The notes under the pieces: model-generated
Databases searched by the model: none
Seen by the model: the letters and a program-made list of their open reading frames with translations, nothing else
Told to the model about the DNA's origin: nothing
Assembly (NCBI GenBank): GCA_000442125.1
Contig: KE546984.1
Coordinates: 62,001-126,000 of the forward strand
Direction of reading: 5' to 3'
Source of the DNA: Opeltia flavorubescens
Taxonomy: Eukaryota; Ascomycota; Lecanoromycetes; Teloschistales; Teloschistaceae
DNA length: 64,000 bases
In this document: one piece after another, positions 1 through 64,000 of the stretch
How the letters are laid out: each line of letters starts with the position of its first letter
Position numbering within the stretch: position 1 is the first letter of the stretch
Made by a program: the position numbers and the translations under genes

Positions 1-932
1 CCCTCATTTGATGTATTCTGGTAAGATTGACAGTCTTCTTGCTTTCAATGGAGTAGTCGCTGACGCCTTGGACACTAAGGATACCGTGAGAATGGAGAAT
101 GGTTTCAGCTGTACTGGATCGGATTTGGTGGTATGTTCGATGTATCTCCAATCCACACCTCCGTGTTTACTGACATCACGCAGGAATCCCAGCAAGACCT
201 ATCGGCGACGGCCCAGACGGGCATTCTCTCTGGCCAGCATTCAAAGCAACTTCCAACGAATTTCTGGAACAGTACTACCCTCTCCGCATCGAGCAGTTCA
301 ATACCGTGGCCGATTCGGGTGGGCCAGGCCTATACCGTGGCGGCAACACACAAAAGATATGTTGGCGCTTCCTAGAAGAGGGAACCATTTCCACTCATGA
401 CGATCGATGGTTGTCCAAGCCTTGGGGGGTACTCGGAGGAGAGCCGGGCGCACGGTCTACCAAGACGCTGGTGAAATACTCCGAGGACTCAGAGAAACCA
501 CCTAGAATAGCTTTAGGTAGCAAGCAAGACCATATCAAGGTCAGCAAAGGCGATATCCTAGAATGGGTCACGTGGGGAGGCGGAGGATGGGGAAATCCAT
601 TAGATCGAGATGCAGAGTTAGTCGCGCTAGAAGTCCGTCGGAAGCTTGTGACGGTCGAGGGAGCTGAGCGTTATGGGGTCGTTTTGAATGAAGATTTGAG
701 CGTGCATTCAGCTAAGACGAAAGAGCTAAGAGCGAAGATGCAGGACGTGCACGATGAAGGCAACGAAGCAGGAGAGGAGATTTTCAATCGCGGTGGATGC
801 TGGGATGATTTCAAGGCAAGATCACTAGAGGAGACGGGCTTGCCAGCACCGAAAGCGCCTTGGGAAGTTCCGCTGAGAGGTCCGATGACACAGCTTCCAT
901 TCTTCAAGGACTGGCAAAAGCAACATCGTTGA
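1..932 (+). CDS. Hydantoinase B / oxoprolinase family protein, 3' part
   Basis: This is the C-terminal part of a hydantoinase B (HyuB) family subunit, an ATP-dependent amidohydrolase acting on hydantoin or 5-oxoproline rings; the 5' part lies outside the window. I read exons 1-20, 80-130 and 184-932, with introns 21-79 (GTAAGA...CTAAG) and 131-183 (GTATGT...CGCAG). Splicing gives a continuous frame with the family blocks IGDGPDGHSLWP, then YYPLRIEQFNTVADSGGPGLYRGG, split here as YYPLRIEQF and NTVADSGGPGLYRGG. Further on comes WVTWGGGGWGNPLDRD, the Gly-rich C-terminal block of HyuB. A tail of about 100 residues ends at the stop at 930-932. Family assignment rests on these motifs. The exact substrate cannot be told from this fragment. 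The next gene on the same strand is a separate hydrolase. Confidence 0.85.
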
Positions 933-1650
933 TCACTCGACGGGAGTTTCCTGAGGTTGCATGACTAGCCCTACGCCTTGGCATTCGGTTAGAAGTTATA
1001 CAATGACACGTGATATCTTGCTCAACTTTAATGCAAGCATAGAACTTTCTGTAGTCACGTCTTTTACGTCTTCAACGCAATGTCTAAGGATCATGCACCC
1101 CTACTTTCCACTTCGACTTTCCACATCATCAAAACTATTGCATCATAGTGAACCATCTAAGGCCAGAGGAGTAACACAATTCCAGTCGACTATCGACCTT
1201 ATTACAGCTTGTGGACACCATCTTCTTGACATGATTGGTTACAACCTCCTTCTTTGTCGACACAGAGAAAGGTTTCGCGAAAGCACTTCGCAGATTGACC
1301 GATGCCGGGAATGAGAGAGAGAAATCTCGGTGCGGTGACAGCGAGAGCTGAGAGTGGGAGCATAATGGAAGCCGAAGATGCCGAAATCGCGGCTCATCTC
1401 GGAAACCAATAACGACGGAATGACGACGACGCATGTTCTCCCAACGAAGCTTTCTCATGACGAATTTCATAGGTTTGAGGTATTATATCACCCATTAATT
1501 CGATAGAATTTTGTTGTAGCACCGGATCAAATTCTCTCGCGCTCGCTTCCTTCGCTCTCTTCGCTCGCCGAGGCTTTCCACGTATATATCATGAACGTGT
1601 TTCCATCGGATCTCATCGTGGATTTCTGTGCCCAGCGACCTCCTTTAGAA
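933..1650. other. Intergenic stretch
   Basis: No convincing gene. Around 1530-1570 there is a run of short CGCTC/TTCGCTC repeats. The in-frame ATG at 1591 could be an alternative start of the following gene. Confidence 0.5.
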
Positions 1651-2876
1651 ATGGCCAACGGTGGATATCTAGCAGTGCCCAAAACTCCGCCGAAGTTTCA
1701 CATCCCGGAGTCTTGTGCAACGGTGGATGTCAGAGTCATAGATACGTACGATGCTTCATTATTATAATTCTCATTATGTATACTCACTTATACACTTACA
1801 GCGATACCCTCATATCCCTCAAACCCGGCATATTCTGGCAACCCGAAATCCCAAACTTCAAAACCATCAACGCACCAATCTACTGTTTCCTAATCTCCCA
1901 CGGCAGTCACCATATCATCTTCGACCTCGGCGTGCGTAAAGACTGGGAGAATTACGCCCCCCACATAGTCTCATTGATAAAAGCCACCACAATAGTGCAA
2001 CCCGGCACCGATATCGCCACAGTCCTAGACACAGATGAAAGTGGTCTCGAAATACGCTGCAAAGATATCGAAGCCGTAATCTGGTCCCACAATCACTTCG
2101 ACCATATTGGCGATATGTTCACCTTCCCTCCAAGCACAGAACTCATCGTCGGACCGGGCGTGCGTGAAGCTTCCTGGCCAAGTAGCGGTGGGCCGCCAGA
2201 CGCAGGCCAACACGGCACGCTAGAAAGCGATATCAAAGGTCGTTCAGTGCGAGAAGTTGCTTTCGATATTGGATTGAAGATCGGTCGATTTGACGCGATG
2301 GATTTCTTTGGAGATGGGTCTTTCTACCTACTTGACGCACCGGGGCATGCTTTGGGTCACTTATGTGCACTGGCGCGCACCACGGCCGATCCTGCCTCTT
2401 TTGTGTTTATGGGTGCGGATGCTTGTCATCATGCTGGTGTGCTGCGACCGAGTGAATATCTTCCGTTGCCTCGTACCCTGCCGCTGGCAGCATCAGCGAA
2501 TACCAGATCCGAGACGACATCATGCTTAGAAAGCAATCAGCAACATTCGAATGCAGCAGGTGACATCGGATACTGTCCCGGTGAACTGCTCCAGCACCTC
2601 ACCTTACGTGGAAGCGCGGACTCGCCATTCTTCACCGTAGCCAAAGGTCCACTATTCATCGACCATGAAGCAGCAATGGACACGGTAGCGAAGATGCAGG
2701 AATTGGATGCCTTGGAAAATATTTTCGTGATCATTGCTCACGACCTCTCCATCCGCGAGAAACTACCCATGTTCCCGAAGTTAATCAATGGATGGAAAGC
2801 GAGCGGGTTGCGGACAGATACACGTTGGCTGTTCTGTAGCGACTTTGAATCTGCTTTGCACGGTGATGATGTTTAA
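1651..2876 (+). CDS. Metallo-beta-lactamase fold hydrolase (lactonase-like)
   Basis: Exons 1651-1745 and 1802-2876 (intron 1746-1801, GTACGA...TTACAG) give about 389 residues. The metal-binding motif SHNHFDHIGD (HxHxDH) is near residue 145. Later come DAPGHALGHL with its conserved His, GADACHH with the bridging Asp, and a C-terminal IIAHD, which together are the metal ligands of the superfamily. The N-terminal block ending VDVRVIDTDTLISLKPG resembles fungal proteins annotated as AHL-lactonase-like or cytochrome-associated MBL hydrolases, so a lactone or ester substrate is plausible but not shown. The start was chosen at ATG 1651; ATG 1591 is in frame upstream and would add 20 residues. No signal peptide is seen, so it is probably cytosolic. 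Confidence 0.85.
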
Positions 2877-4651
2877 CGATGCTCTGTACTGTACTGCAAC
2901 GATAGATCGAGCCTGGCATTCAAGCGCTTGCTTAAATAGATATTTTATTTCATGTTTGGAAAGAATTTACAATGCGGTATCAACGAGCCCTTGAAAGACA
3001 GTGACAAAGGATGAAATGCGTAACCACCTTTACTTAACGTCAAAATTAGCATATCTTTTCGCATGTCATGACCTCTTTACGACTCCTGCTTTCATACAAT
3101 TTCGCATTATCGTCGCTTCAGCGATTAGGACATGAGTGGTCTACCCCCAAATTCCAAAATACAATCCTTAATTACAATTCATTCACTCATGCAAGATCGT
3201 CATCTTTCTAACGCATAGTTTTCAGCTTCTGTCAGAAAGCAAGCGCATTCACTTCATAGCTTCTTAAAGAGGCGTTCAAGATAGTTCGAATTTCACTTAG
3301 ACGCGGCGATTGTTTTTCATAAGGACATCTAAAATCGTCTAGAGATGGTGGTCCCAATTTTCACTATCTGTCCCAGGTGATATAAGCGGGCTGGAATGGC
3401 GGTAACATCGGGCTTGTGTAACGAGTATCCCGTGAGGAATCCTCATTGAAGTGTTTCAATATCCCGTCGAGGATCTCCGTACTCTGTCGAATTTAGCAAA
3501 TCGCTCTATGCCTGGGCTCGATCTCATGAAGCTAGAGATGCGCATCCCCTGTTGCCGGAGTGATCTTGCTTGGTAATGTAATCATCGCTCTTTCCATTCG
3601 CAGGACTTGACGGCGGTCCTGGCAGACGAGAGGGTCCTACACGAATTGTATAATCTGCCTTCATTCTAACATACTTTCTGAGATCGCATCAGTTGCCCTA
3701 TGAGCTTGGAGGTTCCACCAAGTCATCAAAAGATGGCTCGACCTCAAGCAGCGAATGGATACATAGATGGGCCAATCGACAGGACTGTAGACCTAATTTT
3801 GACAATTTGCGACAAAAGCCTATTGACAATGCGCCGATGCAAATTCCGTCGTGGGGATTAAAATTATCCATTTAGAGAAGGGGTCTGAAAAAATTGAATC
3901 TCAACAGACTTAAGCTATGCATAAAAAGCTTCACTTGAAGCAAACGTGAAATGGGGAGCGAATGAAAGGGAGGGAACTTCCATTACACCTTTATTCACGG
4001 CAGGGAATATGAATAGAGCAGGCTGAGTTACGCCAAGTAAAGAGAGAAGACGGAAGTCAGAAAGATGGAGATCTGTTTGACGAGTCATGAAGAGATAGCC
4101 CGGGAAGCTGGGATGAAAGCCGGAGGTTGTTCTCATCATCGCGCAATTCGGCACGTAGATTGGCTTCGCTAATCTGAGGCAGATCCTAGTAAGCGATTCG
4201 TGCTGGTGTAAAGAGACAGCTTTAGAATCCCGCAGCGGCGCGTAAAGTTACCGGAAAGGCGGCTTTGCGGCTTTTGTTGCGTGGTGGAGGTGATGGGGCA
4301 TACATGATATTGGGAGAACTGACAGACAAAGCCGTTTAGCAGTCTCCGAACGTCATCGATTGGTTATTCAAGTCTTGCTCTGGGAATCATCAATTTCTCC
4401 AAGAAAGACCGGTCCATCAAAATACTCTGTTATGATAGCTCAGATGTAGGGTCCAATTGCCTCAAGACTTTAGATGTCGCGTGTCGGCTGCATGTAGAGA
4501 TAGACGACGGTTGTACCCCACAACACTCGACATTCTATGATGAGGTTGTCTGATCAGGGTATGTAGATGCGCCGCCACCCAACACTTTCACATCTATATC
4601 AGAAAGAGATCCTCGTGGGTCGTGACGCGCTCAGCAAGGTGTTCTGTCGTC
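2877..4651. other. Long intergenic stretch
   Basis: About 1.8 kb with only short, non-conserved open frames on both strands. I see no gene, repeat or RNA here. Confidence 0.5.
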
Positions 4652-5590
4652 ATGCTGAGTCTAGCTCTTTGGACCGTAAGCCTCATACTCCCTGTTTGCT
4701 TGTGCGGGTTGCTACCCAGGACGAGCGAGCCAAGTACTACTATGAACGCAACTCTTTTCGAGAATGACATACCGCCCTGGGGTCCATCATATCTGGATAT
4801 AGAACTCCATCAAAGCCTAGTTCGATTGGATGAAGAAGCATGCTGGCTTGGTGTCGTGTACACTATCAGCCAGTTGGCTCTGGAAGATGATAACTACTAT
4901 GTGCCGATTGGTGGAGAGACATACAATGATGGTCGATCGCATGTTCTCATCAGCATCAAACCTACATTGCCTCAAAGTCTACCCAGAGAGACCGTTCTCT
5001 GGACCATGACTAGGATTATCCTGCAATTGACCGATCTCCGGTCCTTTCGTGTCTCGACGGTGGCGATCAAATGGCAAGGGAGGACAATTGGGAATATCGT
5101 ACTCGTAAGAGATCGGTCACCGTCGCCAGGTTTTAGTCGGAGAGCAGTCCAGCCAGGAAATACTGCGGAGATAATCCCCTTGACCGATGGTGCAAATGTC
5201 GCTGCAGTTGGCAGTGCGATTCTTCTGGAATACGCATTCTTCGGCCGCGAACTGAGTTTGATGGCAGTGTTCATGCCAACCATTGGCGCGTTGATCAAGG
5301 CGGCAGCACTTTCTCCTGGGCATGTCGCATCTTTTATAGGCGGATTCCCATCGTATCAAGTACGCCACGCATGGGTAGCTATACCACCATCAGCAGCCTT
5401 CACAAAGAATATGCTCGTACTTGCCATCCGCTCTTCGGCCACTTATGCGTTAAGTCATACCACGTATCGGCCATTGAGAGTACGAGTCATAGAGAGAGGG
5501 CAAGCCATTGCTCAAGGTGGATACGCAATTAGTCCAACGGATCTATCATCGGTGACAAATAACGGGACATCCGACGTAGCCACATCTTGA
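4652..5590 (+). CDS. Putative secreted protein of unknown function
   Basis: An intronless frame of 312 residues starting at ATG 4652; an in-frame GTG at 4622 was not preferred. Residues 1 to about 20 (LSLALWTVSLILPVCLCGLL) form a classical hydrophobic signal peptide, followed by a Ser/Thr-rich linker. The body contains several short hydrophobic stretches (around residues 190-220) but no clear multi-span topology. The tail is Ser/Thr-rich. I do not recognise a family. It could be a secreted or wall-associated protein. Both sides are long non-coding stretches, so the neighbourhood gives no help. That the frame is a real gene rests on its length, the signal peptide and typical codon texture. Confidence 0.6.
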   Translation: MLSLALWTVSLILPVCLCGLLPRTSEPSTTMNATLFENDIPPWGPSYLDIELHQSLVRLDEEACWLGVVYTISQLALEDDNYYVPIGGETYNDGRSHVLISIKPTLPQSLPRETVLWTMTRIILQLTDLRSFRVSTVAIKWQGRTIGNIVLVRDRSPSPGFSRRAVQPGNTAEIIPLTDGANVAAVGSAILLEYAFFGRELSLMAVFMPTIGALIKAAALSPGHVASFIGGFPSYQVRHAWVAIPPSAAFTKNMLVLAIRSSATYALSHTTYRPLRVRVIERGQAIAQGGYAISPTDLSSVTNNGTSDVATS

Positions 5591-6887
5591 CTGCAATTGG
5601 TGATTCTGTGGGTTCCCAATTGTTTGTCGACCAGGAGTTGTGATGGGTGCAACGGTACTGGGGGATTTGTCCTATTTTCGGTCAGTCAGTCACCAACGTA
5701 AAGAACAATTTCCAGACATCGGTGTTCGGTTTTGAACGTCGTTCATGAGCGAGAGTAGGAAACAGCACGACGATGTGTATGATGTGATGTATATATTAAG
5801 GGACCGAATTTAGACCGGGCTTCCAAGCCGAATCCTTGAACAAAAATTTCATCAATATTGTATACATAATGATCTCCAGCCATAAATTTTGGAATTCAAG
5901 GTTGTTAATAGCCCTCAGAGTTACTGCTGAGTACCATTGCCAGAAAGTAGAAAATAGTGGCTTTCTATGCATAGCTCACGTTCAAACATCGAGTCTCAGC
6001 ATGTTTGGATACTCAGCCATGTCAGGTGTGTTTGGGGCGGATAGCACCAAGTCACAACTCTGTAAGCGTCGACGATTGCTAACCTGATGATGATCAACAC
6101 CGTAGACTGCCTTGTCGCATCTCTTCACCGTGCCAAGTGACCATGTGACGAGGAGTACTGAAAGCTCTCGTGTCTCCGCCAACGCAATCTGCTGTCGGGT
6201 GAATGACTCTCATACCATCATGAGAAGATCGCTCATAAGCACCATCCAAATATGGATGCACATTGCTGGCATATCAGAGAGGGCGAAAGTTATTCGATGA
6301 TGGAATACTTTTCTTTTTTGATATGCGTACTAGGCTAAGCCGAGATAGAAAGCTCTAGTACCCGATCAGGAAAGCTCTTTTCCGTTTGCGTCAAAATCAA
6401 TCCCCGCCGTTTCTCATGCCTGCACGATCTAGCTGCATCATTTCGTCAGGCCGATGAGCTGCTTGTCCACGCCCAATGCCTCTGTCTCTATACTCTACAA
6501 TCGTTGACTTCTCCAGCGCCTTCTCGTTGCTGTGTACCATTCATGCTAGGCCCAATTCGCAAACGCAGCCGTATGCATATATTGCATCTGGCCCTTTCAC
6601 GGTTCATGCAAGTCTGAGGTTATCCTATCCTGTATTGGTGCATTCGCTCCTCGCCGTCACCGATGAGGTCGTATAACATGTATACGCAGATTTGGCTGTC
6701 TCTTTGTTGTCGAGCGATTGTCCGTCTGAAGAAAAGATGAGTAAACATGATTATAATGGAGTTCCCGGCTACTTGGGTTCTTTGTTCTCGCTATGTCTTC
6801 TCCTCTTCAGAGCCTTGCACCTCCAAAATATCTGCCCTTCCTTCCGCATACTTTGGTTGTTACCAGTCTTGATTTCCAGCATCCAAG
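5591..6887. other. Intergenic stretch
   Basis: About 1.3 kb without a convincing gene. Several short frames overlap and none shows a domain or signal. Confidence 0.45.
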
Positions 6888-7664
6888 ATGGAATCTCTCC
6901 AACGTGCTCTGCAATTTGCTATCGGACTTCCTACCTGTCCCAATCCAATAAACCCACCTCTTCATCCGTTTTATCCAAGCGAGATCAACTATTGTGTTTG
7001 GGATAGGTGCCTCAAAATCGCGACTATCAGCCTCGAGGAGCATTTTACAGGCTCCACGCAAATATACCATCTGTCAAACTCAGTCAATTACACCATTGCC
7101 ATATTTCTCCTGGCCATAATGCTTCTCTCGTCCCTTCGTATATGGCGATTCGTAAGCGAATCTCTCCATGACCCCAAGTCGGTAGTATCTGAAGGTTCAC
7201 AATGGCCATCTTGGCCGTTCTCTTCGTGGAGTCGCGGAGACTCTTTGAACTCATCTTCAACTATTCGAGATCCGAACTCTCACACCACGGCCGTTTCGCT
7301 CTCTGATGAGCCGAAGAATCAATCGCAGCCCATAAACATCACACATAATAGTAAGTCACCGGTCAATTTAGCACTCCCAGTCATTCCGCCCGGACCCTGA
7401 CAATCTTCATATTGACTGCATTCAGATTCCTTGGCTACCCAAAATGACATTGTCGAAACCCCCACAACACCCAATACCATCTTACCAGTGGATCAACTCC
7501 GCGCCAAAAAGGCCGCTGGCTTGAAGCTCAGTAGACGAGAAAAGCAACGCCTGCGAGAGGCCGAAAAGATTGAAGGTGGAGATGCAATTCAACCAGCTAC
7601 GCCGGCTGTAGACGTAGAGGAGAGTAATATGACGTCGGACGGGCAGTCTGTTTCTAGCGAATAG
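6888..7664 (+). CDS. Small single-pass membrane protein, unknown function
   Basis: Exons 6888-7350 and 7426-7664 join across an intron of 75 bases (GTAAGT donor, TTGACTGCATTCAG branch and acceptor), giving about 233 residues. One hydrophobic segment (TIAIFLLAIMLLSSLRIW, around residues 68-85) suggests a single membrane span. It is followed by a Ser-rich region and then, in exon 2, a basic charged stretch KLSRREKQRLREAEK that may be helical and cytoplasmic. No known family is recognised. Another orphan membrane protein lies 0.8 kb downstream on the same strand. The good splice sites and the frame continuity across them are the main reasons to accept it. Confidence 0.55.
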
Positions 7665-8485
7665 AGGGGCTAGGTGGATAGGTGGTCAATTCATTCATAC
7701 CTTCAACTCCTGCTAAAATCTTTCTGGCGTTGTTCAAGTAGTGGTTAGCACTTATCCTGGTTTTTCTTTTGGCTGTATCGAACTCGATCTCAAATTTGTC
7801 CGAACAGGCTTGCACCACCGCTTGTTTCAATCTGATTGGGCCCCATTGACCGATCAAAAATAGATTCATGATAAATCTCCCCCTCTGAACATCCTTTGAG
7901 ATCATCGCTGAAGGAGCTGCAAAGGCCAGTGCTAGAAAATACTACTCGAGAGACTTTGTGGGGTCCTTGAGATGTCCGTCCAAGTACTCGATCCACGACC
8001 AAAACTCTGTACCTCTTTTGATACAGCTGCTGACGATTTCTTTCATCATCCCTATAACATAGACCATGTCAACCACCTTGATAAGAAAAGTCGAGTCTTC
8101 ATATTAATCTCTCTGTCCAATATTTTGTTCGCCTTCTGAACACGGCTGCTCTATCACTATTTGTCCGCTATCGACTGCCAAAGCTGAGACTCTAAGCATG
8201 TCCTTAGGCCAATTGTGTTTCAAAGACAAAGCCCTAGAAGCAATAAATGCGAAATCCATTCATCTTCACACAATGTCATTATCATTCCTTTATCCCTACC
8301 ACAATAGAAATCCTCACTTCGAGGGCTTTACAATGCGCATTGTCCCAAAAACTCAATACGGAAATTAGTTATAAACCCTCTCAATCGTCGCTTCCTCCTG
8401 ATTCTTCTCTCCCCATCAGCAACAACAGAATACGAAGCCTTCCAAAGAAGAAAGCCAAAAAACCTCACAGCCGATAAACATCGTC
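7665..8485. other. Intergenic stretch
   Basis: No convincing gene. A frame at 8247-8477 on the plus strand ends just before the next gene and is more likely 5' leader sequence. Confidence 0.4.
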
Positions 8486-9358
8486 ATGCAATTAGCAATT
8501 TTCGATTCATCGGCTGCAGAGCCCCGGAAACCCTCACTGCCATCCATGTCTAGATGGCGGGATGTTTTGAGCGGTAAGAATTTGGATTTCTTCTTACAAT
8601 GCTTGCTGGTCCTCTCCTTACTTTCTCTTCTTGTCTCAACACGGCCCGAAATGGCGGCCTACGAGGTTCTATTCTTGGTATCATACGACTACCTTGCCCC
8701 TGGGTCCTGGCAGTTGCTGCATGCAATCACTAATCAGATCACCCGCAACGTTACCCACTGCTACAGCGTCGTTCGGACAACAATTCACGCCACAAAACAG
8801 TGTATCAAAGACAAGGTACTGGAAATCCCGGCACGCGCCTGTGCGATGATAATGCCCACAGACCCATTCGCACAGAAGACGTTAAAATACGTCGGTCAAG
8901 TCATATCGGCACTCTGCATCATCGCCCTTGGCACAGTGGTCCTCTTCTTCGAGCTAATACCATTGCTCCCGCCCATTTTTCTCAGCATTGGTATAACGAT
9001 GATCTACTGGCTCCTCAAGGTATGGCGTTTCCTGTGGCGACATCGTTGGATTATCGCAGTATTCGTGATATTCATCCTGCTGGCAATATTTACCTACCAG
9101 GTCGTCGTCCTGTTCGCTATGAATGTCAAAACCGCCTTTACAAGCGCGTGCGAGGCCTATGATTTCGCGTGTCAGATAACTTATATCGTGTCCCGGGTAC
9201 CCGTCAACATCTACCTGGGCATCGTATCTGTCATCGACTTCTTCGTTCAAAGCTGGGATCGCACCCTTTGGGTATGCAGCGGTATTCTCCACTACAGCCA
9301 GCTCGTGTGCTCCTATCTAGCCTGGGGTATCAGTATCCTCCTTGCCAAGATATACTGA
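8486..9358 (+). CDS. Multi-pass membrane protein, unknown function
   Basis: An intronless frame of 290 residues from ATG 8486. Hydrophobic segments lie near residues 34-52, 132-155, 156-178, 187-210, 232-255 and 264-288, so about five or six membrane spans are likely. Short basic patches (for example KVWRFLWRHRW) sit between them. I recognise no transporter or enzyme motif. Aromatic residues are frequent near the membrane edges. It follows another orphan membrane protein on the same strand. The function is unknown. Confidence that it is a real gene comes from its length and the consistent membrane pattern. Confidence 0.6.
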   Translation: MQLAIFDSSAAEPRKPSLPSMSRWRDVLSGKNLDFFLQCLLVLSLLSLLVSTRPEMAAYEVLFLVSYDYLAPGSWQLLHAITNQITRNVTHCYSVVRTTIHATKQCIKDKVLEIPARACAMIMPTDPFAQKTLKYVGQVISALCIIALGTVVLFFELIPLLPPIFLSIGITMIYWLLKVWRFLWRHRWIIAVFVIFILLAIFTYQVVVLFAMNVKTAFTSACEAYDFACQITYIVSRVPVNIYLGIVSVIDFFVQSWDRTLWVCSGILHYSQLVCSYLAWGISILLAKIY

Positions 9359-10597
9359 CAACACCACTACTCAATGACTAACCCCTTCGTATCCCAACGC
9401 CAGCAAGGCTCTTCTCAGAAATACAGGGACCCAATTCCCAACAAACTACTGATACTAGCGCAGTTAGCAGAATGTGTAATACCATTCCCGGCATTAGCTA
9501 TGGCGGAGCTTAGCATTCCTTGGAGAAATCTGAGATGAAGCTGACCTGCTGCTAATGACGGATGAGGTGGACACATCTTTACTATTGTGACGGTATCAGT
9601 GAAGCCTTTGGGATGGGACCTGTATTTCTGGGAGGGTTGCTTTGGTGTGAGTGAAGGAAATGGTGTGCAAGTATAGGATACCCCAGTTACTTTGGTAAAA
9701 TTAGAAAGAGTACATATATCTATCAAGGAAAATACATAAGAAGAAATGCTTTCCTAACATCACTACAATTTAACATGAGATGTTTGTACAGACAAGAGTA
9801 GCGCAAAACTAAACCACTCCTGCCGTCCTCTCACACTGCCCCTGCCAGACTCTTGCACCTCACTTCTTTGGTCCTGAAACGGCTAAGTGTCGGTTGGACT
9901 TCGGCGATACACTCGAGACGCTAAGCTCATCCAAGTAAAATGTATGTCAATAAGTGTGAAGAAATGGTAGGCGTCAGGAGTTGGTTCAATCAATCATGAG
10001 CTTCACAATCTTCACCATTCCACTGTGCACAGAGAATCTCCTTCTTGATTGCTGGAAAGAAATTGTCTTGGGTAGATTGTTTACTTAATCTCTGATTGCC
10101 CGACATCCAACAGTCATTGGGAAACCCGAATCCTTCTATCAAGAAGCTCTGACCACAAGAGTTCGAGCGATCCGCTTTCGATGTTGGATTCAAGGCTTTG
10201 CTCATTAATTCCCCTCCAGGTCGAGAATATCCTGCCATTTACCACCAGCTTCACGACATCGTCATCGTCGTCTCCTGTGGATCCATCAATCATGGATGAT
10301 GGGTAGCATATTCGGGCTGTTGGCTCACTTGGAGAGCACAACCTCAACCTCATCTTCGTTTTCNCACATCACTGCATGGATCGGTCAGCTTCCCAATCCT
10401 TCCCCCTATAATCCATTACTTACCTCGTTCATTCACCAGACTCGCACCAAACTTCTCCAGAAAATTCAATCTTCACACCTCCCTTCGCAAAACCCGAAGG
10501 CGATATCACTACCTCCATTCAAATATCGCAAATCATCAGCCTCCATTCCGATGAATTCCACGACCCATCACCCTTCCTCACGAGAAGCAAAAAGCTC
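9359..10597. other. Intergenic stretch with weak minus-strand frames
   Basis: Frames on the minus strand at 9990-10238 and 10114-10353 could be exons of a small gene continuing from the secreted-protein candidate at 10598-10888, but I could not find a convincing splice path. One undetermined base lies near 10364. Confidence 0.3.
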
Positions 10598-10888
10598 TCA
10601 CCAAGCCTCCTGATCCGCACCTGCAGCCAGACATTTCTGGCGCCCGTATATGCATTGCCAGATGCATCGATCTGTGTTCATATCTAGAGTTGGTAGAGCC
10701 GGTGTTGATGGTGCTGTTGTCGTGGACGAGGAGGAGGAGGAGGACGTAGTGACGGTAAAACTAAAGAGCTGGGGCGCCGGGTCGGCGACGGTGAATGAAG
10801 GCAAGGAAGAAAAGATAAGGGTGAAAAATAGGAGGGAGATAGGTACGGGAATTAGAGACTGAGGAGGGAGAGGGGGAAAAAGACGCAT
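10598..10888 (-). CDS. Possible small secreted protein
   Basis: A frame of 96 residues begins with a proline-flanked hydrophobic leader (ISLLFFTLIFSSLPSFTVA, about residues 17-35) that looks like a signal peptide. A low-complexity Ser/Thr tract follows, then a short Cys-containing end (DRCIWQCIYGRQKCLAAG). Three Cys in 15 residues fit the style of fungal small secreted proteins. A GT donor lies near the stop (GGTGAGAG), so the true 3' end may be in a further exon. No family is recognised. It could also be a chance frame. Confidence 0.35.
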   Translation of the reverse strand: MRLFPPLPPQSLIPVPISLLFFTLIFSSLPSFTVADPAPQLFSFTVTTSSSSSSSTTTAPSTPALPTLDMNTDRCIWQCIYGRQKCLAAGADQEAW

Positions 10889-12687
10889 TCCCTTTTCCTA
10901 TTGAGAAGGGGCAAAGTTTCAATGGTTGCGCGTATTGGAAGAGTAGAGAGTGATACTCGTTTTCTCCTGGTCAGAGATCCTGATCCTCGTTGGCATACAT
11001 GCCTGCTTTAGTCAAGGCGCGAACCACCGATAATGTAGGAAATATGACTAGGAAGCGCGAAGTTGAGCAAGATTTGAGGCTGAGAACGTTGGTGCGGGAG
11101 CGCTGAACCCATGGTATCCAAAGGCTAGTGGTCGCTCGAAAAGGAGCTTTCCGTGAACGAGCTCAAGCTAGTGGAATACGTTGTAATGCTGTATCCAATT
11201 GAAAGAAACCCTGGCCAGTGGGTTGCGAAGGGTTTCAGGATGAAGTTAAACAATCCATACGAGCTCCCCATTACCGGTGCGATGGCCGTGCTTCCCCAGA
11301 ATCGATATTTGTTCAACCTGTAAGGACTTTTCCGGCAAGTCTCCCATCATGTTCATCCCTCGCATGTGCGAACGCCTTCTATTGTTGCTTCATACGAAAT
11401 TACCCAACAGTCAAAGAACGCCAGTATTCGTGGGTGCTGGGGTATGGGGAATTGGACTGTTCGCTGGCTGGCCGCTCCGGGTGAATGCTGGCCACGATTG
11501 TATGTCCCGGGGGTATGCCGTTGTCCCCTTGCTGAATTTAAGCCTTCTCTTTGCAACGATTGAGTACCGCTCGGCGCTGAAGCTGCTTTTGAATACAAAC
11601 GGATCGTCCTGACTAACAGACAAGCCGGGGCTTCATGATGTGCACAATTGATCCCACCAGAAGGCTTCAATCGGATGGCCTGCCCTGTCTCCAAGTTCAA
11701 ATGCTCGGTCATGGTGTTTTCGGCTTCTCAGATCTGCCATGTCGGCCATGATTGCTAGGGCGGGCCGAAAGCGGACCTGGTCTACTACAAGGTGGTGTTG
11801 CAGATGCAGGCGGTAGTCTGTCGTGGATCCCGTAGAGATAGCTCAGGCTCAAAAGAGCATTGTAGACATTGCATCACCGCCGTCTGGGCCCAATGCCGAT
11901 GTATCGTTTCCAAGCCACCTCTTTTGTGGTTTGCATTGCTATGTTTCGATGTAGAACGTCGGGATGAGGTGTAGCCGGCATGGAGGGCTCGTGGGTGCAG
12001 AGGGCGGACTTATGAGGGCTGTAGCAGGCACGTCGACGTCATGAGGCTTGGTTGAGGGATGATTCGGCATAATTGATTGTATTTGTATTGCCGAATTGAT
12101 GGTTCAGGATTCAATGCCGAGTTGTTCAGGATTCAGTGCGTAGATAAGAGGTAATGGACGTGAAAGGTCATAGCTGCATAAGCTAAGCTTTTGATGCCGG
12201 CCGAGCTCATTCTGCAGGTGAAAGTGGCCGACGTGCGTCGTTGTTGTTTTTCTCATGGCGATAGGTGCTGGAGTGCAGGTGAACTAAGAGTGACAGAAGC
12301 AAAGATTGAGATCTGGCCCCCAAGCTGGTCGGAGACTGCATCTCCGATAGCCAAGACTTGCAAGATTGCAGGGTTCCTGCAGGGTCTGTGGGGTATCCCC
12401 TGTGTCGTGACATCATTGAGGTAAGGTTATCTTATCGGTTCGGCCCTACTGCCCAGCCACCTATCACCATCCACGAATGGTGGGAAATTGTCTCAATCAT
12501 GCCGAGAGAGTTTCTCCCCTTCGCTTGACTTTCCCCCAACTCAATTGCTCGCGTGATAGCTTTCGTTTCATGTATATAGTAACTCGATACCTCGTTCTAC
12601 ACACTATTCACATCTTTTAATCTGCCCACCTTTCTAGCCTGCACTGACACTCGATTTCCCCCGTCGCAGCCATCGCAATCGCTCACC
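10889..12687. other. Intergenic stretch upstream of the permease
   Basis: About 1.8 kb with no convincing gene. The proximal part (about 12540-12687) is C/T-rich leader sequence with a TATATAG box near 12574, consistent with a core promoter for the following gene. Confidence 0.45.
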
Positions 12688-14133
12688 ATGTCGGTCGCCT
12701 ATGATTACACCAAGGATTCACCTCAATTGGATGGCGACACCACCCAATGGAAATCGGACATGGAAAAGGGTGCCAAGATGGAACAGTCTCAATCGCCAGA
12801 GCAGCTGGACGAAAAGACAGCCATGCGCCGCGCTTCCATTGCAGAGGGCCAGATGAAGCACAACAAGCTCGGGTGGAAGAGACTGACAATCTGCCTCATC
12901 GTGGAAGCCATTGCGTTGGGATCGCTCAGCGTGCCCAGCGCATTCGCTACCCTGGGCATGGTGGCTGGCGTTATCATGACAGTTGGCATAGGCCTCATTG
13001 CCATCTATACTAGCTACTTGGTTGGTCAGGTTCGACTAAAGCATCCACACGTTCAGCACTACGCAGATGCAGTCGGTTTGATGTGGGGGAAGTTCGGCTA
13101 CGAACTGACGAGCGTCATGTTTGTGCTGTTCCTCGTTCTCCTAACAGGCTCACATGTGTTGACCGGTACTATCGCCTGGGTTCGCATTGTAGACGATACA
13201 GCGATTTGCGCCCTGGTCTGGGGTGTCATCTCCGCCATCCTACTCTACTTCCTCGCACTTCCTCCTACATTCCACGAGTTTGCGATTCTCGGCTACATCG
13301 ACTTCGTCTCGATTCTGGTCGCCATCATGGTTACGATGGTCTCTACTGGAGCGAGTGCCCATAGTTCCGTGGGAGGCTTGTCAGCAGTCACTTGGTCCGC
13401 CTGGCCACCACCAGGTATCACCTTCGCGGACGCCTTCCTCTCAACGACCAACATTTGCTTCGCGTACTCCTTTGCTGTCTGCCAATACAGTTTCATGGCG
13501 GAGATGCACACTCCAAAGGACTACGTAAAATCCATCTGGGCGCTTGGTTTGATGGAGATATTCATCTACACCCTCACCGGAGCCATCATCTACTCCTTCG
13601 TAGGCAAAGACGTTGGCAGCCCAGCAATTCTCTCCGCCCCGCACACTGTCTCGCGAGTCGCATTTGGTATCGCCTTGCCGGTCATCTTCATCTCAGGAAG
13701 CATCAACACCACCGTCGTCGGCAAATACATCATGGGCCGCGTCTTCCCCAACTCAGAAGTCCGCTACGTGCACACCAAAAAGGGCTGGATGATCTGGCTA
13801 GGACTGATCCTAGGGCTCACAATCGTCGCTTGGATCATCGCTGAGGCGATCCCATTCTTCAACGCTCTCCTTGGTCTTATATCAAGCTTGTTCATCAGCG
13901 GTTTCAGCTTCTACTTCCCCGCTCTGTTTTGGTTTTCGATCTTGAAGGAGGGCAAATGGAACGCCACTCGCAAGAACATCATGTTGTCAATCGTGAACGG
14001 CGCCGTTTTGGTCATCGGACTCGTCATCCTAGTTGGAGGCGCATATGCAAGCGTGGAGGATATCCTGAACAGCTACAAGACCGGGAGCGTAGGAAGCTCC
14101 TTTACATGTTCAACCAGCTCTTACGAGGGTTGA
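12688..14133 (+). CDS. mtr: Neutral amino acid permease, AAAP family (MTR-like)
   Basis: An intronless frame of 481 residues with a good start context (CACCATG). It has about 11 hydrophobic segments from residue 70 onward. The first, LTICLIVEAIALGSLSVPSAF, split here as LTICLIVEAIAL and GSLSVPSAF, is the typical first span of the Aa_trans family. Others include the block FAYSFAVCQYSFMAEM and the segments near residues 285-480. Length and order match Neurospora MTR, a plasma membrane proton symporter for neutral aliphatic and aromatic amino acids. The cytosolic N-terminus of about 70 residues is hydrophilic with Ser/Glu-rich stretches, common in permeases controlled by ubiquitin. The family is secure. 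The precise substrate range and orthology to mtr are inferred. Confidence 0.88.
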   Translation: MSVAYDYTKDSPQLDGDTTQWKSDMEKGAKMEQSQSPEQLDEKTAMRRASIAEGQMKHNKLGWKRLTICLIVEAIALGSLSVPSAFATLGMVAGVIMTVGIGLIAIYTSYLVGQVRLKHPHVQHYADAVGLMWGKFGYELTSVMFVLFLVLLTGSHVLTGTIAWVRIVDDTAICALVWGVISAILLYFLALPPTFHEFAILGYIDFVSILVAIMVTMVSTGASAHSSVGGLSAVTWSAWPPPGITFADAFLSTTNICFAYSFAVCQYSFMAEMHTPKDYVKSIWALGLMEIFIYTLTGAIIYSFVGKDVGSPAILSAPHTVSRVAFGIALPVIFISGSINTTVVGKYIMGRVFPNSEVRYVHTKKGWMIWLGLILGLTIVAWIIAEAIPFFNALLGLISSLFISGFSFYFPALFWFSILKEGKWNATRKNIMLSIVNGAVLVIGLVILVGGAYASVEDILNSYKTGSVGSSFTCSTSSYEG

Positions 14134-15926
14134 TGACAGTAAGAAATGCGTTGGTAGTACCACTGATTATAACAACCATTTGGTCTTGATCTTGAGTATC
14201 CCAAATCGATGTATCGAATGACTTGTGTTTCGTTAACGATGCCATCGAATTGTGATACATTGCAGTGCCCTCAGCCAAGCTGAGAAACAAGTAATGTCTA
14301 CAAATCTTACCAATGTAACGAGACCCAGAAATCCATGTCAGAGCCCTCCGTAGCTTGCTTGAGAAAACTGTGTTCTTTCAGCAGTATCGTACAGTAGGCA
14401 TTCGTCAGCCTGCACAATATGTTCGGATTTGATATAATTATCTCAATACCATAATTTCAAGCCGCGTATATTGTGACAAGATGGCCATAACCCTACTTCA
14501 AACCCTGGAAGAAAGCTTGGTAAGCGTTAATACCATGAGATGGGACGTAGCATCCTTGAAACTTATATTTTAAGGAAGTGGAAACACATCCCCCATCTAT
14601 CCCATGCTCAAACCCCTTCATAGACATCAACCCAACCCAAACACGCTCCCCAATCTTCGTAGGATCTTCATCTCAATATTCCCATCAACCGCGGGAGTAT
14701 CCCATCCCGAGCTACACACAGCATACAACTGCCTAGCACAATCAAGTCTTGCCGAGGCTAATCCCTGATTTGAGCACCACAGCCAGGGATGAGAGACGTG
14801 GTTCAGCTCTTTAATCTATATATTGGCTTGGTATCTTACGCTTTGCTCATGGCGATAATGTCGCAAGCTCTGGAATCGCCCCTATACGTATATCATATTG
14901 AGTTGGTATCATTGGCTCACAAATTCCATTGTCCAATGACGTCATTCCATGCCCATTGAATATATCAGCTATACATGTATCAAGCCACGCTCCACTTCGT
15001 CCATACATACACTTCCTAGCGGAATACTCGCCGCAACTTACCCGTACCAATCCCTGCGGCTCCATCGGTACATCCGTTCACATTCTTAGCTATCTCGAAA
15101 CAGGCCCTCACTCATCAACATGAACAGACATCTTCACGCCCTTCTAATCCCCAATGGTTTGTGTCAAGATATCAGCTTTGTCTAGCTATCCAACGATTAC
15201 TTATCAATAAATTGCCCGAAGGTTCTACCATCGAGAGACAATGCTACCGATGATTCTCGGTCCCTTTCTTGAATGAATGCCAAAGCGATGAGTAAGGAAA
15301 AAACAGGGATGTTTCTCACTTGATTAAAGCGAATCGCCTAGAGTAGAAATTCTGGTTGTAAGAGAATAATCTTCGCTGCGAGCATAATATTGTTCCTTGC
15401 ATTGCACTCTGAAGCCGAAGAAAGTCCGAAACGCTAAACGCATTATGGATTTTCTTCTCTTCAAAGTTCTTGCAGTTTTTGTTCAATGTAACGGGGTTTT
15501 GGTTGGTGAAAATTTTCCAGAGTTTGCTTGAAATCCTGCAACAATCATGTGTGGTCAACTTCGTAATGTCAGTAACCTTGATTGGTGAACACTGAAGTTT
15601 TAGATAGACAGAGTTCTTGGGAGATTGGGCTGTGCTACTGACAAACGCATACTGTTCAATACCAATGGTGACTTTGAATGAAATCTCTATGGTAGATGTT
15701 CGGAGTCATTCGCCCTCCATCAACGTCGTCCTTGTGTTTGACTGTTGATTCTTAGTTAGCACCCTCGACAGCATGACCACGAAACATTGTGAAACCTTCT
15801 TGACGTGGAGCATGTATCATATCTCTTTACTCACATTGAGTGAAGCCAACACCCAGACTCTTCTGGAACGGATGGGATGACGGTATCAAGATCGCAAATG
15901 TCTCATCGACATGCCTTCACCATGTG
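14134..15926. other. Intergenic stretch; 3'-flank relic of the tandem array at its right end
   Basis: No gene seen. A 10-base palindrome ATGACGTCAT (full CRE) sits at 14936-14945. At about 15880-15926 the sequence GATCGCAAATGTCTCATC...CCTTCACC matches the 3' flank that follows the first and second charged-protein genes. This suggests that one more unit of the tandem array once lay just to the left. Confidence 0.45.
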
Positions 15927-16044
15927 TACGATCAGTCACGAAAGCCCCATCATAATGACTCCCTCGTGTATGAAATACCATGAATCCAGCGATGAGGAGT
16001 CATACCATATGATTGCGTCACCGAAGGAAAATCGGGTATAAAAG
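15927..16044 (+). promoter_or_regulatory. Shared promoter, copy 1
   Basis: Blocks conserved with two other copies, in order: CGATCAGTCACGAA, ATGACTCCCT (15955-15964), GGAGTCAT (15996-16003, the inverse of ATGACTCC), ATGATTGCGTCACC (16009-16022) and TATAAAAG (16037-16044). TGACTC is the core of the Gcn4/CpcA-type bZIP site, and TTGCGTCA resembles a CRE/C-EBP half-site. Binding is inferred. Confidence 0.65.
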
Positions 16045-16203
16045 TTATGATCTTTCTCTTGAGATTCTTCTTCCTCTTCCACACACATCTCCGAAGTCTT
16101 CAATACTCCACACCTTTCCAAATCCTGCATTTTGTCAAAGCCATCCCACTCACGCACATCATCTACCACTCAGCCCATAGAACAATACAACAAAGCCAAA
16201 GAC

Positions 16204-17049
16204 ATGTCTTCCATCGACATAATTTCAAAATTGAAGGAATCAACGCCGGTCAAAGGACGCATCTGGATCGACAATCGAATCAAACAAGACCGCAACGAAT
16301 TCTATGAGTCCCTGAGACCATTGGCCACAATGGTAGAGATCCGCGAAGAAATGTGGCGCCTCTTCCTCGAGAAGCAAAATAAAGAAAAATCTATCACGAC
16401 CAAGGAACTCGAACAGGAGGAAAAAAAGGCGTCAGAGGGAAATTCCGAAAAACCCAAAGAATTCCATGGGGTAAAGATGAGTATGATCAAGGCAAAACTC
16501 GATTACATTGACAAATCCATGAGCGACAAAGCCCGTAAGAAATTTTTCAAGGAGATGGATGCCAGAAGCGATGAATGGAGCGGGTTGAAGAAGAAGAAGA
16601 AGAGCAGCGATGACGATGACGAGCCCAAGAAAGACCCTGAAGAGATCCGTGAGGAAACGTGGAAGCGTTATCACGCCCATCGGACGGGCAAGACGAGGGA
16701 GATACGAGAATTATGTGCATTAATCCAAAGTGAGGAACTCAAAACGGTGGACGAGGAATACACCTGCAGCAAAGAGGACCAAGAACAGGGCATCAAAAAG
16801 CTGAAGGGCTTCCTCGATGAGCTAATAAAGGAACGCGAATCTATAAAAGAAGAGGATGCCGAAGAGGTGGCGAAGGCTCGTGCGATATTCTTCCAAAGGT
16901 TCGAGGCGGCGGCGAAGCCCTGGGCTGAGGAGACAACACCAGAGCAAAAATGGCAGCGAAATCAAGAGAGGAGGAGGCAGGATGATGTAAGAGGGGATGA
17001 ATCATATTTCAGGACCTTGGCGCAGGAGCTGGGGAGGAATAGCTGGTAG
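16204..17049 (+). CDS. Highly charged coiled-coil protein, tandem array member 1
   Basis: A frame of 281 residues from ATG 16204, about 167 bases after the TATA box. It is very rich in Lys, Glu and Asp and almost wholly helical in appearance. It has two parts. The N-terminal part (residues about 25-125; FYESLRPLATMVEIREEMW ... DKSMSDKARKKFF) matches array member 2. The C-terminal part (about 150-270; IREETWKRYHAHRTG ... YTCSKEDQEQGI ... TPEQKWQRNQERRR) matches array member 3. The REE(M/T)W motif appears in both halves, which suggests an internal duplication. No catalytic motif, signal peptide or membrane span is seen. Function unknown; cytosolic or nuclear by default. Confidence 0.7.
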   Translation: MSSIDIISKLKESTPVKGRIWIDNRIKQDRNEFYESLRPLATMVEIREEMWRLFLEKQNKEKSITTKELEQEEKKASEGNSEKPKEFHGVKMSMIKAKLDYIDKSMSDKARKKFFKEMDARSDEWSGLKKKKKSSDDDDEPKKDPEEIREETWKRYHAHRTGKTREIRELCALIQSEELKTVDEEYTCSKEDQEQGIKKLKGFLDELIKERESIKEEDAEEVAKARAIFFQRFEAAAKPWAEETTPEQKWQRNQERRRQDDVRGDESYFRTLAQELGRNSW

Positions 17050-17270
17050 GCGCGGAAGATTGAGAATAGGTGGAACGGAAGGGGGCGGTCATTGAATTGT
17101 AGGAGTACTTGCTTGCCTTGGATATTTGCGTGCGATCTTGTAATCATACATAGCTTATTGCATGCTCTTTGAAAAAATCCAATCATGTCCAACGCAAATT
17201 CGATGACAATATGAAGATCGCAAATGTCTTATCACGAAGCCCTCACCATCGGACTGGGTTGATTGTGTTC
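17050..17270 (+). repeat. Conserved 3' flank of array unit, copy 1
   Basis: Directly after the stop codon the sequence is shared with the flank of member 2: GGTGGAACGGAAGGGGGC, then GATATTTGCGTGCGATCTTG, CATAGCTTATTGCATGCTCT and, further on, GAAGATCGCAAATGTCTTAT. It probably carries the 3' UTR and polyadenylation region and marks the unit of duplication. Confidence 0.7.
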
Positions 17271-17329
17271 CACCTTCATGGTATGACATATTGGGTTTAT
17301 CCTACTTAAAAATAGTGTGGTGCTCTTTT

Positions 17330-17600
17330 GTGTTATCGAGGGTATCTGAGCTCGTGTATAATCCAACCTAGCCGCTTAACATGCCGTTCGCTTTCGAACC
17401 GCTATTATAAAGTAATTTACCGTTACACATCGTCGCTAGTAATAACCGGTGTCCCTCGGTTAGATAAAACCCTCTAATATCCTCCTCCATCTGTTATGCC
17501 GAACTGCCGTATCATTTGAACTCTTACTATCAAGTATTTAGTTTAGTACGTCTACGAATACGTCTAAATACATCTCTACGAACTTCCGCCTCAGTCTAGC
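17330..17600. other. TA-rich, RIP-like tract between array units
   Basis: Composition changes sharply, with many TA steps and repeated TACGTCTA/TACGAATACG words and no open frame. It interrupts the otherwise repeated spacer between members 1 and 2. It could be a decayed insertion hit by repeat-induced point mutation, but no ends or coding remains are visible. Confidence 0.3.
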
Positions 17601-17775
17601 CCCATTCTATTCTTCTCAATATCCGACGTGCCAGATTCAAGCATCGTATCACGAACCTTCCCCAGCATGCTCATTATAAACATAAAGGCAGTACCATGCG
17701 CCGGACTCTCCATCATAATGTTCAGGATCTCAAATTCCATGTCTTCTGCTAACAAGCTCCGTTTCACCCTCTTAT

Positions 17776-17900
17776 CCATACGATTAGTCACGAAGGCCCT
17801 ATTATGACTCCCTACCTCTTGGAAACAGAAACAACATGATTTTCCAGCCAAGGGGAGTCATAGCTACATGATTGCGTCACCTAGGGAAAGGGTATAAAAG
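17776..17900 (+). promoter_or_regulatory. Shared promoter, copy 2
   Basis: Same block order as copy 1: CGATTAGTCACGAAGGCCCT, ATGACTCCCT with TGACTC at 17805-17810, GGAGTCAT (17854-17861), ATGATTGCGTCACC (17868-17881) and TATAAAAG (17893-17900). The first ATG of the gene lies about 200 bases downstream. Confidence 0.65.
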
Positions 17901-18096
17901 CGCCAATCTTCCTCTTCAGTTTTTTTTGTCTTTTTCTTCTCTACAGAACACCCCATATTCTGTAACCTTTCCAAATCCTGCACCTCATTCCACTCACGGA
18001 CATCATCTTTCGACCATCCCACGATTATTATCCACCAATATCGCTCTCCGAGACAACGTTGAAGTCCGCAAAAACAAGTAATAAAACTAAAAAAAT

Positions 18097-18471
18097 ATGT
18101 CTTCCAGCAGCGGAATTCCAGAAGTTGATGTGCCTAAGCCGGCAGGGGGACGACGTAAACATACACCAGAGGAAGATCACGACTTCTACGAATCTCTCAA
18201 ACCATTGAACGATCTTGTCAAGATCCGTGAAGCGATATGGAAGCGCTTCCTCGAGGACCGAAAGGAAGAGAGATCTGACCAGGCTAAGCTGCTTGAGGAG
18301 GAGGAAAAGTTGAGCGGTTGTAAGGATGACCAGGAGTATCAGATTCAAAGCCTGAAGGACAAGCTTTGCGAAATTGATCGGTCCATGAGCGATGAAGCCC
18401 GCGAGAAATATTTTCTTTACCTTGATGAGAGGAGCAAGCATTGGCCCTGGTTTACACAAGCTCGGGATTAA
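18097..18471 (+). CDS. Highly charged coiled-coil protein, tandem array member 2 (short)
   Basis: A frame of 124 residues that aligns with the N-terminal half of member 1: FYESLKPLNDLVKIREAIW matches FYESLRPLATMVEIREEMW, and DRSMSDEAREKYFLYLDERS matches the DKSMSDKARKKFF block. The C-terminal half found in members 1 and 3 is absent: the frame closes with a short WPWFTQARD tail and the conserved 3' flank follows soon after. It is rich in Lys and Glu, with no signal peptide or membrane span. The conserved promoter and 3' flank argue that it is expressed rather than a relic. Function unknown. Confidence 0.65.
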   Translation: MSSSSGIPEVDVPKPAGGRRKHTPEEDHDFYESLKPLNDLVKIREAIWKRFLEDRKEERSDQAKLLEEEEKLSGCKDDQEYQIQSLKDKLCEIDRSMSDEAREKYFLYLDERSKHWPWFTQARD

Positions 18472-18539
18472 CAGGTCCCGGGAGCGCTTGAGTGGTGACA
18501 ACTGAAGAGGGGTGGTAGGCGAGTGGGGGAGATAGGGAT

Positions 18540-18860
18540 TTGGTGGAATGGAAGGGGGCTGTCACTGGTTTGAAAGAGTGTTTGCTTGTTTCTGATATTT
18601 GCTTGCGATCTTGTAGTCATACAACAGTACATAGCTTATTGCATGCTCTTTAAGTACTTCCAGTCATTTCAGATCCAAATTCGATGACGATATGAAGATC
18701 GTAAATACCTTATCACGAAGCCTTCACCATCCATGCGATCAGTCACGAAATCCCTATCATTATTCCCCCTTCTTTGAAACATCACGAATCCCGCGAATGC
18801 TCATTACGAAGCCTTCACCATCCATACGATCAGTCACGAAGGCCCTATAATGACTCCCTC
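18540..18860 (+). repeat. Conserved 3' flank, copy 2, with a duplicated promoter-distal block
   Basis: The flank repeats GGAAGGGGGC, GCTTGCGATCTTGTAGTCAT, CATAGCTTATTGCATGCTCT and GAAGATCGTAAATACCTTAT. It then holds two copies of a block beginning GAAGCCTTCACCATCCAT and CGATCAGTCACGAA (about 18715-18760 and 18806-18854). The second copy runs into promoter copy 3. Confidence 0.65.
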
Positions 18861-18936
18861 CTCTCTGAAACAGCGTGATACCAGTCAATACGAGTCATAC
18901 CGTATGATTGCGTCACCGAGGGAAAGGGTATAAAAG
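18826..18936 (+). promoter_or_regulatory. Shared promoter, copy 3
   Basis: CGATCAGTCACGAAGGCCCT, then TGACTC (18851-18856), an inverted GAGTCAT (18892-18898), ATGATTGCGTCACC (18904-18917) and TATAAAAG (18929-18936), about 136 bases before the ATG. Order and spacing match copies 1 and 2. Confidence 0.65.
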
Positions 18937-19064
18937 TCCTCAATATTTCCTCTTCAGCTCTCTCCTCTCCATCTTCTCTATCTTCTCCATCCCCCACAAT
19001 ATACAGAAAACAGTCCTTCAACCAAACCCTTCCAAGCATCATCCACTACAACCGCTTAACAAAA

Positions 19065-19763
19065 ATGTCTAACCCTACCGAAGGTACGTTGATGCAGAAG
19101 GCCCGAAGAAACCAGGCCGCTCATCGTCTATCAGAGCTGCGGAAGAAGCAGCACGAAAAAGGTCTCCGCGAAGAAGACTACACAGACGAAGCCAGTATAA
19201 GCTTCCTCAAAATGGTCAGGGAGGACAAGCTGGCGCGAGGAGATTTCATCGAGGATCCTGCCTGGACCGAGGAAGAGAAGGAAAAAGCCCACGAGAAATG
19301 GCACGAGGAATACAAGGCCAAGAAAAATCCACGAAATTTCCGCGAGGAGATGTGGCAGGAATTCAAAACACGCCAAGGGCATGCGAGGGAGGAGCAGATC
19401 ATAGCTCTAGACCATTTAATCTGGAAGGAGAAAGGCAAACTTTCATCTAAGAAGTATCTCTGCAGCAAGGAGGAGCAGGAGAAAGGCCTGGAAAACCTAA
19501 AAAGTCTCTCGGAGGAATTGAAAGTTCAACTTCGCAGATGGAGGGAGGAGGGCTCGGAGAAAGATCGTGAGGTGTTCGATCGGTTGTTTGAGAGCAAGGT
19601 CAAAGCCCCGAAAGTCAAGACTCCGGAGCAGAAATGGCAAAGCTTGGAGCGGCGACGAGAGAAGATGCATTTGAAAGAGGAAGAGGGTTTCTTGGAAGAT
19701 TTTGAGAGTTATAGAAACCCGTACGCTAGTCATGATAGTGATGACAGTGATGATGAGGATTGA
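19065..19763 (+). CDS. Highly charged coiled-coil protein, tandem array member 3
   Basis: A frame of 232 residues. From about residue 85 it aligns with the C-terminal half of member 1: FREEMWQEFKTRQGHARE, then YLCSKEEQEKGLENLK, then TPEQKWQSLERRREK. Its first 80 residues are charged and different from the N-terminal module of members 1 and 2. It ends in an acidic Asp/Ser tail (DSDDSDDED). No membrane span, signal peptide or enzyme motif is seen. Together with members 1 and 2 it shows that the family is built from two modules that occur joined or alone. Function unknown. Confidence 0.7.
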   Translation: MSNPTEGTLMQKARRNQAAHRLSELRKKQHEKGLREEDYTDEASISFLKMVREDKLARGDFIEDPAWTEEEKEKAHEKWHEEYKAKKNPRNFREEMWQEFKTRQGHAREEQIIALDHLIWKEKGKLSSKKYLCSKEEQEKGLENLKSLSEELKVQLRRWREEGSEKDREVFDRLFESKVKAPKVKTPEQKWQSLERRREKMHLKEEEGFLEDFESYRNPYASHDSDDSDDED

Positions 19764-19960
19764 AGGGAGGGGATGGAGGGAGATGGCAGAGTTCAGAATG
19801 AGGTGGGAGTGGGGAGGCGATTACTGGATTGAGATGATGTCTGCTTGTTTCTGATGTTTGCGTGCGATCTTGTAGTCATACATAGCTTGCCTTGTGCTCC
19901 TTGAATAAATCCAGTCATTTCCGATTCATATTCCATGACGATACCGTGAAATTGCAAAGT
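19764..19960 (+). repeat. Conserved 3' flank, copy 3
   Basis: GTTTGCGTGCGATCTTGTAG, CATACATAGCTT and ATCCAGTCATTTC repeat the flanks of members 1 and 2, with more drift than between those two. The match fades by about 19950. Confidence 0.6.
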
Positions 19961-20328
19961 GAGGTGATGACGCAGTAAAAGATGAGAGAAAGGTGGCCGT
20001 CGATGGTTTGCGAGGCGGTGGTAGGATCTTGATCTGCATTCTGTCAGCATGTGCCCACGATCATCGTTATAATCTACGGGTTCTGGTAGGCAATGAGATG
20101 ACGAGTCTCATGGTGAATCCATGACTACGCCATGAAATATAAATGTGACTGATTTGGTAATTAGTGACACTGAAGATGAAGGAGCTTGGAGTCACAGCTT
20201 TTCTCCGGGCGCAAATATAAAGCGAAATATCTTCCAGACTTCTTGTTCCTTAACTTTGAAGCTGTTATCGAACCAAACACCTCTGACCCTCCAAACTTGC
20301 CTCGCACAGCCTCTCGACTCTGATTATC

Positions 20329-20961
20329 ATGGGCTTTTTCCGCTCAAAGAGTACCCGCAAGGGAAGCTCACCGAAGGAGAGTGAAATTCAGGCGGAATAT
20401 GACAAGATACTTGGAGGGGTAGAACCAAAGAAGAGTGAGAATCGGCCGGACTATGACGAGATGCTTGGATTGGCATGTGCTGAATCAGCGATGAGACTTG
20501 CTAGACAGGATGTGGAATTCGCTAAGCATGCGGGGGTACTCAATAGACCCAAGGAAATACTTGATCGTGAAAAGAAGTGGCTTGATGAGGAAGATAAATG
20601 GTTCAGTTACCAAGAGAAAAATCTCTTATGGCGCGAAAAGAAGCTTGAGTGGTCTGAGAAGGACTTGCCCAGGCGTGAGCGGATCCGGCGAATCAGGGTG
20701 AAGATAAATGACTTGAGGAAATGCGCAAATCTGCTGGAGAGGATGAATTTGCAATCAACAGGGGACATAAAGCGAATGGAGGAAGAGATGAAGCGGTTGC
20801 AGATGGAGATCGAGATGGAGAAGGGAACAGAGGGGGTGGGCGAGATGGAGGCGGGATCATATGAGGAATCAGATGAGGTGGACGAGGCGGAGCATGAGTG
20901 CTGGAAGAGTATCCCTGCTGAAGAGTCGAAGGGAGAGATGGATAGCGGGTGCCCTCCTTGA
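20329..20961 (+). CDS. Charged coiled-coil protein next to the array
   Basis: A frame of 210 residues from ATG 20329. It is rich in Lys, Glu and Arg with long helical stretches (residues about 75-175, with DREKKWLDEEDKW and WREKKLEWSEKD), then an acidic tail. The N-terminus MGFFRSKSTRKGSS carries a Gly at position 2, so myristoylation is conceivable. The first region holds two short similar phrases (AEYDKILGG and PDYDEMLGL), a small internal repeat. It does not share the promoter or 3' flank of the three upstream genes, and its sequence is only generally similar to theirs. Function unknown. Confidence 0.6.
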   Translation: MGFFRSKSTRKGSSPKESEIQAEYDKILGGVEPKKSENRPDYDEMLGLACAESAMRLARQDVEFAKHAGVLNRPKEILDREKKWLDEEDKWFSYQEKNLLWREKKLEWSEKDLPRRERIRRIRVKINDLRKCANLLERMNLQSTGDIKRMEEEMKRLQMEIEMEKGTEGVGEMEAGSYEESDEVDEAEHECWKSIPAEESKGEMDSGCPP

Positions 20962-21415
20962 GGAGTACTGGATGTTGCGAGATGCTTTCATGAACAGCTT
21001 GTCGTTCGATGCCTGCGATAGCGGTCGACAGTCCATATTTTGATGATTACAAGCAGCTAACATGCGTGGAGGATGCCCTCTTCTCCGAAGGTTACTCTCC
21101 CTTCTTGAACGACAGCACATCCTAATTTCTATCACTTAAAATACTGTTCCTCAAATATCTTCCAAAGTCTCTGCCATCGACCTTCTATTCGTTGATTATT
21201 GCGTTCGTTCTGTGCAAGCGAGCCCCGCCTTGCTAGAGTGCTGGTCATCGTATATCTTTTATATCTTAATAGAGTATCGATACTCTTGCGTTCAAGAGCG
21301 TGAAGCACGGATGGCCATTTCGGAAGGGACATGGAGCGATTGATGGAGGAACTTTGCCAAAGACTTCGGGTGAATCGGATAATTCGGGGGACCGAAGTGC
21401 CGAGCCGGGAAAAAG
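20962..21415. other. Intergenic stretch
   Basis: No convincing gene. Several short frames on the minus strand continue into the hairpin repeat cluster and look like translations of repeat sequence. Confidence 0.4.
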
Positions 21416-21419
21416 CCGA

Positions 21420-22010
21420 GACGCGTTTCTTTTAGCGCGCCGGCTTGGCACGCACATAACAAGGTGATCTTCACGTTGCAAGTCTTCTTTTCTTTCCTCG
21501 CCTTCCTCGGAAGTGCCGACTTGTCTTCGGATAAGTTGCGCCGTGCTGCCTTAGGGCTCATGGTTTTATTTCCAATTTGCAAAGATACTGTACCTCTTAA
21601 TGGGTGAAAATCCATTGCGAGTGCTTTATCTTCGCTCGCATTTCTTTTCTGTGTGGGTGAAAATCCATACTGAATGCTTAAATTTTTTACCTGCATTTCT
21701 TTACGGGTGCAGTATTCTTTCGGGAGTGCTGTATCCTCTAGATTGCCACGTCCTGGCGCTGAAATGGCCTGGGATTCAGATCCAATCAAACATTTTTCTT
21801 TTCCGCATTTCCTTTGGAAGTGCCGTCTCTTGTAGCCAGAGGCTCAAGAAGTGAAATTTTATCATATCCTCCGATGGTTACCACAATCGCTTCGGTGATT
21901 TATGAACATGGATACTCGAATATGACTCTATGCTCGCGTAATCCTCGCATCCGCAAGTGGTAAGGAAGTTACCATGTCCTGGTGCCGCCAAAGCCCAGGA
22001 CCCAAACTCA
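21420..22010 (+). repeat. Hairpin repeat cluster A
   Basis: Degenerate units, each combining a short capped hairpin and a longer bulged hairpin. Short hairpins: 21502-21513 (CTTC/GAAG), 21519-21536 (ACTTGTC/GATAAGT around TTCG), 21711-21730 (AGTATTC/GAGTGCT) and 21805-21823 (GCATTTC/GAAGTGC). Long hairpins: 21541-21563, 21750-21775, 21829-21848 (CTTG T AGCC / GGCT CAAG) and 21976-22001 (GTCCTGG/CCAGGAC). GGGATTCAGATCC follows the second long hairpin. TGGGTGAAAATCCA occurs twice (21601 and 21654). A leader with AGCGCGC, ATCTTCAC and TCTTCTTTTCT at 21420-21495 also precedes cluster B. Confidence 0.6.
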
Positions 22011-22360
22011 ATTATTTTACTTTATTTACTTTACTTTATCTACTTTCTTCTTCTTTTTTTCCATGCCGAAGCACGGTAGTCTTGAGTAGTGGCAAGAGCC
22101 TCGGAGCTGTGAGGTCTCGAGGAACGTGAGCCCATTGAGGATGCGAGGTCAACGAAGACCAAGACCGCACACGACGTGAGGGCAGGGAGGACGTGACGCC
22201 GTAGAGGACGTGTGGCCGCAGCGAATGTGAAGGCTTGGAAAGCGAAAGCGAAACCGAAAACTTTTTTGAAAGCACCTCGATATGCTAACGCAGAGCCCAG
22301 AAGTCACGATCCACCGTGCCGTTCAAGACAGGCAGACTCGTTAGCCAGTCGACGCCAGTC

Positions 22361-22688
22361 ATGGCTGTGAGGTGCCAAGTCACAAACTTCAAGGTATGTC
22401 TAACCCACGAAACCACGGTGCTGCGCTGATTTTCTAGTGTACGTTGCTCTACACCTGTGTCGATCCTATCCTGTCCTTCCAGAAATCCTTTGAGCTCCTA
22501 CGGCGAGAACTCCTCCTAGGCCTCATCACCGGTAGTATGTTCAGCAATCGTTCTCTCGTTTGATTCACCATGATGACCACCCCACGGCAGACAAGTGGTT
22601 CGCCCAGACGTCCATGACACCCGATGCTTCGCTCGGTTCTATCAACACATTCAGATGTCAGCCCAGGACCAGAAGAAGCGTCACCTAG
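22361..22688 (+). CDS. Possible small spliced gene
   Basis: Exons 22361-22393, 22438-22531 and 22591-22688 join in frame to about 74 residues. The introns are 44 bases (GTATGT...CTGATTTTCTAG) and 59 bases (GTAGTA...CGGCAG), with good splice signals for this genome. The middle exon reads like coding sequence (DPILSFQKSFELLRREL). In the last exon another frame is also open for 70 residues, so the end of the model is doubtful. No family recognised. It could equally be a relic. Confidence 0.3.
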
Positions 22689-23083
22689 CTTTGCGACTGC
22701 AAGACTCGACGCACTACATCTACGAGAGATGGTGCAACCCTAATCCCATCGCGGCTGGTCACCCGATGATTGCTGTTGGTCGCTGCGGCGGAGCTCGTTG
22801 GACGACGCGGCTCTAGGATGGGTTCGACGATGCATTATGGCAGAGACAGGGACGGGACATGGATTGAAGTGGACGCATCATCGGATGAACACTGGCATGT
22901 TGCTATCGAGATGTTCAAGCATGAAGGGCAGGATGGCGCTGCAGGCTTGTCGAAGTTATCCGAAGGAGTACTCATTGAAGATAGGGGATGGCGGCTTTGT
23001 AGCCATGCTCTGGATTCTATATTCTAATACTCGATTCGCACCTTAAGTCTAGCAATACAACTTTCCACCTATATCTCACCGTC

Positions 23084-24191
23084 TTATCCGCTCATCAGAT
23101 TATCGAATGCAAGTTCTCTTCCAGTATCATAACGCTCGATCCAGTCATTCTCCGACATTTCTTCTCTCATAGCATCGCCCCTGAGGTCAAACTTCTGCGC
23201 TGTTTCATGAACATTTCCTCCCTCGTCCACCAAATGTACCTTATACTCAATCTCGGAAGAAGTCCAGCTGATATCCTCCATTTGATGGATAAGATCTGGT
23301 CTCGCTTTGGCCATGCCTTCCAGCGAGTAGGAAGGTGCCATAGACATTAGAAACCAGAATGCAAGACTCAATCGTCGTTGGGAATGAGTTGTATCTACGT
23401 CAACCTCGATGACAACTCGGTTCTTCGGTATATCGAGTTTTGCTCAGATGATGAACGCAGTCTTCACTTCTGTGCCGACGAATGCCCTTCGCTGGGAGTT
23501 ACGGATATCGTCTCTTTCCATTGGATCACTCGACCACTTCCTTAGCTGGATACCTTTTAGTTTGGGGATCTCGTCGTTTCGTCTGCAATGACAGCATCAC
23601 GGTGTGGTCCGGCTGGACTCTGCGTCTTATCCCACCGCCTCCATGGATCTGCTATACAGTAAATCATAGCAGTCTGCCATCCAATCATGGAGAGGCCAAG
23701 TGATCGGTTGAGGGCCGTCCCTTTATGCCATCTTCCATTTATGGAGTATCCATCACGAACAGTTGCGTATGGTCGGGTGACAATTTCGAGCACGAAAGTT
23801 TGAATTATCGCCCCCCAAATGAGCTATCGCAGCAAACGCCATTGCGTCTTTCAAACTCCAATAGAAAATCCTCGGCTTTGGCTTTTACCAATGCTGAGAA
23901 AGGGAGGGAGAGAGAGTGGTGGGAGAGGAATGATGTAATATCCTAATGACAGAAGTTGCAAAGTCTTACTTGATACCCGCAATGCCAACGAGGAAGGTTG
24001 AACTTTGATTCTCTGAGATCCCAATAACTCATGGTTAACTCAATAGTGTTTATCTTTCCTGGTAAATGGAACGTTGTGAATCGCGCGATCCTATTCTCGA
24101 AGAATGAACAAAAGGGGCTGCCTTTGCAAGGGACTTCAAGCCCCTTAGTTCCAGACAATTTCAGGTGCGTGAACTTAATCCACTCAATCAT
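23084..24191 (-). pseudogene. Decayed or poorly resolved multi-exon gene
   Basis: Coding-like pieces lie in order on the minus strand. 24191-23943 (ending WHCGYQ before GTAAGA) is the first. A piece near 23880 reads VKAKAEDFLLEFERRNG in a frame that the splice does not reach. 23815-23608 reads LIWGAIIQTFVLEIVTRPYA. After a plausible 53-base intron (GTGGGA...TTGCAG) the frame reads IPKLKGIQLRKWSSDPMERD, meets one TGA near 23449, and continues with IPKNRVVIEVDVDTTHSQRR to the stop at 23084. One frame jump and one stop remain unexplained by introns, so I call it a decaying gene. The family is unknown; the middle part has membrane-like hydrophobic stretches. Confidence 0.4.
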
Positions 24192-24232
24192 GCGTTCCGA
24201 TACCGTGTACTTGATGCCTCAAAATCGTGATC

Positions 24233-25927
24233 CTACCAATTTTCTTCTGCCCTACGCGAATTTCCCTCCAAAGAGCCCTCCTCCCTGGCCGCCACTCCAC
24301 GAGGAGGTGTCACTCCCGAATGCCCTGGAGTATTTGTTAGCCCGTGGTCATCGTGCTCGTCATCCTTCTCCAGCTCTGCCCCGTGAACGTACCTTTCTGG
24401 TTCCTTGCCGCCTTTCCCATTGCCTTCACCTTTGTCTTCACCACTGGAATCTCCTTTGCCACCATCCTTGTTGGCTTGAGAACCCGACGTTGTAGAAGGT
24501 ACCTCCGGTTCTGCTTGAGCAAAGATCGATCGTCTTGGGACAGCAGGTTTTTGTGGCCGTGCTTGAGCGAATATCGATGATTTCGCCTGTTGCTCGCCTG
24601 GTGCATGACTCACTGCTGCTGGCGGTGATGCACCGAATCGGCTGGGTCTCACGATCGGTCCTAAAGAAGGAAGTACTGATTTTCCGACAGCGAAAGGGCT
24701 ATTTGAGAACGACGTGTCGACGGCAGGTTCTGCGTCTCTCTTCGTTTGAACGATTTCTGTATTGGCGAAAGGCGCTGGTCCGACGGTAACGTTTTGCAGT
24801 TTTCCATATTTGCCACCTCCCGGATTGAATAGACCACTTGTAAGTTTCAAGAATGCTCGACCATTGTTACCAGAGCCGGGCTCCCCTTCTTGACTTCCCT
24901 CCGCTGTTCGATCATCGGGACTGGCAGTTGTACGGTTCTGTACGCCCTGCTGACCGGGTACCTTGGCCTTTACTGGTTGAGCTTGTGCAGATCCTCGTTC
25001 AGTTGCAGCCGACGAGGGCGCCTTTTGTGTGATCAAGGGGGCTCCAAATCGTCCAGATCCAGACGTAGCTGGTGATTGCTTGGCTTTGGCGATTTCCATG
25101 TCTCTTGCACTGAGCGGAGGTGGGTTTGCCTTCCGTAGAAAGGCCAGAACCATCGGATCATCATCCGCGATTGGCCCCTCATCTTCTTCCCTTTCCTCTT
25201 CGTCTCCGTGGTGTACTGAGTCTACGATTCTCCATGTAGCCTTCGGAGACGTCGGACGATTCGCTGGCAACAAGGTTGTTGATCCCAGCCCACGCTCAGG
25301 TGGATCCTTCGGAGACGTTTCACTCCCCTGGCTTCTGCCAACTCCAGTACTCTGGTACGGATTCCACACTCTTAGCGGTGATCGCGGGGGCTCTTGTTTC
25401 ACAGGAGGTGAACTCAACCGAGGACGCTTTGGAGCCGGCTGACCCAATGCTTCCGAATCAGGTCGTCGTGAGGGCACATGCTGCTGCGATGTGCTAGCCG
25501 CTTGAGGTCCGTCAAGGAATCCACCAGCAATAGCAATCTCCTTGATCATGTCGAGCTGTTCAATTTGGCCCTTGTGAACCTCAAAGAAGTCGTTAAAGCT
25601 CTGGCTGAATTCGAATCGGGTATGCAACTTCTCCGCATTAAGTCTCCGGATTTCTGCTCGAGCAGCTGCGAGTTCATCAACGAGTCTTTCGTAATTTGTA
25701 TCATCGCTTCCAGGGAACTGCGCTGTCGGAGTAGATATAGACTGAGCTTGAAGCACCGCATTTTCATCCTCGAGGCTATCGATCCGTTTCATAAGATCTT
25801 CGTTTCTGAAGCGAAGTTGATCCCGTTCTTCCCTGTCGCGCTCCGATGCCTTCCTCAGCAGTCGAACCTCTTTCCTCAACTCCTCATTACTTAGATCATG
25901 AGACCTGGAGTCTCCAATTGAAGACAT
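24233..25927 (-). CDS. Coiled-coil / disordered protein, paralogue A
   Basis: An intronless frame of 564 residues. Residues about 10-130 form a coiled coil (LRKEVRLLRKASERDREERD, LEDENAVLQAQ, LAAARAEIRRLNAEKL), ending at GGFLDGP. The rest is Pro/Ser/Gly-rich and probably disordered. It holds the block GPAPFANTEIVQTKRD, two SIFAQA phrases and a charged Gly/Lys/Glu tail. It is clearly paralogous to the gene at 29478-31289: both start MSS-x-GD, both have EEEN or EDEN before a leucine pair, FSQ(S/A), GFLD(G/R)PQ and the FAN(T/P)E(I/V)V block. No catalytic motif is seen. Possible roles are scaffolding or nuclear, but this is a guess. Confidence 0.7.
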   Translation of the reverse strand: MSSIGDSRSHDLSNEELRKEVRLLRKASERDREERDQLRFRNEDLMKRIDSLEDENAVLQAQSISTPTAQFPGSDDTNYERLVDELAAARAEIRRLNAEKLHTRFEFSQSFNDFFEVHKGQIEQLDMIKEIAIAGGFLDGPQAASTSQQHVPSRRPDSEALGQPAPKRPRLSSPPVKQEPPRSPLRVWNPYQSTGVGRSQGSETSPKDPPERGLGSTTLLPANRPTSPKATWRIVDSVHHGDEEEREEDEGPIADDDPMVLAFLRKANPPPLSARDMEIAKAKQSPATSGSGRFGAPLITQKAPSSAATERGSAQAQPVKAKVPGQQGVQNRTTASPDDRTAEGSQEGEPGSGNNGRAFLKLTSGLFNPGGGKYGKLQNVTVGPAPFANTEIVQTKRDAEPAVDTSFSNSPFAVGKSVLPSLGPIVRPSRFGASPPAAVSHAPGEQQAKSSIFAQARPQKPAVPRRSIFAQAEPEVPSTTSGSQANKDGGKGDSSGEDKGEGNGKGGKEPERYVHGAELEKDDEHDDHGLTNTPGHSGVTPPRGVAAREEGSLEGNSRRAEENW

Positions 25928-26339
25928 AGTTTAATTCTGAAACCCGCGGCGTTCCACCAGCAGGTCGTGCTTTCCGAGGAAAGAGTATGCTAAAGCAAAT
26001 AAATGTAACCAGCCCACAAGGCGGTAAAACGTCAGATTGATAAGCAGAAATGCTTGTGGGGTGTACGTGGTCAAAATTTGGAGGCTCTGTTCTTGTGGAC
26101 GATGGTGGATGTTGATGAAAAACAAACTCAAGACAGCAAAAGATGTTGAGTGCGCTGTGAAGATTACCTAATCCTCTAATCAAGCGAGTGATATCGGTAA
26201 TAAATGATATGAAGCTAGCCCAGATCAATTTGATGGCTCCTTCATTGTCAAGTCATCACTATATCGACTAGGTGGTGCACATTGGCACAATATGCATTCT
26301 GTAGCATGGTCTTAGTAAACGTGAGATAGGTGCGATTCA
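25928..26339. other. Intergenic stretch
   Basis: About 400 bases upstream of the coiled-coil gene and downstream of the F-box gene; presumed promoter. No motif stands out. Confidence 0.4.
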
Positions 26340-26657
26340 TTATAATCTCGACCAGTCAACTTTCCAAACCAAATCAGTACGAATCACAATAATCTGGTCG
26401 TAATCGATGGCGTAAATCGACATACTTCTGTATTCATCAATTCCTGCCATCGTGCTTTCCTCACGCGGTGGATTTCCTTCAAAGATTGGTTCAAGGGCGA
26501 ATCTATGAATCCAGACATCATCATCAGATCCCGACAGAACCGATACTCCTACCAATGCGTAACGTGAGCCTAATCCAATTCTCCGCAAAAGGATTTCTAT
26601 CTCTCCAGCTTCCAATCGCTCCAAGTATGTATCAAAGCTAGGACCTCCCTTACCCGC
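26340..26657 (-). other. In-frame coding-like extension of the F-box gene
   Basis: The frame of the F-box gene stays open for 105 more codons beyond its TGA (26658-26660). It reads GPSFDTYLERLEAGEIEILL, then RRIGLGSRYALVGVSVL, then SGSDDDVWIHRFALEPIFEG and on to the stop at 26340. The texture is that of real protein. No GT...AG intron removes the TGA. It is either the lost C-terminus of the protein or, less likely, translated by read-through. Confidence 0.5.
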
Positions 26658-28082
26658 TCAACTATGGTGCACATTTTTGAATGGAAGATCTCGTAGAGGA
26701 CTATTACGTTGCCTCGTAACGTAGAGCTCAATCTGCTTGCACAGATCCTTGTGAACCACCTCTCCGAACTTCCGCTCATATTCACCTTTATTTCGACATA
26801 ATCCGAAGTTATCAAGATGCAAATTATCCCGTAAGCCATCAAGGAGCTCAACCCAACGACCCTTTTTTATGTAGATATCGTTTATGTAGAGCTTCTTCAA
26901 AACTCTATGCTTTTTCAGACAGTCGAGTAATTGTGTGGAAGAAAGTCTTAAGCCGGCTAGAGTAATACTTTCCAATCGTGGATAGGCTGATGATTCTGAA
27001 AGGGATTCCATCATAGCTGATGAGATATCTTCCCGGAAGACGACGTCCTCTTGCGTGTACCGCTTGCTTTTATTTGGCTGTGGAGCTTGAAAGCTGATAT
27101 CCAAGTTCTCTAGTGTTGGCACTCGGGGAATTAAAGTGCAAAAAGAATCTTTGTATTCTTCATCATAGACCTTGAGATAATCTTGAAACTCCAAACGAAG
27201 TGACGTGACAGATGGTGGAATCCACTCCAATGGAAGAGCAAAGAACGTGCAGTGAGGATAGACTTGACGAACCCGGTAGATTGGACGAGATGTGCCCAAG
27301 TCCAGGTGACGAATGGTGTGGTTTACCTTCGCAAGGCTATGAAAGAGTGGACGTAGCTCATTATCGACATGGCGTTTCTCCCATATCATGCGAGGTCGAA
27401 GCCACAGTGGATGCCACTGTCTGGCAAGCGGACCGTGGAAAAACATTCCACGAGACTGGGTTCCGTCCAAGGACTTCATCAGGTCGAAACCTTCGACTTT
27501 GTTCCAGTAGCCCTGAACAATTATGGTATTCAGACCAGAAAAGCTGATGAGCCCTTTTGTAAGTATATCTGAGAAGGTTTGATCGCGTCGAGATGTTTGC
27601 GCAATGATTTGATTTGCGCAGGCATCCATTCCTGTCGATTTTAAACCAGTGTTATCAGGAGGAGCTGGATGGAACCTATATCTGCACGATAGATATTCCC
27701 CAAACAACGAATTGCAGACAGTCTCGTTATCTGCAAAGCAGTGAATACTTGTTGGCTTAAGGTCCTGGTAGATTTGATTCTCCATGAAAGGTCGGTCGAA
27801 ATAATTCTCGTCGAAAACCTGCACATCGTACACTAGTGTTCTTACACACTTCGCGAGGTCCTGTCGCTCAGCAATTGCTTTAAAGACTTCAATGTCGATG
27901 CCGAAGCCAGAGATCACCACCGTTGTAAATAGAGATGATACTGCACAGTTTGCCAATCTCTTGCAGCTCTGGCGGATAGTCTTCAACTGGGGTTTCTCGA
28001 TATAGCTTAGGATACTGACGAGGACCTCATCTGGTAGGCTGAGAATTTTTAACATGGGAGGATGTCCTGTGGACGGTTTCAT
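26658..28082 (-). CDS. F-box protein, possibly truncated at the C-terminus
   Basis: From ATG 28082 the frame gives 474 residues. Residues about 10-50 (ILSLPDEVLVSILSYIEKPQ, LKTIRQSCKRLANCA) are an F-box, the Skp1-binding domain of SCF ubiquitin ligases. Downstream, spaced leucine-rich stretches (TLENLDISF, LESITLAGLRLSSTQLLDCL, LKKLYINDIYI) suggest a degenerate leucine-rich repeat surface for substrate binding. In-frame ATGs upstream (for example near 28178) would add residues, but the F-box starts best from 28082. The frame closes at TGA 26658-26660 although coding-like sequence continues in the same frame to 26340. The partner substrate cannot be told. Confidence 0.75.
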   Translation of the reverse strand: MKPSTGHPPMLKILSLPDEVLVSILSYIEKPQLKTIRQSCKRLANCAVSSLFTTVVISGFGIDIEVFKAIAERQDLAKCVRTLVYDVQVFDENYFDRPFMENQIYQDLKPTSIHCFADNETVCNSLFGEYLSCRYRFHPAPPDNTGLKSTGMDACANQIIAQTSRRDQTFSDILTKGLISFSGLNTIIVQGYWNKVEGFDLMKSLDGTQSRGMFFHGPLARQWHPLWLRPRMIWEKRHVDNELRPLFHSLAKVNHTIRHLDLGTSRPIYRVRQVYPHCTFFALPLEWIPPSVTSLRLEFQDYLKVYDEEYKDSFCTLIPRVPTLENLDISFQAPQPNKSKRYTQEDVVFREDISSAMMESLSESSAYPRLESITLAGLRLSSTQLLDCLKKHRVLKKLYINDIYIKKGRWVELLDGLRDNLHLDNFGLCRNKGEYERKFGEVVHKDLCKQIELYVTRQRNSPLRDLPFKNVHHS

Positions 28083-29477
28083 CTTGATGAATTGAATCAC
28101 GTGTGGCGCAAAGCTGACAGGTGGTGCCTCTCGATAGAAGAAAAAATATTCGATGGGCTGTAGCGGCAAAGGTAGCATACAACAGTAGGGAACAACAAAT
28201 TCGGGCAATCTAAGTCCTAGCGAGTCATACTAGAACACTCGGTATTGGAAGAATGGTTCAATGGTAGGATAGCGGATGCTAGATGCTGGATGCTGGACAG
28301 TTGACGTTCGACGCTGGACGCTCGACGCTGGGCAATGTTTGACGGTGGATGAAAGATTATGATGGTCGTGAGATGAAAAGAAGCCTTCGCTGGAAGCCCT
28401 GTGTTCTCGTTGCCGTTAAGGCGTGGGTGATGATATCGGGAGTAGGACTAAGTGTTCGAAGAATTTGGGAATGGAATTGTACTGCTGAAAATCCGAAATC
28501 GAGATAGCGAGACAAAAGCTATGCGTGGGAAACGGACGCTAGTTTAGAGTAGTAGTACGGAAAACGAGCATTTTTCCAGAAGTATAAGGGGATCTGTGCG
28601 TTGGAAGATCAATTATACCGAAGCTCTAGCGAGCTGGAAAAGTGACGACATATGAAGAAAGAGCGGCAGTCAGCCCAACTCATCATTTTTGACATGTTGA
28701 TCTGATGACATATTGGCTTAAACCGAGTCAGAAAATTACTTAAAAATAAAATTAGATTAGCACCATTTTCCACCTTCACAACTTAGTTCGAGGTTTTGTT
28801 ACTCATGATTGATCACGATGAATGAGGTCCCCTGAGTCGATGGCAAAGACGATTGGCTAATCAGGGAGATGAGTGCATGTCTAGCCTGGGACCTTTCACC
28901 GACTGACGGTGATGAAATGATGAAAGCTTACGCCGGGTGCGATAGAAATCATGTAGAGACTATGATAGGGTATTTCAACTACTGGTTCTTCTCCAAAACG
29001 CCACCGGAATGCTTCCATTCTACGAGAATAAATAGCTAGGACTGCGAGGAAGATTTTGGCAATTTCCATGAGGAGGAAGCTCTTCGACATACCGGAGGTC
29101 GAGAACCAAAATCTAAGACTGGTCGGATGAAGACATGAGAGCCGAGGAGCAACGCATGCAAGAGTGGCGATAGTCGAGAAGCTGGCGGAGTTCAGAGGCT
29201 TTGCCAATGAGGATCAGAAGATTGTGGGTGCGGAGTGATGACAAGGTGGGTGGTTATTTAGAAAACGTATAGGACCAGAACGACGTAAGTAGTAAGCGTC
29301 CTTTAAGAGAGCAGATTAGAATCATTGTTGAGGCAAGACGTTGAAGCCGTAAGCTCTGGATGAGGCTCTCATCATTTTCTAAGGATAAATGACCTTGTAA
29401 ATCAGTGTCAATAGATTAATGTGGTGCGATCTGAACTTGATCATCGGACGAGTATTGAGGTTCTAGGAAAATATGGA
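28083..29477. other. Intergenic stretch with a short degenerate repeat
   Basis: About 1.4 kb without a convincing gene. At 28272-28333 there is a degenerate array of 10-base words of the type GATGCTGGAT / GACGCTGGAC. A frame on the minus strand at 28896-29207 lacks an ATG and recognisable content. Confidence 0.4.
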
Positions 29478-31289
29478 CTACCATGAGCCCTTCCAAGTTG
29501 TCGTGGCCATATCTTCGACTTCCTGCCCGGAAGTTTTGAACCGCTTCGCAGATGGAGCACCCTGGTCCCGTCGTCCCTTGCGCCGTCTCTTGCCCGTTTC
29601 CCATACATGCTGATCCTGCTGACTTTCCTCCGATTCAAGCGTGGCTTCCTCTGAAGGCTTGGTAGTAGCGACCGGGCTGAAGGTGACATCCGAATTTTCT
29701 ATATGGCCATTAGTTCACCACTCGACTAATTATCATCTGTTGTATCTCACCGTTCGATGCCTGCTCCCAGACTTCTGCCACTCCACCTCTACCGCCACCT
29801 TTGCCCCGTTTTGATCCCTGTGTAAGAGGAGGTATCGCTTGTGCTACTTGAGCTGGTGTCGTCCACTCTGAAGTCGCGATTGCGGGTGGTCCTAAGGGAT
29901 TAGCCGGTCCTGCTTGAGTTGGTACCGTTCTTGTTTGAGCTGGCGCAGATGACTCTGATGGTGCCAGAGTTGATGGTGCTACCGGAGTCGGTGTTGCTGC
30001 TGGTCTAGGCGGCACTGTTGACAATGACACATCGAACTGACCAGGTCCTCCTAGTGGTCCTGCACAAGGAAGTTTTGATTTTCCGAACACAGCTGGATCG
30101 ACTGTCAGCGAGGCCGAAGCGGCACGCCGCTGCCCTTTCTTTCTTCGGACGACCTCCGGGTTTGCGAAATGCCTCGGTCCAGTCAGAAAGACTGACTTGT
30201 TCCCATTCAAGTCTAACCACTTAGGTAGATCATCATAAGTGGGTGGAGGCTCTGGACGAAGGAAGTTTTCAATGTCGATGATTCGTGGTGGGCGAAACGG
30301 TTTCCTCTCTTCTTGTACTACCGGAATCTCCATTTTCGATGAAACAATCGAAGAGATCGGGCATATCATTGGTGCAGAGCTCGGGTCGTCCGGACCACAA
30401 GGTAAGGGAGCTGCCGGATCTTCCTTCTTTGATAAGTGAGCAAGCTGTAACGAGCACGGATAATCTGGACAATATGCGAATGGACTTGTTGGAGCTGAGT
30501 TTCTTCCGAAGCAAATGACAAATGCTGACGCCTCATTTGTAGAGAGCGCAGACTTCCGAGAACACGCGTGGTTGAGCCGGCCGCATCTTCCGGTTTTGGT
30601 GACAAATTTGAAGATCCTGGATGATCAGCTCGTAGAGAGCTCGGCAATCCTGGACGTCGTGCAAGTGGATTCTCTGTGGCTATGTCTTCAGTCATAGGTT
30701 CGATGGCCATAGAGTCCTCGAACTTTTTCGACAGGGCTGACGGTGATCGCACAGATTCTCTCCCTTTTATGACTGATGGACTTGATCGATAGCTTGTGAA
30801 AAGGCGTGGCTGGAATGATTTTGATGCTGATGGTGCGCCAGATTGGCACAGGTGAGCTGACTGGGGCCGATCGAGGAAGCCATCGGAAACCGCGATACTT
30901 TGGAGTAAATTGAGCTTCTCGTTCTGGCTTCGATGAATTTTAATGGATTTATTGATGGCTTGGCTGAAATCGAGCCGTATCTGCAACCTTTGCTGGTTGA
31001 GTGTCTCGATTTCCCGTTGAGCATCAGAGAGCTGATCAATGAGGTTCTCATATTCCGAATGATCGACCCTAGGTTGCTGCGTTGTGTGAAGAGACTGTAG
31101 CTTACCTTGAAGCATTGCATTCTCCTCCTCGAGGGTGTCATTCCTAAGCAAAAGGCGCTCAAGTCTGGATTCAATATAAATCTGCTCTTCCTTCTCACGG
31201 TTCAATGCTCTCTGCAAGCGTCTTACCTCTGCCTTGAGCTGCTCTTCTTTACTGAGGCTGCTGGAGCTGAAGTCTCCACATGAAGACAT
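29478..31289 (-). CDS. Coiled-coil / disordered protein, paralogue B
   Basis: Three exons: 31289-30554, 30494-29751 and 29698-29478. The introns are 30495-30553 (GTCTGC...ACTCAG; donor GTGTTC at 30565 also keeps frame) and 29699-29750 (GTGAGA...TATAG). The product is about 566 residues, almost the length of paralogue A. The N-terminal coiled coil (LKAEVRRLQRALNREKEEQI, LEEENAMLQGKLQ) ends at GFLDRPQ. The middle has PKWLDLNGNKSVF and GPRHFANPEVVRRKK. A Pro/Ala/Thr-rich region follows, and the last exon is basic (VWETGKRRRKGRRDQG), looking like a nuclear localisation signal. No enzyme motif. Identity with A is partial and even along the length, so the duplication is old. Confidence 0.7.
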
Positions 31290-32203
31290 TATATGAAATT
31301 TAAAATTCAGTGACCTTGGCCAACTGAAACGCCTCCCGAAGAAGGTAATGAGACCTCAGCAATGACGTCAAGGGACAAAAGCCAGTCGTAAGGGCGGCAG
31401 TGCGTCGGTAAAACCAGAATCAAGATGAACGACGTGCGTGAATAGAGTTGAAAGATTGATGGTTGTCGTGGAAAGGTGGATATGTGGAGGGTAAGATTTA
31501 ATATAGTACAGGATACTTCTGTGCGCTACAAGATCACCAGCAAGTGGGGGGTATTGATTACCGACTTTTGGGAATGGATCGAGATTTTGATGTGATGAAA
31601 ATGCCATGTCCTTCACCGCTGCATACTATGATGATATCGCCAAGAGAAGTATTGTGAAGGATAAACCTTATATCACTACGTCATGCTCTACCAAAACCTC
31701 AAGTAATATAACTTTTTGAATGAGATTCGGCATCGAAATCAGTTCATTTACTTCTTCTCACCCTTCCAAGTGATTGACATAGAAACATTTACACTACCAG
31801 ATGAGAGGATCGTATTTGAATCGAGTCCCCACCGTTCCACAAAGTAGCATGACCTTGGTTGATTTACCTTTGTTCAAAATGAGAAGAATTACTCCTCCCA
31901 ATAGACTTGAGGACCTCTCTGTAAACGACAGATTCTTTCTTATGCATGATAACTGGAGGGATGGACCGACGGCGAGGGGATAAAGCTCAAAAACCTCATT
32001 CATAGAATGGGATGGAGACAGGACGGCATTATCGAGCATTCTGTGTGGAAGTCAAAGAAGGTATCATTGGCATAGTGAACAAGACTGGCAGGCTGCATTG
32101 TCAGAGGAGAAATGATAGGTGTAATCGAGCATACTGATACAGTGATGAATGAAAGAATCGGATACTCATAAACCTATCGGGAAGGACCTATCCGTTTTCA
32201 CAG
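31290..32203. other. Intergenic stretch
   Basis: About 0.9 kb. Only short frames without recognisable content; no gene or repeat seen. Confidence 0.45.
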
Positions 32204-34316
32204 TCACATCCGGACACACTTAGAGGAACCAATTGAGTTTGATGACGGTGCCGCTGTCCACTTCCAGTACTGAACTTCATTCGTGCCAGCCTGCCCGCGC
32301 TTGTCTAGTGGAAGGGGAAGAGGCTCCAATTTTCCGCCAGCCAGCTTCACACACACCCGACCACGTTCAGTGCAGTCCGAGCATGCTTCGTTGACATTGT
32401 CCAATACGCTCTTGGTATAGATAGCATGCCTTTCGGCGCACTTGGCCTTTCCTGCTCCTGCTCCTGCTCCGTTGAACCAATCTGCCCTCAAGCTGTCCCA
32501 TCTTGATACCTGCTGCTTGATAATCCGAACAATAGCCTGGGGTACAATCGCACATGTGAAGTTGTCGCGCTTGAGATCAGCTAGATCCCATTGCGGAACA
32601 TCACTCCTAGGCGGCTGCCCTGGTACTCTGATGATCGATCTAGTGAAAGACGAGGTGTCCGCGTTCCGATCTTTGGAATGATTGCCATAAGGAGTAAGAG
32701 GAGGGTTGCTAGACGCCGCTTCGCTGTTGAAGTCAGAAGGCGTAGCTGGCTCGTCCGGACTCTCTTCGTGAGAACGCTTTCTGCTGCTAGTAGCACCAGA
32801 TGACATGTCGTTCACAGATGTTGTGGTATTCCAGAAATGACCACGTAATTCCGGTGACTCCCTAACGCGGACCCTTCTATCGTCCGCATCGGCTTGCCTG
32901 TCCCACCTGCGTTTCAGCTCAGCACGCCCAGTCTCCAGGCCCTTGAGCATCTGCCAAAGCTCATCGCGTTGTCTAGTCGCGTTCTGGGCAGTAGCAACGA
33001 GGCGATCGATCCTGGGTTGGAACTTGGCTTGGGCATCGCTGGTCGCTGCAGCGCACTGGCGTTCAAGATCCCGAATCCGCTTGTGCGAGTATATCAACTC
33101 TGATGAAGGTGTGACTTCGTACATCCTCAGCTTACGTTCCACTGCAGCCAATCGACGTTCCAAACGTTGTATTTTTTCGGTTGTAGATACCTTCCCTTTG
33201 GCATATTGTTGCTGGACGGCTCGTATTGCACTTTCGACAGCATCATCAACCCTTGCCCGTGAAGTCTGTGATTCTCCATGGCCACGTAAAGAGTGAGACT
33301 GCGAAGATGCTACGTGAGCAACAGAAGACTCAACTTGAAACCCTTGTTGTGATACATCCAGGTCCGGCGTGCTAGGCGTGTTGGTTGAATCTCTGTGCTC
33401 GGTCCTTAGACGAGCCAGGTGCTCGGCTTCGAAATCACGAAATCTGTCTTGATATGCAAATTTTCCTGTCTTCATCTGATTGTGTTCAGCTTCCGAGGTG
33501 TTTGCATCACTGTCTTCTCGATTCCGGGGATTGAGACGCTGAGTCAATCGCGACACCTCGTTGCATTTTGCTTCCAATTCCTTCTCTTTGTGTCTGAGAT
33601 CTACCCGGAGCTGATTGACGGTCTCTGCCAAATCGTTCGCAATGTCGGAAAATCGCTGCTTGTCTTTCTCGACCTCCTGTAATCGTTTTCGGTATCTTCC
33701 TACATCTAGGTCTCTCGCTGAAAGCTGAGCTTCCAGCTCTGACCTCTGCTCCAATAGTCTCCCAAACTTTTTGTTTATTGCCTTGGCAATAACCACTGCG
33801 TCTATCTCAATCGACCTGTATGTCACTGGGAAATTCAAATTGTTAATGGTGGATTGCAGTGTAGTCATGGCGTCACTGAAAGCTGCGACCTGGTGGTCCT
33901 GTTCTTCTAGGCTGTGCTGGCTGACCTGTCCCTGCTCATGCACATTCGATGCTCGATCATTACGCTTGATGGGTTTCGCTGTAATGACGGGTCGTGTCCT
34001 TCTCATCGCGGGCTCTTGCTCTTTCAATTGCTGCAGAGCTGCGTCATATTGCGCTATGCGAGCCTCCAGTGTATTCCGGAAGATGCTCGCCTCTGTAAGC
34101 TTCTGCGTCAAGCTAGCATGTTGGGTTCCGACGCGCCGTCCTCATAGCTTCTAGAGATCGCGTCAGCTCAGCAATGATCTCATCGGACAGGCGTAATAAG
34201 GGACTGTCTAGATATTGATTCCTGTTCCCCACCGTAGCGACTAACTCCTCGGTACTCAACCCCCTGGTCTCAGCCACAGAGAGTGCGTTAGAGGCATCAC
34301 CTGATGTGTTTTGCAT
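32204..34316 (-). CDS. Long coiled-coil protein with Cys-rich C-terminal motif; one frame break
   Basis: About 700 residues if two frames are one gene. From ATG 34316 the frame reads to LSDEIIAELTRSLEAMRTA near 34137. The coiled coil then continues in the next frame (TQHASLTQKLTEASIFRN) to the stop at 32204. One extra base in ACGGCGCG would explain this; it may be a sequencing error or a true frameshift, since no good intron is present. Long heptad-rich regions follow (LEQRSELEAQLSARD, KIQRLERRLAAVERKL). The C-terminal part has a compact motif, CAERH...ACSDCTERGRVCV, that resembles half of a fungal Zn2Cys6 cluster or a zinc ribbon. It may be a nuclear scaffold or DNA-linked protein. The function is not known. 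Confidence 0.6.
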
Positions 34317-35235
34317 GTTCGTTCTGAATCACAAGTAATACAACCTATGACGTGCCCACCGAAATGGGATTTTGCTTCTTTCGAAGCGAGAGAAATCCTC
34401 TCCCGTGACAAAAGTCTCAAAACTTCAATGCCCAGTGCCGGGATATCCGGCGACTGTCTGTAAAGATAAGAAGAAGAGTGTGATATTATCGAAGAATAGG
34501 AGAAAGAGATATGGCTCGAGGCGTGGGTGTCGTGTGTGCAGATCGAGATGCAAAGAGAACGAGCTTAATATCGGAGTGGGTCACGTGATCGTCACTCAGA
34601 ACACTGACCTTGTGAAAAGGCTTAATCATTCACGATCTGGGATTCATATCGATCAAGATTTAATTGAGATTTCCCAATGACTACTACAGTGCCTCACGGC
34701 TATCGAGGAAATATACCTACAAATATGGGAAGTGAGGATGCAAAGGAGAACGAAGAATGGACTTAGGATCGGCGACCTCCTTCTCGACTACGACACTAAG
34801 GAACAGAATGTATCACAAGCTTAGGACGTAGAGCTGGCGTCCAGAGTAAAGGGCAAGCTCCCATACCAAATGTAGCTTGTAGGACGAGGGTTTGAAAAAC
34901 AATGATACAAACCCGATTCAAGTCTGTTTCCCTCCCTCTGTGCGTCCTGGTATCTTCCAAACAGAGTCCACTGCACAGACATAAAATCTCGCCTCAAAGA
35001 TTCGAAGTGTCGTCGAACCGCTCGTCTGATATTTCGGTCACGGCAGCGGACCAAATGTACCACTTTCTTACACCTTCGCTGTTCAGGAAGTCTAGGTATC
35101 CCATCTTCATGTTGCTACAAAGCTTTCTTGAATGCATGAGAGATACTTACCCTATACTCGGGTCAGTGAGACTTAAGATCGAATTGCCCAACAGCCAGAG
35201 TGATCCAAAACAATTTCTAAGAAAGTGACAAGAAT
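34317..35235. other. Intergenic stretch
   Basis: About 0.9 kb; no convincing gene on either strand. Confidence 0.4.
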
Positions 35236-35580
35236 AACGCGTCTCATTTGCCGCCCCTTTAGCGCGCATCCCTCCTAGCATTTAAACAATCTTCACACAG
35301 CAATTCTTCTTTTCTCTCTTTGCACTTCTTCGGAAGTGCCCATTTCCTCGGAAATGCTTCTCCTGTGGTCGCAAAGACCCGGGAGTCAGATCTCAATATT
35401 CCTTTTCTTCTTCCTTCTTCTCGCTTGTTCAGAAGTGAAAGTACAACAGACTTCTTTGGAAGTGTTCATCCTGTGGCCGCAAGGGCCTGGGATTCAGATC
35501 TTGGAAAATGGCTCGCTTCTCGCTTCTTCGGAAGTGTTCATCCTGTGGCCGCAAGGGTCCGGGATTCAGATTACAAAAAT
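35236..35580 (+). repeat. Hairpin repeat cluster B
   Basis: Related to cluster A, 13.5 kb away. Short hairpins: 35322-35339 (GCACTTC-TTCG-GAAGTGC), 35341-35356 (CATTTC-CTCG-GAAATG), 35450-35463 (ACTTC-TTTG-GAAGT) and 35522-35535 (GCTTC-TTCG-GAAGT). Long hairpins: 35360-35385, 35469-35492 and 35541-35564. Each has an outer stem of 5-6 pairs, a single bulged T, an inner stem of 4 pairs and a loop GCAAG or GCAAA. GGGATTCAGAT or GGGAGTCAGAT follows. The inner stem is GGTC/GACC in one unit and GGCC/GGCC or GGCC/GGTC in the others, so pairing is kept while bases change. Confidence 0.65.
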
Positions 35581-36384
35581 CTTGGTCGGCGTTACCTTCG
35601 GGCATGATGATGGCCATCTCTTGGTAGGTCTAGATGTCAGAGACGTGAGAGCGCTGCTTTTCGTTCGGGAATTGCTCGGTTCTGAATTTCTGTGAAGATC
35701 GGGAAAGCGAACTTTGCAGAAGTCAATGGCTTGTACCTGGTAGCGGCGTCGCGTCAGCGTGACAGGGCAGTCAAGGTTTCGGGCTACGTCAATCCTAATA
35801 GAATCTCCTCCGCAAGCAGAGTGGCAGCTTGTCTAAGCGTTGAGGATGGAAATATCCGAGTTGTACTTTGGAGCCATCATTGCGACCGCACTCCGGAAAA
35901 GAGACGGAGCAGCCAGAGACCAACTTGAGGAGGATAAGGAAGGAGAGGAAGAGAGCAAGAGGATTTGGGGGAGATAGTGGGGTGGTGGAGCAGGGAAAAG
36001 GGCCAGGCAGGTAAGATCGCGTTGATGCCCTGCATTCTTTCAGCGAAGAGAAGAAACACCAAGCTCAGAGATGAGGGGAGAAGGTTGAAATGCGGAGAGG
36101 ATCAAAGCACTCGCCACGTTGGATTTGGATATGGAACAGATTATTGGTTGCAAATAACGAGAACACATGTCTCATTTCGTTTGTGTGATCCTTCAGACTT
36201 CTCAGAAGAGACTGCTCTTAAGAGTGCGACTGTCGCTACAGGTGGTTCTTTGATCTCTCGACGGTCCATCGATCTCTCGACGGTCCATCGACATAGCGAA
36301 CATGAACGATAGAAGAACATGGCATACGCTATATCTGCCCTCGTAGATAGCAGCCCATCATTATATATTATCAATCATCAGCCA
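35581..36384. other. Intergenic stretch
   Basis: No convincing gene between hairpin cluster B and the 3' end of the TPA1-type gene. It contains the short tandem duplication noted at 36251-36289. Confidence 0.4.
36251..36289 (+). repeat. Short tandem duplication
   Basis: GATCTCTCGACGGTCCATC occurs twice in a row. Its role is unknown; it lies downstream of the minus-strand TPA1-type gene. Confidence 0.7.
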
Positions 36385-38456
36385 TCAATCATCATCTTCA
36401 CTCTCAATCTCCGTCTCAATCTCCGTCTCGCTTTCTTCATGCTCTCCAACCCCCGAACCGGCCTTTGGTTGGGATTCTTCCCCTTCCTTCTCACTCTCCC
36501 CATCCCCATCCCCTAAAACGCCAAATTCCCCCACCAAATCCCATCGATCCCCAGGAGCTTCCCTACTCACATATTTCACAAACCTCAGCACACCTTGATC
36601 TCTCAGCACCAAGCCTAGTGTATTCCAACACGCTGGCATGGAAAACAAAACGCCATCGTCTTCATCATCATCAGCTGTGGATTTGTAGACCGCAGGGTCC
36701 GCCTTGCCGGATTTCTTGCTTTGATTTGATGAAGGTCGAGAAGCGCGAGCGCCGGTGCTGAGATCCTGTGGGACTGCGATACCGTCATCGCTGCCATGCT
36801 GGCCGTCATCGTTAGTATCGTTGTCTGCGTCTTCGCTGGCCATGTATGCTACGTAGCCGCCGAAGGTTTGCTCTTCGGAATCCTTGCTTGTGGTTCTTGT
36901 CCCATCGTCGTGCTGGTCCTCCTCATTCCCATTCTTGGGTTGTCCATCGAGTGCCGCATCCTCATCCCCACCCCAACCTCGACTCGGGGTAATAGCAAGA
37001 ATAATCTCCAGCTGCGACTCCTCCCCACTATATCCAGTAGCCAATGTATAATCTTTCCCCCTGCGAAAACGCCTCGCGCAAAGATCGTAAGACGACAGCG
37101 TCAACCCAGTGGCTAGTTGAAGCCACTTACGAAAAGCCTCGGAGGGAAGGAGATTCTGCAATAGATCCTGTATCGGTGAGTCCTGATCTCCTTTCTCCGA
37201 AGCTTGTTGGTACAGGAACCGTTGCTTATGAGGAGGTCTTGCCACCCGCCAGGAAGTCTTGCTCTCAATATCTTCGACCGTGGTTGGCAGGGCCCGAGAC
37301 TCCTCTTGTAGGGCATACTCGCGCAAAGAAGAGGCGAATTTCTTGCTGAGGAAGGTGCCGAGCCATATCGAACATTCGTCGGAAAATGTTTCGGAGACGG
37401 AATCTAGGGTATCAGGAGTGAGGTATGTTGGGGCAATGTACTTGAGCAGGAAGTCAAGGTCGGACTCTGTCAAGGTTGGCTCTTGTGATGCTGCAGCTGG
37501 CGGATCTTTATATTGGCACTTGTTGGACGTCGGTCGATCCAGCTTATCGGCGCTGCTTTGCAGCTGCTGTAGACTGCTTTTTTCCGCCAAAGATTCTTCA
37601 AGACCCTCGATGTACCCTTCTTCGCCTTCCTGAGGTATATGATACCAGCCACTTATCGCCATTCTGACCCTCTCTTCCTCTGCACCGGGATACACCTCTT
37701 CAACATCGTGAAAGCTCTCCCCAGGCTGTACAGCGAAGAAGCTCAATTGATTGAAAGCTGGCGGTATCGAGACACTGAAATCCGAACTGGGCACCTTGAC
37801 CTCGCCATCGTCTGTCGTGTGGGTCTGAGTAAGATACAACCGTAGAGCACCTCCCCATTCGGGCCTCCACGGGCGATCTGGATCCGTCAGGTATAAGATG
37901 TAGCTGACCCTCCTACTCCCAATAACATCGTCGTGGCAAAGGAGATGGCAACCAGGCGTGTAGACGTTGATGGCCATATCCGTCTTCTTCCCCGACAATA
38001 ATCCCGCCCCAGTGACCGTCGACAGGAAGGCTCGAAAGGCCGGAGAGTACAAAGCATCGCGGACTTTAAGCAGAGACGGTAGAAGCCTGAGGGAAGAATC
38101 ATCGAGTCCATCAAGATTTGCAAGATCTCCAGATTGGTGTATTTTGTAAATATCCGTCTCTTTCGGGGTGAAGGAAAGATTCGCTTGAATTTCACTCCGG
38201 ACGTCGCGTAACAGCTGGGGTGCAAGCAGGTTTTGAATCACACCATGTTTGTAGCTTCAAATTTGCGGTGAGAAGAAGCCGGATTGTATAAGTTGTCCGG
38301 AGATTTTGCTTACGGCTCTGATTTGCTATATTGCTGGTGATACCCTTCCGCTTGTTGCAAGAGGTCTTCGCGAAATTGCGTCGAGCCATTGGCTTCGACT
38401 GCAACCTTCTTCTTGACTGGACTCTCCTGTAGATCCACCGAGGCTCTTCGTTTCAT
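36385..38456 (-). CDS. tpa1: Prolyl 3,4-dihydroxylase TPA1/OFD1 family
   Basis: Exons 38456-38314 and 38254-36385 (intron 38255-38313, GTAAGC...TTGAAG) give 670 residues. The N-terminus carries a bipartite nuclear signal (KRRASVDLQESPVKKK). Residues about 70-260 are a 2-oxoglutarate/Fe(II) oxygenase domain with the metal motif in LLCHDDVIGSRRVSYILYLT (HxD), the distal His in SFHDVEEV, and an Arg for oxoglutarate in RVRMAISGWYH. A second, non-catalytic fold-like half follows, and the tail is strongly acidic, as in yeast Tpa1. The family hydroxylates ribosomal protein uS12 and, as Ofd1, links oxygen to SREBP turnover. The acidic tail ends in a small coding repeat (ETEIETEIESEDDD). It is divergent from grg-1. 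Confidence 0.92.
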
Positions 38457-38702
38457 CGTTGACGGCTTGAGAATGTGCGTCTGAACTTGTGAGTGGTCAA
38501 GCAATTTCGCATTCCGAGGCTAAACCCCACCTCGATAAGACCGTCTCTAGGAGAGGCACGTGGAGCATGACGTCAGGTAAATACCTCAAAGAATGGCATA
38601 TGAAAGGAAGCGCATTTCCTTTGTCATTTTCTCCATCACTATCCTCATATCACTACGCATCACAAGCTACACTCAAACCACGTCTCACTACCAAGAATCA
38701 CA
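38457..38702. promoter_or_regulatory. Bidirectional promoter with CRE palindrome
   Basis: The 246 bases between the divergent starts of the TPA1 and GRG-1 type genes hold a perfect TGACGTCA at 38568-38575, the full site of CREB/ATF-type bZIP factors. In a shared promoter it could serve either gene. Function is inferred. Confidence 0.55.
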
Positions 38703-39312
38703 ATGCAGAACATTAAGTAAGCTTTAACACCCTCATCCCTCTCCACCTCACCAGAAAGCCCACTGACGCCCTCCCCTCTCACTAGGAACGCCGCGAATTA
38801 CATGTCCGAGAAAGTCCAAGGGACTGGCGCTGAAGCCTCCAAGGAAGCGAACAAATGTACTATACATACCCGCTCTTCATTCCCTCCTCTGTCTTGACAG
38901 ACATCACCACTACTCCGCCCTCCATGCCCAAAACCATAATACCACCCCAAGCCTTTCTCTCCCCATTGACACAGATCACCTCTACCCCACATTCACCATC
39001 TCATCTATGCACAGCATCCGCCCAGCATACCTACCATTCTTACAATCCCTTGTCCTAGTCTAGTACTGACATCTCTCCACAGCAATCGCAAAAGACTCCA
39101 ACGTCCCAATCTCCACCCGCGCCCGTGCCGCAGGAGACATGATGTCCGACAAGATGGATCAGCACAAACATGAAGTAGGCCTCCCCCTACTCTAGTTTCC
39201 AGCCTACATCCCATGCCCCTCCTTCCAGAAATAAAGGGAAGAAGCTTGACTGATTGATGGAAATTTGATTCAGGCCGATGCGAAGGTTCATAAAGAGCAA
39301 GCGAAACACTAA
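38703..39312 (+). CDS. grg-1: Glucose-repressible / clock-controlled protein GRG-1 (CCG-1)
   Basis: Four exons: 38703-38716, 38786-38856, 39083-39174 and 39274-39312, all with GT...AG introns (the second is 226 bases). The product is 71 residues, the same length as Neurospora CCG-1/GRG-1. It starts MQNIKNAANYMSEKVQGTG, continues ASKEANKSIAKDSNVPIS and ends ADAKVHKEQAKH. These blocks match the family along its full length. The protein is small, hydrophilic and helical, resembles stress-type LEA proteins, and is known in fungi for strong induction on glucose loss, stress and circadian time. Its exact activity is unknown even in model fungi. The CRE site in the short divergent promoter fits stress control. 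Confidence 0.93.
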
Positions 39313-39696
39313 GTCGCCTCGGGGAAGCAAATTTGGAATGGATGATCCTAGACAAATGGCTGAATACGGGAGGAGGGAGTCGGTTATGCTTTAAAGGAGA
39401 GGGTGGGGGGCGGCTTTGATAACGAACGCGAAGACCTGCAATTCGGAATGATTCCAATTATTATGATTCTACAGAACAAGGGAATGTGCACAGATTCCGG
39501 TCTAGTTTCCAGAGGAAGTCCAGTAATATTTGCCATAAAGATTCGTTGAACAATAATGCTATACTAATCTCCCCCAATAGCCACCCATATGTGTCCATCC
39601 AGATAAACCTGCACAGCCATACATGAAATCTTTCACCAAGCATTCTATCCACAATCTTCCTTCCCCCATCTCTCTCCACCCCCAACAATCTTTCCC
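39313..39696. other. Convergent intergenic stretch
   Basis: Contains the 3' regions of the GRG-1 and PEX5 type genes; no further gene seen. Confidence 0.5.
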
Positions 39697-41709
39697 TCAA
39701 AAATCAAACTCCCCCCTAAAAGCCTCCACATCCATCCCCATCTGCACCTTCTCCGCCAAATCCCTCCTGCCCATATTGCCGAAAACCCTCCTCAGCGTCT
39801 CCATCAAATTCGTACTCTGATTCATCCCCGCCATCCTCCTAACCTCCCCCTCACTAATCCTTCCCCCTGAATTCCCACCCCCCACCGGCCCCATCTCCTC
39901 CCCAATAACCTCCCTAACCCTCTCCACCCCCTCCCTCTCCACAACTTTATGCATAGCCAGCGCCCCCAAAAGATGCTGCGCCGCCTCCTCATTACACCCA
40001 ATATTAATACAACTAACCCCCAAATTATACCTCGCCCTTACGAAATTCGGGTTCAGCTGCAACGCCCTCTCATAAGCTTGTATAGCCTCCTCACTCCTCC
40101 CGCTATTCGCCAGCGTAGCGCCAAGACGATTCCAAAGCAGGTGCGCCTGATCGCGGTGGTTGGAGTGTCCCTGCTCGGAACTAGCGAGCGCAGCTTCGAA
40201 GCAATCGACCGCTTTGGCGTATTCCTCTGCGCCGTAGAAGAGGACGCCGAGGCCGACTTGTACGTCTGGGTCCATGTGTTCGCCTTGAGGGGAAACCTGC
40301 GCGGCGCGGATGAAGTTCGATGTGACTTTTTCGTGGAGGAGGGTGCGGTCTGTGAAGCCCATTTCTGCAGGAGCGGAGACTTGATCGGGGGAAAGGATGG
40401 AAGGGTATTTGGTTGAGAGCCAGCGCTCAAGGGTACGGTAGGCGGTTGAGTCATAGCCTTCGTTAGTGTAGGAGATGGCGAGGCCCATGAGGGCGGGGAG
40501 GTTATTTGGGTCGATCTGGACGGCGTGTTCGAGGGCGCGGATGGCGGGGGTTTCCTTTTCGTTTTGGGCTTGGACGTTGCCAAGGGCGACCCAAGCTTCG
40601 AGATGCTGGGGGTCTTTTTGCACGGCGGCTTCGAAAGCTAGGGCGGCTAGAGAAAGATTACCGGCTTCGCGCATGATGCGGGTACCTTCTGAAAAAGGAT
40701 CCTTTGCGTTCGAGAAGATGTTGGAGTCTTCGAAGAGGTAGTCACCGAGATGGGAGTCGTGGTTGTGGATGCCATCGAAAGTGTCCCAGGTATCGAAGTC
40801 GCGCATCATACCTTCTGGATCCCAAGTGCGGATATCGTTATTGCTGAACATTTGACTGGCGTAGTCGGCATTCTCAGCTTGGATTCCGCGCCAGACAGAC
40901 TCAAAGTCTCCGAACTCATTCGTTTCAGACATGGGAACTGACCTGTCCAAGCCATTTAGCTCTTGCTCCATGGCTTCATTGGCCTCGGTATCGAGGTCTT
41001 TCCCAACAGCGTCGATCTCAGCGAACTGCTGTTCCCAATCTTGATCATCGAGTTCGACCATGCGACCTTTTCCCTTACTCTGAACAGTTGATTCCATCGG
41101 CCTTCTTTGCATCGGGCTGTACATTCCCATCGAGCTCATCCCATTCATGCCGTAATTCATGCCCATAGGTCGTCGATAACCGTTCGATTGTAAAGGGCTA
41201 GTGACCCGTGAAGACTGATTCCTTTCCATTTGTTGAAACCGCTGGAACTCTGCTGGACTGAATCCCTGAGATGCCGTTCCGGCAGCTTTGAAAGTCGGGA
41301 ATGCCGCGTTCATCCTCGCCTGCTCCCCAGGATCGAAGTCTTCGGCCCAAGCAGGAGACCCGATTGCTGGGCCTGATATCCGATATCCATCGAGATCCCG
41401 GCGCATCTGCTCCATAGCAAAAGGTTGAAGGGCATTTTCCCGCAGTTGACTGCTATCTTGTAGGAACTCTTGCATTGCCTGTAACACATCGTCAGCTTTG
41501 TAGGAACAGGACGGAACAAAGATAAGATGAAGTCTTACAGCATCCTGACTACTTCCATCCCGTTGCGTTCGAAAGCTCTCTTGCAGCCCTGGCGGACCTG
41601 AGCCGACAAGTCTGTCTCTTTGTAATGATTTATCGTCTTGGACGTGTTTGGTGAATTGGCTGAGCGGGTTGCCCGCAGTAGAACATTCAGCGCCTCCGAG
41701 GAAAGCCAT
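39697..41709 (-). CDS. pex5: Peroxisomal targeting signal 1 receptor PEX5
   Basis: Exons 41709-41539 and 41478-39697 give 650 residues. The start is the family N-terminus FLGGAECSTAGNPLSQFTKH, which includes the conserved Cys that is mono-ubiquitinated for recycling. The 60-base intron (41479-41538; GTAAGA, GCTGACG branch, TTACAG) is a multiple of three without a stop, so read-through would only insert 20 residues. WxxxF-type motifs for PEX14/PEX13 binding are visible (WAEDF, WEQQF). The C-terminal half carries about seven TPR repeats (AWVALGNVQAQNEKE, NLPALMGLAISYTNEG, LWNRLGATLANSGRSEEAIQ, VRARYNLGVSCINIG), which bind SKL-type signals. It cycles between cytosol and the peroxisome membrane. 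Confidence 0.95.
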   Translation of the reverse strand: MAFLGGAECSTAGNPLSQFTKHVQDDKSLQRDRLVGSGPPGLQESFRTQRDGSSQDAVRLHLIFVPSCSYKADDVLQAMQEFLQDSSQLRENALQPFAMEQMRRDLDGYRISGPAIGSPAWAEDFDPGEQARMNAAFPTFKAAGTASQGFSPAEFQRFQQMERNQSSRVTSPLQSNGYRRPMGMNYGMNGMSSMGMYSPMQRRPMESTVQSKGKGRMVELDDQDWEQQFAEIDAVGKDLDTEANEAMEQELNGLDRSVPMSETNEFGDFESVWRGIQAENADYASQMFSNNDIRTWDPEGMMRDFDTWDTFDGIHNHDSHLGDYLFEDSNIFSNAKDPFSEGTRIMREAGNLSLAALAFEAAVQKDPQHLEAWVALGNVQAQNEKETPAIRALEHAVQIDPNNLPALMGLAISYTNEGYDSTAYRTLERWLSTKYPSILSPDQVSAPAEMGFTDRTLLHEKVTSNFIRAAQVSPQGEHMDPDVQVGLGVLFYGAEEYAKAVDCFEAALASSEQGHSNHRDQAHLLWNRLGATLANSGRSEEAIQAYERALQLNPNFVRARYNLGVSCINIGCNEEAAQHLLGALAMHKVVEREGVERVREVIGEEMGPVGGGNSGGRISEGEVRRMAGMNQSTNLMETLRRVFGNMGRRDLAEKVQMGMDVEAFRGEFDF

Positions 41710-42168
41710 ATGATACAGTGACAGAAGAGCAGTATATTTGACAATCAAATGCTACAGCCTAGAACGCCGGCAATGCAGTAGAATTCGTGATAGGTGACGG
41801 AGTACTCTTCAAACACTTTGCCAATTAACCGCTGACCTTTGACGTCAGATGAGCCGAGGTTATTTCAAGCAAGGTGATAAGATAAGATCTTTTCAAGGGT
41901 ATCATGGCAGGGGCTGATCACTGACTGGTCACAAACTTTTGTCCAGTAGTAATCCACTATCACTTAACGACGACATCATTTTGTGAGATAGCTTTTCACG
42001 AGATCAGAATCCTAACTTCGGTTTAGTTTCTCCAAATCCCCAGTGAATAATCTAATTACTTTCCCTCCTCCATCCCCACTAACGACGAGACTCTAGGACC
42101 CACTGGTCGCCACCTCCAAACCCCTTTTACTTCTACCCATCACTCTCCCCATCACCTCATCAATCTCA
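41710..42168. promoter_or_regulatory. PEX5 promoter region and LYS2 3' region
   Basis: A perfect CRE palindrome TGACGTCA lies at 41840-41847, about 130 bases upstream of the PEX5 start. The rest is presumed 3' UTR of the upstream LYS2 gene. Confidence 0.45.
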
Positions 42169-45100
42169 TCAGTTCCTCCCCCTACCCAACCCTCTAACCT
42201 CCACCCTCGGCAATGCCTTTCCCTTCTCCTTGGCCGGAGCTTGCAAAAACCCCACCCCTACAAGATATGCCACGTATCTACCCAGCACCTCTTCATTGAC
42301 ATACTGTTCTCCCTCCTCTACGTCTTGCTCTCGAGGTCTTCCCATCCTACCCTCCCACCCAGCTCGCTCCGCTCGCTCTATTTTATCCGCCCTCAACGCA
42401 GCAACCGTGTTCGTATCATCGAGTTCCGGCGCCTTTGTGCCAGACGGAAGATCTCCGATTACGAAATGGAAGAGCGGGAGTAAAGCGTTGGGCTCTTTCC
42501 TTCCCTCTTCATTCGTACTGCCTGTGCCATTTTGCAATGTAGACTCATGGTGCTCGGCTTCGACGTCCTTGACCAGTATATCTCGCCAAGTCGCGTAAGT
42601 GGTTTCCGGGACATAGTACCCGTAGGTCTGGAGCGTGGATGCAAAAGTTGTGAAGGTGATGCGAGGGGAGGGAGCTGTGATGTGTGCTACGGCGATATTC
42701 GGGAGGGTGGGTTTTGGGGATGAGGGATGGGAAGATATGGAGGAAGGCGGATGGAAGGAGCATGCAACGACGCAGCGGGCGACGTGGTTGACAGGGACCA
42801 TGTTGATCCCGTTCTCCATGCGAGGATGAGCACAGAGCTGGATACAGGCTTTGAGGTAACGGGTTAGGAAGTCGTCTGTATTTGTCACTAGAATCAAAGA
42901 ATTGTCAGTATGTGGAAGCGGACATTGCGAGGTTCAGAATATGATTACCTCCACTCAAAGAATCACCAGTCACGTATCCCGGCCGTACAATCGTGCCCTT
43001 CAAGCCTCGTTTACCGGCTCGCCGGACTAGGTATTCGCTCACCCATTTTGATTGCCCGTAGCCAGTACCGAGACCCTTACGACTGCCTTCAAGGTCGTCT
43101 GATTCGAGGACGGGACAACCGCTTTCGGACATTTGCACATAATGTTCTATGTCGAGGACACTCGTGGAACTTACAAATGAGAAGGTTTTGGGTTTCTTGG
43201 TTGCGCAGAGGGTCATTGCTGAGAGGGTACTAAGGACATTGGCTGGTTTGAGGGCATCATCTAAAAGTCCATTAGTCACTCAAAACTATCACCAGGTGCA
43301 ACCGAGGAAGAATTACAAGGCAAGACCCAGTGAACTTTTGCTCCGTTGTGAATCACGATATCAGCCTCATCTGCTACTCTTTGCCAGGTTTCATCGTCGA
43401 GTCCAAGATTTGGTTTCTCAAGATTTCCGACCGCACAGCTGAGCCGTGACGACCAGTCTTCAGCCCAGATGCCATATGCTTGGCATGTCTCTTTGATACG
43501 ATTCAAGCCTGCGGTCTCATCGGCTGCTCGTACGTGGGCTATGACGTTAATCTGTGGACGTGAGAGTAAGTCTTTCAGGATATAGGCACCCAGAAATCCA
43601 GTTGCACCGGTCAAAAAAACAGTGGCATGCTGGGACTCTGATGCCTTGCCGGCAGGATAAGTGCTTAGAAGGTCCTTTTCTAGAATTGACGCGTCTGTTG
43701 AATAATTTTGCTCGTTTGACAGGCCGTTGACCTGGCCTCCAGAGTCAAGCCGCAGTCCGACGGGATCCAGAGATCTATGGATCACTAGTTAGTCTCTGAT
43801 CGCTCCATGATCAGTATTTGGATATTACCTATCAATCTCGGCAGCAAAGGCTCGAAGAGTAGGATTGCGAATAATGGTAACAATATCCAAGTCTATACCT
43901 TGCCAATGTTTCTTGACAGCAGCCAGCATATACTGCGCGAGAATGCTGTGACCGCCTAGATCAAAGAAAGAATCATCCGGTCGTATGTTCTAGATTTACA
44001 TTAGTAGTCGACCTTTAAGTACCAACAATTATACATACTTCAACAGCTGTGTGAGGTATGATCTTCGCCCAGATCTTTGCTACTGATTTCTCTGTTGTTG
44101 ATAATTCATCGTCTGAATCATCACGTGGCTGCCTAACAGCCGCGGCACTGAGCTCATCGGCGGTCGGAAATGGTAATGCCGGCTTATCGATCTTTCCATT
44201 TGGGTTCAACGGCATGCGTCGGAGAGGAAGAAAGACTGATGGAACTGCGTAAGATGGAAGTTTCGTTTTGAGATGCTCCCTAAGATGGTTGCATAAGGCT
44301 CGAAATCTTTTGAGCAATCCGATGGTGGAATCATCGGTTTCCTCGTCATGGTCAATGTTTTGCTCTTTTAGCCAGTCCTTCCATCTCCTCATGTTAGGAA
44401 CGAGGTAAGTTACTAATTTAGGCTCTTCGTCCTTGTCTCTGCGAAGAAGAGTAACATTTTCCTGGCATAGTGGATGTTCCGATACCCATTTGTCGATTTC
44501 TCCCAATTCGATGCGAAATCCACGGATCTACTTCAAATTAGCCTAGCCACAGGAAAGTCGGCAGAATCACGTCGTACTTTGACTTGGTTATCAGCCCTTC
44601 CAGTACACTCCTAGGCCTCGTTAGCTATACCCCCGAAGCCAATATCAAATATCAGGATCTTACCACATCACCTGACGGCATGTAGCGGCCAAGATCTCCA
44701 CTCCTATAGAGCCGATCTCGTGGACCTTTGTAGAATTGTCTCCATGGCTGTGGTGCTTTTTGCTGAGCTACGCGTTTTCTATCCTCCTCGATCCATTTGC
44801 GCGGCTCAACAAACCAATTTTCGACAAACTTCGTACGTGTGAGCTCAGCGAGTTCGTCACCGAGGTACGAGTGAGCTAATCCTCCGGCTCTCACGTATAT
44901 CTCACCTATTTCTCCAATATCACATTGCTTTTTCCGATCTTCTCGATTCACCACTAAGAGCTGGACGTCATGCATACCTCGTCCTGCTGGAATGACCTCC
45001 GTCATCTTATCGAGGAAAGATGGATTCTCCTGCCGACTAGGGATCTGGAAATAAGAAACCGCCCGCTGCGTTTCCGTTGTGCCAAGCATACTAAGAAAGA

Positions 45101-46609
45101 TTAGATCGCATGGAATGACAATATGATGGGTTGATTTATACTTGACTATGTTCACGTTTGGAGCTAGTTCTTGTACTAGTCACACATTAGGATTAGCGTC
45201 CAATTTCCAACATGAGACGAAGGAATCAGATTATGCTTGGTCGAGAGCGTTTTAGGAAAGGACCGTTTGGATAGTTTGACTTACACCGTCTACAGTCTCG
45301 CTTGATTAAGATATCTCCAACGAAGAAAGAATGGTGTAGTGACGGGAAGACTGTTGATGCACCACCGACCAATATCTGACCCATAGCTGGTACATATCAG
45401 CAATGATCAAGACCAAACAGCTATTTTCGGGAATTGATAAGTTTACCTGGAGTAAGATGAGTCACAGTTGCTCCTTCGCGCTCCATCCACTTCGCCAACG
45501 ATTCATGCTGTATGTCTTCCCTCGATGGAACAAGAAGTTGCGCTCCAAGGAATAAAGGCGTAAACATATCTCTCTGTATAGGATCATGTGCTGAAGATCA
45601 AACGTTAGCCAGAAATCTCAACGGATCAGAGAGTACCCACCGATGCCACTAAGCATCGTGAACTTGTCATTTTCGGATAAATTGAAAGTTTTGGCCATCC
45701 AAGGGAAATAATATGTCAAGGAGAAATGTCTGCCTTGTACGCCTTTAGGTCGGCCCTCACTACCAGAAGTAAAGGACAGTGTAGGTATGTCGTCAGGTCC
45801 AATTACAAGACCAGGGGCTTTTTCGGTCAAAGGAGCTTGCGGTAGTAGTACATCCTTGCCATTCGTCTGACCACCAATCAAGCTCCCGTCGTCGTTTAGC
45901 ATCAAACCTGGTATCTCTGCCTTGAGATGTAAATTATCCGAAATGAAAGATCGGACTTGATCGGAAATATTTCCGGCTTCTCGAGATGCTTTTTCTATAA
46001 CGATTAATGCCTTTGGTCTTGCCACATCTAGATATAATATCTGGCGATCTGGTGGATATCTACTCTTGTTAGCAAGCACTCCTACCCCGAGAGGAAACCG
46101 TAATGAAATCAAATAGCTCAAAGGAGATGATGCAGCAGGTCCGGAAATTGATCTTGTAAAGAAGTCAACTCACGCCGGGTCTATCACAGAAAAAGTAGCG
46201 CCCTATCCCTCATCAGCCCTGCCAAATCTCACGCACAACCAAAGTAACTCACAGCTTTCAAAACCCCAAAAACAGCAACAACCTAAAACCCATTAGCCAC
46301 AACATCGAACCAACTCCCAAGCTCAAATAATCCCACCAAATCCACCCCCCGATGTGCATAAATCATCACAACATCCCCCCTCTCAACCCCATTCTCCAGT
46401 AAATGATGCGCGACCTGATTGCTCGCATGATGGATTTGCCGATACGTGAATTCCCTCCTCGATGATTTGCTAGATTGTGTTTCCACAACACAGAGCCGCT
46501 CAGGATGTCGCTCAGCGTTTTCCGTGAAGATGTCGTGGATGGCACCTCTGTAGTCGGACCAGTGAAGATCGGCTGTGGGGTCCGGGAGACAGGTGGTTGG
46601 GGATGTCAT
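42169..46609 (-). CDS. lys2: Alpha-aminoadipate reductase LYS2, lacking the N-terminal domain
   Basis: Fourteen exons: 46609-46337, 46282-46253, 46202-46174, 46059-45641, 45590-45447, 45386-45285, 45175-45142, 45090-44664, 44610-44578, 44527-44039, 43989-43829, 43774-43317, 43260-42949 and 42887-42169. All phases agree and give 1209 residues. The enzyme adenylates 2-aminoadipate, loads it on a carrier and reduces it to the semialdehyde in lysine synthesis. The adenylation domain shows [23 protein letters not shown] and YGTTETQ-like [13 protein letters not shown]. The carrier has [12 protein letters not shown]; the NAD(P)-binding reductase has [14 protein letters not shown] and [16 protein letters not shown]. 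Fungal LYS2 is usually about 1400 residues, with some 200 residues before LPDPTxDLxW. Here that region is missing and a stop lies in frame just upstream of the ATG. Confidence 0.95.
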
Positions 46610-47738
46610 GATCGAGAAGGTGAAGGGGTGTCAAAGGTGAGAGAGAGTATTAGCAACGATGTAAGCTAAATATTGAAAGCAAAAGACCGTCAAAGATGTT
46701 TCCGGTGACTAGCGATCCAGACCCCGATGTTTTAAATCTGAAGCAAATGCATGTATTGTAGCTACCCAATGAATTCGACGCTCAATCCCGGATTCGTATG
46801 ACCATTGATTGCTTCAAATCCAAGTGCGAAGATAAGGAATCTCAATTTCCAGAACATAGATCAATCTCCAAGAATTAGCGACGTGCCTTGCGAAGGTCGT
46901 GCTGTCTAGAATTATGTTCTGTCTCAAAAAAACTTTGCTTCGATAGGGCTGAAACCCTAATCATTCGGTCACGCTTGGTTTGGGCCTTTTACCCCTTTTT
47001 GATTCTACGATGGTAAACATCTTTCGTCATGCATTGCAGATGTCATATGTATGTACGAGGGTCGGTGACAAAAGTCGTGTCCAGTAGGGGGCGGGGCACC
47101 CGCAAAACACCGGACAAGACTTTTGTCATCGACCATCGGTACAAAGTCAAACACATATTGGACATAATAGGCGATTCCACTTCGCGCATGTACCTCCATA
47201 AGCGATATACATCTAGATTTGTGTATTTGATTCATTATAAAACTGTAGAGAGTATCCTGGAATATGTAACTATGATGCCCACCTATATTCACCATCCTCC
47301 TTCCTATCCCAGAATATCCATTGCCAAGTCCAGCCAAAGGTTGGGATCATCATCCTATCTTCTACCGGATAGCAGTTGTCGGTACTCTCCTAGAAAGAGC
47401 TTCGCGGTAGTGACGCGATAACATGCCAAAAACCCATCATATCCATCATCAAAATCATTAGATACATGCCTTCATCTATCGAAAAATCGTCAATATCGTA
47501 GGTCGTTGATCGTAATCATAAGTTGCCTTTCTCATCTTGGCTTGTGATCTAATGCAATCAATCGCTTTTTGATTCTCCCTAGGCGCCTTGATTGACGTAG
47601 CAGTCCCTGATGAATGTACAGTCCATTTTGTTGCTAACAAAAGGGATGCTGAGCGTTTCCGTTGGCGAGTCGAGTCTAAATTCTGATTCTATCCGTTCGT
47701 CTCCATGATTGCTGCTGCTGCTGCTCCTCATCGATCAG
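46610..47738. other. Intergenic stretch with an inverted repeat
   Basis: About 1.1 kb separating LYS2 from the transporter gene. No gene is seen. The notable content is the inverted repeat at 47060-47134. Confidence 0.5.
47060..47134. repeat. Near-perfect inverted repeat
   Basis: Arms 47060-47082 and 47112-47134 are 23 bases each with two mismatches (core TGACAAAAGTC / GACTTTTGTCA) around a G/C-rich 29-base centre. Similarity extends a few bases outward (TGTAC / GTACA with one gap). It could be a tiny MITE-like element or a hairpin terminator. Confidence 0.7.
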
Positions 47739-50147
47739 TCAGCAAAGCTCCCTCTCTCCTTTGCCTTTCTTCTTCGTGCTTCCACTCCCCCATGTCAATA
47801 CTCGTTTTACCCACCCATCTCCCTCACCCTCATCTTGACTTAGATACGTGTCTTGCCTCTTCAAACTCGTGGGACTGCCCATCACTGGACTACCCGACAA
47901 GATGTTTGTATGTTTATGCTGATGGTCTGTCGCAATTATCCCATTATGACGACCATTGATGCTTCCCCAACTGCTTGTTTTACGATGATCACCATGATCA
48001 AGTTTGCGGATGAGGTGCTTGGGGCCTGTGTCGCCCTCATTCTCAACTTTCTCGTCTTCGAAACGAACAGTACTGGTGGTAGTGAGCATCCGAGGGATCT
48101 GATTTTGCGAACTGCTTTCCTTGGTACCCAAAGGGCTGATCGTAGGTCGGCGATCGATAACGCCTGTTGGAGAATTGGAAAGACCAGGTACATTACCACG
48201 TGCAAGCATACCATCTCTAGCGGACTGGCTGCGATATTGCAATGGTCTAGGAATCGCAGGATCTATATTCACGACATTACTATCCCAGCGAGGTGTATAT
48301 CCAAAGAGGCCGAACAGCTTTGCAAACATGCGGCCAATGAAGGAAAAGAACTGTCCTGTTTTCCTGCGCCAAAAATGAATTCCACTGGTGGTGTTGAGAC
48401 TGCCGATAAGCATGTATGTAGGAAGACAGATAACGGCGGTAACGACGCCAAAAGCATGAAAGCCACCATCTTGAGGCATGTTGGTCATGCCAAAGACTGA
48501 AGTGACAAAGGTAAGAGGAAGGAAGAAAATGGTGACAAGGGTAAGTAATTTGATGTTATGACCTTGTTGAACGGTGATCATCGAAACCTCGACTGATTTT
48601 CGAGACTCGAGGACACTGGTACCGCTAAAAAGGTTATCCCGGAGGTTTTTGATTTCTTTCATCTTTTCCGTGTTCATGTTGGCAATCTCTTCGAGACCAT
48701 GCAACTCGTTCTCGATATCTGCGCGCAAGACTTTCATACGCTTGCNCCAATTGGCATAGCGTGATGAGACTGATTCATCGCCGGGCCAGATGATCTTGGA
48801 TGAGCCATCCCATACGTGTTCGGTAAAAACACTGCGGAAGGAACGCATCATCTCTTGGATATCCTCGTTCATGATGCCCAGAGATTGATGAGCCCAGAAG
48901 TAACGGCGCGAGAAGGTGAATTCCTCATCTTCAAATAACAACCGATCTCTAGCTTCTCGGTTGAACATGAAGTTTGGAGGCATTCTGACAAGATCCGATA
49001 TGCGATTGTGGACCTCGGTCAGCCTCTTAGCCGCATCCTTGAATTCCGCACGGATGGTAATCAGAAATGCCTCTGGACCATTGACATAATGCCGAGTAGA
49101 GTTATGAGCGTCTATGGAGTGCTTCCAATCAGCGTAGTATTGGATGGATAAGACGCGCCACGGAGCGAAAGGGTCGAAGATGTAACCCGTCTTTTGCTCA
49201 GCTCTTCTCGCCTTATTCTTCACAGTTCTTGCAGGAGGGCCCGAAAGAGAGAGGGCCACATATGAACTGCAACGGGTGACTGGAACATGTGTCTCGGTCG
49301 CGCCATTATCTTTCTCATCGGACCTCTGCCATGATGCCGGCTGACATTCATCGCCGATGATTGTGAAAAAGTCGAAGGTGAAGACAAATGTTCTTCGTTG
49401 TGTATCTTCAGTCGAAAAAGGACGGTGGGCGAAGGCGCATGACTGATCTTCAACTAGCATCCTGAAAGCTTCGTCCATATCGAAATGAGAGTTCTGGGTG
49501 TAGTGTAGTGCAGCAAAGAGGAGCGGTGATGGTTCGCGAACGATGGTGATCCTTCCTACGGCCTTCCTTGTCCGACTGTCATCAGCGTTGATGGCATTGA
49601 TGTTATTCCAGATAGCTTGGGCTCTTGAAACCGGCTTCTCGTCTGCTCTGTGTATTTCCAGCGGTGCTCCATCATTGCTCACATCGAAGATACTGTAATG
49701 CGATAGATGAGAACGATCATCGACTGGACCACGGGTAACAGGAAACATGCATGTCCTGTTGAGGAGCTGTTTGTTGTCCAAAACGCTGTGAATAATCTCC
49801 TTATCGAAAGAGGTCCAGTTGTACTCGCGAATATGCTTTTTCAAGCCCGCCTCGTTATATTGCTCCCTGGGCAAAGGCTCTTGTACGAACATGGATTCAT
49901 TATCGTCTGTGTCCGAGTCACCAGGTGAGAAGGTGGAGCTTTTCTGGATACTTTCGACGTCGATGGTGTTGGCCGTGTTACGACGAACGGCTTCTGAAGT
50001 GAGCTTGGGTGGGTCTTTGCCAGTGGCAGCGGCCTCGAGGGCTTTGGCGAGTACATCATGGGCTCTTGTCAGGGTGTCAAGATAGGTTGCTCGATCCTCG
50101 GCAAGCTTCTTGATCATCTCCTGTGCAGTTTCAGCGTCGAGAGCCAT
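47739..50147 (-). CDS. CorA-like divalent metal ion transporter
   Basis: An intronless frame of 802 residues from ATG 50147. Most of it is a large cytosolic N-terminal region with helical stretches (MKVLRADIENELHGLEEIA). Near residues 530-585 are two membrane spans: LLTLVTIFFLPLTFVTSVFG, directly followed by MTNMP (the family GMN signature in its fungal GMTN form), then AFGVVTAVICLPTYMLIGSL. This is the CorA/Mrs2 Mg2+ transporter layout. The long N-terminal domain and the polar C-terminal tail of about 190 residues are typical of fungal CorA-like proteins with wider roles. One base is undetermined near 48746 within the helical region. The ion carried is inferred from the family. Confidence 0.85.
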   Translation of the reverse strand: MALDAETAQEMIKKLAEDRATYLDTLTRAHDVLAKALEAAATGKDPPKLTSEAVRRNTANTIDVESIQKSSTFSPGDSDTDDNESMFVQEPLPREQYNEAGLKKHIREYNWTSFDKEIIHSVLDNKQLLNRTCMFPVTRGPVDDRSHLSHYSIFDVSNDGAPLEIHRADEKPVSRAQAIWNNINAINADDSRTRKAVGRITIVREPSPLLFAALHYTQNSHFDMDEAFRMLVEDQSCAFAHRPFSTEDTQRRTFVFTFDFFTIIGDECQPASWQRSDEKDNGATETHVPVTRCSSYVALSLSGPPARTVKNKARRAEQKTGYIFDPFAPWRVLSIQYYADWKHSIDAHNSTRHYVNGPEAFLITIRAEFKDAAKRLTEVHNRISDLVRMPPNFMFNREARDRLLFEDEEFTFSRRYFWAHQSLGIMNEDIQEMMRSFRSVFTEHVWDGSSKIIWPGDESVSSRYANWXKRMKVLRADIENELHGLEEIANMNTEKMKEIKNLRDNLFSGTSVLESRKSVEVSMITVQQGHNIKLLTLVTIFFLPLTFVTSVFGMTNMPQDGGFHAFGVVTAVICLPTYMLIGSLNTTSGIHFWRRKTGQFFSFIGRMFAKLFGLFGYTPRWDSNVVNIDPAIPRPLQYRSQSARDGMLARGNVPGLSNSPTGVIDRRPTISPLGTKESSSQNQIPRMLTTTSTVRFEDEKVENEGDTGPKHLIRKLDHGDHRKTSSWGSINGRHNGIIATDHQHKHTNILSGSPVMGSPTSLKRQDTYLSQDEGEGDGWVKRVLTWGSGSTKKKGKGERELC

Positions 50148-51064
50148 TGCGACGAAAGCGAGCGGTTCCTCGCTTTGAACCAATGCATAACAGTGTGATA
50201 CAGATATGTCGGTGTAAGAATGTGAGGTCGATAAGTGAAGAAGGCTGAAGGCGAGGGCACACGAGCTCGACGAGGCTGCCCGGCCCCATTAAAGGCACCT
50301 TTCAAATGTCAATCAGCCGCACTAGCGGTAAAAGATCACGAACAAATCATTCGTCCCGCTAGATCGGCTTTGGGGCCGAAAATGTATGATTTGGCCGGGG
50401 CAAAAGAGGAGATGCAAGACCGCTACTGCATGATTACTGCAGAATTCATCATAGTCACTAAATCGATAGGTCGGCGAAAGCTTAGGGCTGCCCCGCCAAG
50501 AAAAGCCGTGCTCCAGGAACAAGAAGCAGCAGAACAAGGTTCATGACTGATTTAATATTACTTTTCTTCCGGATTAATCGAGTTTATATACAGAGAGATA
50601 TGGTAAATGAATTTCCAGTCAAATTTACGGGAATTCACCGGAACCCTGCAAGGTTGACAGCCGTTGACCTAAAACACGAGGTCGAGGCTATTGGATTGCG
50701 ATCGGAGATCGCGTCATCGTGCTTTTTGAACGGCTTTCTGCCTCGTTGTCTGCCCACAGAAATGAGGCGAGTATTGGGCCTGCCAGCATTTCCTATATAC
50801 ACAAGATGTCATATGCAACGACGTCTGGCCTTTACTATATCAAAACGGCAACGAGGGACACCACGCTACTGTGAAGGTGTTAGACCAGCTTCGAGATAAT
50901 TCCAGGCTCATGTATAGCTCGTATAGACAATTTTAGAAAATCCCAGTGACTATTTTGTGATCATGCTGCGTTTTTACCGTCAACCCTCGCCAATCGACTA
51001 TTGATGCTAGGATAGTTTTGATCCATAGCTGTCCATTCAATCTGGCCAGCCCTTTTGAACCTCA
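50148..51064. other. Intergenic stretch
   Basis: About 0.9 kb; promoter of the transporter gene and 3' side of the secreted-protein gene. No gene seen. Confidence 0.45.
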
Positions 51065-52044
51065 TCAAAGATTATTATATGTCTGCCCACACGGCCCAGC
51101 AATATCGCCCGTACTTCTAAAAGGCGGATTCATATCCGGATTGTACGTGAGACCAGGAATATACCCGTTAGGACAGACGTTGCTGACGCCAATTCCGCTG
51201 CCTGTAACGTTATCGGCTTGTTGGATCACACAACCTTCGTAGAAGTAAAAGAATGCTTGAATACAGTTTGGAAGTCCAAAGTAGCACAGGTTGCAGCAAC
51301 CTTCGAGGGTACCAGCTGGGGTGTCCAAACCGTAGAGACTGTTGCCGGAGCTGATGATGTTAGGGGAGCCGGAACTCAGACCGTAAGGGACGGTCGGGAT
51401 CATTGAAGGGACTGGAGTAGCACATGCTGTCGATCTGGTTAACCTGAAGCGTATCTACAGGCATTACACGAACCGGAGACATTGAGAAATAAGGGACGAT
51501 AGAAGGATGACCTACGATAGACTGTCTTGGTGACTAGCTTAGGAGGAACCTTGGTTGTGACTTTCTTGATAGATGTGGTTGTAGTTTTGGTTACTGGTGT
51601 TGGCAGATTGAGACATTGACATCCACTCGAGATTGCATTACTCGGGATACCGCTGAGGTAGGAGGGAGCTGCTTCACGTCGCTCCTTAGCAGCAGGAGGA
51701 TTTCCTGGTAAAAAGACGACGGTAGTGCTTGGCGTGCCCGTGGTTGAGGTGATTGTCGATGTCTTGATCCTGTGCAGCTATCAATCGTATGGTCGAGGGC
51801 ATTAAGGTGAGAATTCTGGCCGTGCTTACGATGTGATGGTGGACGTTACGGTTTTGATTCCCAGGAAGGACGAGCAATAGGAAGTTGCTGAGTGGACCTT
51901 CAGAATGCTGATCACTTTCGTGATTTTAGCACATTCAGACGCTGGCAGATTCCGTTCGAGTAAATTGGCCTCGGCGACTGGAGAAGCACCGGTAGAGGAG
52001 AAGAAAGGGAAGAGCCCTGTGAGAAGGATGCTATACAAATGCAT
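51065..52044 (-). CDS. Secreted Cys-rich protein with apple/PAN-like C-terminal domain
   Basis: Exons 52044-51830, 51769-51512 and 51443-51065 give 283 residues in frame. The first intron (51770-51829, GTAAGC...GCACAG) is clear. The second (51444-51511) needs a GTCATC donor to keep frame; a better-looking GTAGGT donor 4 bases upstream does not, so this junction is uncertain. The N-terminus is a signal peptide (LYSILLTGLFPFFSSTGA). Then come SECAKITKVIS...CSSFLGI, a long Thr-rich linker (IKTSTITSTT, TKTTTTSIKKVTTK) and a C-terminal Cys-rich domain (CCNLCYFGLPNCIQAFFYF, YEGCVIQQ). This layout is common in secreted ascomycete proteins of unknown function. It probably acts outside the cell, perhaps on or in the wall. 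Confidence 0.7.
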
Positions 52045-52781
52045 GACCAAAAGGGTGGAAGTCGAATGAGACTGAGATACTCGACTTTCCTTTGACTACG
52101 CAAGAATCACCACGTTCGATAAGACTAGAGAACGTGGTTTTCGGGAAGGAGTCCATCATGATTATATACCTTCAGAAGTGGGTCTACCTGTCATGCATGG
52201 GCTAGTCGGCGAGGTTGGCAGCCGTTATTTCAAGGTCGCTGGAAATGGAAGTGGTGTGGATCAAGAAAGGTTAAGCGTTGGCTTGCGCTAGGACTCAACA
52301 CGAGGAAAAGAGCGGGATGGTCAATCTTGTCGGCTGACGTTGTAAGCTTACCTTTCATATGTACGAAAATCGCGGAGATCGTGGAAGGTCTCATTGCGGA
52401 GTCGGATAAGGTTGTCAGGGCAAGTACCAATGACAATTTGCTAGGCCACCGATGTGGAAGAAGCGAGTATCGTACATGAGTAATCCACTTCATCTTGAGA
52501 GATTTGGATCGAGACTTTTCGAGGCTGGCAAATGCGGAGAATAATTCGAGAACACTGTGACGCCGTCAATTTGGGGGTTGCACCCCGGATTAATTGGCTG
52601 CAGAGTAGCATCCGAGGGGTTTCATATCACTGCGGCCATGAGAAGCAAAGCGTTTCCATAAAAGTTTTGGCCAGTAATGAAGAGAAGGCTAGAGTGTACC
52701 TGCTGCACATAAGCAGATGGTGAAGAAATGTTTCCGAGTTGAATGCTCGATCCGTAAAAGCCGTGGTATTCATCTATCAAC
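52045..52781. other. Intergenic stretch
   Basis: About 0.7 kb; no gene or repeat noticed. Confidence 0.45.
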
Positions 52782-53648
52782 CTAATAGAGTCGCCGAGGT
52801 GGTGACATTGTTGCCTTGATCGTCAGACTTCCCACATTCTGCCATCCCTTCTTCAATAATGATACCAGATAATTGATGGCCAGCATGATGTTCCCGATGA
52901 GTTGATCTTCCGTCATTCCCACATTGCCCACTGCGACACCCAAACATAGCACCTTCTTCAGTTGGAATTTGATGGTTGATTTGACTTCGGTAGCTTTGGC
53001 ATTAAGGTCTTCAGCGTGAGAAATAGGTGCAGGGAATTTGCCAGCTGCAGACTGCATTAGTTTGTGAATGAAAGATCAATGTTGGGGGAAAAGATACCTT
53101 TCGAAAGTCCGGGGCCCAAGAGACGAGGTATTTGCTTGATCAACGAGTCGGATGCCAGGAATGCGTCATACTTTCTTGCAAGCTTCTTGATCAGCTTCTT
53201 GTTCTTGTTGAGTTTCTTGAGATCGTCGGAGGACATGGCATCTATGCCTTGGTGTTTTGATCGATCGATATCATGTTGATCACCGAGAACACTGAAATCG
53301 ACTATCAGCACAGATGAAAGAACTCAACCTCATCGAAAGGGCAGTCATACCAGATGCTCATTCCAGGTCTTGGGACAGCCGGTAGTCGTACGGTTCCAGA
53401 ACTAATGGGATTGGTCAACAAAGCAACGACCACTTGAACAACTTGCGCACAATCGCTTATCTCGCTGTGGATCGTAGTTCTTGAGTCCAACTTGCAGCTC
53501 CACCTGAGAGCTGTTAGTTATCGAATGCAGGAATCGTTCACGTTCGCAGGCGTACAGTCTCGAGGAAATTTCGCTTCTTCTCATTTGTGGAGTATTCCAG
53601 TAGCTGCTGGACATTGGTGCGCACGCCAGCGACGGTGATCTTCGACAT
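52782..53648 (-). CDS. rpl10a: Ribosomal protein uL1 (L10a)
   Basis: Five exons: 53648-53556, 53503-53451, 53401-53351, 53291-53098 and 53044-52782. They give 217 residues, the standard length. The sequence follows the eukaryotic family closely: [89 protein letters not shown] and the end MSPPRRLY. It forms the L1 stalk of the large ribosomal subunit, which handles exit of deacylated tRNA. Four short introns in such a small gene are usual for filamentous fungi. It is transcribed away from the phosphodiesterase gene, with 326 bases between the start codons. Confidence 0.97.
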
Positions 53649-53974
53649 CTTGGATGGGAGGTGGGTTTGTGCAGGCTAATCAGGACCCGAATGAACGACA
53701 ATAATCAAGTCGATGGCGGCCAACTTGTGCGAAATCGATACACTCGGCTCTTAGCGTGGGATTGGATTTAAGCGAACCTTAGCTTCCACCTCCCGTCCTC
53801 AATCGGTCTAAGTGGTGCGTGGGTATATCAACTTGAGCCTCAGATTCTCAGTACTCGCACCTGAACTCAGCCGTGAATGCGGCGCCGAACGACACTGCTC
53901 GGATTCGCAGCGTCATGCTGTATCTGTTCTATTGTTTGCAATTTAATTATCAGCCATAATTGACGACTCCAAGA
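53649..53974. promoter_or_regulatory. Bidirectional promoter of rpl10a and the phosphodiesterase gene
   Basis: This is the only space between two divergent start codons. It contains CGTTCAT and TTAGCTTCC-like words but no element I can name with confidence. Confidence 0.4.
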
Positions 53975-56080
53975 ATGGAGCCCGAGCAAACACCACATAT
54001 TCCTCTCAGTAAAGACGGGTCAGGGTCCGATTCTGAAGACGAACAAATCCTTAGGAACACCCGTACCTCGACGGAATTAGCCAACCATGATAGGCAGATT
54101 CTGCTCGACGAGGAAGAACGCGAAGAACTTTTGACAGAGAAACGATCAAAGAGTGGCCGATCCTTCTTGAATCGGATCGGGAGAAGCGACTCTCGTAGTC
54201 ACGGCCATGCAGGAAGAGCTATACGGCCGCGAGCACACAAAGCTCGGAAGAGGAAAGGCAGTGGTACAAATGAAGGGGCAGGGGAACTACTATATGACAT
54301 GGAAGAAGGGGGACCTAAAGAAGAGATAAGCTCGCAGGCTTCTTCGAGTTCAATAGAGGTGGACCAGTATCTACCTACAATGGATCATACTTCGGAAAAG
54401 GGACGAACGCCTAGACGAAGGCGCTCATCAAAACCCAGATCACGACGAAAAGCGTTATTCCTTCATGGAGGCATCGGGATCGCCATCCTACTTCTACTTC
54501 TACTTCTCCTCTTCGGGGCCTACAAAGCATCTCAGTCGCAGAAAAGTAGTAACATACTGAAAACATTATCAAATGGCACATCATATTTCGCACCAACTAC
54601 AATTCTCATATCACTCGATGGCTTTCGTGCTGATTTCCTTCAGCGAGGTCTCACCCCAACTCTAAACTCCTTTGTCGCTGAAGGCGTCTCGCCCAAGTAC
54701 ATGCTTCCAAGTTTTCCAAGTGTCACATTTCCAAACCACTACACATTGGTCACAGGTCTTCATCCTGAGAGCCACGGCGTGGTCGGCAATTCATTTTGGG
54801 ATCCAACATTGAATGAAGATTTCTTCTATACCGACCCTACCAGAAGCATGCAACCAAAATGGTGGGCTGACGGTGAGCCTTTGTGGGTTACGGCGGAAAA
54901 GTCGAACGTCACTGCAGCAGTCCATATGTGGCCAGGGTCTGAGGCGCACATCATGTCCCTCGAGCCAACGTATTTGGACAAATTCAATGGCACAGAGGAC
55001 CTGACTCGCAAAGTTGATCGAATTCTTGAGCTACTCGATACTCCGGATTTGGATCGTCCTCAGCTGATAGCTGCCTACGTTCCGGTTGTTGATGCCGACG
55101 GCCATCTGTACGGTCCAAACAGCACAGAGATTCGAGATACCATCCAGAAGGTGGATAGCATGCTCCATAGCTTATTCACCGGACTGGATGACAGAAATCT
55201 CGCAAAGATTGTCAACATTGTCATTGTGAGTGATCACGGAATGGCAACGACGTCAACAGATCGACTCATCCAACTGGATGATCTGATCGACCTGGACCTG
55301 ATTGATCGTATTGACGGCTGGCCATTGTACGGACTACGGCCTAAAAATCCAGCCGACCTTCAAGGACTGTACGCTACGTTAATGGAGGAAGCACAGCATA
55401 ATGAACATTTCGATGTTTATGTCAAAGAAACAATGCCGGAAAGATACCATTTCTCCAACAACGATCGTATTGCCCCATTGTGGGTTATACCACAGACTGG
55501 CTGGGCAATAGTCCACAAAAAGGATTTTGACGTCAAAGAAGCCAAAGCTCAGGGCAAAGTCTATCATCCAAAAGGTTTGCACGGATATGATCACGAGCAT
55601 CCATTGATGCGGTCAATCTTCATTGCACGTGGCCCAGCTTTCCCACATGAGCCAAATAGCAGGCTCGATGTCTTTCGTAAGTACGAATGAGCCAGGTTTA
55701 AGCAGGGCACATTGGCTGACATGTGGAACCTAGAAAACATCGAAGTCTATAATGTCGTCTGCGATTCTCTTGGGATAGAGCCAAAGCCAAATAATGGGAC
55801 ATTACGACTCCCTCTCAAACCTATCGGAGTGCATTCCGATCTCTCCGCCATTGATGACATTCCCGAAGACTTACCATCTGACGATGACATGAAACACAGT
55901 CATTCAACCTCAAATGACACCCAGGGTGTTGACCACACGACGCTGACAGACAAGGCAGATACTGAAACTAACTCAGCTACTGATGAAGATAGCGGATCGT
56001 ATTGGTCTTTCCTCAAAGGGAAGTTTGAAGAAGCCAAAGCTTGGGCCGACGATGTCATCAACAAACTAGGCGGAACATGA
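53975..56080 (+). CDS. Type I phosphodiesterase / nucleotide pyrophosphatase (NPP family)
   Basis: Exons 53975-55676 and 55734-56080 (intron 55677-55733, GTAAGT...ACCTAG) give 682 residues; ATG 53975 is preferred over an upstream TTG. It has a charged cytosolic N-terminus of about 160 residues, one membrane span (LFLHGGIGIAILLLLLLLLF) and a lumenal/extracellular enzyme domain, so it is a type II membrane protein. Metal and catalytic motifs are in order: ISLDGFRAD (Asp), PSVTFPNHYTLVTG (nucleophile Thr), VVDADGHLYGP (Asp and His), VSDHGM (Asp-His) and HGYDHEHPLM (His). These match alkaline-phosphatase-superfamily NPPs, like yeast Npp1/Npp2, which split nucleotide and related phosphodiesters for phosphate scavenging. 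Several N-glycosylation sequons (NGT, NVT, NST) fit a secretory route. Confidence 0.93.
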
Positions 56081-56667
56081 GTTCGAAAGAGTGGTTTATG
56101 GAATGACCATTTCCACATGCTTCTTATTCACATGACGGAACGTTTACTAGATTTCCTCGGACATCTGTATTTGGCATAGTTCGCGACGTTTTATGTCTGG
56201 AGTTGGACGATGACCACGGTTGATACCCCTGCTTCGCTTTCTGATACAAATGACGCTTTCTGTCAGCTGCTCGCTATATCGCTGTCGCCTGGCTATTTCA
56301 CGGTAATCAAGAATGAATGTCTATGAATCCGATGTTCCGTCTCAAAATCGATGTTCAGTAGCTTATTCATCACTTGTCTCTGTTTCCAAGGTTCCATCTC
56401 TGACAGTTTTCACATGTCTCTTGACGTACCGTACTTTCTGTCGCTATGATAATAGAGACATTCTCAATCCTTCTCAATTCCAATCTATGGTTTCCACATG
56501 CCAACCAGTCAATATACTTTTCCCTGTACTATATGTATCCTTCCTCCTCCTTCAACAGTCTTCCTCTTCAATACATTCATTTCTCAGAGACCAGTACGCC
56601 CACGTAGACTTTCATTCAAGGTGCTCTGTCGGTCGTTCGTTTTCGCACTATCATTTGAACATTCATT
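56081..56667. other. Intergenic stretch
   Basis: About 0.6 kb with a C/T-rich leader before the next gene; no separate gene seen. Confidence 0.45.
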
Positions 56668-58485
56668 ATGCTCGCCCCCAAGTCCACTCCCAACGCCCCG
56701 AGTACGCACAGTCCCAATCTCAGTCCCGACGACACCGCCGCCATCAACATCACCACACCCAGACCTACCACTCCCACTCCACTCTCCTCCGCTCCCCTCC
56801 CCCTAACCTGCGGCCTCGAATTCGAACACATCCTCCTCTTCCATTCCTCCCTCCTCACCCCTCTCCTCCCCGCAGGAACACAGATCCAGAAATCCCTCTC
56901 CCAAGAGACACGCCTCGATCTGCGGCAAACAACATGGCAGTACCAACTTTCCCGCCCCGTGTATAACGGCTGGGGTCTTACGTCCAAAACTACATACCCC
57001 TCGCCCTTTGGCGACGAGTGGCATAATGAATGTTTGCAGTTGTACGGCGTAAGGGGGTATGCCGATGAGGGGTTGAGGATGGAGATGGGGGTGCTGGAGA
57101 AAGAGAGGGGGAAGATGGTGAATGTACATTGTGGGAAGGGGAAGATGAAGGATTTTGCGAGGTGGCATTTGGTTACTGATACTTCGCTTGTTGGGCTTAC
57201 GGAGGGGGAGATTGGAGCTGTTCTCCGCTCAGGCGACGGGGACAGGGGAACCAACGACGACAAGGAGGACGCCACCGATATCGATCCCAAAGACTGGGAT
57301 TCTACCCCCGTCGAACTTGTCACTCGCGTCTTTACACTCTCTTCTCCCTCTGACGACGACGGTGGAGAAACGGAAGCTGCTTTCGCCGAAATCAACGACA
57401 TGCTTACTTGCCTCAACCCCATCACCAACACCTCCTCGTCCTATCCTTCAATACCATCTTCAACCTCCTCCTCATCTCCTCACCACCACCCCGATCAACC
57501 ACAGCCCTCCCCCCTCCTACACCACACCCTAACAAACCCCCACTGCGGTCTCCACATCCACATCGGCACCCCCCTTCCCTCAGGCTTCCCCCTCCCCCTC
57601 CTCCAACATCTAGCCTACATCCTCACAATCTACGAACCCGTCCTCTCATCCCTACACCCACCATGGCGGCGCCCAGGGCACGAGGCCGCAGAAATCGACC
57701 TCAGATCTAACCGGGAGGTGTTTTTGGAGGAGCCTGTTTTCGACGACGAGGGCTGGGAACTAGAAGACGAACACGCGATAATCTGGGAAGATATCAACGA
57801 GCGAGATTTACGAAGTATGGAGGTATGGGAGAGGGAGAGATGGCAGCGGGTAGAAGTTGATGCGCGAGAAAGAGAAAGAGATACCCGGGCTGAAAGGGAT
57901 AGGGATTCGGGATACGGAGGCAGCGATGAAGGCTGTTATTGTGAGGAGGAGAAAGAAGTAAAGATTGCTCCGAGTTGCAGCGAGGAGCGGAATGATAAGC
58001 AAGACGGCGCAGAACCCCAATCCCCAACCTCAGACCCATCCTCCTCCGACGATCTACTCTTCGAACTCCGCATCCGCCACACCGCCCGCACGAAAATCTT
58101 CCACCCCTCCACAACCATCTCCACTCTCGTCTCCCTCCTCAGCGGCATCGCAAAGGGCAAACACGTAAACTGGCTAAACCTCACCCATCCACCCGACGGC
58201 TCCCAGGGGCCCCGGACTATCGAATTCCGCCAACATGAGGGGTGTTTGGACGCCGGGGAAGCGAGATTTTGGGTTGAGTTTTGCGCGGGGTTGGTTAGGT
58301 GGGCGGGGAGGATGGCGGAGCTGTATACGGAGAGGGAGAGGGAGAGGGGGGAAGAAGAAGAGGAGTGGTTTGATAGGGTTTATGGAGGGGGTGTTTTGGG
58401 TGTAGAGGAGTTGGTGGAGGGGATGGGGTTGGATGGGGAAGGAAGAGAGTGGGTTAGAGGAAGGGTGGAGATGTGGAGGGAATAG
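56668..58485 (+). CDS. Amidoligase-family enzyme
   Basis: An intronless frame of 605 residues from ATG 56668. The family blocks are TCGLEFEHIL (residues 47-56, with the metal-binding Glu pair), GLHIHIG (about residue 292) and the C-terminal IEFRQHEGCLD (about 517-527). This is the layout of the fungal putative amidoligase enzymes, which share the carboxylate-amine ligase fold of glutamine synthetase and are predicted to form amide or isopeptide bonds using ATP. Between the blocks are long Ser/Pro/His-rich or acidic inserts (residues about 255-285 and 350-450) that are probably disordered. The family is widely expanded in filamentous fungi, and its substrates are not known. No signal peptide is seen. 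Confidence 0.85.
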   Translation: MLAPKSTPNAPSTHSPNLSPDDTAAINITTPRPTTPTPLSSAPLPLTCGLEFEHILLFHSSLLTPLLPAGTQIQKSLSQETRLDLRQTTWQYQLSRPVYNGWGLTSKTTYPSPFGDEWHNECLQLYGVRGYADEGLRMEMGVLEKERGKMVNVHCGKGKMKDFARWHLVTDTSLVGLTEGEIGAVLRSGDGDRGTNDDKEDATDIDPKDWDSTPVELVTRVFTLSSPSDDDGGETEAAFAEINDMLTCLNPITNTSSSYPSIPSSTSSSSPHHHPDQPQPSPLLHHTLTNPHCGLHIHIGTPLPSGFPLPLLQHLAYILTIYEPVLSSLHPPWRRPGHEAAEIDLRSNREVFLEEPVFDDEGWELEDEHAIIWEDINERDLRSMEVWERERWQRVEVDARERERDTRAERDRDSGYGGSDEGCYCEEEKEVKIAPSCSEERNDKQDGAEPQSPTSDPSSSDDLLFELRIRHTARTKIFHPSTTISTLVSLLSGIAKGKHVNWLNLTHPPDGSQGPRTIEFRQHEGCLDAGEARFWVEFCAGLVRWAGRMAELYTERERERGEEEEEWFDRVYGGGVLGVEELVEGMGLDGEGREWVRGRVEMWRE

Positions 58486-58748
58486 GGAGGGGGTGGTTTG
58501 GGTTTGGATTTCTTGTTGGATACGATGCATTGCGTTTCTCAATCCCGAAGCGGGTTTTGGAAAGAGAAAATTGGGTTTGAGGCTTCGTTTTTGGGTATCT
58601 TGTCTATCAGTAAATGCCGTTGATGGTCCATAGAGTATTACATCGTCCTCTTCGTCAAGAATATTGTGCTATGCTCGCCAGGTTCGCCTTGGTGTATAGC
58701 CCAATAGAAAGCAAGCTGGAGCAAAGCCTCCTCGATAGACCCAATCGT

Positions 58749-60958
58749 TTAAGTCATCGTGACAAAACCTAGACCTTGTCTGGCCTGTTTGCAAGCCTCC
58801 TTCATGGCTTGTTCTTCCGTGTCGGTCCACTTGACACTAAGCTCATCCCATTTCTTGACTTTGTACTCTCTCTTGAATGTTTTCTGCATTTGTTGTAACC
58901 GAGCCAATTCTCTGGGATCACCAGTCCCGGTATATACCACCAGAAGAGTGCAAGGAGGTAGCAAAGCACGGACATCACGGATGTGTGAGACAGTACTCGC
59001 GACCTTTGCGGCAAGCTCAGATGATGAAGGCTCGGTGTTGTTCTTATCTTCCATCGTAGGATCCATTTGGATGGTATCATAGCGATTGTTGTTGGACCAT
59101 CCTCTCAAGGCTTCCAACTCCCGCATCCGGGCCCAAGTGAAATCTACACCACCACCTGGTATCAAGGCTCCATCTGGATCTCCAAGCACTGCTCTTTTAA
59201 CGCCTTCGACTATTTCTGCATCAGTATTGCAGCCGATACTGAAGGTGGCCATATGGCCAAAGCTTTTTTCGGGTGAGCCATGATCGACTATCGCCCCAGT
59301 CTTCCCTTGGCCTCCATCAGCACCGCCACTTCCAGCTTGCGAGGTTCGTGATAATCGCTTGAATATTGTCTCAGAAGATGATGCGCTGGTACCCCATTCA
59401 GGGCCCTTTTCGCATTTCATCTTGACAAGATCCAGACACGCACGACTGTCCTCGACGCTGTCATGACCGAGAGTACCATGTCCTTTTTGTATTTGGCGAT
59501 TAAGATATTTTTGTGCCAGCCATTTGAGTCCACACTTCAACGGCGGACCACGGGGATGTGTATAGAGTACGGAGGTATCGACGATGAAAGGGTGGGTAAG
59601 TTTCAAAGCCTGGAGATCAGATTCCAAGGAATGTCCTACAAGAATAGTGCGAGGGGTGAGAATCTCGAGCAAGCGCTTCTGAATATCGGTAAGCGTTGTT
59701 GTGACTGGTCCCAGCTTTTCCGCTGTGATACCGGAGAATCTAGTATTTGTTAGCACAGCTTGATCTGATACAAGGGTGGAGCTCACGGGGTGAGATAATC
59801 AATGATCGGGTCTTCAGGCTTGACAAGCTCATCCATGACAACCTCACCGTCCCATCCAACCAGACTGATCCGTGTAAGAGCCATGCCATCCTCCTTTGTT
59901 TTGCACATTTCGCAATCCATCGCTAGGACGGTGCGACCAGCCGATATACTCCCTTGCTGAATATCTTTGGCAGGAACCTCACTATCCTCGAGTTTCGCAA
60001 CATTCGTATCGACCCAACCATATTCCGCGGTCTGCTTTGAGACTTCCCTGCGCTTTCTCTCCGCAGCTACCTCAGGTTCCGTATCGAACCATATAGGATG
60101 CAATACAAATTCGCTCTCCTCCAGCTCGTCTTTCGATAAGAGAAAATCTGGGATAGGGGTGCGTTTGTTCTCCCAATGCTGGTTATTCACCGGCTTCGGC
60201 CCTTTCTTTTTTTTCTCAGCTTCCTTTTCTTCCTGGGATTTTGGGATTGGAGCATTGAGTATGGCATGTAGGGGCGAAAAGACTTTGGAATATCTTGGAT
60301 CTCCAGGGGATTTGACAGGCCAAAGATAGTCAAAACATTCCGACAGGGGCTTCACAGGGTCAGGGAGTGTGTCTGGAGCCAGGCGCATAGGCAAGTATTC
60401 ATCTGGAGATTCAGTAGAGGCGTGGATGATGAGATTGTTTTTTGGAACAGCTACACTGCTAGGTACATTGGGTACTTGCCAACCTTCAGGTGCTGAAACA
60501 CCTTCATTGTTGAGCTTCACGTCCTCTTCTGCGCATCCTGACGACTCGAGGGCCACCTGACCATCAAACATGCTTCTTTCTAGGCCTGGAATGAAGAGCA
60601 CGACAGCTTTCTTGATCCCGTAGTGATGCTGCACGGAGATCCATTGGGGACTCGTACCGTCGGCAATGCAGTATAGGATCAAGGTCTGCAGATCGGCGAT
60701 TTTGATGCTCGAGTATTGTTTGTGGAAGTCGGCATAGACCAAGGCAGGGTAGTTGTTGGTCTTTTGCTTCTTCTTGCCGCCTCTTCCAATCACCGTCCAG
60801 TCCCCGTTATCCGAATCATGTGCCTTTGGCTTGTCGTCACCAGGTATGGAATTTAGATGGGCAAGTGTTGAAGCAAGACCGGAGTTGGACGTGGACTCTC
60901 TGCGGTCGATTGCATGATCTTGCGCGAATTGCGAGTGCTTGCGCTTCTTTTTGGACAT
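58749..60958 (-). CDS. rex1: RNA exonuclease REX1/RNH70 family
   Basis: Exons 60958-59787 and 59739-58749 (intron 59740-59786, GTGAGC...ACTAG, 47 bases) give 720 residues. The N-terminus MSKKKRKHSQ is a likely nuclear or nucleolar signal. From about residue 340 it carries the DEDDh exonuclease domain: LAMDCEMCKTKEDG (catalytic Asp and Glu), LVGHSLESDLQALKLTHPFI (Asp), and GHDSVEDSRACLDLV (His and Asp). REX1 trims 3' ends of 5S rRNA, tRNAs and 5.8S precursors in yeast. The C-terminal 200 residues are family-specific, including DELSVKWTDTEEQAMKEACK. It is divergent from the next gene, with 705 bases between. Confidence 0.92.
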
Positions 60959-61663
60959 CTTTCTTCACTTTGAACACCGCAATGCCGATATCGACACAGG
61001 CGAGCAATGATCTCAAACGAATAGCAAGCTCAGCAAGAAGCAAAACGGCCGAGACGCCCTATCTTGATTGAGTTAGCGTCGGAGTATCAATATCACTTTC
61101 TGCTCGCAGCCTCATTTCTTCGTCTCCAATTGATCTTCAACATTTGCACCCTAAGTTTTCAGCTGTATCTTCTAGTCTGTGAACTACAAGTATCAGAAAG
61201 CCTTAGGCTCTTTAGTCCTGCTCGGCAAATATTCCGGTTGGCAATGCTCAAGTGGACTTCCCCTTGGCGTTCATGCTCCGCCCCCACACCACTGCATGTC
61301 ATCATTCTTCAGCCTCGAGAAAAAGTCGAATGCCGAACGCCTTCTGCAAAGAATTCGAACCCACCTTGGGCATTTAAACTACTTCGGTGAATTGATTGGT
61401 CCATCATGTGTGTTTCAGGAGGATCACTGCCTCCTGGCTGAGTAGATTTCGGAGCTTCACTTTATCTCTCTCCTTATCCATTTCGGATATCTCCCCTTAT
61501 AATGATCCTTCTGCTTGTTTCCCAACAATTTGAAACATATCCAAGCTCGGTATCATAGCAGCATCTCTCGAATTAATTGTATCATATCAGATTCATTTCT
61601 CGAGAACCTCAAGCCGTCTAGTAGACAGCCCACAGTATCTGGACGAGTTTCGTCTTCGAAATC
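60959..61663. promoter_or_regulatory. Bidirectional promoter region
   Basis: This 705-base space lies between the divergent starts of rex1 and the membrane protein gene. No gene; no element recognised with confidence. Confidence 0.4.
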
Positions 61664-62945
61664 ATGCAGTGGCTTTGGGAGTATCTACTTGTCTATTGCA
61701 CATCGCACTTCCTCAGAACTATAGGCGAACCTCCAGAACCATGCCACAAGGACATTGAACAGGTTAAATTATCTGCTATCTCGAATCCACCAGTACCAGT
61801 CTGGATCATTTTTCTTTTCACAGTGCTTGTCTCTTTGCGTATGATCATTTCCTTCCTAGTAAGCTTCGGGTTCCAATATTCCTTTCTTTCATGGTCTGAC
61901 TCTGTAGGTTCGTTATGTCTTTGATGTTGTGTCTACTGTCATCATCGTCTCTTCTGAACCTATCTCAGCATATGCTGCTGCATTGGCAAGAGCACATCCC
62001 TCCGTTAAAATGCCAACCAAGATCAGACCAGCCGTCACAAATGGCGTCCCGAATGGCATCACGAATGGCGTCGCGAAATCCTCGAAGAATTGCAGGCAGG
62101 ATAGCCTGCTCGAGATCAAGATGAAGAGAATCCGGACAGCCAAGCGATCAGTGCAGTCATGGTCGACCAAGTTCATCAATCTCCCGTGTTTCCGAGGCCT
62201 CAACGCATATTTCATCATGTGCGTCTCGCAATGGTACCTCAGTGTGACCATTGATTTCTTCCTTTCCGGCCAACCAGAGGGCTTGCAGCTCGGCTACGGT
62301 AGCTCATCCGTTGTCGTCGCCATTTGCTTCGGCGGAGGTGCTGCTCTGTGGACACACTGTGCCATCACCGAAAGATCAAGCGATTATGTGTACAATAACT
62401 TCCCCAAAGGCCATCAAATACTTGGAAAGCTGTTCCCCGTCACTGCGTTATGGGCATTTTCCGGCCAAATCGCATTGAGCCTCCCTCTAGCTCTAAGCCG
62501 AATTTGGGAGCTGAAACACTACGCCGACGAACCGCAACTCTGGTCGGAACTTGGACCTTATGGTCAATCACTTGTTGTGATGCAATTTTTCGCGGTTTCC
62601 GCTCTTCATCTGGCTCTCGTGGCTTGTTCTGTCATCCCAACCAATATGCTTCTTCGACGAGTGCATGCTGGAATGCTAGATTCAGAGGAGACGGCGCTTG
62701 TACCGCACCATCATGCTCAGAAGGAGATTGGAATACCTGAAGCCTGGTCAACCATGACTTGGGATGCCTATCGACGGGTCCTTGCAATATATGTTCAGCA
62801 ATACTTTCTCGATCATGCAATACATCTTGGATATTGGTCCCTTCTTTGGTGGCTGCATCACCTCTGCCGCACGGATCAATATGATATACAGAGCCTTCCC
62901 AACGCTCCATCCATGATCCATATCCGTATCTTTGAGAACCCCTGA
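61664..62945 (+). CDS. Multi-pass membrane protein, unknown function
   Basis: Exons 61664-61858 and 61908-62945 (intron 61859-61907, GTAAGC...CTGTAG) give 410 residues in frame. Exon 1 has one span (PVWIIFLFTVLVSLRMIISF). Exon 2 adds about five more, including YFIMCVSQWYLSVTIDFFL, SVVVAICFGGGAALW, LWAFSGQIALSLPLALS and LVVMQFFAVSALHLALVAC. Near the end it has AWSTMTWDAYRRVLAIYVQQ and a final hydrophobic LGYWSLLWWLHHL. A basic region with a short repeat (NGVPNGITNGVAK) lies between spans and is probably cytosolic. I do not recognise a transporter or enzyme family. It looks like a conserved fungal membrane protein, but that is an impression. Confidence 0.75.
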
Positions 62946-63242
62946 CCATTAGCAGTCTTGTCCACTGTGGTCAACGATCGAGTCATAATACTGGTTCAAT
63001 CAACGAGGATCATGCGAACGAAGAGCATAAGATAATCAATAATATCGAAAATTGTATCAAGTCACCAGAACCTCTAATTCACACCCGAACCGTCTAAAAA
63101 ACACCCCTTCCTGTCTCCCCTGATAACATATCCATATATCAACGCCCACATCAGAAAGCTTAAACCTCAAAATCCTCTCGTCCGAAAGACCATATATTAC
63201 CAACCTCCATCCTCTCTTGTTCCACCAGACCACAACCCTACC

Positions 63243-63929
63243 CTACAACAGAGCCCACCCAGCAACCATCAAGGCAGCCACTCCACCCAATACACTCTGT
63301 ACCTTGACGGCCACTCCACTGCCTTGAGCGGGCGTGATCGGCGCGCTAGTCGAAGAGCTGCTTGGGGACGGGCTCGAAGACAGGGTCGTCGGTGCAGAAG
63401 ACGCAGTGCCCACGGGTGCAGAGCCCGAAGGACCAGCTGGGACGGTGGCGTTGCCAGCGACGGGGAAGGGCGCAGCAGCGGAGGCACTGGGGACAGGAAC
63501 GGCACTTGGAGCAACGGGGGCGGGAGAAGCTGCGACTGGTGCGACGGAAGCCGGAGGAGCAGCAGGTGCGGGAGCGGGACTAGCTGCCACAGGGGCTACA
63601 GACGCGACTGGGACTGGTGCAGGGCTGGCGGCGATTGGGCTTGCTGCTGGAGCGGAGGATGGGAGGACAGGTGCAGCGGGGACAGAGCTTGGAGTTGCTG
63701 CAATTGCTATTGATGGACAGGAGTCAATCAGGTATTTTGCAGCTGAGAGAGACGCGACTGAGGTGATAGGGGAGGGGAGGCATTGGAGAGAGGAACACTC
63801 ACGAGCTACAGCTGGAGCGGAGGCAGCGGGAGATCCGGGGCCGGGAGCTTGAATTTGACCGTCTGAGATTTGAGAGACTTGTGCTGAGACAAGAGGGAGA
63901 AGGATAGCGATGGCGATTGAAGGACGCAT
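63243..63929 (-). CDS. Ala/Pro/Ser-rich GPI-anchored-type cell wall protein
   Basis: Exons 63929-63803 and 63706-63243 give about 196 residues. The intron 63707-63802 (GTGAGT, CTGATTGAC branch, CAATAG) is 96 bases with no in-frame stop, so an unspliced form would add 32 residues with three Cys. The N-terminus is a signal peptide (MRPSIAIAILLPLVSAQ). The body is an irregular repeat of SPAP, APVAAS and ASVAPV phrases, as in O-glycosylated wall proteins. The C-terminus has a small-residue site before a hydrophobic end (VQSVLGGVAALMVAGWALL), the usual pattern for GPI attachment. No enzymatic domain is present. It probably acts as a structural or coating protein on the cell surface. Confidence 0.75.
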   Translation of the reverse strand: MRPSIAIAILLPLVSAQVSQISDGQIQAPGPGSPAASAPAVARECSSLQCLPSPITSVASLSAAKYLIDSCPSIAIAATPSSVPAAPVLPSSAPAASPIAASPAPVPVASVAPVAASPAPAPAAPPASVAPVAASPAPVAPSAVPVPSASAAAPFPVAGNATVPAGPSGSAPVGTASSAPTTLSSSPSPSSSSTSAPITPAQGSGVAVKVQSVLGGVAALMVAGWALL

Positions 63930-64000
63930 CTTGTTTTTTGAGTTGGCTAGTCGATGGGAGAGAGGAAGGACTGTTGTTGCTTGCTTGGAATGGGGGATAT

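Follow-up and report, generated by a model that had tools for sequence, protein, structure and literature searches.

The window analysed here, a stretch of 64,000 nucleotides, has a G+C content of 44-53% in 2-kb steps and holds genes that Pfam recognises as coding for an Ofd1-type oxygenase, a TPR protein, an F-box protein and an amino-acid transporter, among others; as this gene content is nuclear-type, we take the window to be nuclear DNA of a fungus. Two arrays of small hairpins on the plus strand, cluster A and array B, flank a row of minus-strand genes at 24233-34316 (C, F-box, D and E), one on each side, and within this row the F-box gene is the only one with a passing Pfam family. Cluster A itself lies between a plus-strand open frame that ends at 20961 and a possible unrecognised coding region after 22360. 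The other three genes of the row are these:

24233-25927, minus strand: gene C, for a coiled-coil-like protein that starts MSSIGDSRS; no Pfam family above the cut-off
30366-31289, minus strand: first open frame of gene D, a paralogue of C with 42% identity over 139 amino acids of C
32204-34316, minus strand: gene E, for a coiled-coil-like protein; gene model uncertain, no Pfam family above the cut-off

The frame that opens at the ATG of gene E stops after 67 codons (34115-34316, minus strand) while the long frame runs in another phase, which may reflect an intron, a frameshift or decay. Between protein E and proteins C and D no similarity could be detected, the best comparison having an E of 0.18. 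Neither Pfam searches with a cut-off of E 1 nor, for C and E, sequence searches of PDB revealed an RNA-binding domain, and no relatives were confirmed for protein C in viral contigs or for protein E in bacterial and archaeal genomes.

Cluster A is a chain of plus-strand hairpins that runs from 21500 to 22001, preceded by promoter-like motifs and a leader:

21421-21440, plus strand: promoter-like motifs ACGCGT and TTTAGCGCGC, both of which also precede array B
21467-21499, plus strand: CT-rich leader, homologous to the leader of B
21500-21516, plus strand: short hairpin 1, from folding and alignment to the start of B
21517-21538, plus strand: short hairpin 2 with a UUCG loop, on the same grounds
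21540-21564, plus strand: long hairpin with a mismatch, on the same grounds
21598-21617 and 21651-21670, plus strand: two GAAA-capped hairpins with stem pairs exchanged, within 21598-21670
21705-21782, plus strand: unit A3, with a 14-bp UUCG hairpin (21705-21736), a long hairpin with a bulged C (21750-21775) and UUCAGAUC
21805-21849, plus strand: unit A4, with a short hairpin (21805-21823) and a long hairpin with a bulged T (21828-21849)
21885-21900, plus strand: A5, a lone UUCG hairpin
21957-22001, plus strand: unit A6, the last in the array, with a short hairpin (21957-21975) and a long hairpin with a bulged T (21976-22001)

An earlier note on this DNA had described cluster A as a repeat family of paired hairpins and quoted five stem pairs from it, all of which we located in the sequence. 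The short stems GCATTTC/GAAGTGC, AGTATTC/GAGTGCT and ACTTGTC/GATAAGT lie at 21805-21823, inside the hairpin at 21705-21736 and inside 21517-21538, respectively, and the long stems CTTG-T-AGCC/GGCT-CAAG and GTCCTGG-T-GC/GC-CCAGGAC lie at 21828-21849 and 21976-22001. Over its whole length (21490-22005), the array folds far more stably in sense than expected, with a z of -5.6 and none of 200 dinucleotide shuffles as stable, and the antisense value is -2.6 (3 of 200 shuffles). The sense flanks stand at +2.6 (20965-21420) and +1.8 (22005-22360). A stability scan with 300-nt frames at steps of 100 nt (638 frames, minus those with N) places 21501-21800 as the most stable plus-strand frame for its G+C, with a z of -2.76 in sense and -0.3 in antisense.

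Array B repeats this arrangement on the other side of the gene row, where it spans 35322-35572 on the plus strand and has the same promoter-like motifs and leader ahead of it:

35237-35267, plus strand: promoter-like motifs ACGCGT and TTTAGCGCGC
35289-35321, plus strand: leader, aligned to the leader of A
35322-35339, plus strand: B1, a short hairpin
within 35322-35392, plus strand: unit B2, with a short hairpin (35341-35356), a long hairpin (35360-35385) and GUCAGAUC
35421-35438, plus strand: B3, a weak, degenerate short hairpin read from the sequence
35449-35500, plus strand: unit B4, with a short hairpin (35450-35463), a long hairpin (35468-35493) and UUCAGAUC
35521-35572, plus strand: unit B5, with a short hairpin (35521-35536), a long hairpin (35540-35565) and UUCAGAUU

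Ahead of both arrays the order is ACGCGT, then TTTAGCGCGC, then the CT-rich leader (21421-21499 in A, 35237-35321 in B). ACGCGT occurs at 5 places in the window, two of these among the array promoter-like motifs, and its distance to TTTAGCGCGC is unequal, 10 in A and 21 in B, with TTTAGCGCGC out of register when A is aligned to B. TTTAGCGC occurs twice in the window on both strands together, once before A and once before B. The leaders themselves (21467-21517 in A, 35289-35340 in B) are 82.7% alike over 52 columns (E 1e-7), the match extends into short hairpin 1, and both arrays open with two short hairpins followed by one long hairpin. The three full units of B (B2, B4 and B5) align without gaps over 52 nt and differ by about 21%, B4 and B5 being 94% alike over 49 nt. 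Folding stability of B is only mild, with a z of -2.05 and 7 of 300 shuffles as stable.

The spacing between units of B is 108 and 72 nt, in each case divisible by three, and two of the three plus-strand frames through B are free of stops (0, 1 and 0 stop codons). A 138-codon open frame covers the array at 35279-35695 on the plus strand, with peptide repeats of the form SEVFILWPQG.GIQI. If these features meant that the units were repeats within a protein-coding gene, an open frame would be expected in both arrays; in cluster A, however, the three plus-strand frames are interrupted by 7, 5 and 4 stop codons, the changes among units follow pairing, and the frame over B matched no Pfam family. 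We regard a coding origin as scarcely credible, and the 138-codon frame probably follows from the spacing of the units, which comes in multiples of three. The stops in A also support the claim of the earlier note that selection here does not act on protein.

In each unit a short hairpin, of 5-9 bp except for 14 in A3, usually carries a UUCG, CUCG or UUUG loop; after a spacer that is mostly 0-4 nt long comes a long hairpin in which an outer stem of 5-7 bp and an inner stem of 2-4 bp are separated by a single unpaired 5'-side base, mostly U, and closed by a loop of 3-7 nt. The position of this bulge is shifted by one in A3 and A6. Single-stranded UUCAGA[A/U] often follows the unit and is absent after A4, A6 and the copy before gene D that is described below. 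The bare short-plus-long shape is not rare, and without loop type and bulge it stands barely above shuffled sequence. A first shape descriptor for the hairpin pair found 14 matches on the plus strand and 5 on the minus strand, within the range of 5-16 that 12 shuffles gave, and the densest stretch of 600 nt held 3 pairs, a density equalled in 1 of the 12; a tighter descriptor found 11 and 6, where shuffled strands averaged 6.0 and reached 14. When the tight shape was further required to have a bulged T and a loop whose last letters are TCG or TTG, a filter chosen after the units were known, 5 of the 17 real matches remained and none appeared in 40 shuffled strands. Those five are B2, B4, B5 and the leaders of genes C and D. 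No unit of cluster A strictly passes: the loop of A4 is called as 3 nt long and that of A6 is of another kind, A2 carries its mismatch and the spacer of A3 is long. A count of hairpins that have a TTCG or CTCG loop and 5 bp or more gives a similar distribution: 7 lie on the plus strand (3 in A, 3 in B) and 4 on the minus strand, where those ahead of genes C, D and E make up 3; a shuffled strand holds 2.1 on average and at most 6.

The gene-side copies were also found by a covariance model (R1) that was trained on the three gap-free B units alone and run over both strands of the 64 kb. It gave nine matches up to E 10, three of them its own training units. Its best match outside B is the leader of gene C (25984-25934, minus strand, 25.1 bits, E 8e-4), followed in cluster A by A3 (21713-21782, E 0.006) and A4 (16.3 bits, E 0.092); the leader of gene D (31346-31297, minus strand, 13.6 bits, E 0.39) ranks below these two, and A1 is recovered weakly at 21500 (11.9 bits, E 0.96). 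The ninth match, at 8423 on the minus strand (E 3.2), was left out, and A6 scores only 4.6 bits. A3 is further supported by its fold and by a sequence-only model match at 21749-21782 (18.1 bits), and A4 by its folds. That sequence-only model (R2), made from the same alignment, gave 6 matches up to E 10, which include A3 and A4 and are without C or D, so it is structure that carries the R1 match at these two leaders. The elements ahead of the genes read as follows:

25941-25983, minus strand: leader element of gene C, with CTTTC-CTCG-GAAAG (25983-25970), a long hairpin with a bulged T, and UUCAGAAU; ATG at 25927
31306-31345, minus strand: leader element of gene D, with CCTTC-TTCG-GGAGG (31345-31332) and a long hairpin with a bulged T; ATG at 31289
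34328-34368, minus strand: leader element of gene E, with CCCAT-TTCG-GTGGG (34368-34355), a 9-bp long hairpin without a bulge, and UUCAGAAC; ATG at 34316
34374-34387, minus strand: GAAA-capped hairpin in the E leader, directly upstream of the element

The same hairpin pair thus sits ahead of the start codons of two nearby genes, and probably of a third. From the long hairpin to the ATG there are 14 nt in C (13 counting an outermost G-U pair) and 16 nt in D, and from the element to the ATG in E there are 11 nt. Between the C and D elements, which were picked for this comparison with their hairpins already known, double changes affect 4 of 6 outer pairs without any loss of pairing. In the minimum-energy fold of D the long hairpin is kept and the arms of the short hairpin are paired otherwise, and the C and D elements taken alone show no exceptional stability (z -1.3 and -1.5). 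The E leader is a weaker member of the family, and D is likewise weak on its own (E 0.39). R1 gives E only 7.3 bits (E 4.4), and a model built from the enlarged alignment described below (R3) finds it at 34369-34321 on the minus strand with 16.8 bits (E 0.21). Together with the GAAA-capped hairpin, the E leader (34328-34392, 65 nt) has a z of -3.3 in sense (2 of 500 shuffles) and -2.0 in antisense (27 of 500). Upstream of the F-box gene, which lies between C and D with its ATG at 28082, a 9.6-bit match about 28 nt away was judged a non-member.

Paired changes were counted in a seven-member alignment that takes in the R1 matches up to E 0.5 and is fitted to R1, with three of its rows being the training units and with an A3 row whose 5' arm differs from that of the best fold, across a 33-nt insertion. 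Of its 105 cells, 98.1% pair, against a shuffled mean of 80.0, and double changes occur in 10 of 16 pairs, against 3.8; none of 500 shuffles reaches any of five measures, and sliding the partners by 1-3 columns (six controls) yields at most 4 doubly changed pairs. In B alone, over the gap-free alignment of three units, 97.9% of 48 cells pair and 3 double changes are found (13 of 500 shuffles), while the further pair types are not unusual (172 of 500). A separate test re-paired the arms of seven long hairpins, again picked with the hairpins already known (A2, A4, B2, B4, B5, C and D), and 2 of 5040 permutations reached the observed pairing; A3 and A6 were left out because their bulge is shifted. 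The table of these arms holds 28 G-U and no A-C, a contrast that is biased since it contains only pairs chosen beforehand as paired. MAFFT alignments misplaced the stems and were kept out of the pair counts. R3, built from the seven-member alignment without filtering, gave 18 matches, of which 7 are its training members and one is E; three more lie in A (at 21502 and 21520) and in B (at 35323), and 7 are elsewhere. The stretch at 21520-21571 in A is a weak one (15.1 bits, E 0.48), and the matches at 33776, 44495, 46838, 8401, 28383, 28111 and 34373 (8.7-15.1 bits) are taken as chance and enter no count.

The earlier note had read the paired changes as a mark of selection on RNA, or single-stranded DNA, structure. 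Double changes are more numerous than in any of the 500 shuffles or the six slid controls, which supports selection on structure, and strand comparison supports RNA: the sense fold is more stable than the antisense in 10 of 10 folded stretches, one of which contains another, with A6 ahead by only 0.1 kcal/mol. Loops of the UUCG and GNRA types stabilise RNA, and these loops together with the lower sense energies argue for RNA of the plus strand in the arrays. Single-stranded DNA is the less likely selected structure, because the loops are RNA-stabilising and because the copies beside genes follow gene sense. As the same element stands directly before start codons on the other strand, a point that the earlier note had missed, what was an orphan repeat becomes a leader element.

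We consider it about an even bet (probability near 0.5) that this is a structured RNA leader element acting on the translation of local genes, and that A and B are multi-copy arrays competing for a factor. The case is built on a model trained on B and tested elsewhere, on the position ahead of start codons, and on the paired changes. Read in sense, an element would present a short capped hairpin, a spacer, a bulged long hairpin and often UUCAGA[A/U], the last of which would remain unpaired as a reading motif. In the mRNAs it would abut the initiating small ribosomal subunit, at the place where the trailing edge of the subunit would be. A protein or other trans factor might read the hairpins and UUCAGA and thereby set start-codon use, with the bound factor, or the structure alone, slowing or helping it. 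A and B could have been derived from gene leaders by duplication and may be transcribed as multi-site RNAs able to compete for the same factor.

The arrays allow two readings, either as decoy RNAs or as leaders of lost or unrecognised genes, and the strong pairing in A favours function. If they were relics of the second kind, duplicated locally and without a function in trans, only the copies at C, D and E would work, in cis. The promoter-like motifs and leader common to A and B fit such an origin, as does ATCTTCAC, which the C leader carries too as one of 12 occurrences in the window. It is also consistent with relics that the open frames tried behind A and B have no Pfam match, and that the stretch after the last B unit resembles the one before the C start codon, yet has no ATG at the same spacing; the pattern has 3 matches in the window where 0.62 are expected (1 of 100 shuffles has as many). 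A dead leader, however, should lose its pairing, and pairing is kept both in A, where it is strong over 500 nt, and among B units about 21% apart, which counts against relics. We find a purely relic origin doubtful, with odds well short of even.

A further possibility is that A and B are independent structured noncoding RNAs or small-RNA precursors, and that the leaders match them by shared ancestry and have no regulatory role. The arrays have promoter-like motifs of their own, A is stable along its entire length and no open frame is kept in both arrays. Against this, the three top-scoring sites outside the arrays all lie within 16 nt of start codons (C and D being in the R3 training set), and stems of 5-9 bp are short for use by Dicer. 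Independent noncoding RNAs thus appear distinctly unlikely.

A leader element acting on translation, with arrays that compete for its factor, would be without a counterpart in Rfam. The earlier note could name no known fungal RNA family for it; Rfam 15 has no match at gathering score anywhere in the window, and the element looks like an RNA control element that has so far gone unrecorded. Below threshold, only low-scoring, unrelated families appear around A and B, such as PrrB_RsmZ near A (13.7 of 44 bits) and Xist_exon1 on the antisense strand of B (12.2 of 50 bits); mir-723 and sR52 near the C leader do not overlap the element, and 31280-34500 has no match up to E 1. Pattern scans of viral contigs found no match to the leader, to the long hairpin or to the junction of short and long hairpin, and a scan of bacterial and archaeal genome contigs for the long hairpin also gave 0; because the collections are bacterial, archaeal and viral, these zeros say little. 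H/ACA snoRNAs were set aside, as the stems are short and there is no such Rfam match, and so was a tRNA-like or SINE origin: GGGATTCAGATCC, which we take to resemble a B box, is missing from some units, and ARAGORN (bacterial code) found no tRNA. A literature search over open-access titles and abstract beginnings returned no report of the element among the matches listed.

Bacterial sponge RNAs such as CsrB and RsmZ carry many hairpin sites in one RNA, with single sites before start codons. A and B would act alike if they titrated a factor that also binds mRNA leaders, and at the level of sequence and predicted start codons the multi-copy site here is indeed also found singly before start codons. 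No sequence, host or factor in common with that system is shown, and the 13.7 bits of PrrB_RsmZ are no evidence. It is conceivable, although we rate it as unlikely, that A and B are fungal decoy RNAs titrating a putative translation factor from single leader sites of local, lineage-specific genes.

Among fungal RNAs, two genome-wide screens considered here describe 15 and 17 candidate structures, many of them at conserved genes such as ribosomal protein genes (PMC5640933, PMC8216456). The nearest printed candidate found is the SART-1 motif (PMC5640933; Li and Breaker 2017), which by its description is likewise a fungal candidate RNA in a 5' UTR position, with at least two possible hairpins and a UNCG-capped P1. 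According to that account, the motif is found with SART-1-like genes and is predicted to form on their antisense transcript, its strand having been judged by G-U versus A-C and by loop (PMC5640933). Compared by description, the element here differs in standing in gene sense, before the coiled-coil-like genes C, D and E, none of which has a Pfam family above the cut-off, and in occurring also in arrays. The RPL12 5' UTR structure and other ascomycete mRNA structures, as described in their report, resemble it as covarying short structures in fungal untranslated regions (PMC8216456). Those 17 are described there as predominantly single copy per genome and many as lying at conserved genes (PMC8216456), whereas here 64 kb hold several copies, at genes for which no Pfam family was recognised.

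The doubled hairpins also recall the double-hairpin elements of fungal mitochondria, which have two adjacent hairpins per repeated unit and which the reports characterise as mitochondrial, GC-rich and potentially mobile (PMC10085805, PMC4618339). Our units likewise have two adjacent hairpins, and local duplication in B (94% between B4 and B5) would suit a mobile or recombination-prone DNA hairpin of this type. The copies here, however, lie beside nuclear-type genes and are not GC-rich: over 35 nt, G+C peaks at 63% in A, 66% in B, 69% in C, 57% in D and 51% in E, below the search rule used for the mitochondrial elements, which asks for over 75% GC in 35 bp (PMC10085805). Those at C, D and E keep gene sense and a near-equal distance to the ATG, and copies vary in sequence and not in pairing. 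A DNA hairpin is accordingly a very improbable account of these units.

An RNA leader element that recurs in front of genes outside any known family, including two paralogues, and also in arrays with no recognised gene, would suggest that these sites share a factor which reads the RNA and that a lineage-specific set of genes is controlled at the RNA level. The element also gives a ready search model for related genomes.

Two smaller features lie on either side of cluster A. Right after the array, at 22061-22076, the minus strand carries a hairpin CCGTG-CTTCGG-CATGG with a UUCG loop, and no gene start is seen behind it. On the plus strand at 15850-19950, related open frames at 16063, 18091 and 18879 have repeated upstream blocks; one of these, GATTGCGTCACC..AAAGGGTATAAAAG, precedes two of the three and is a likely TATA promoter copied along with the genes.
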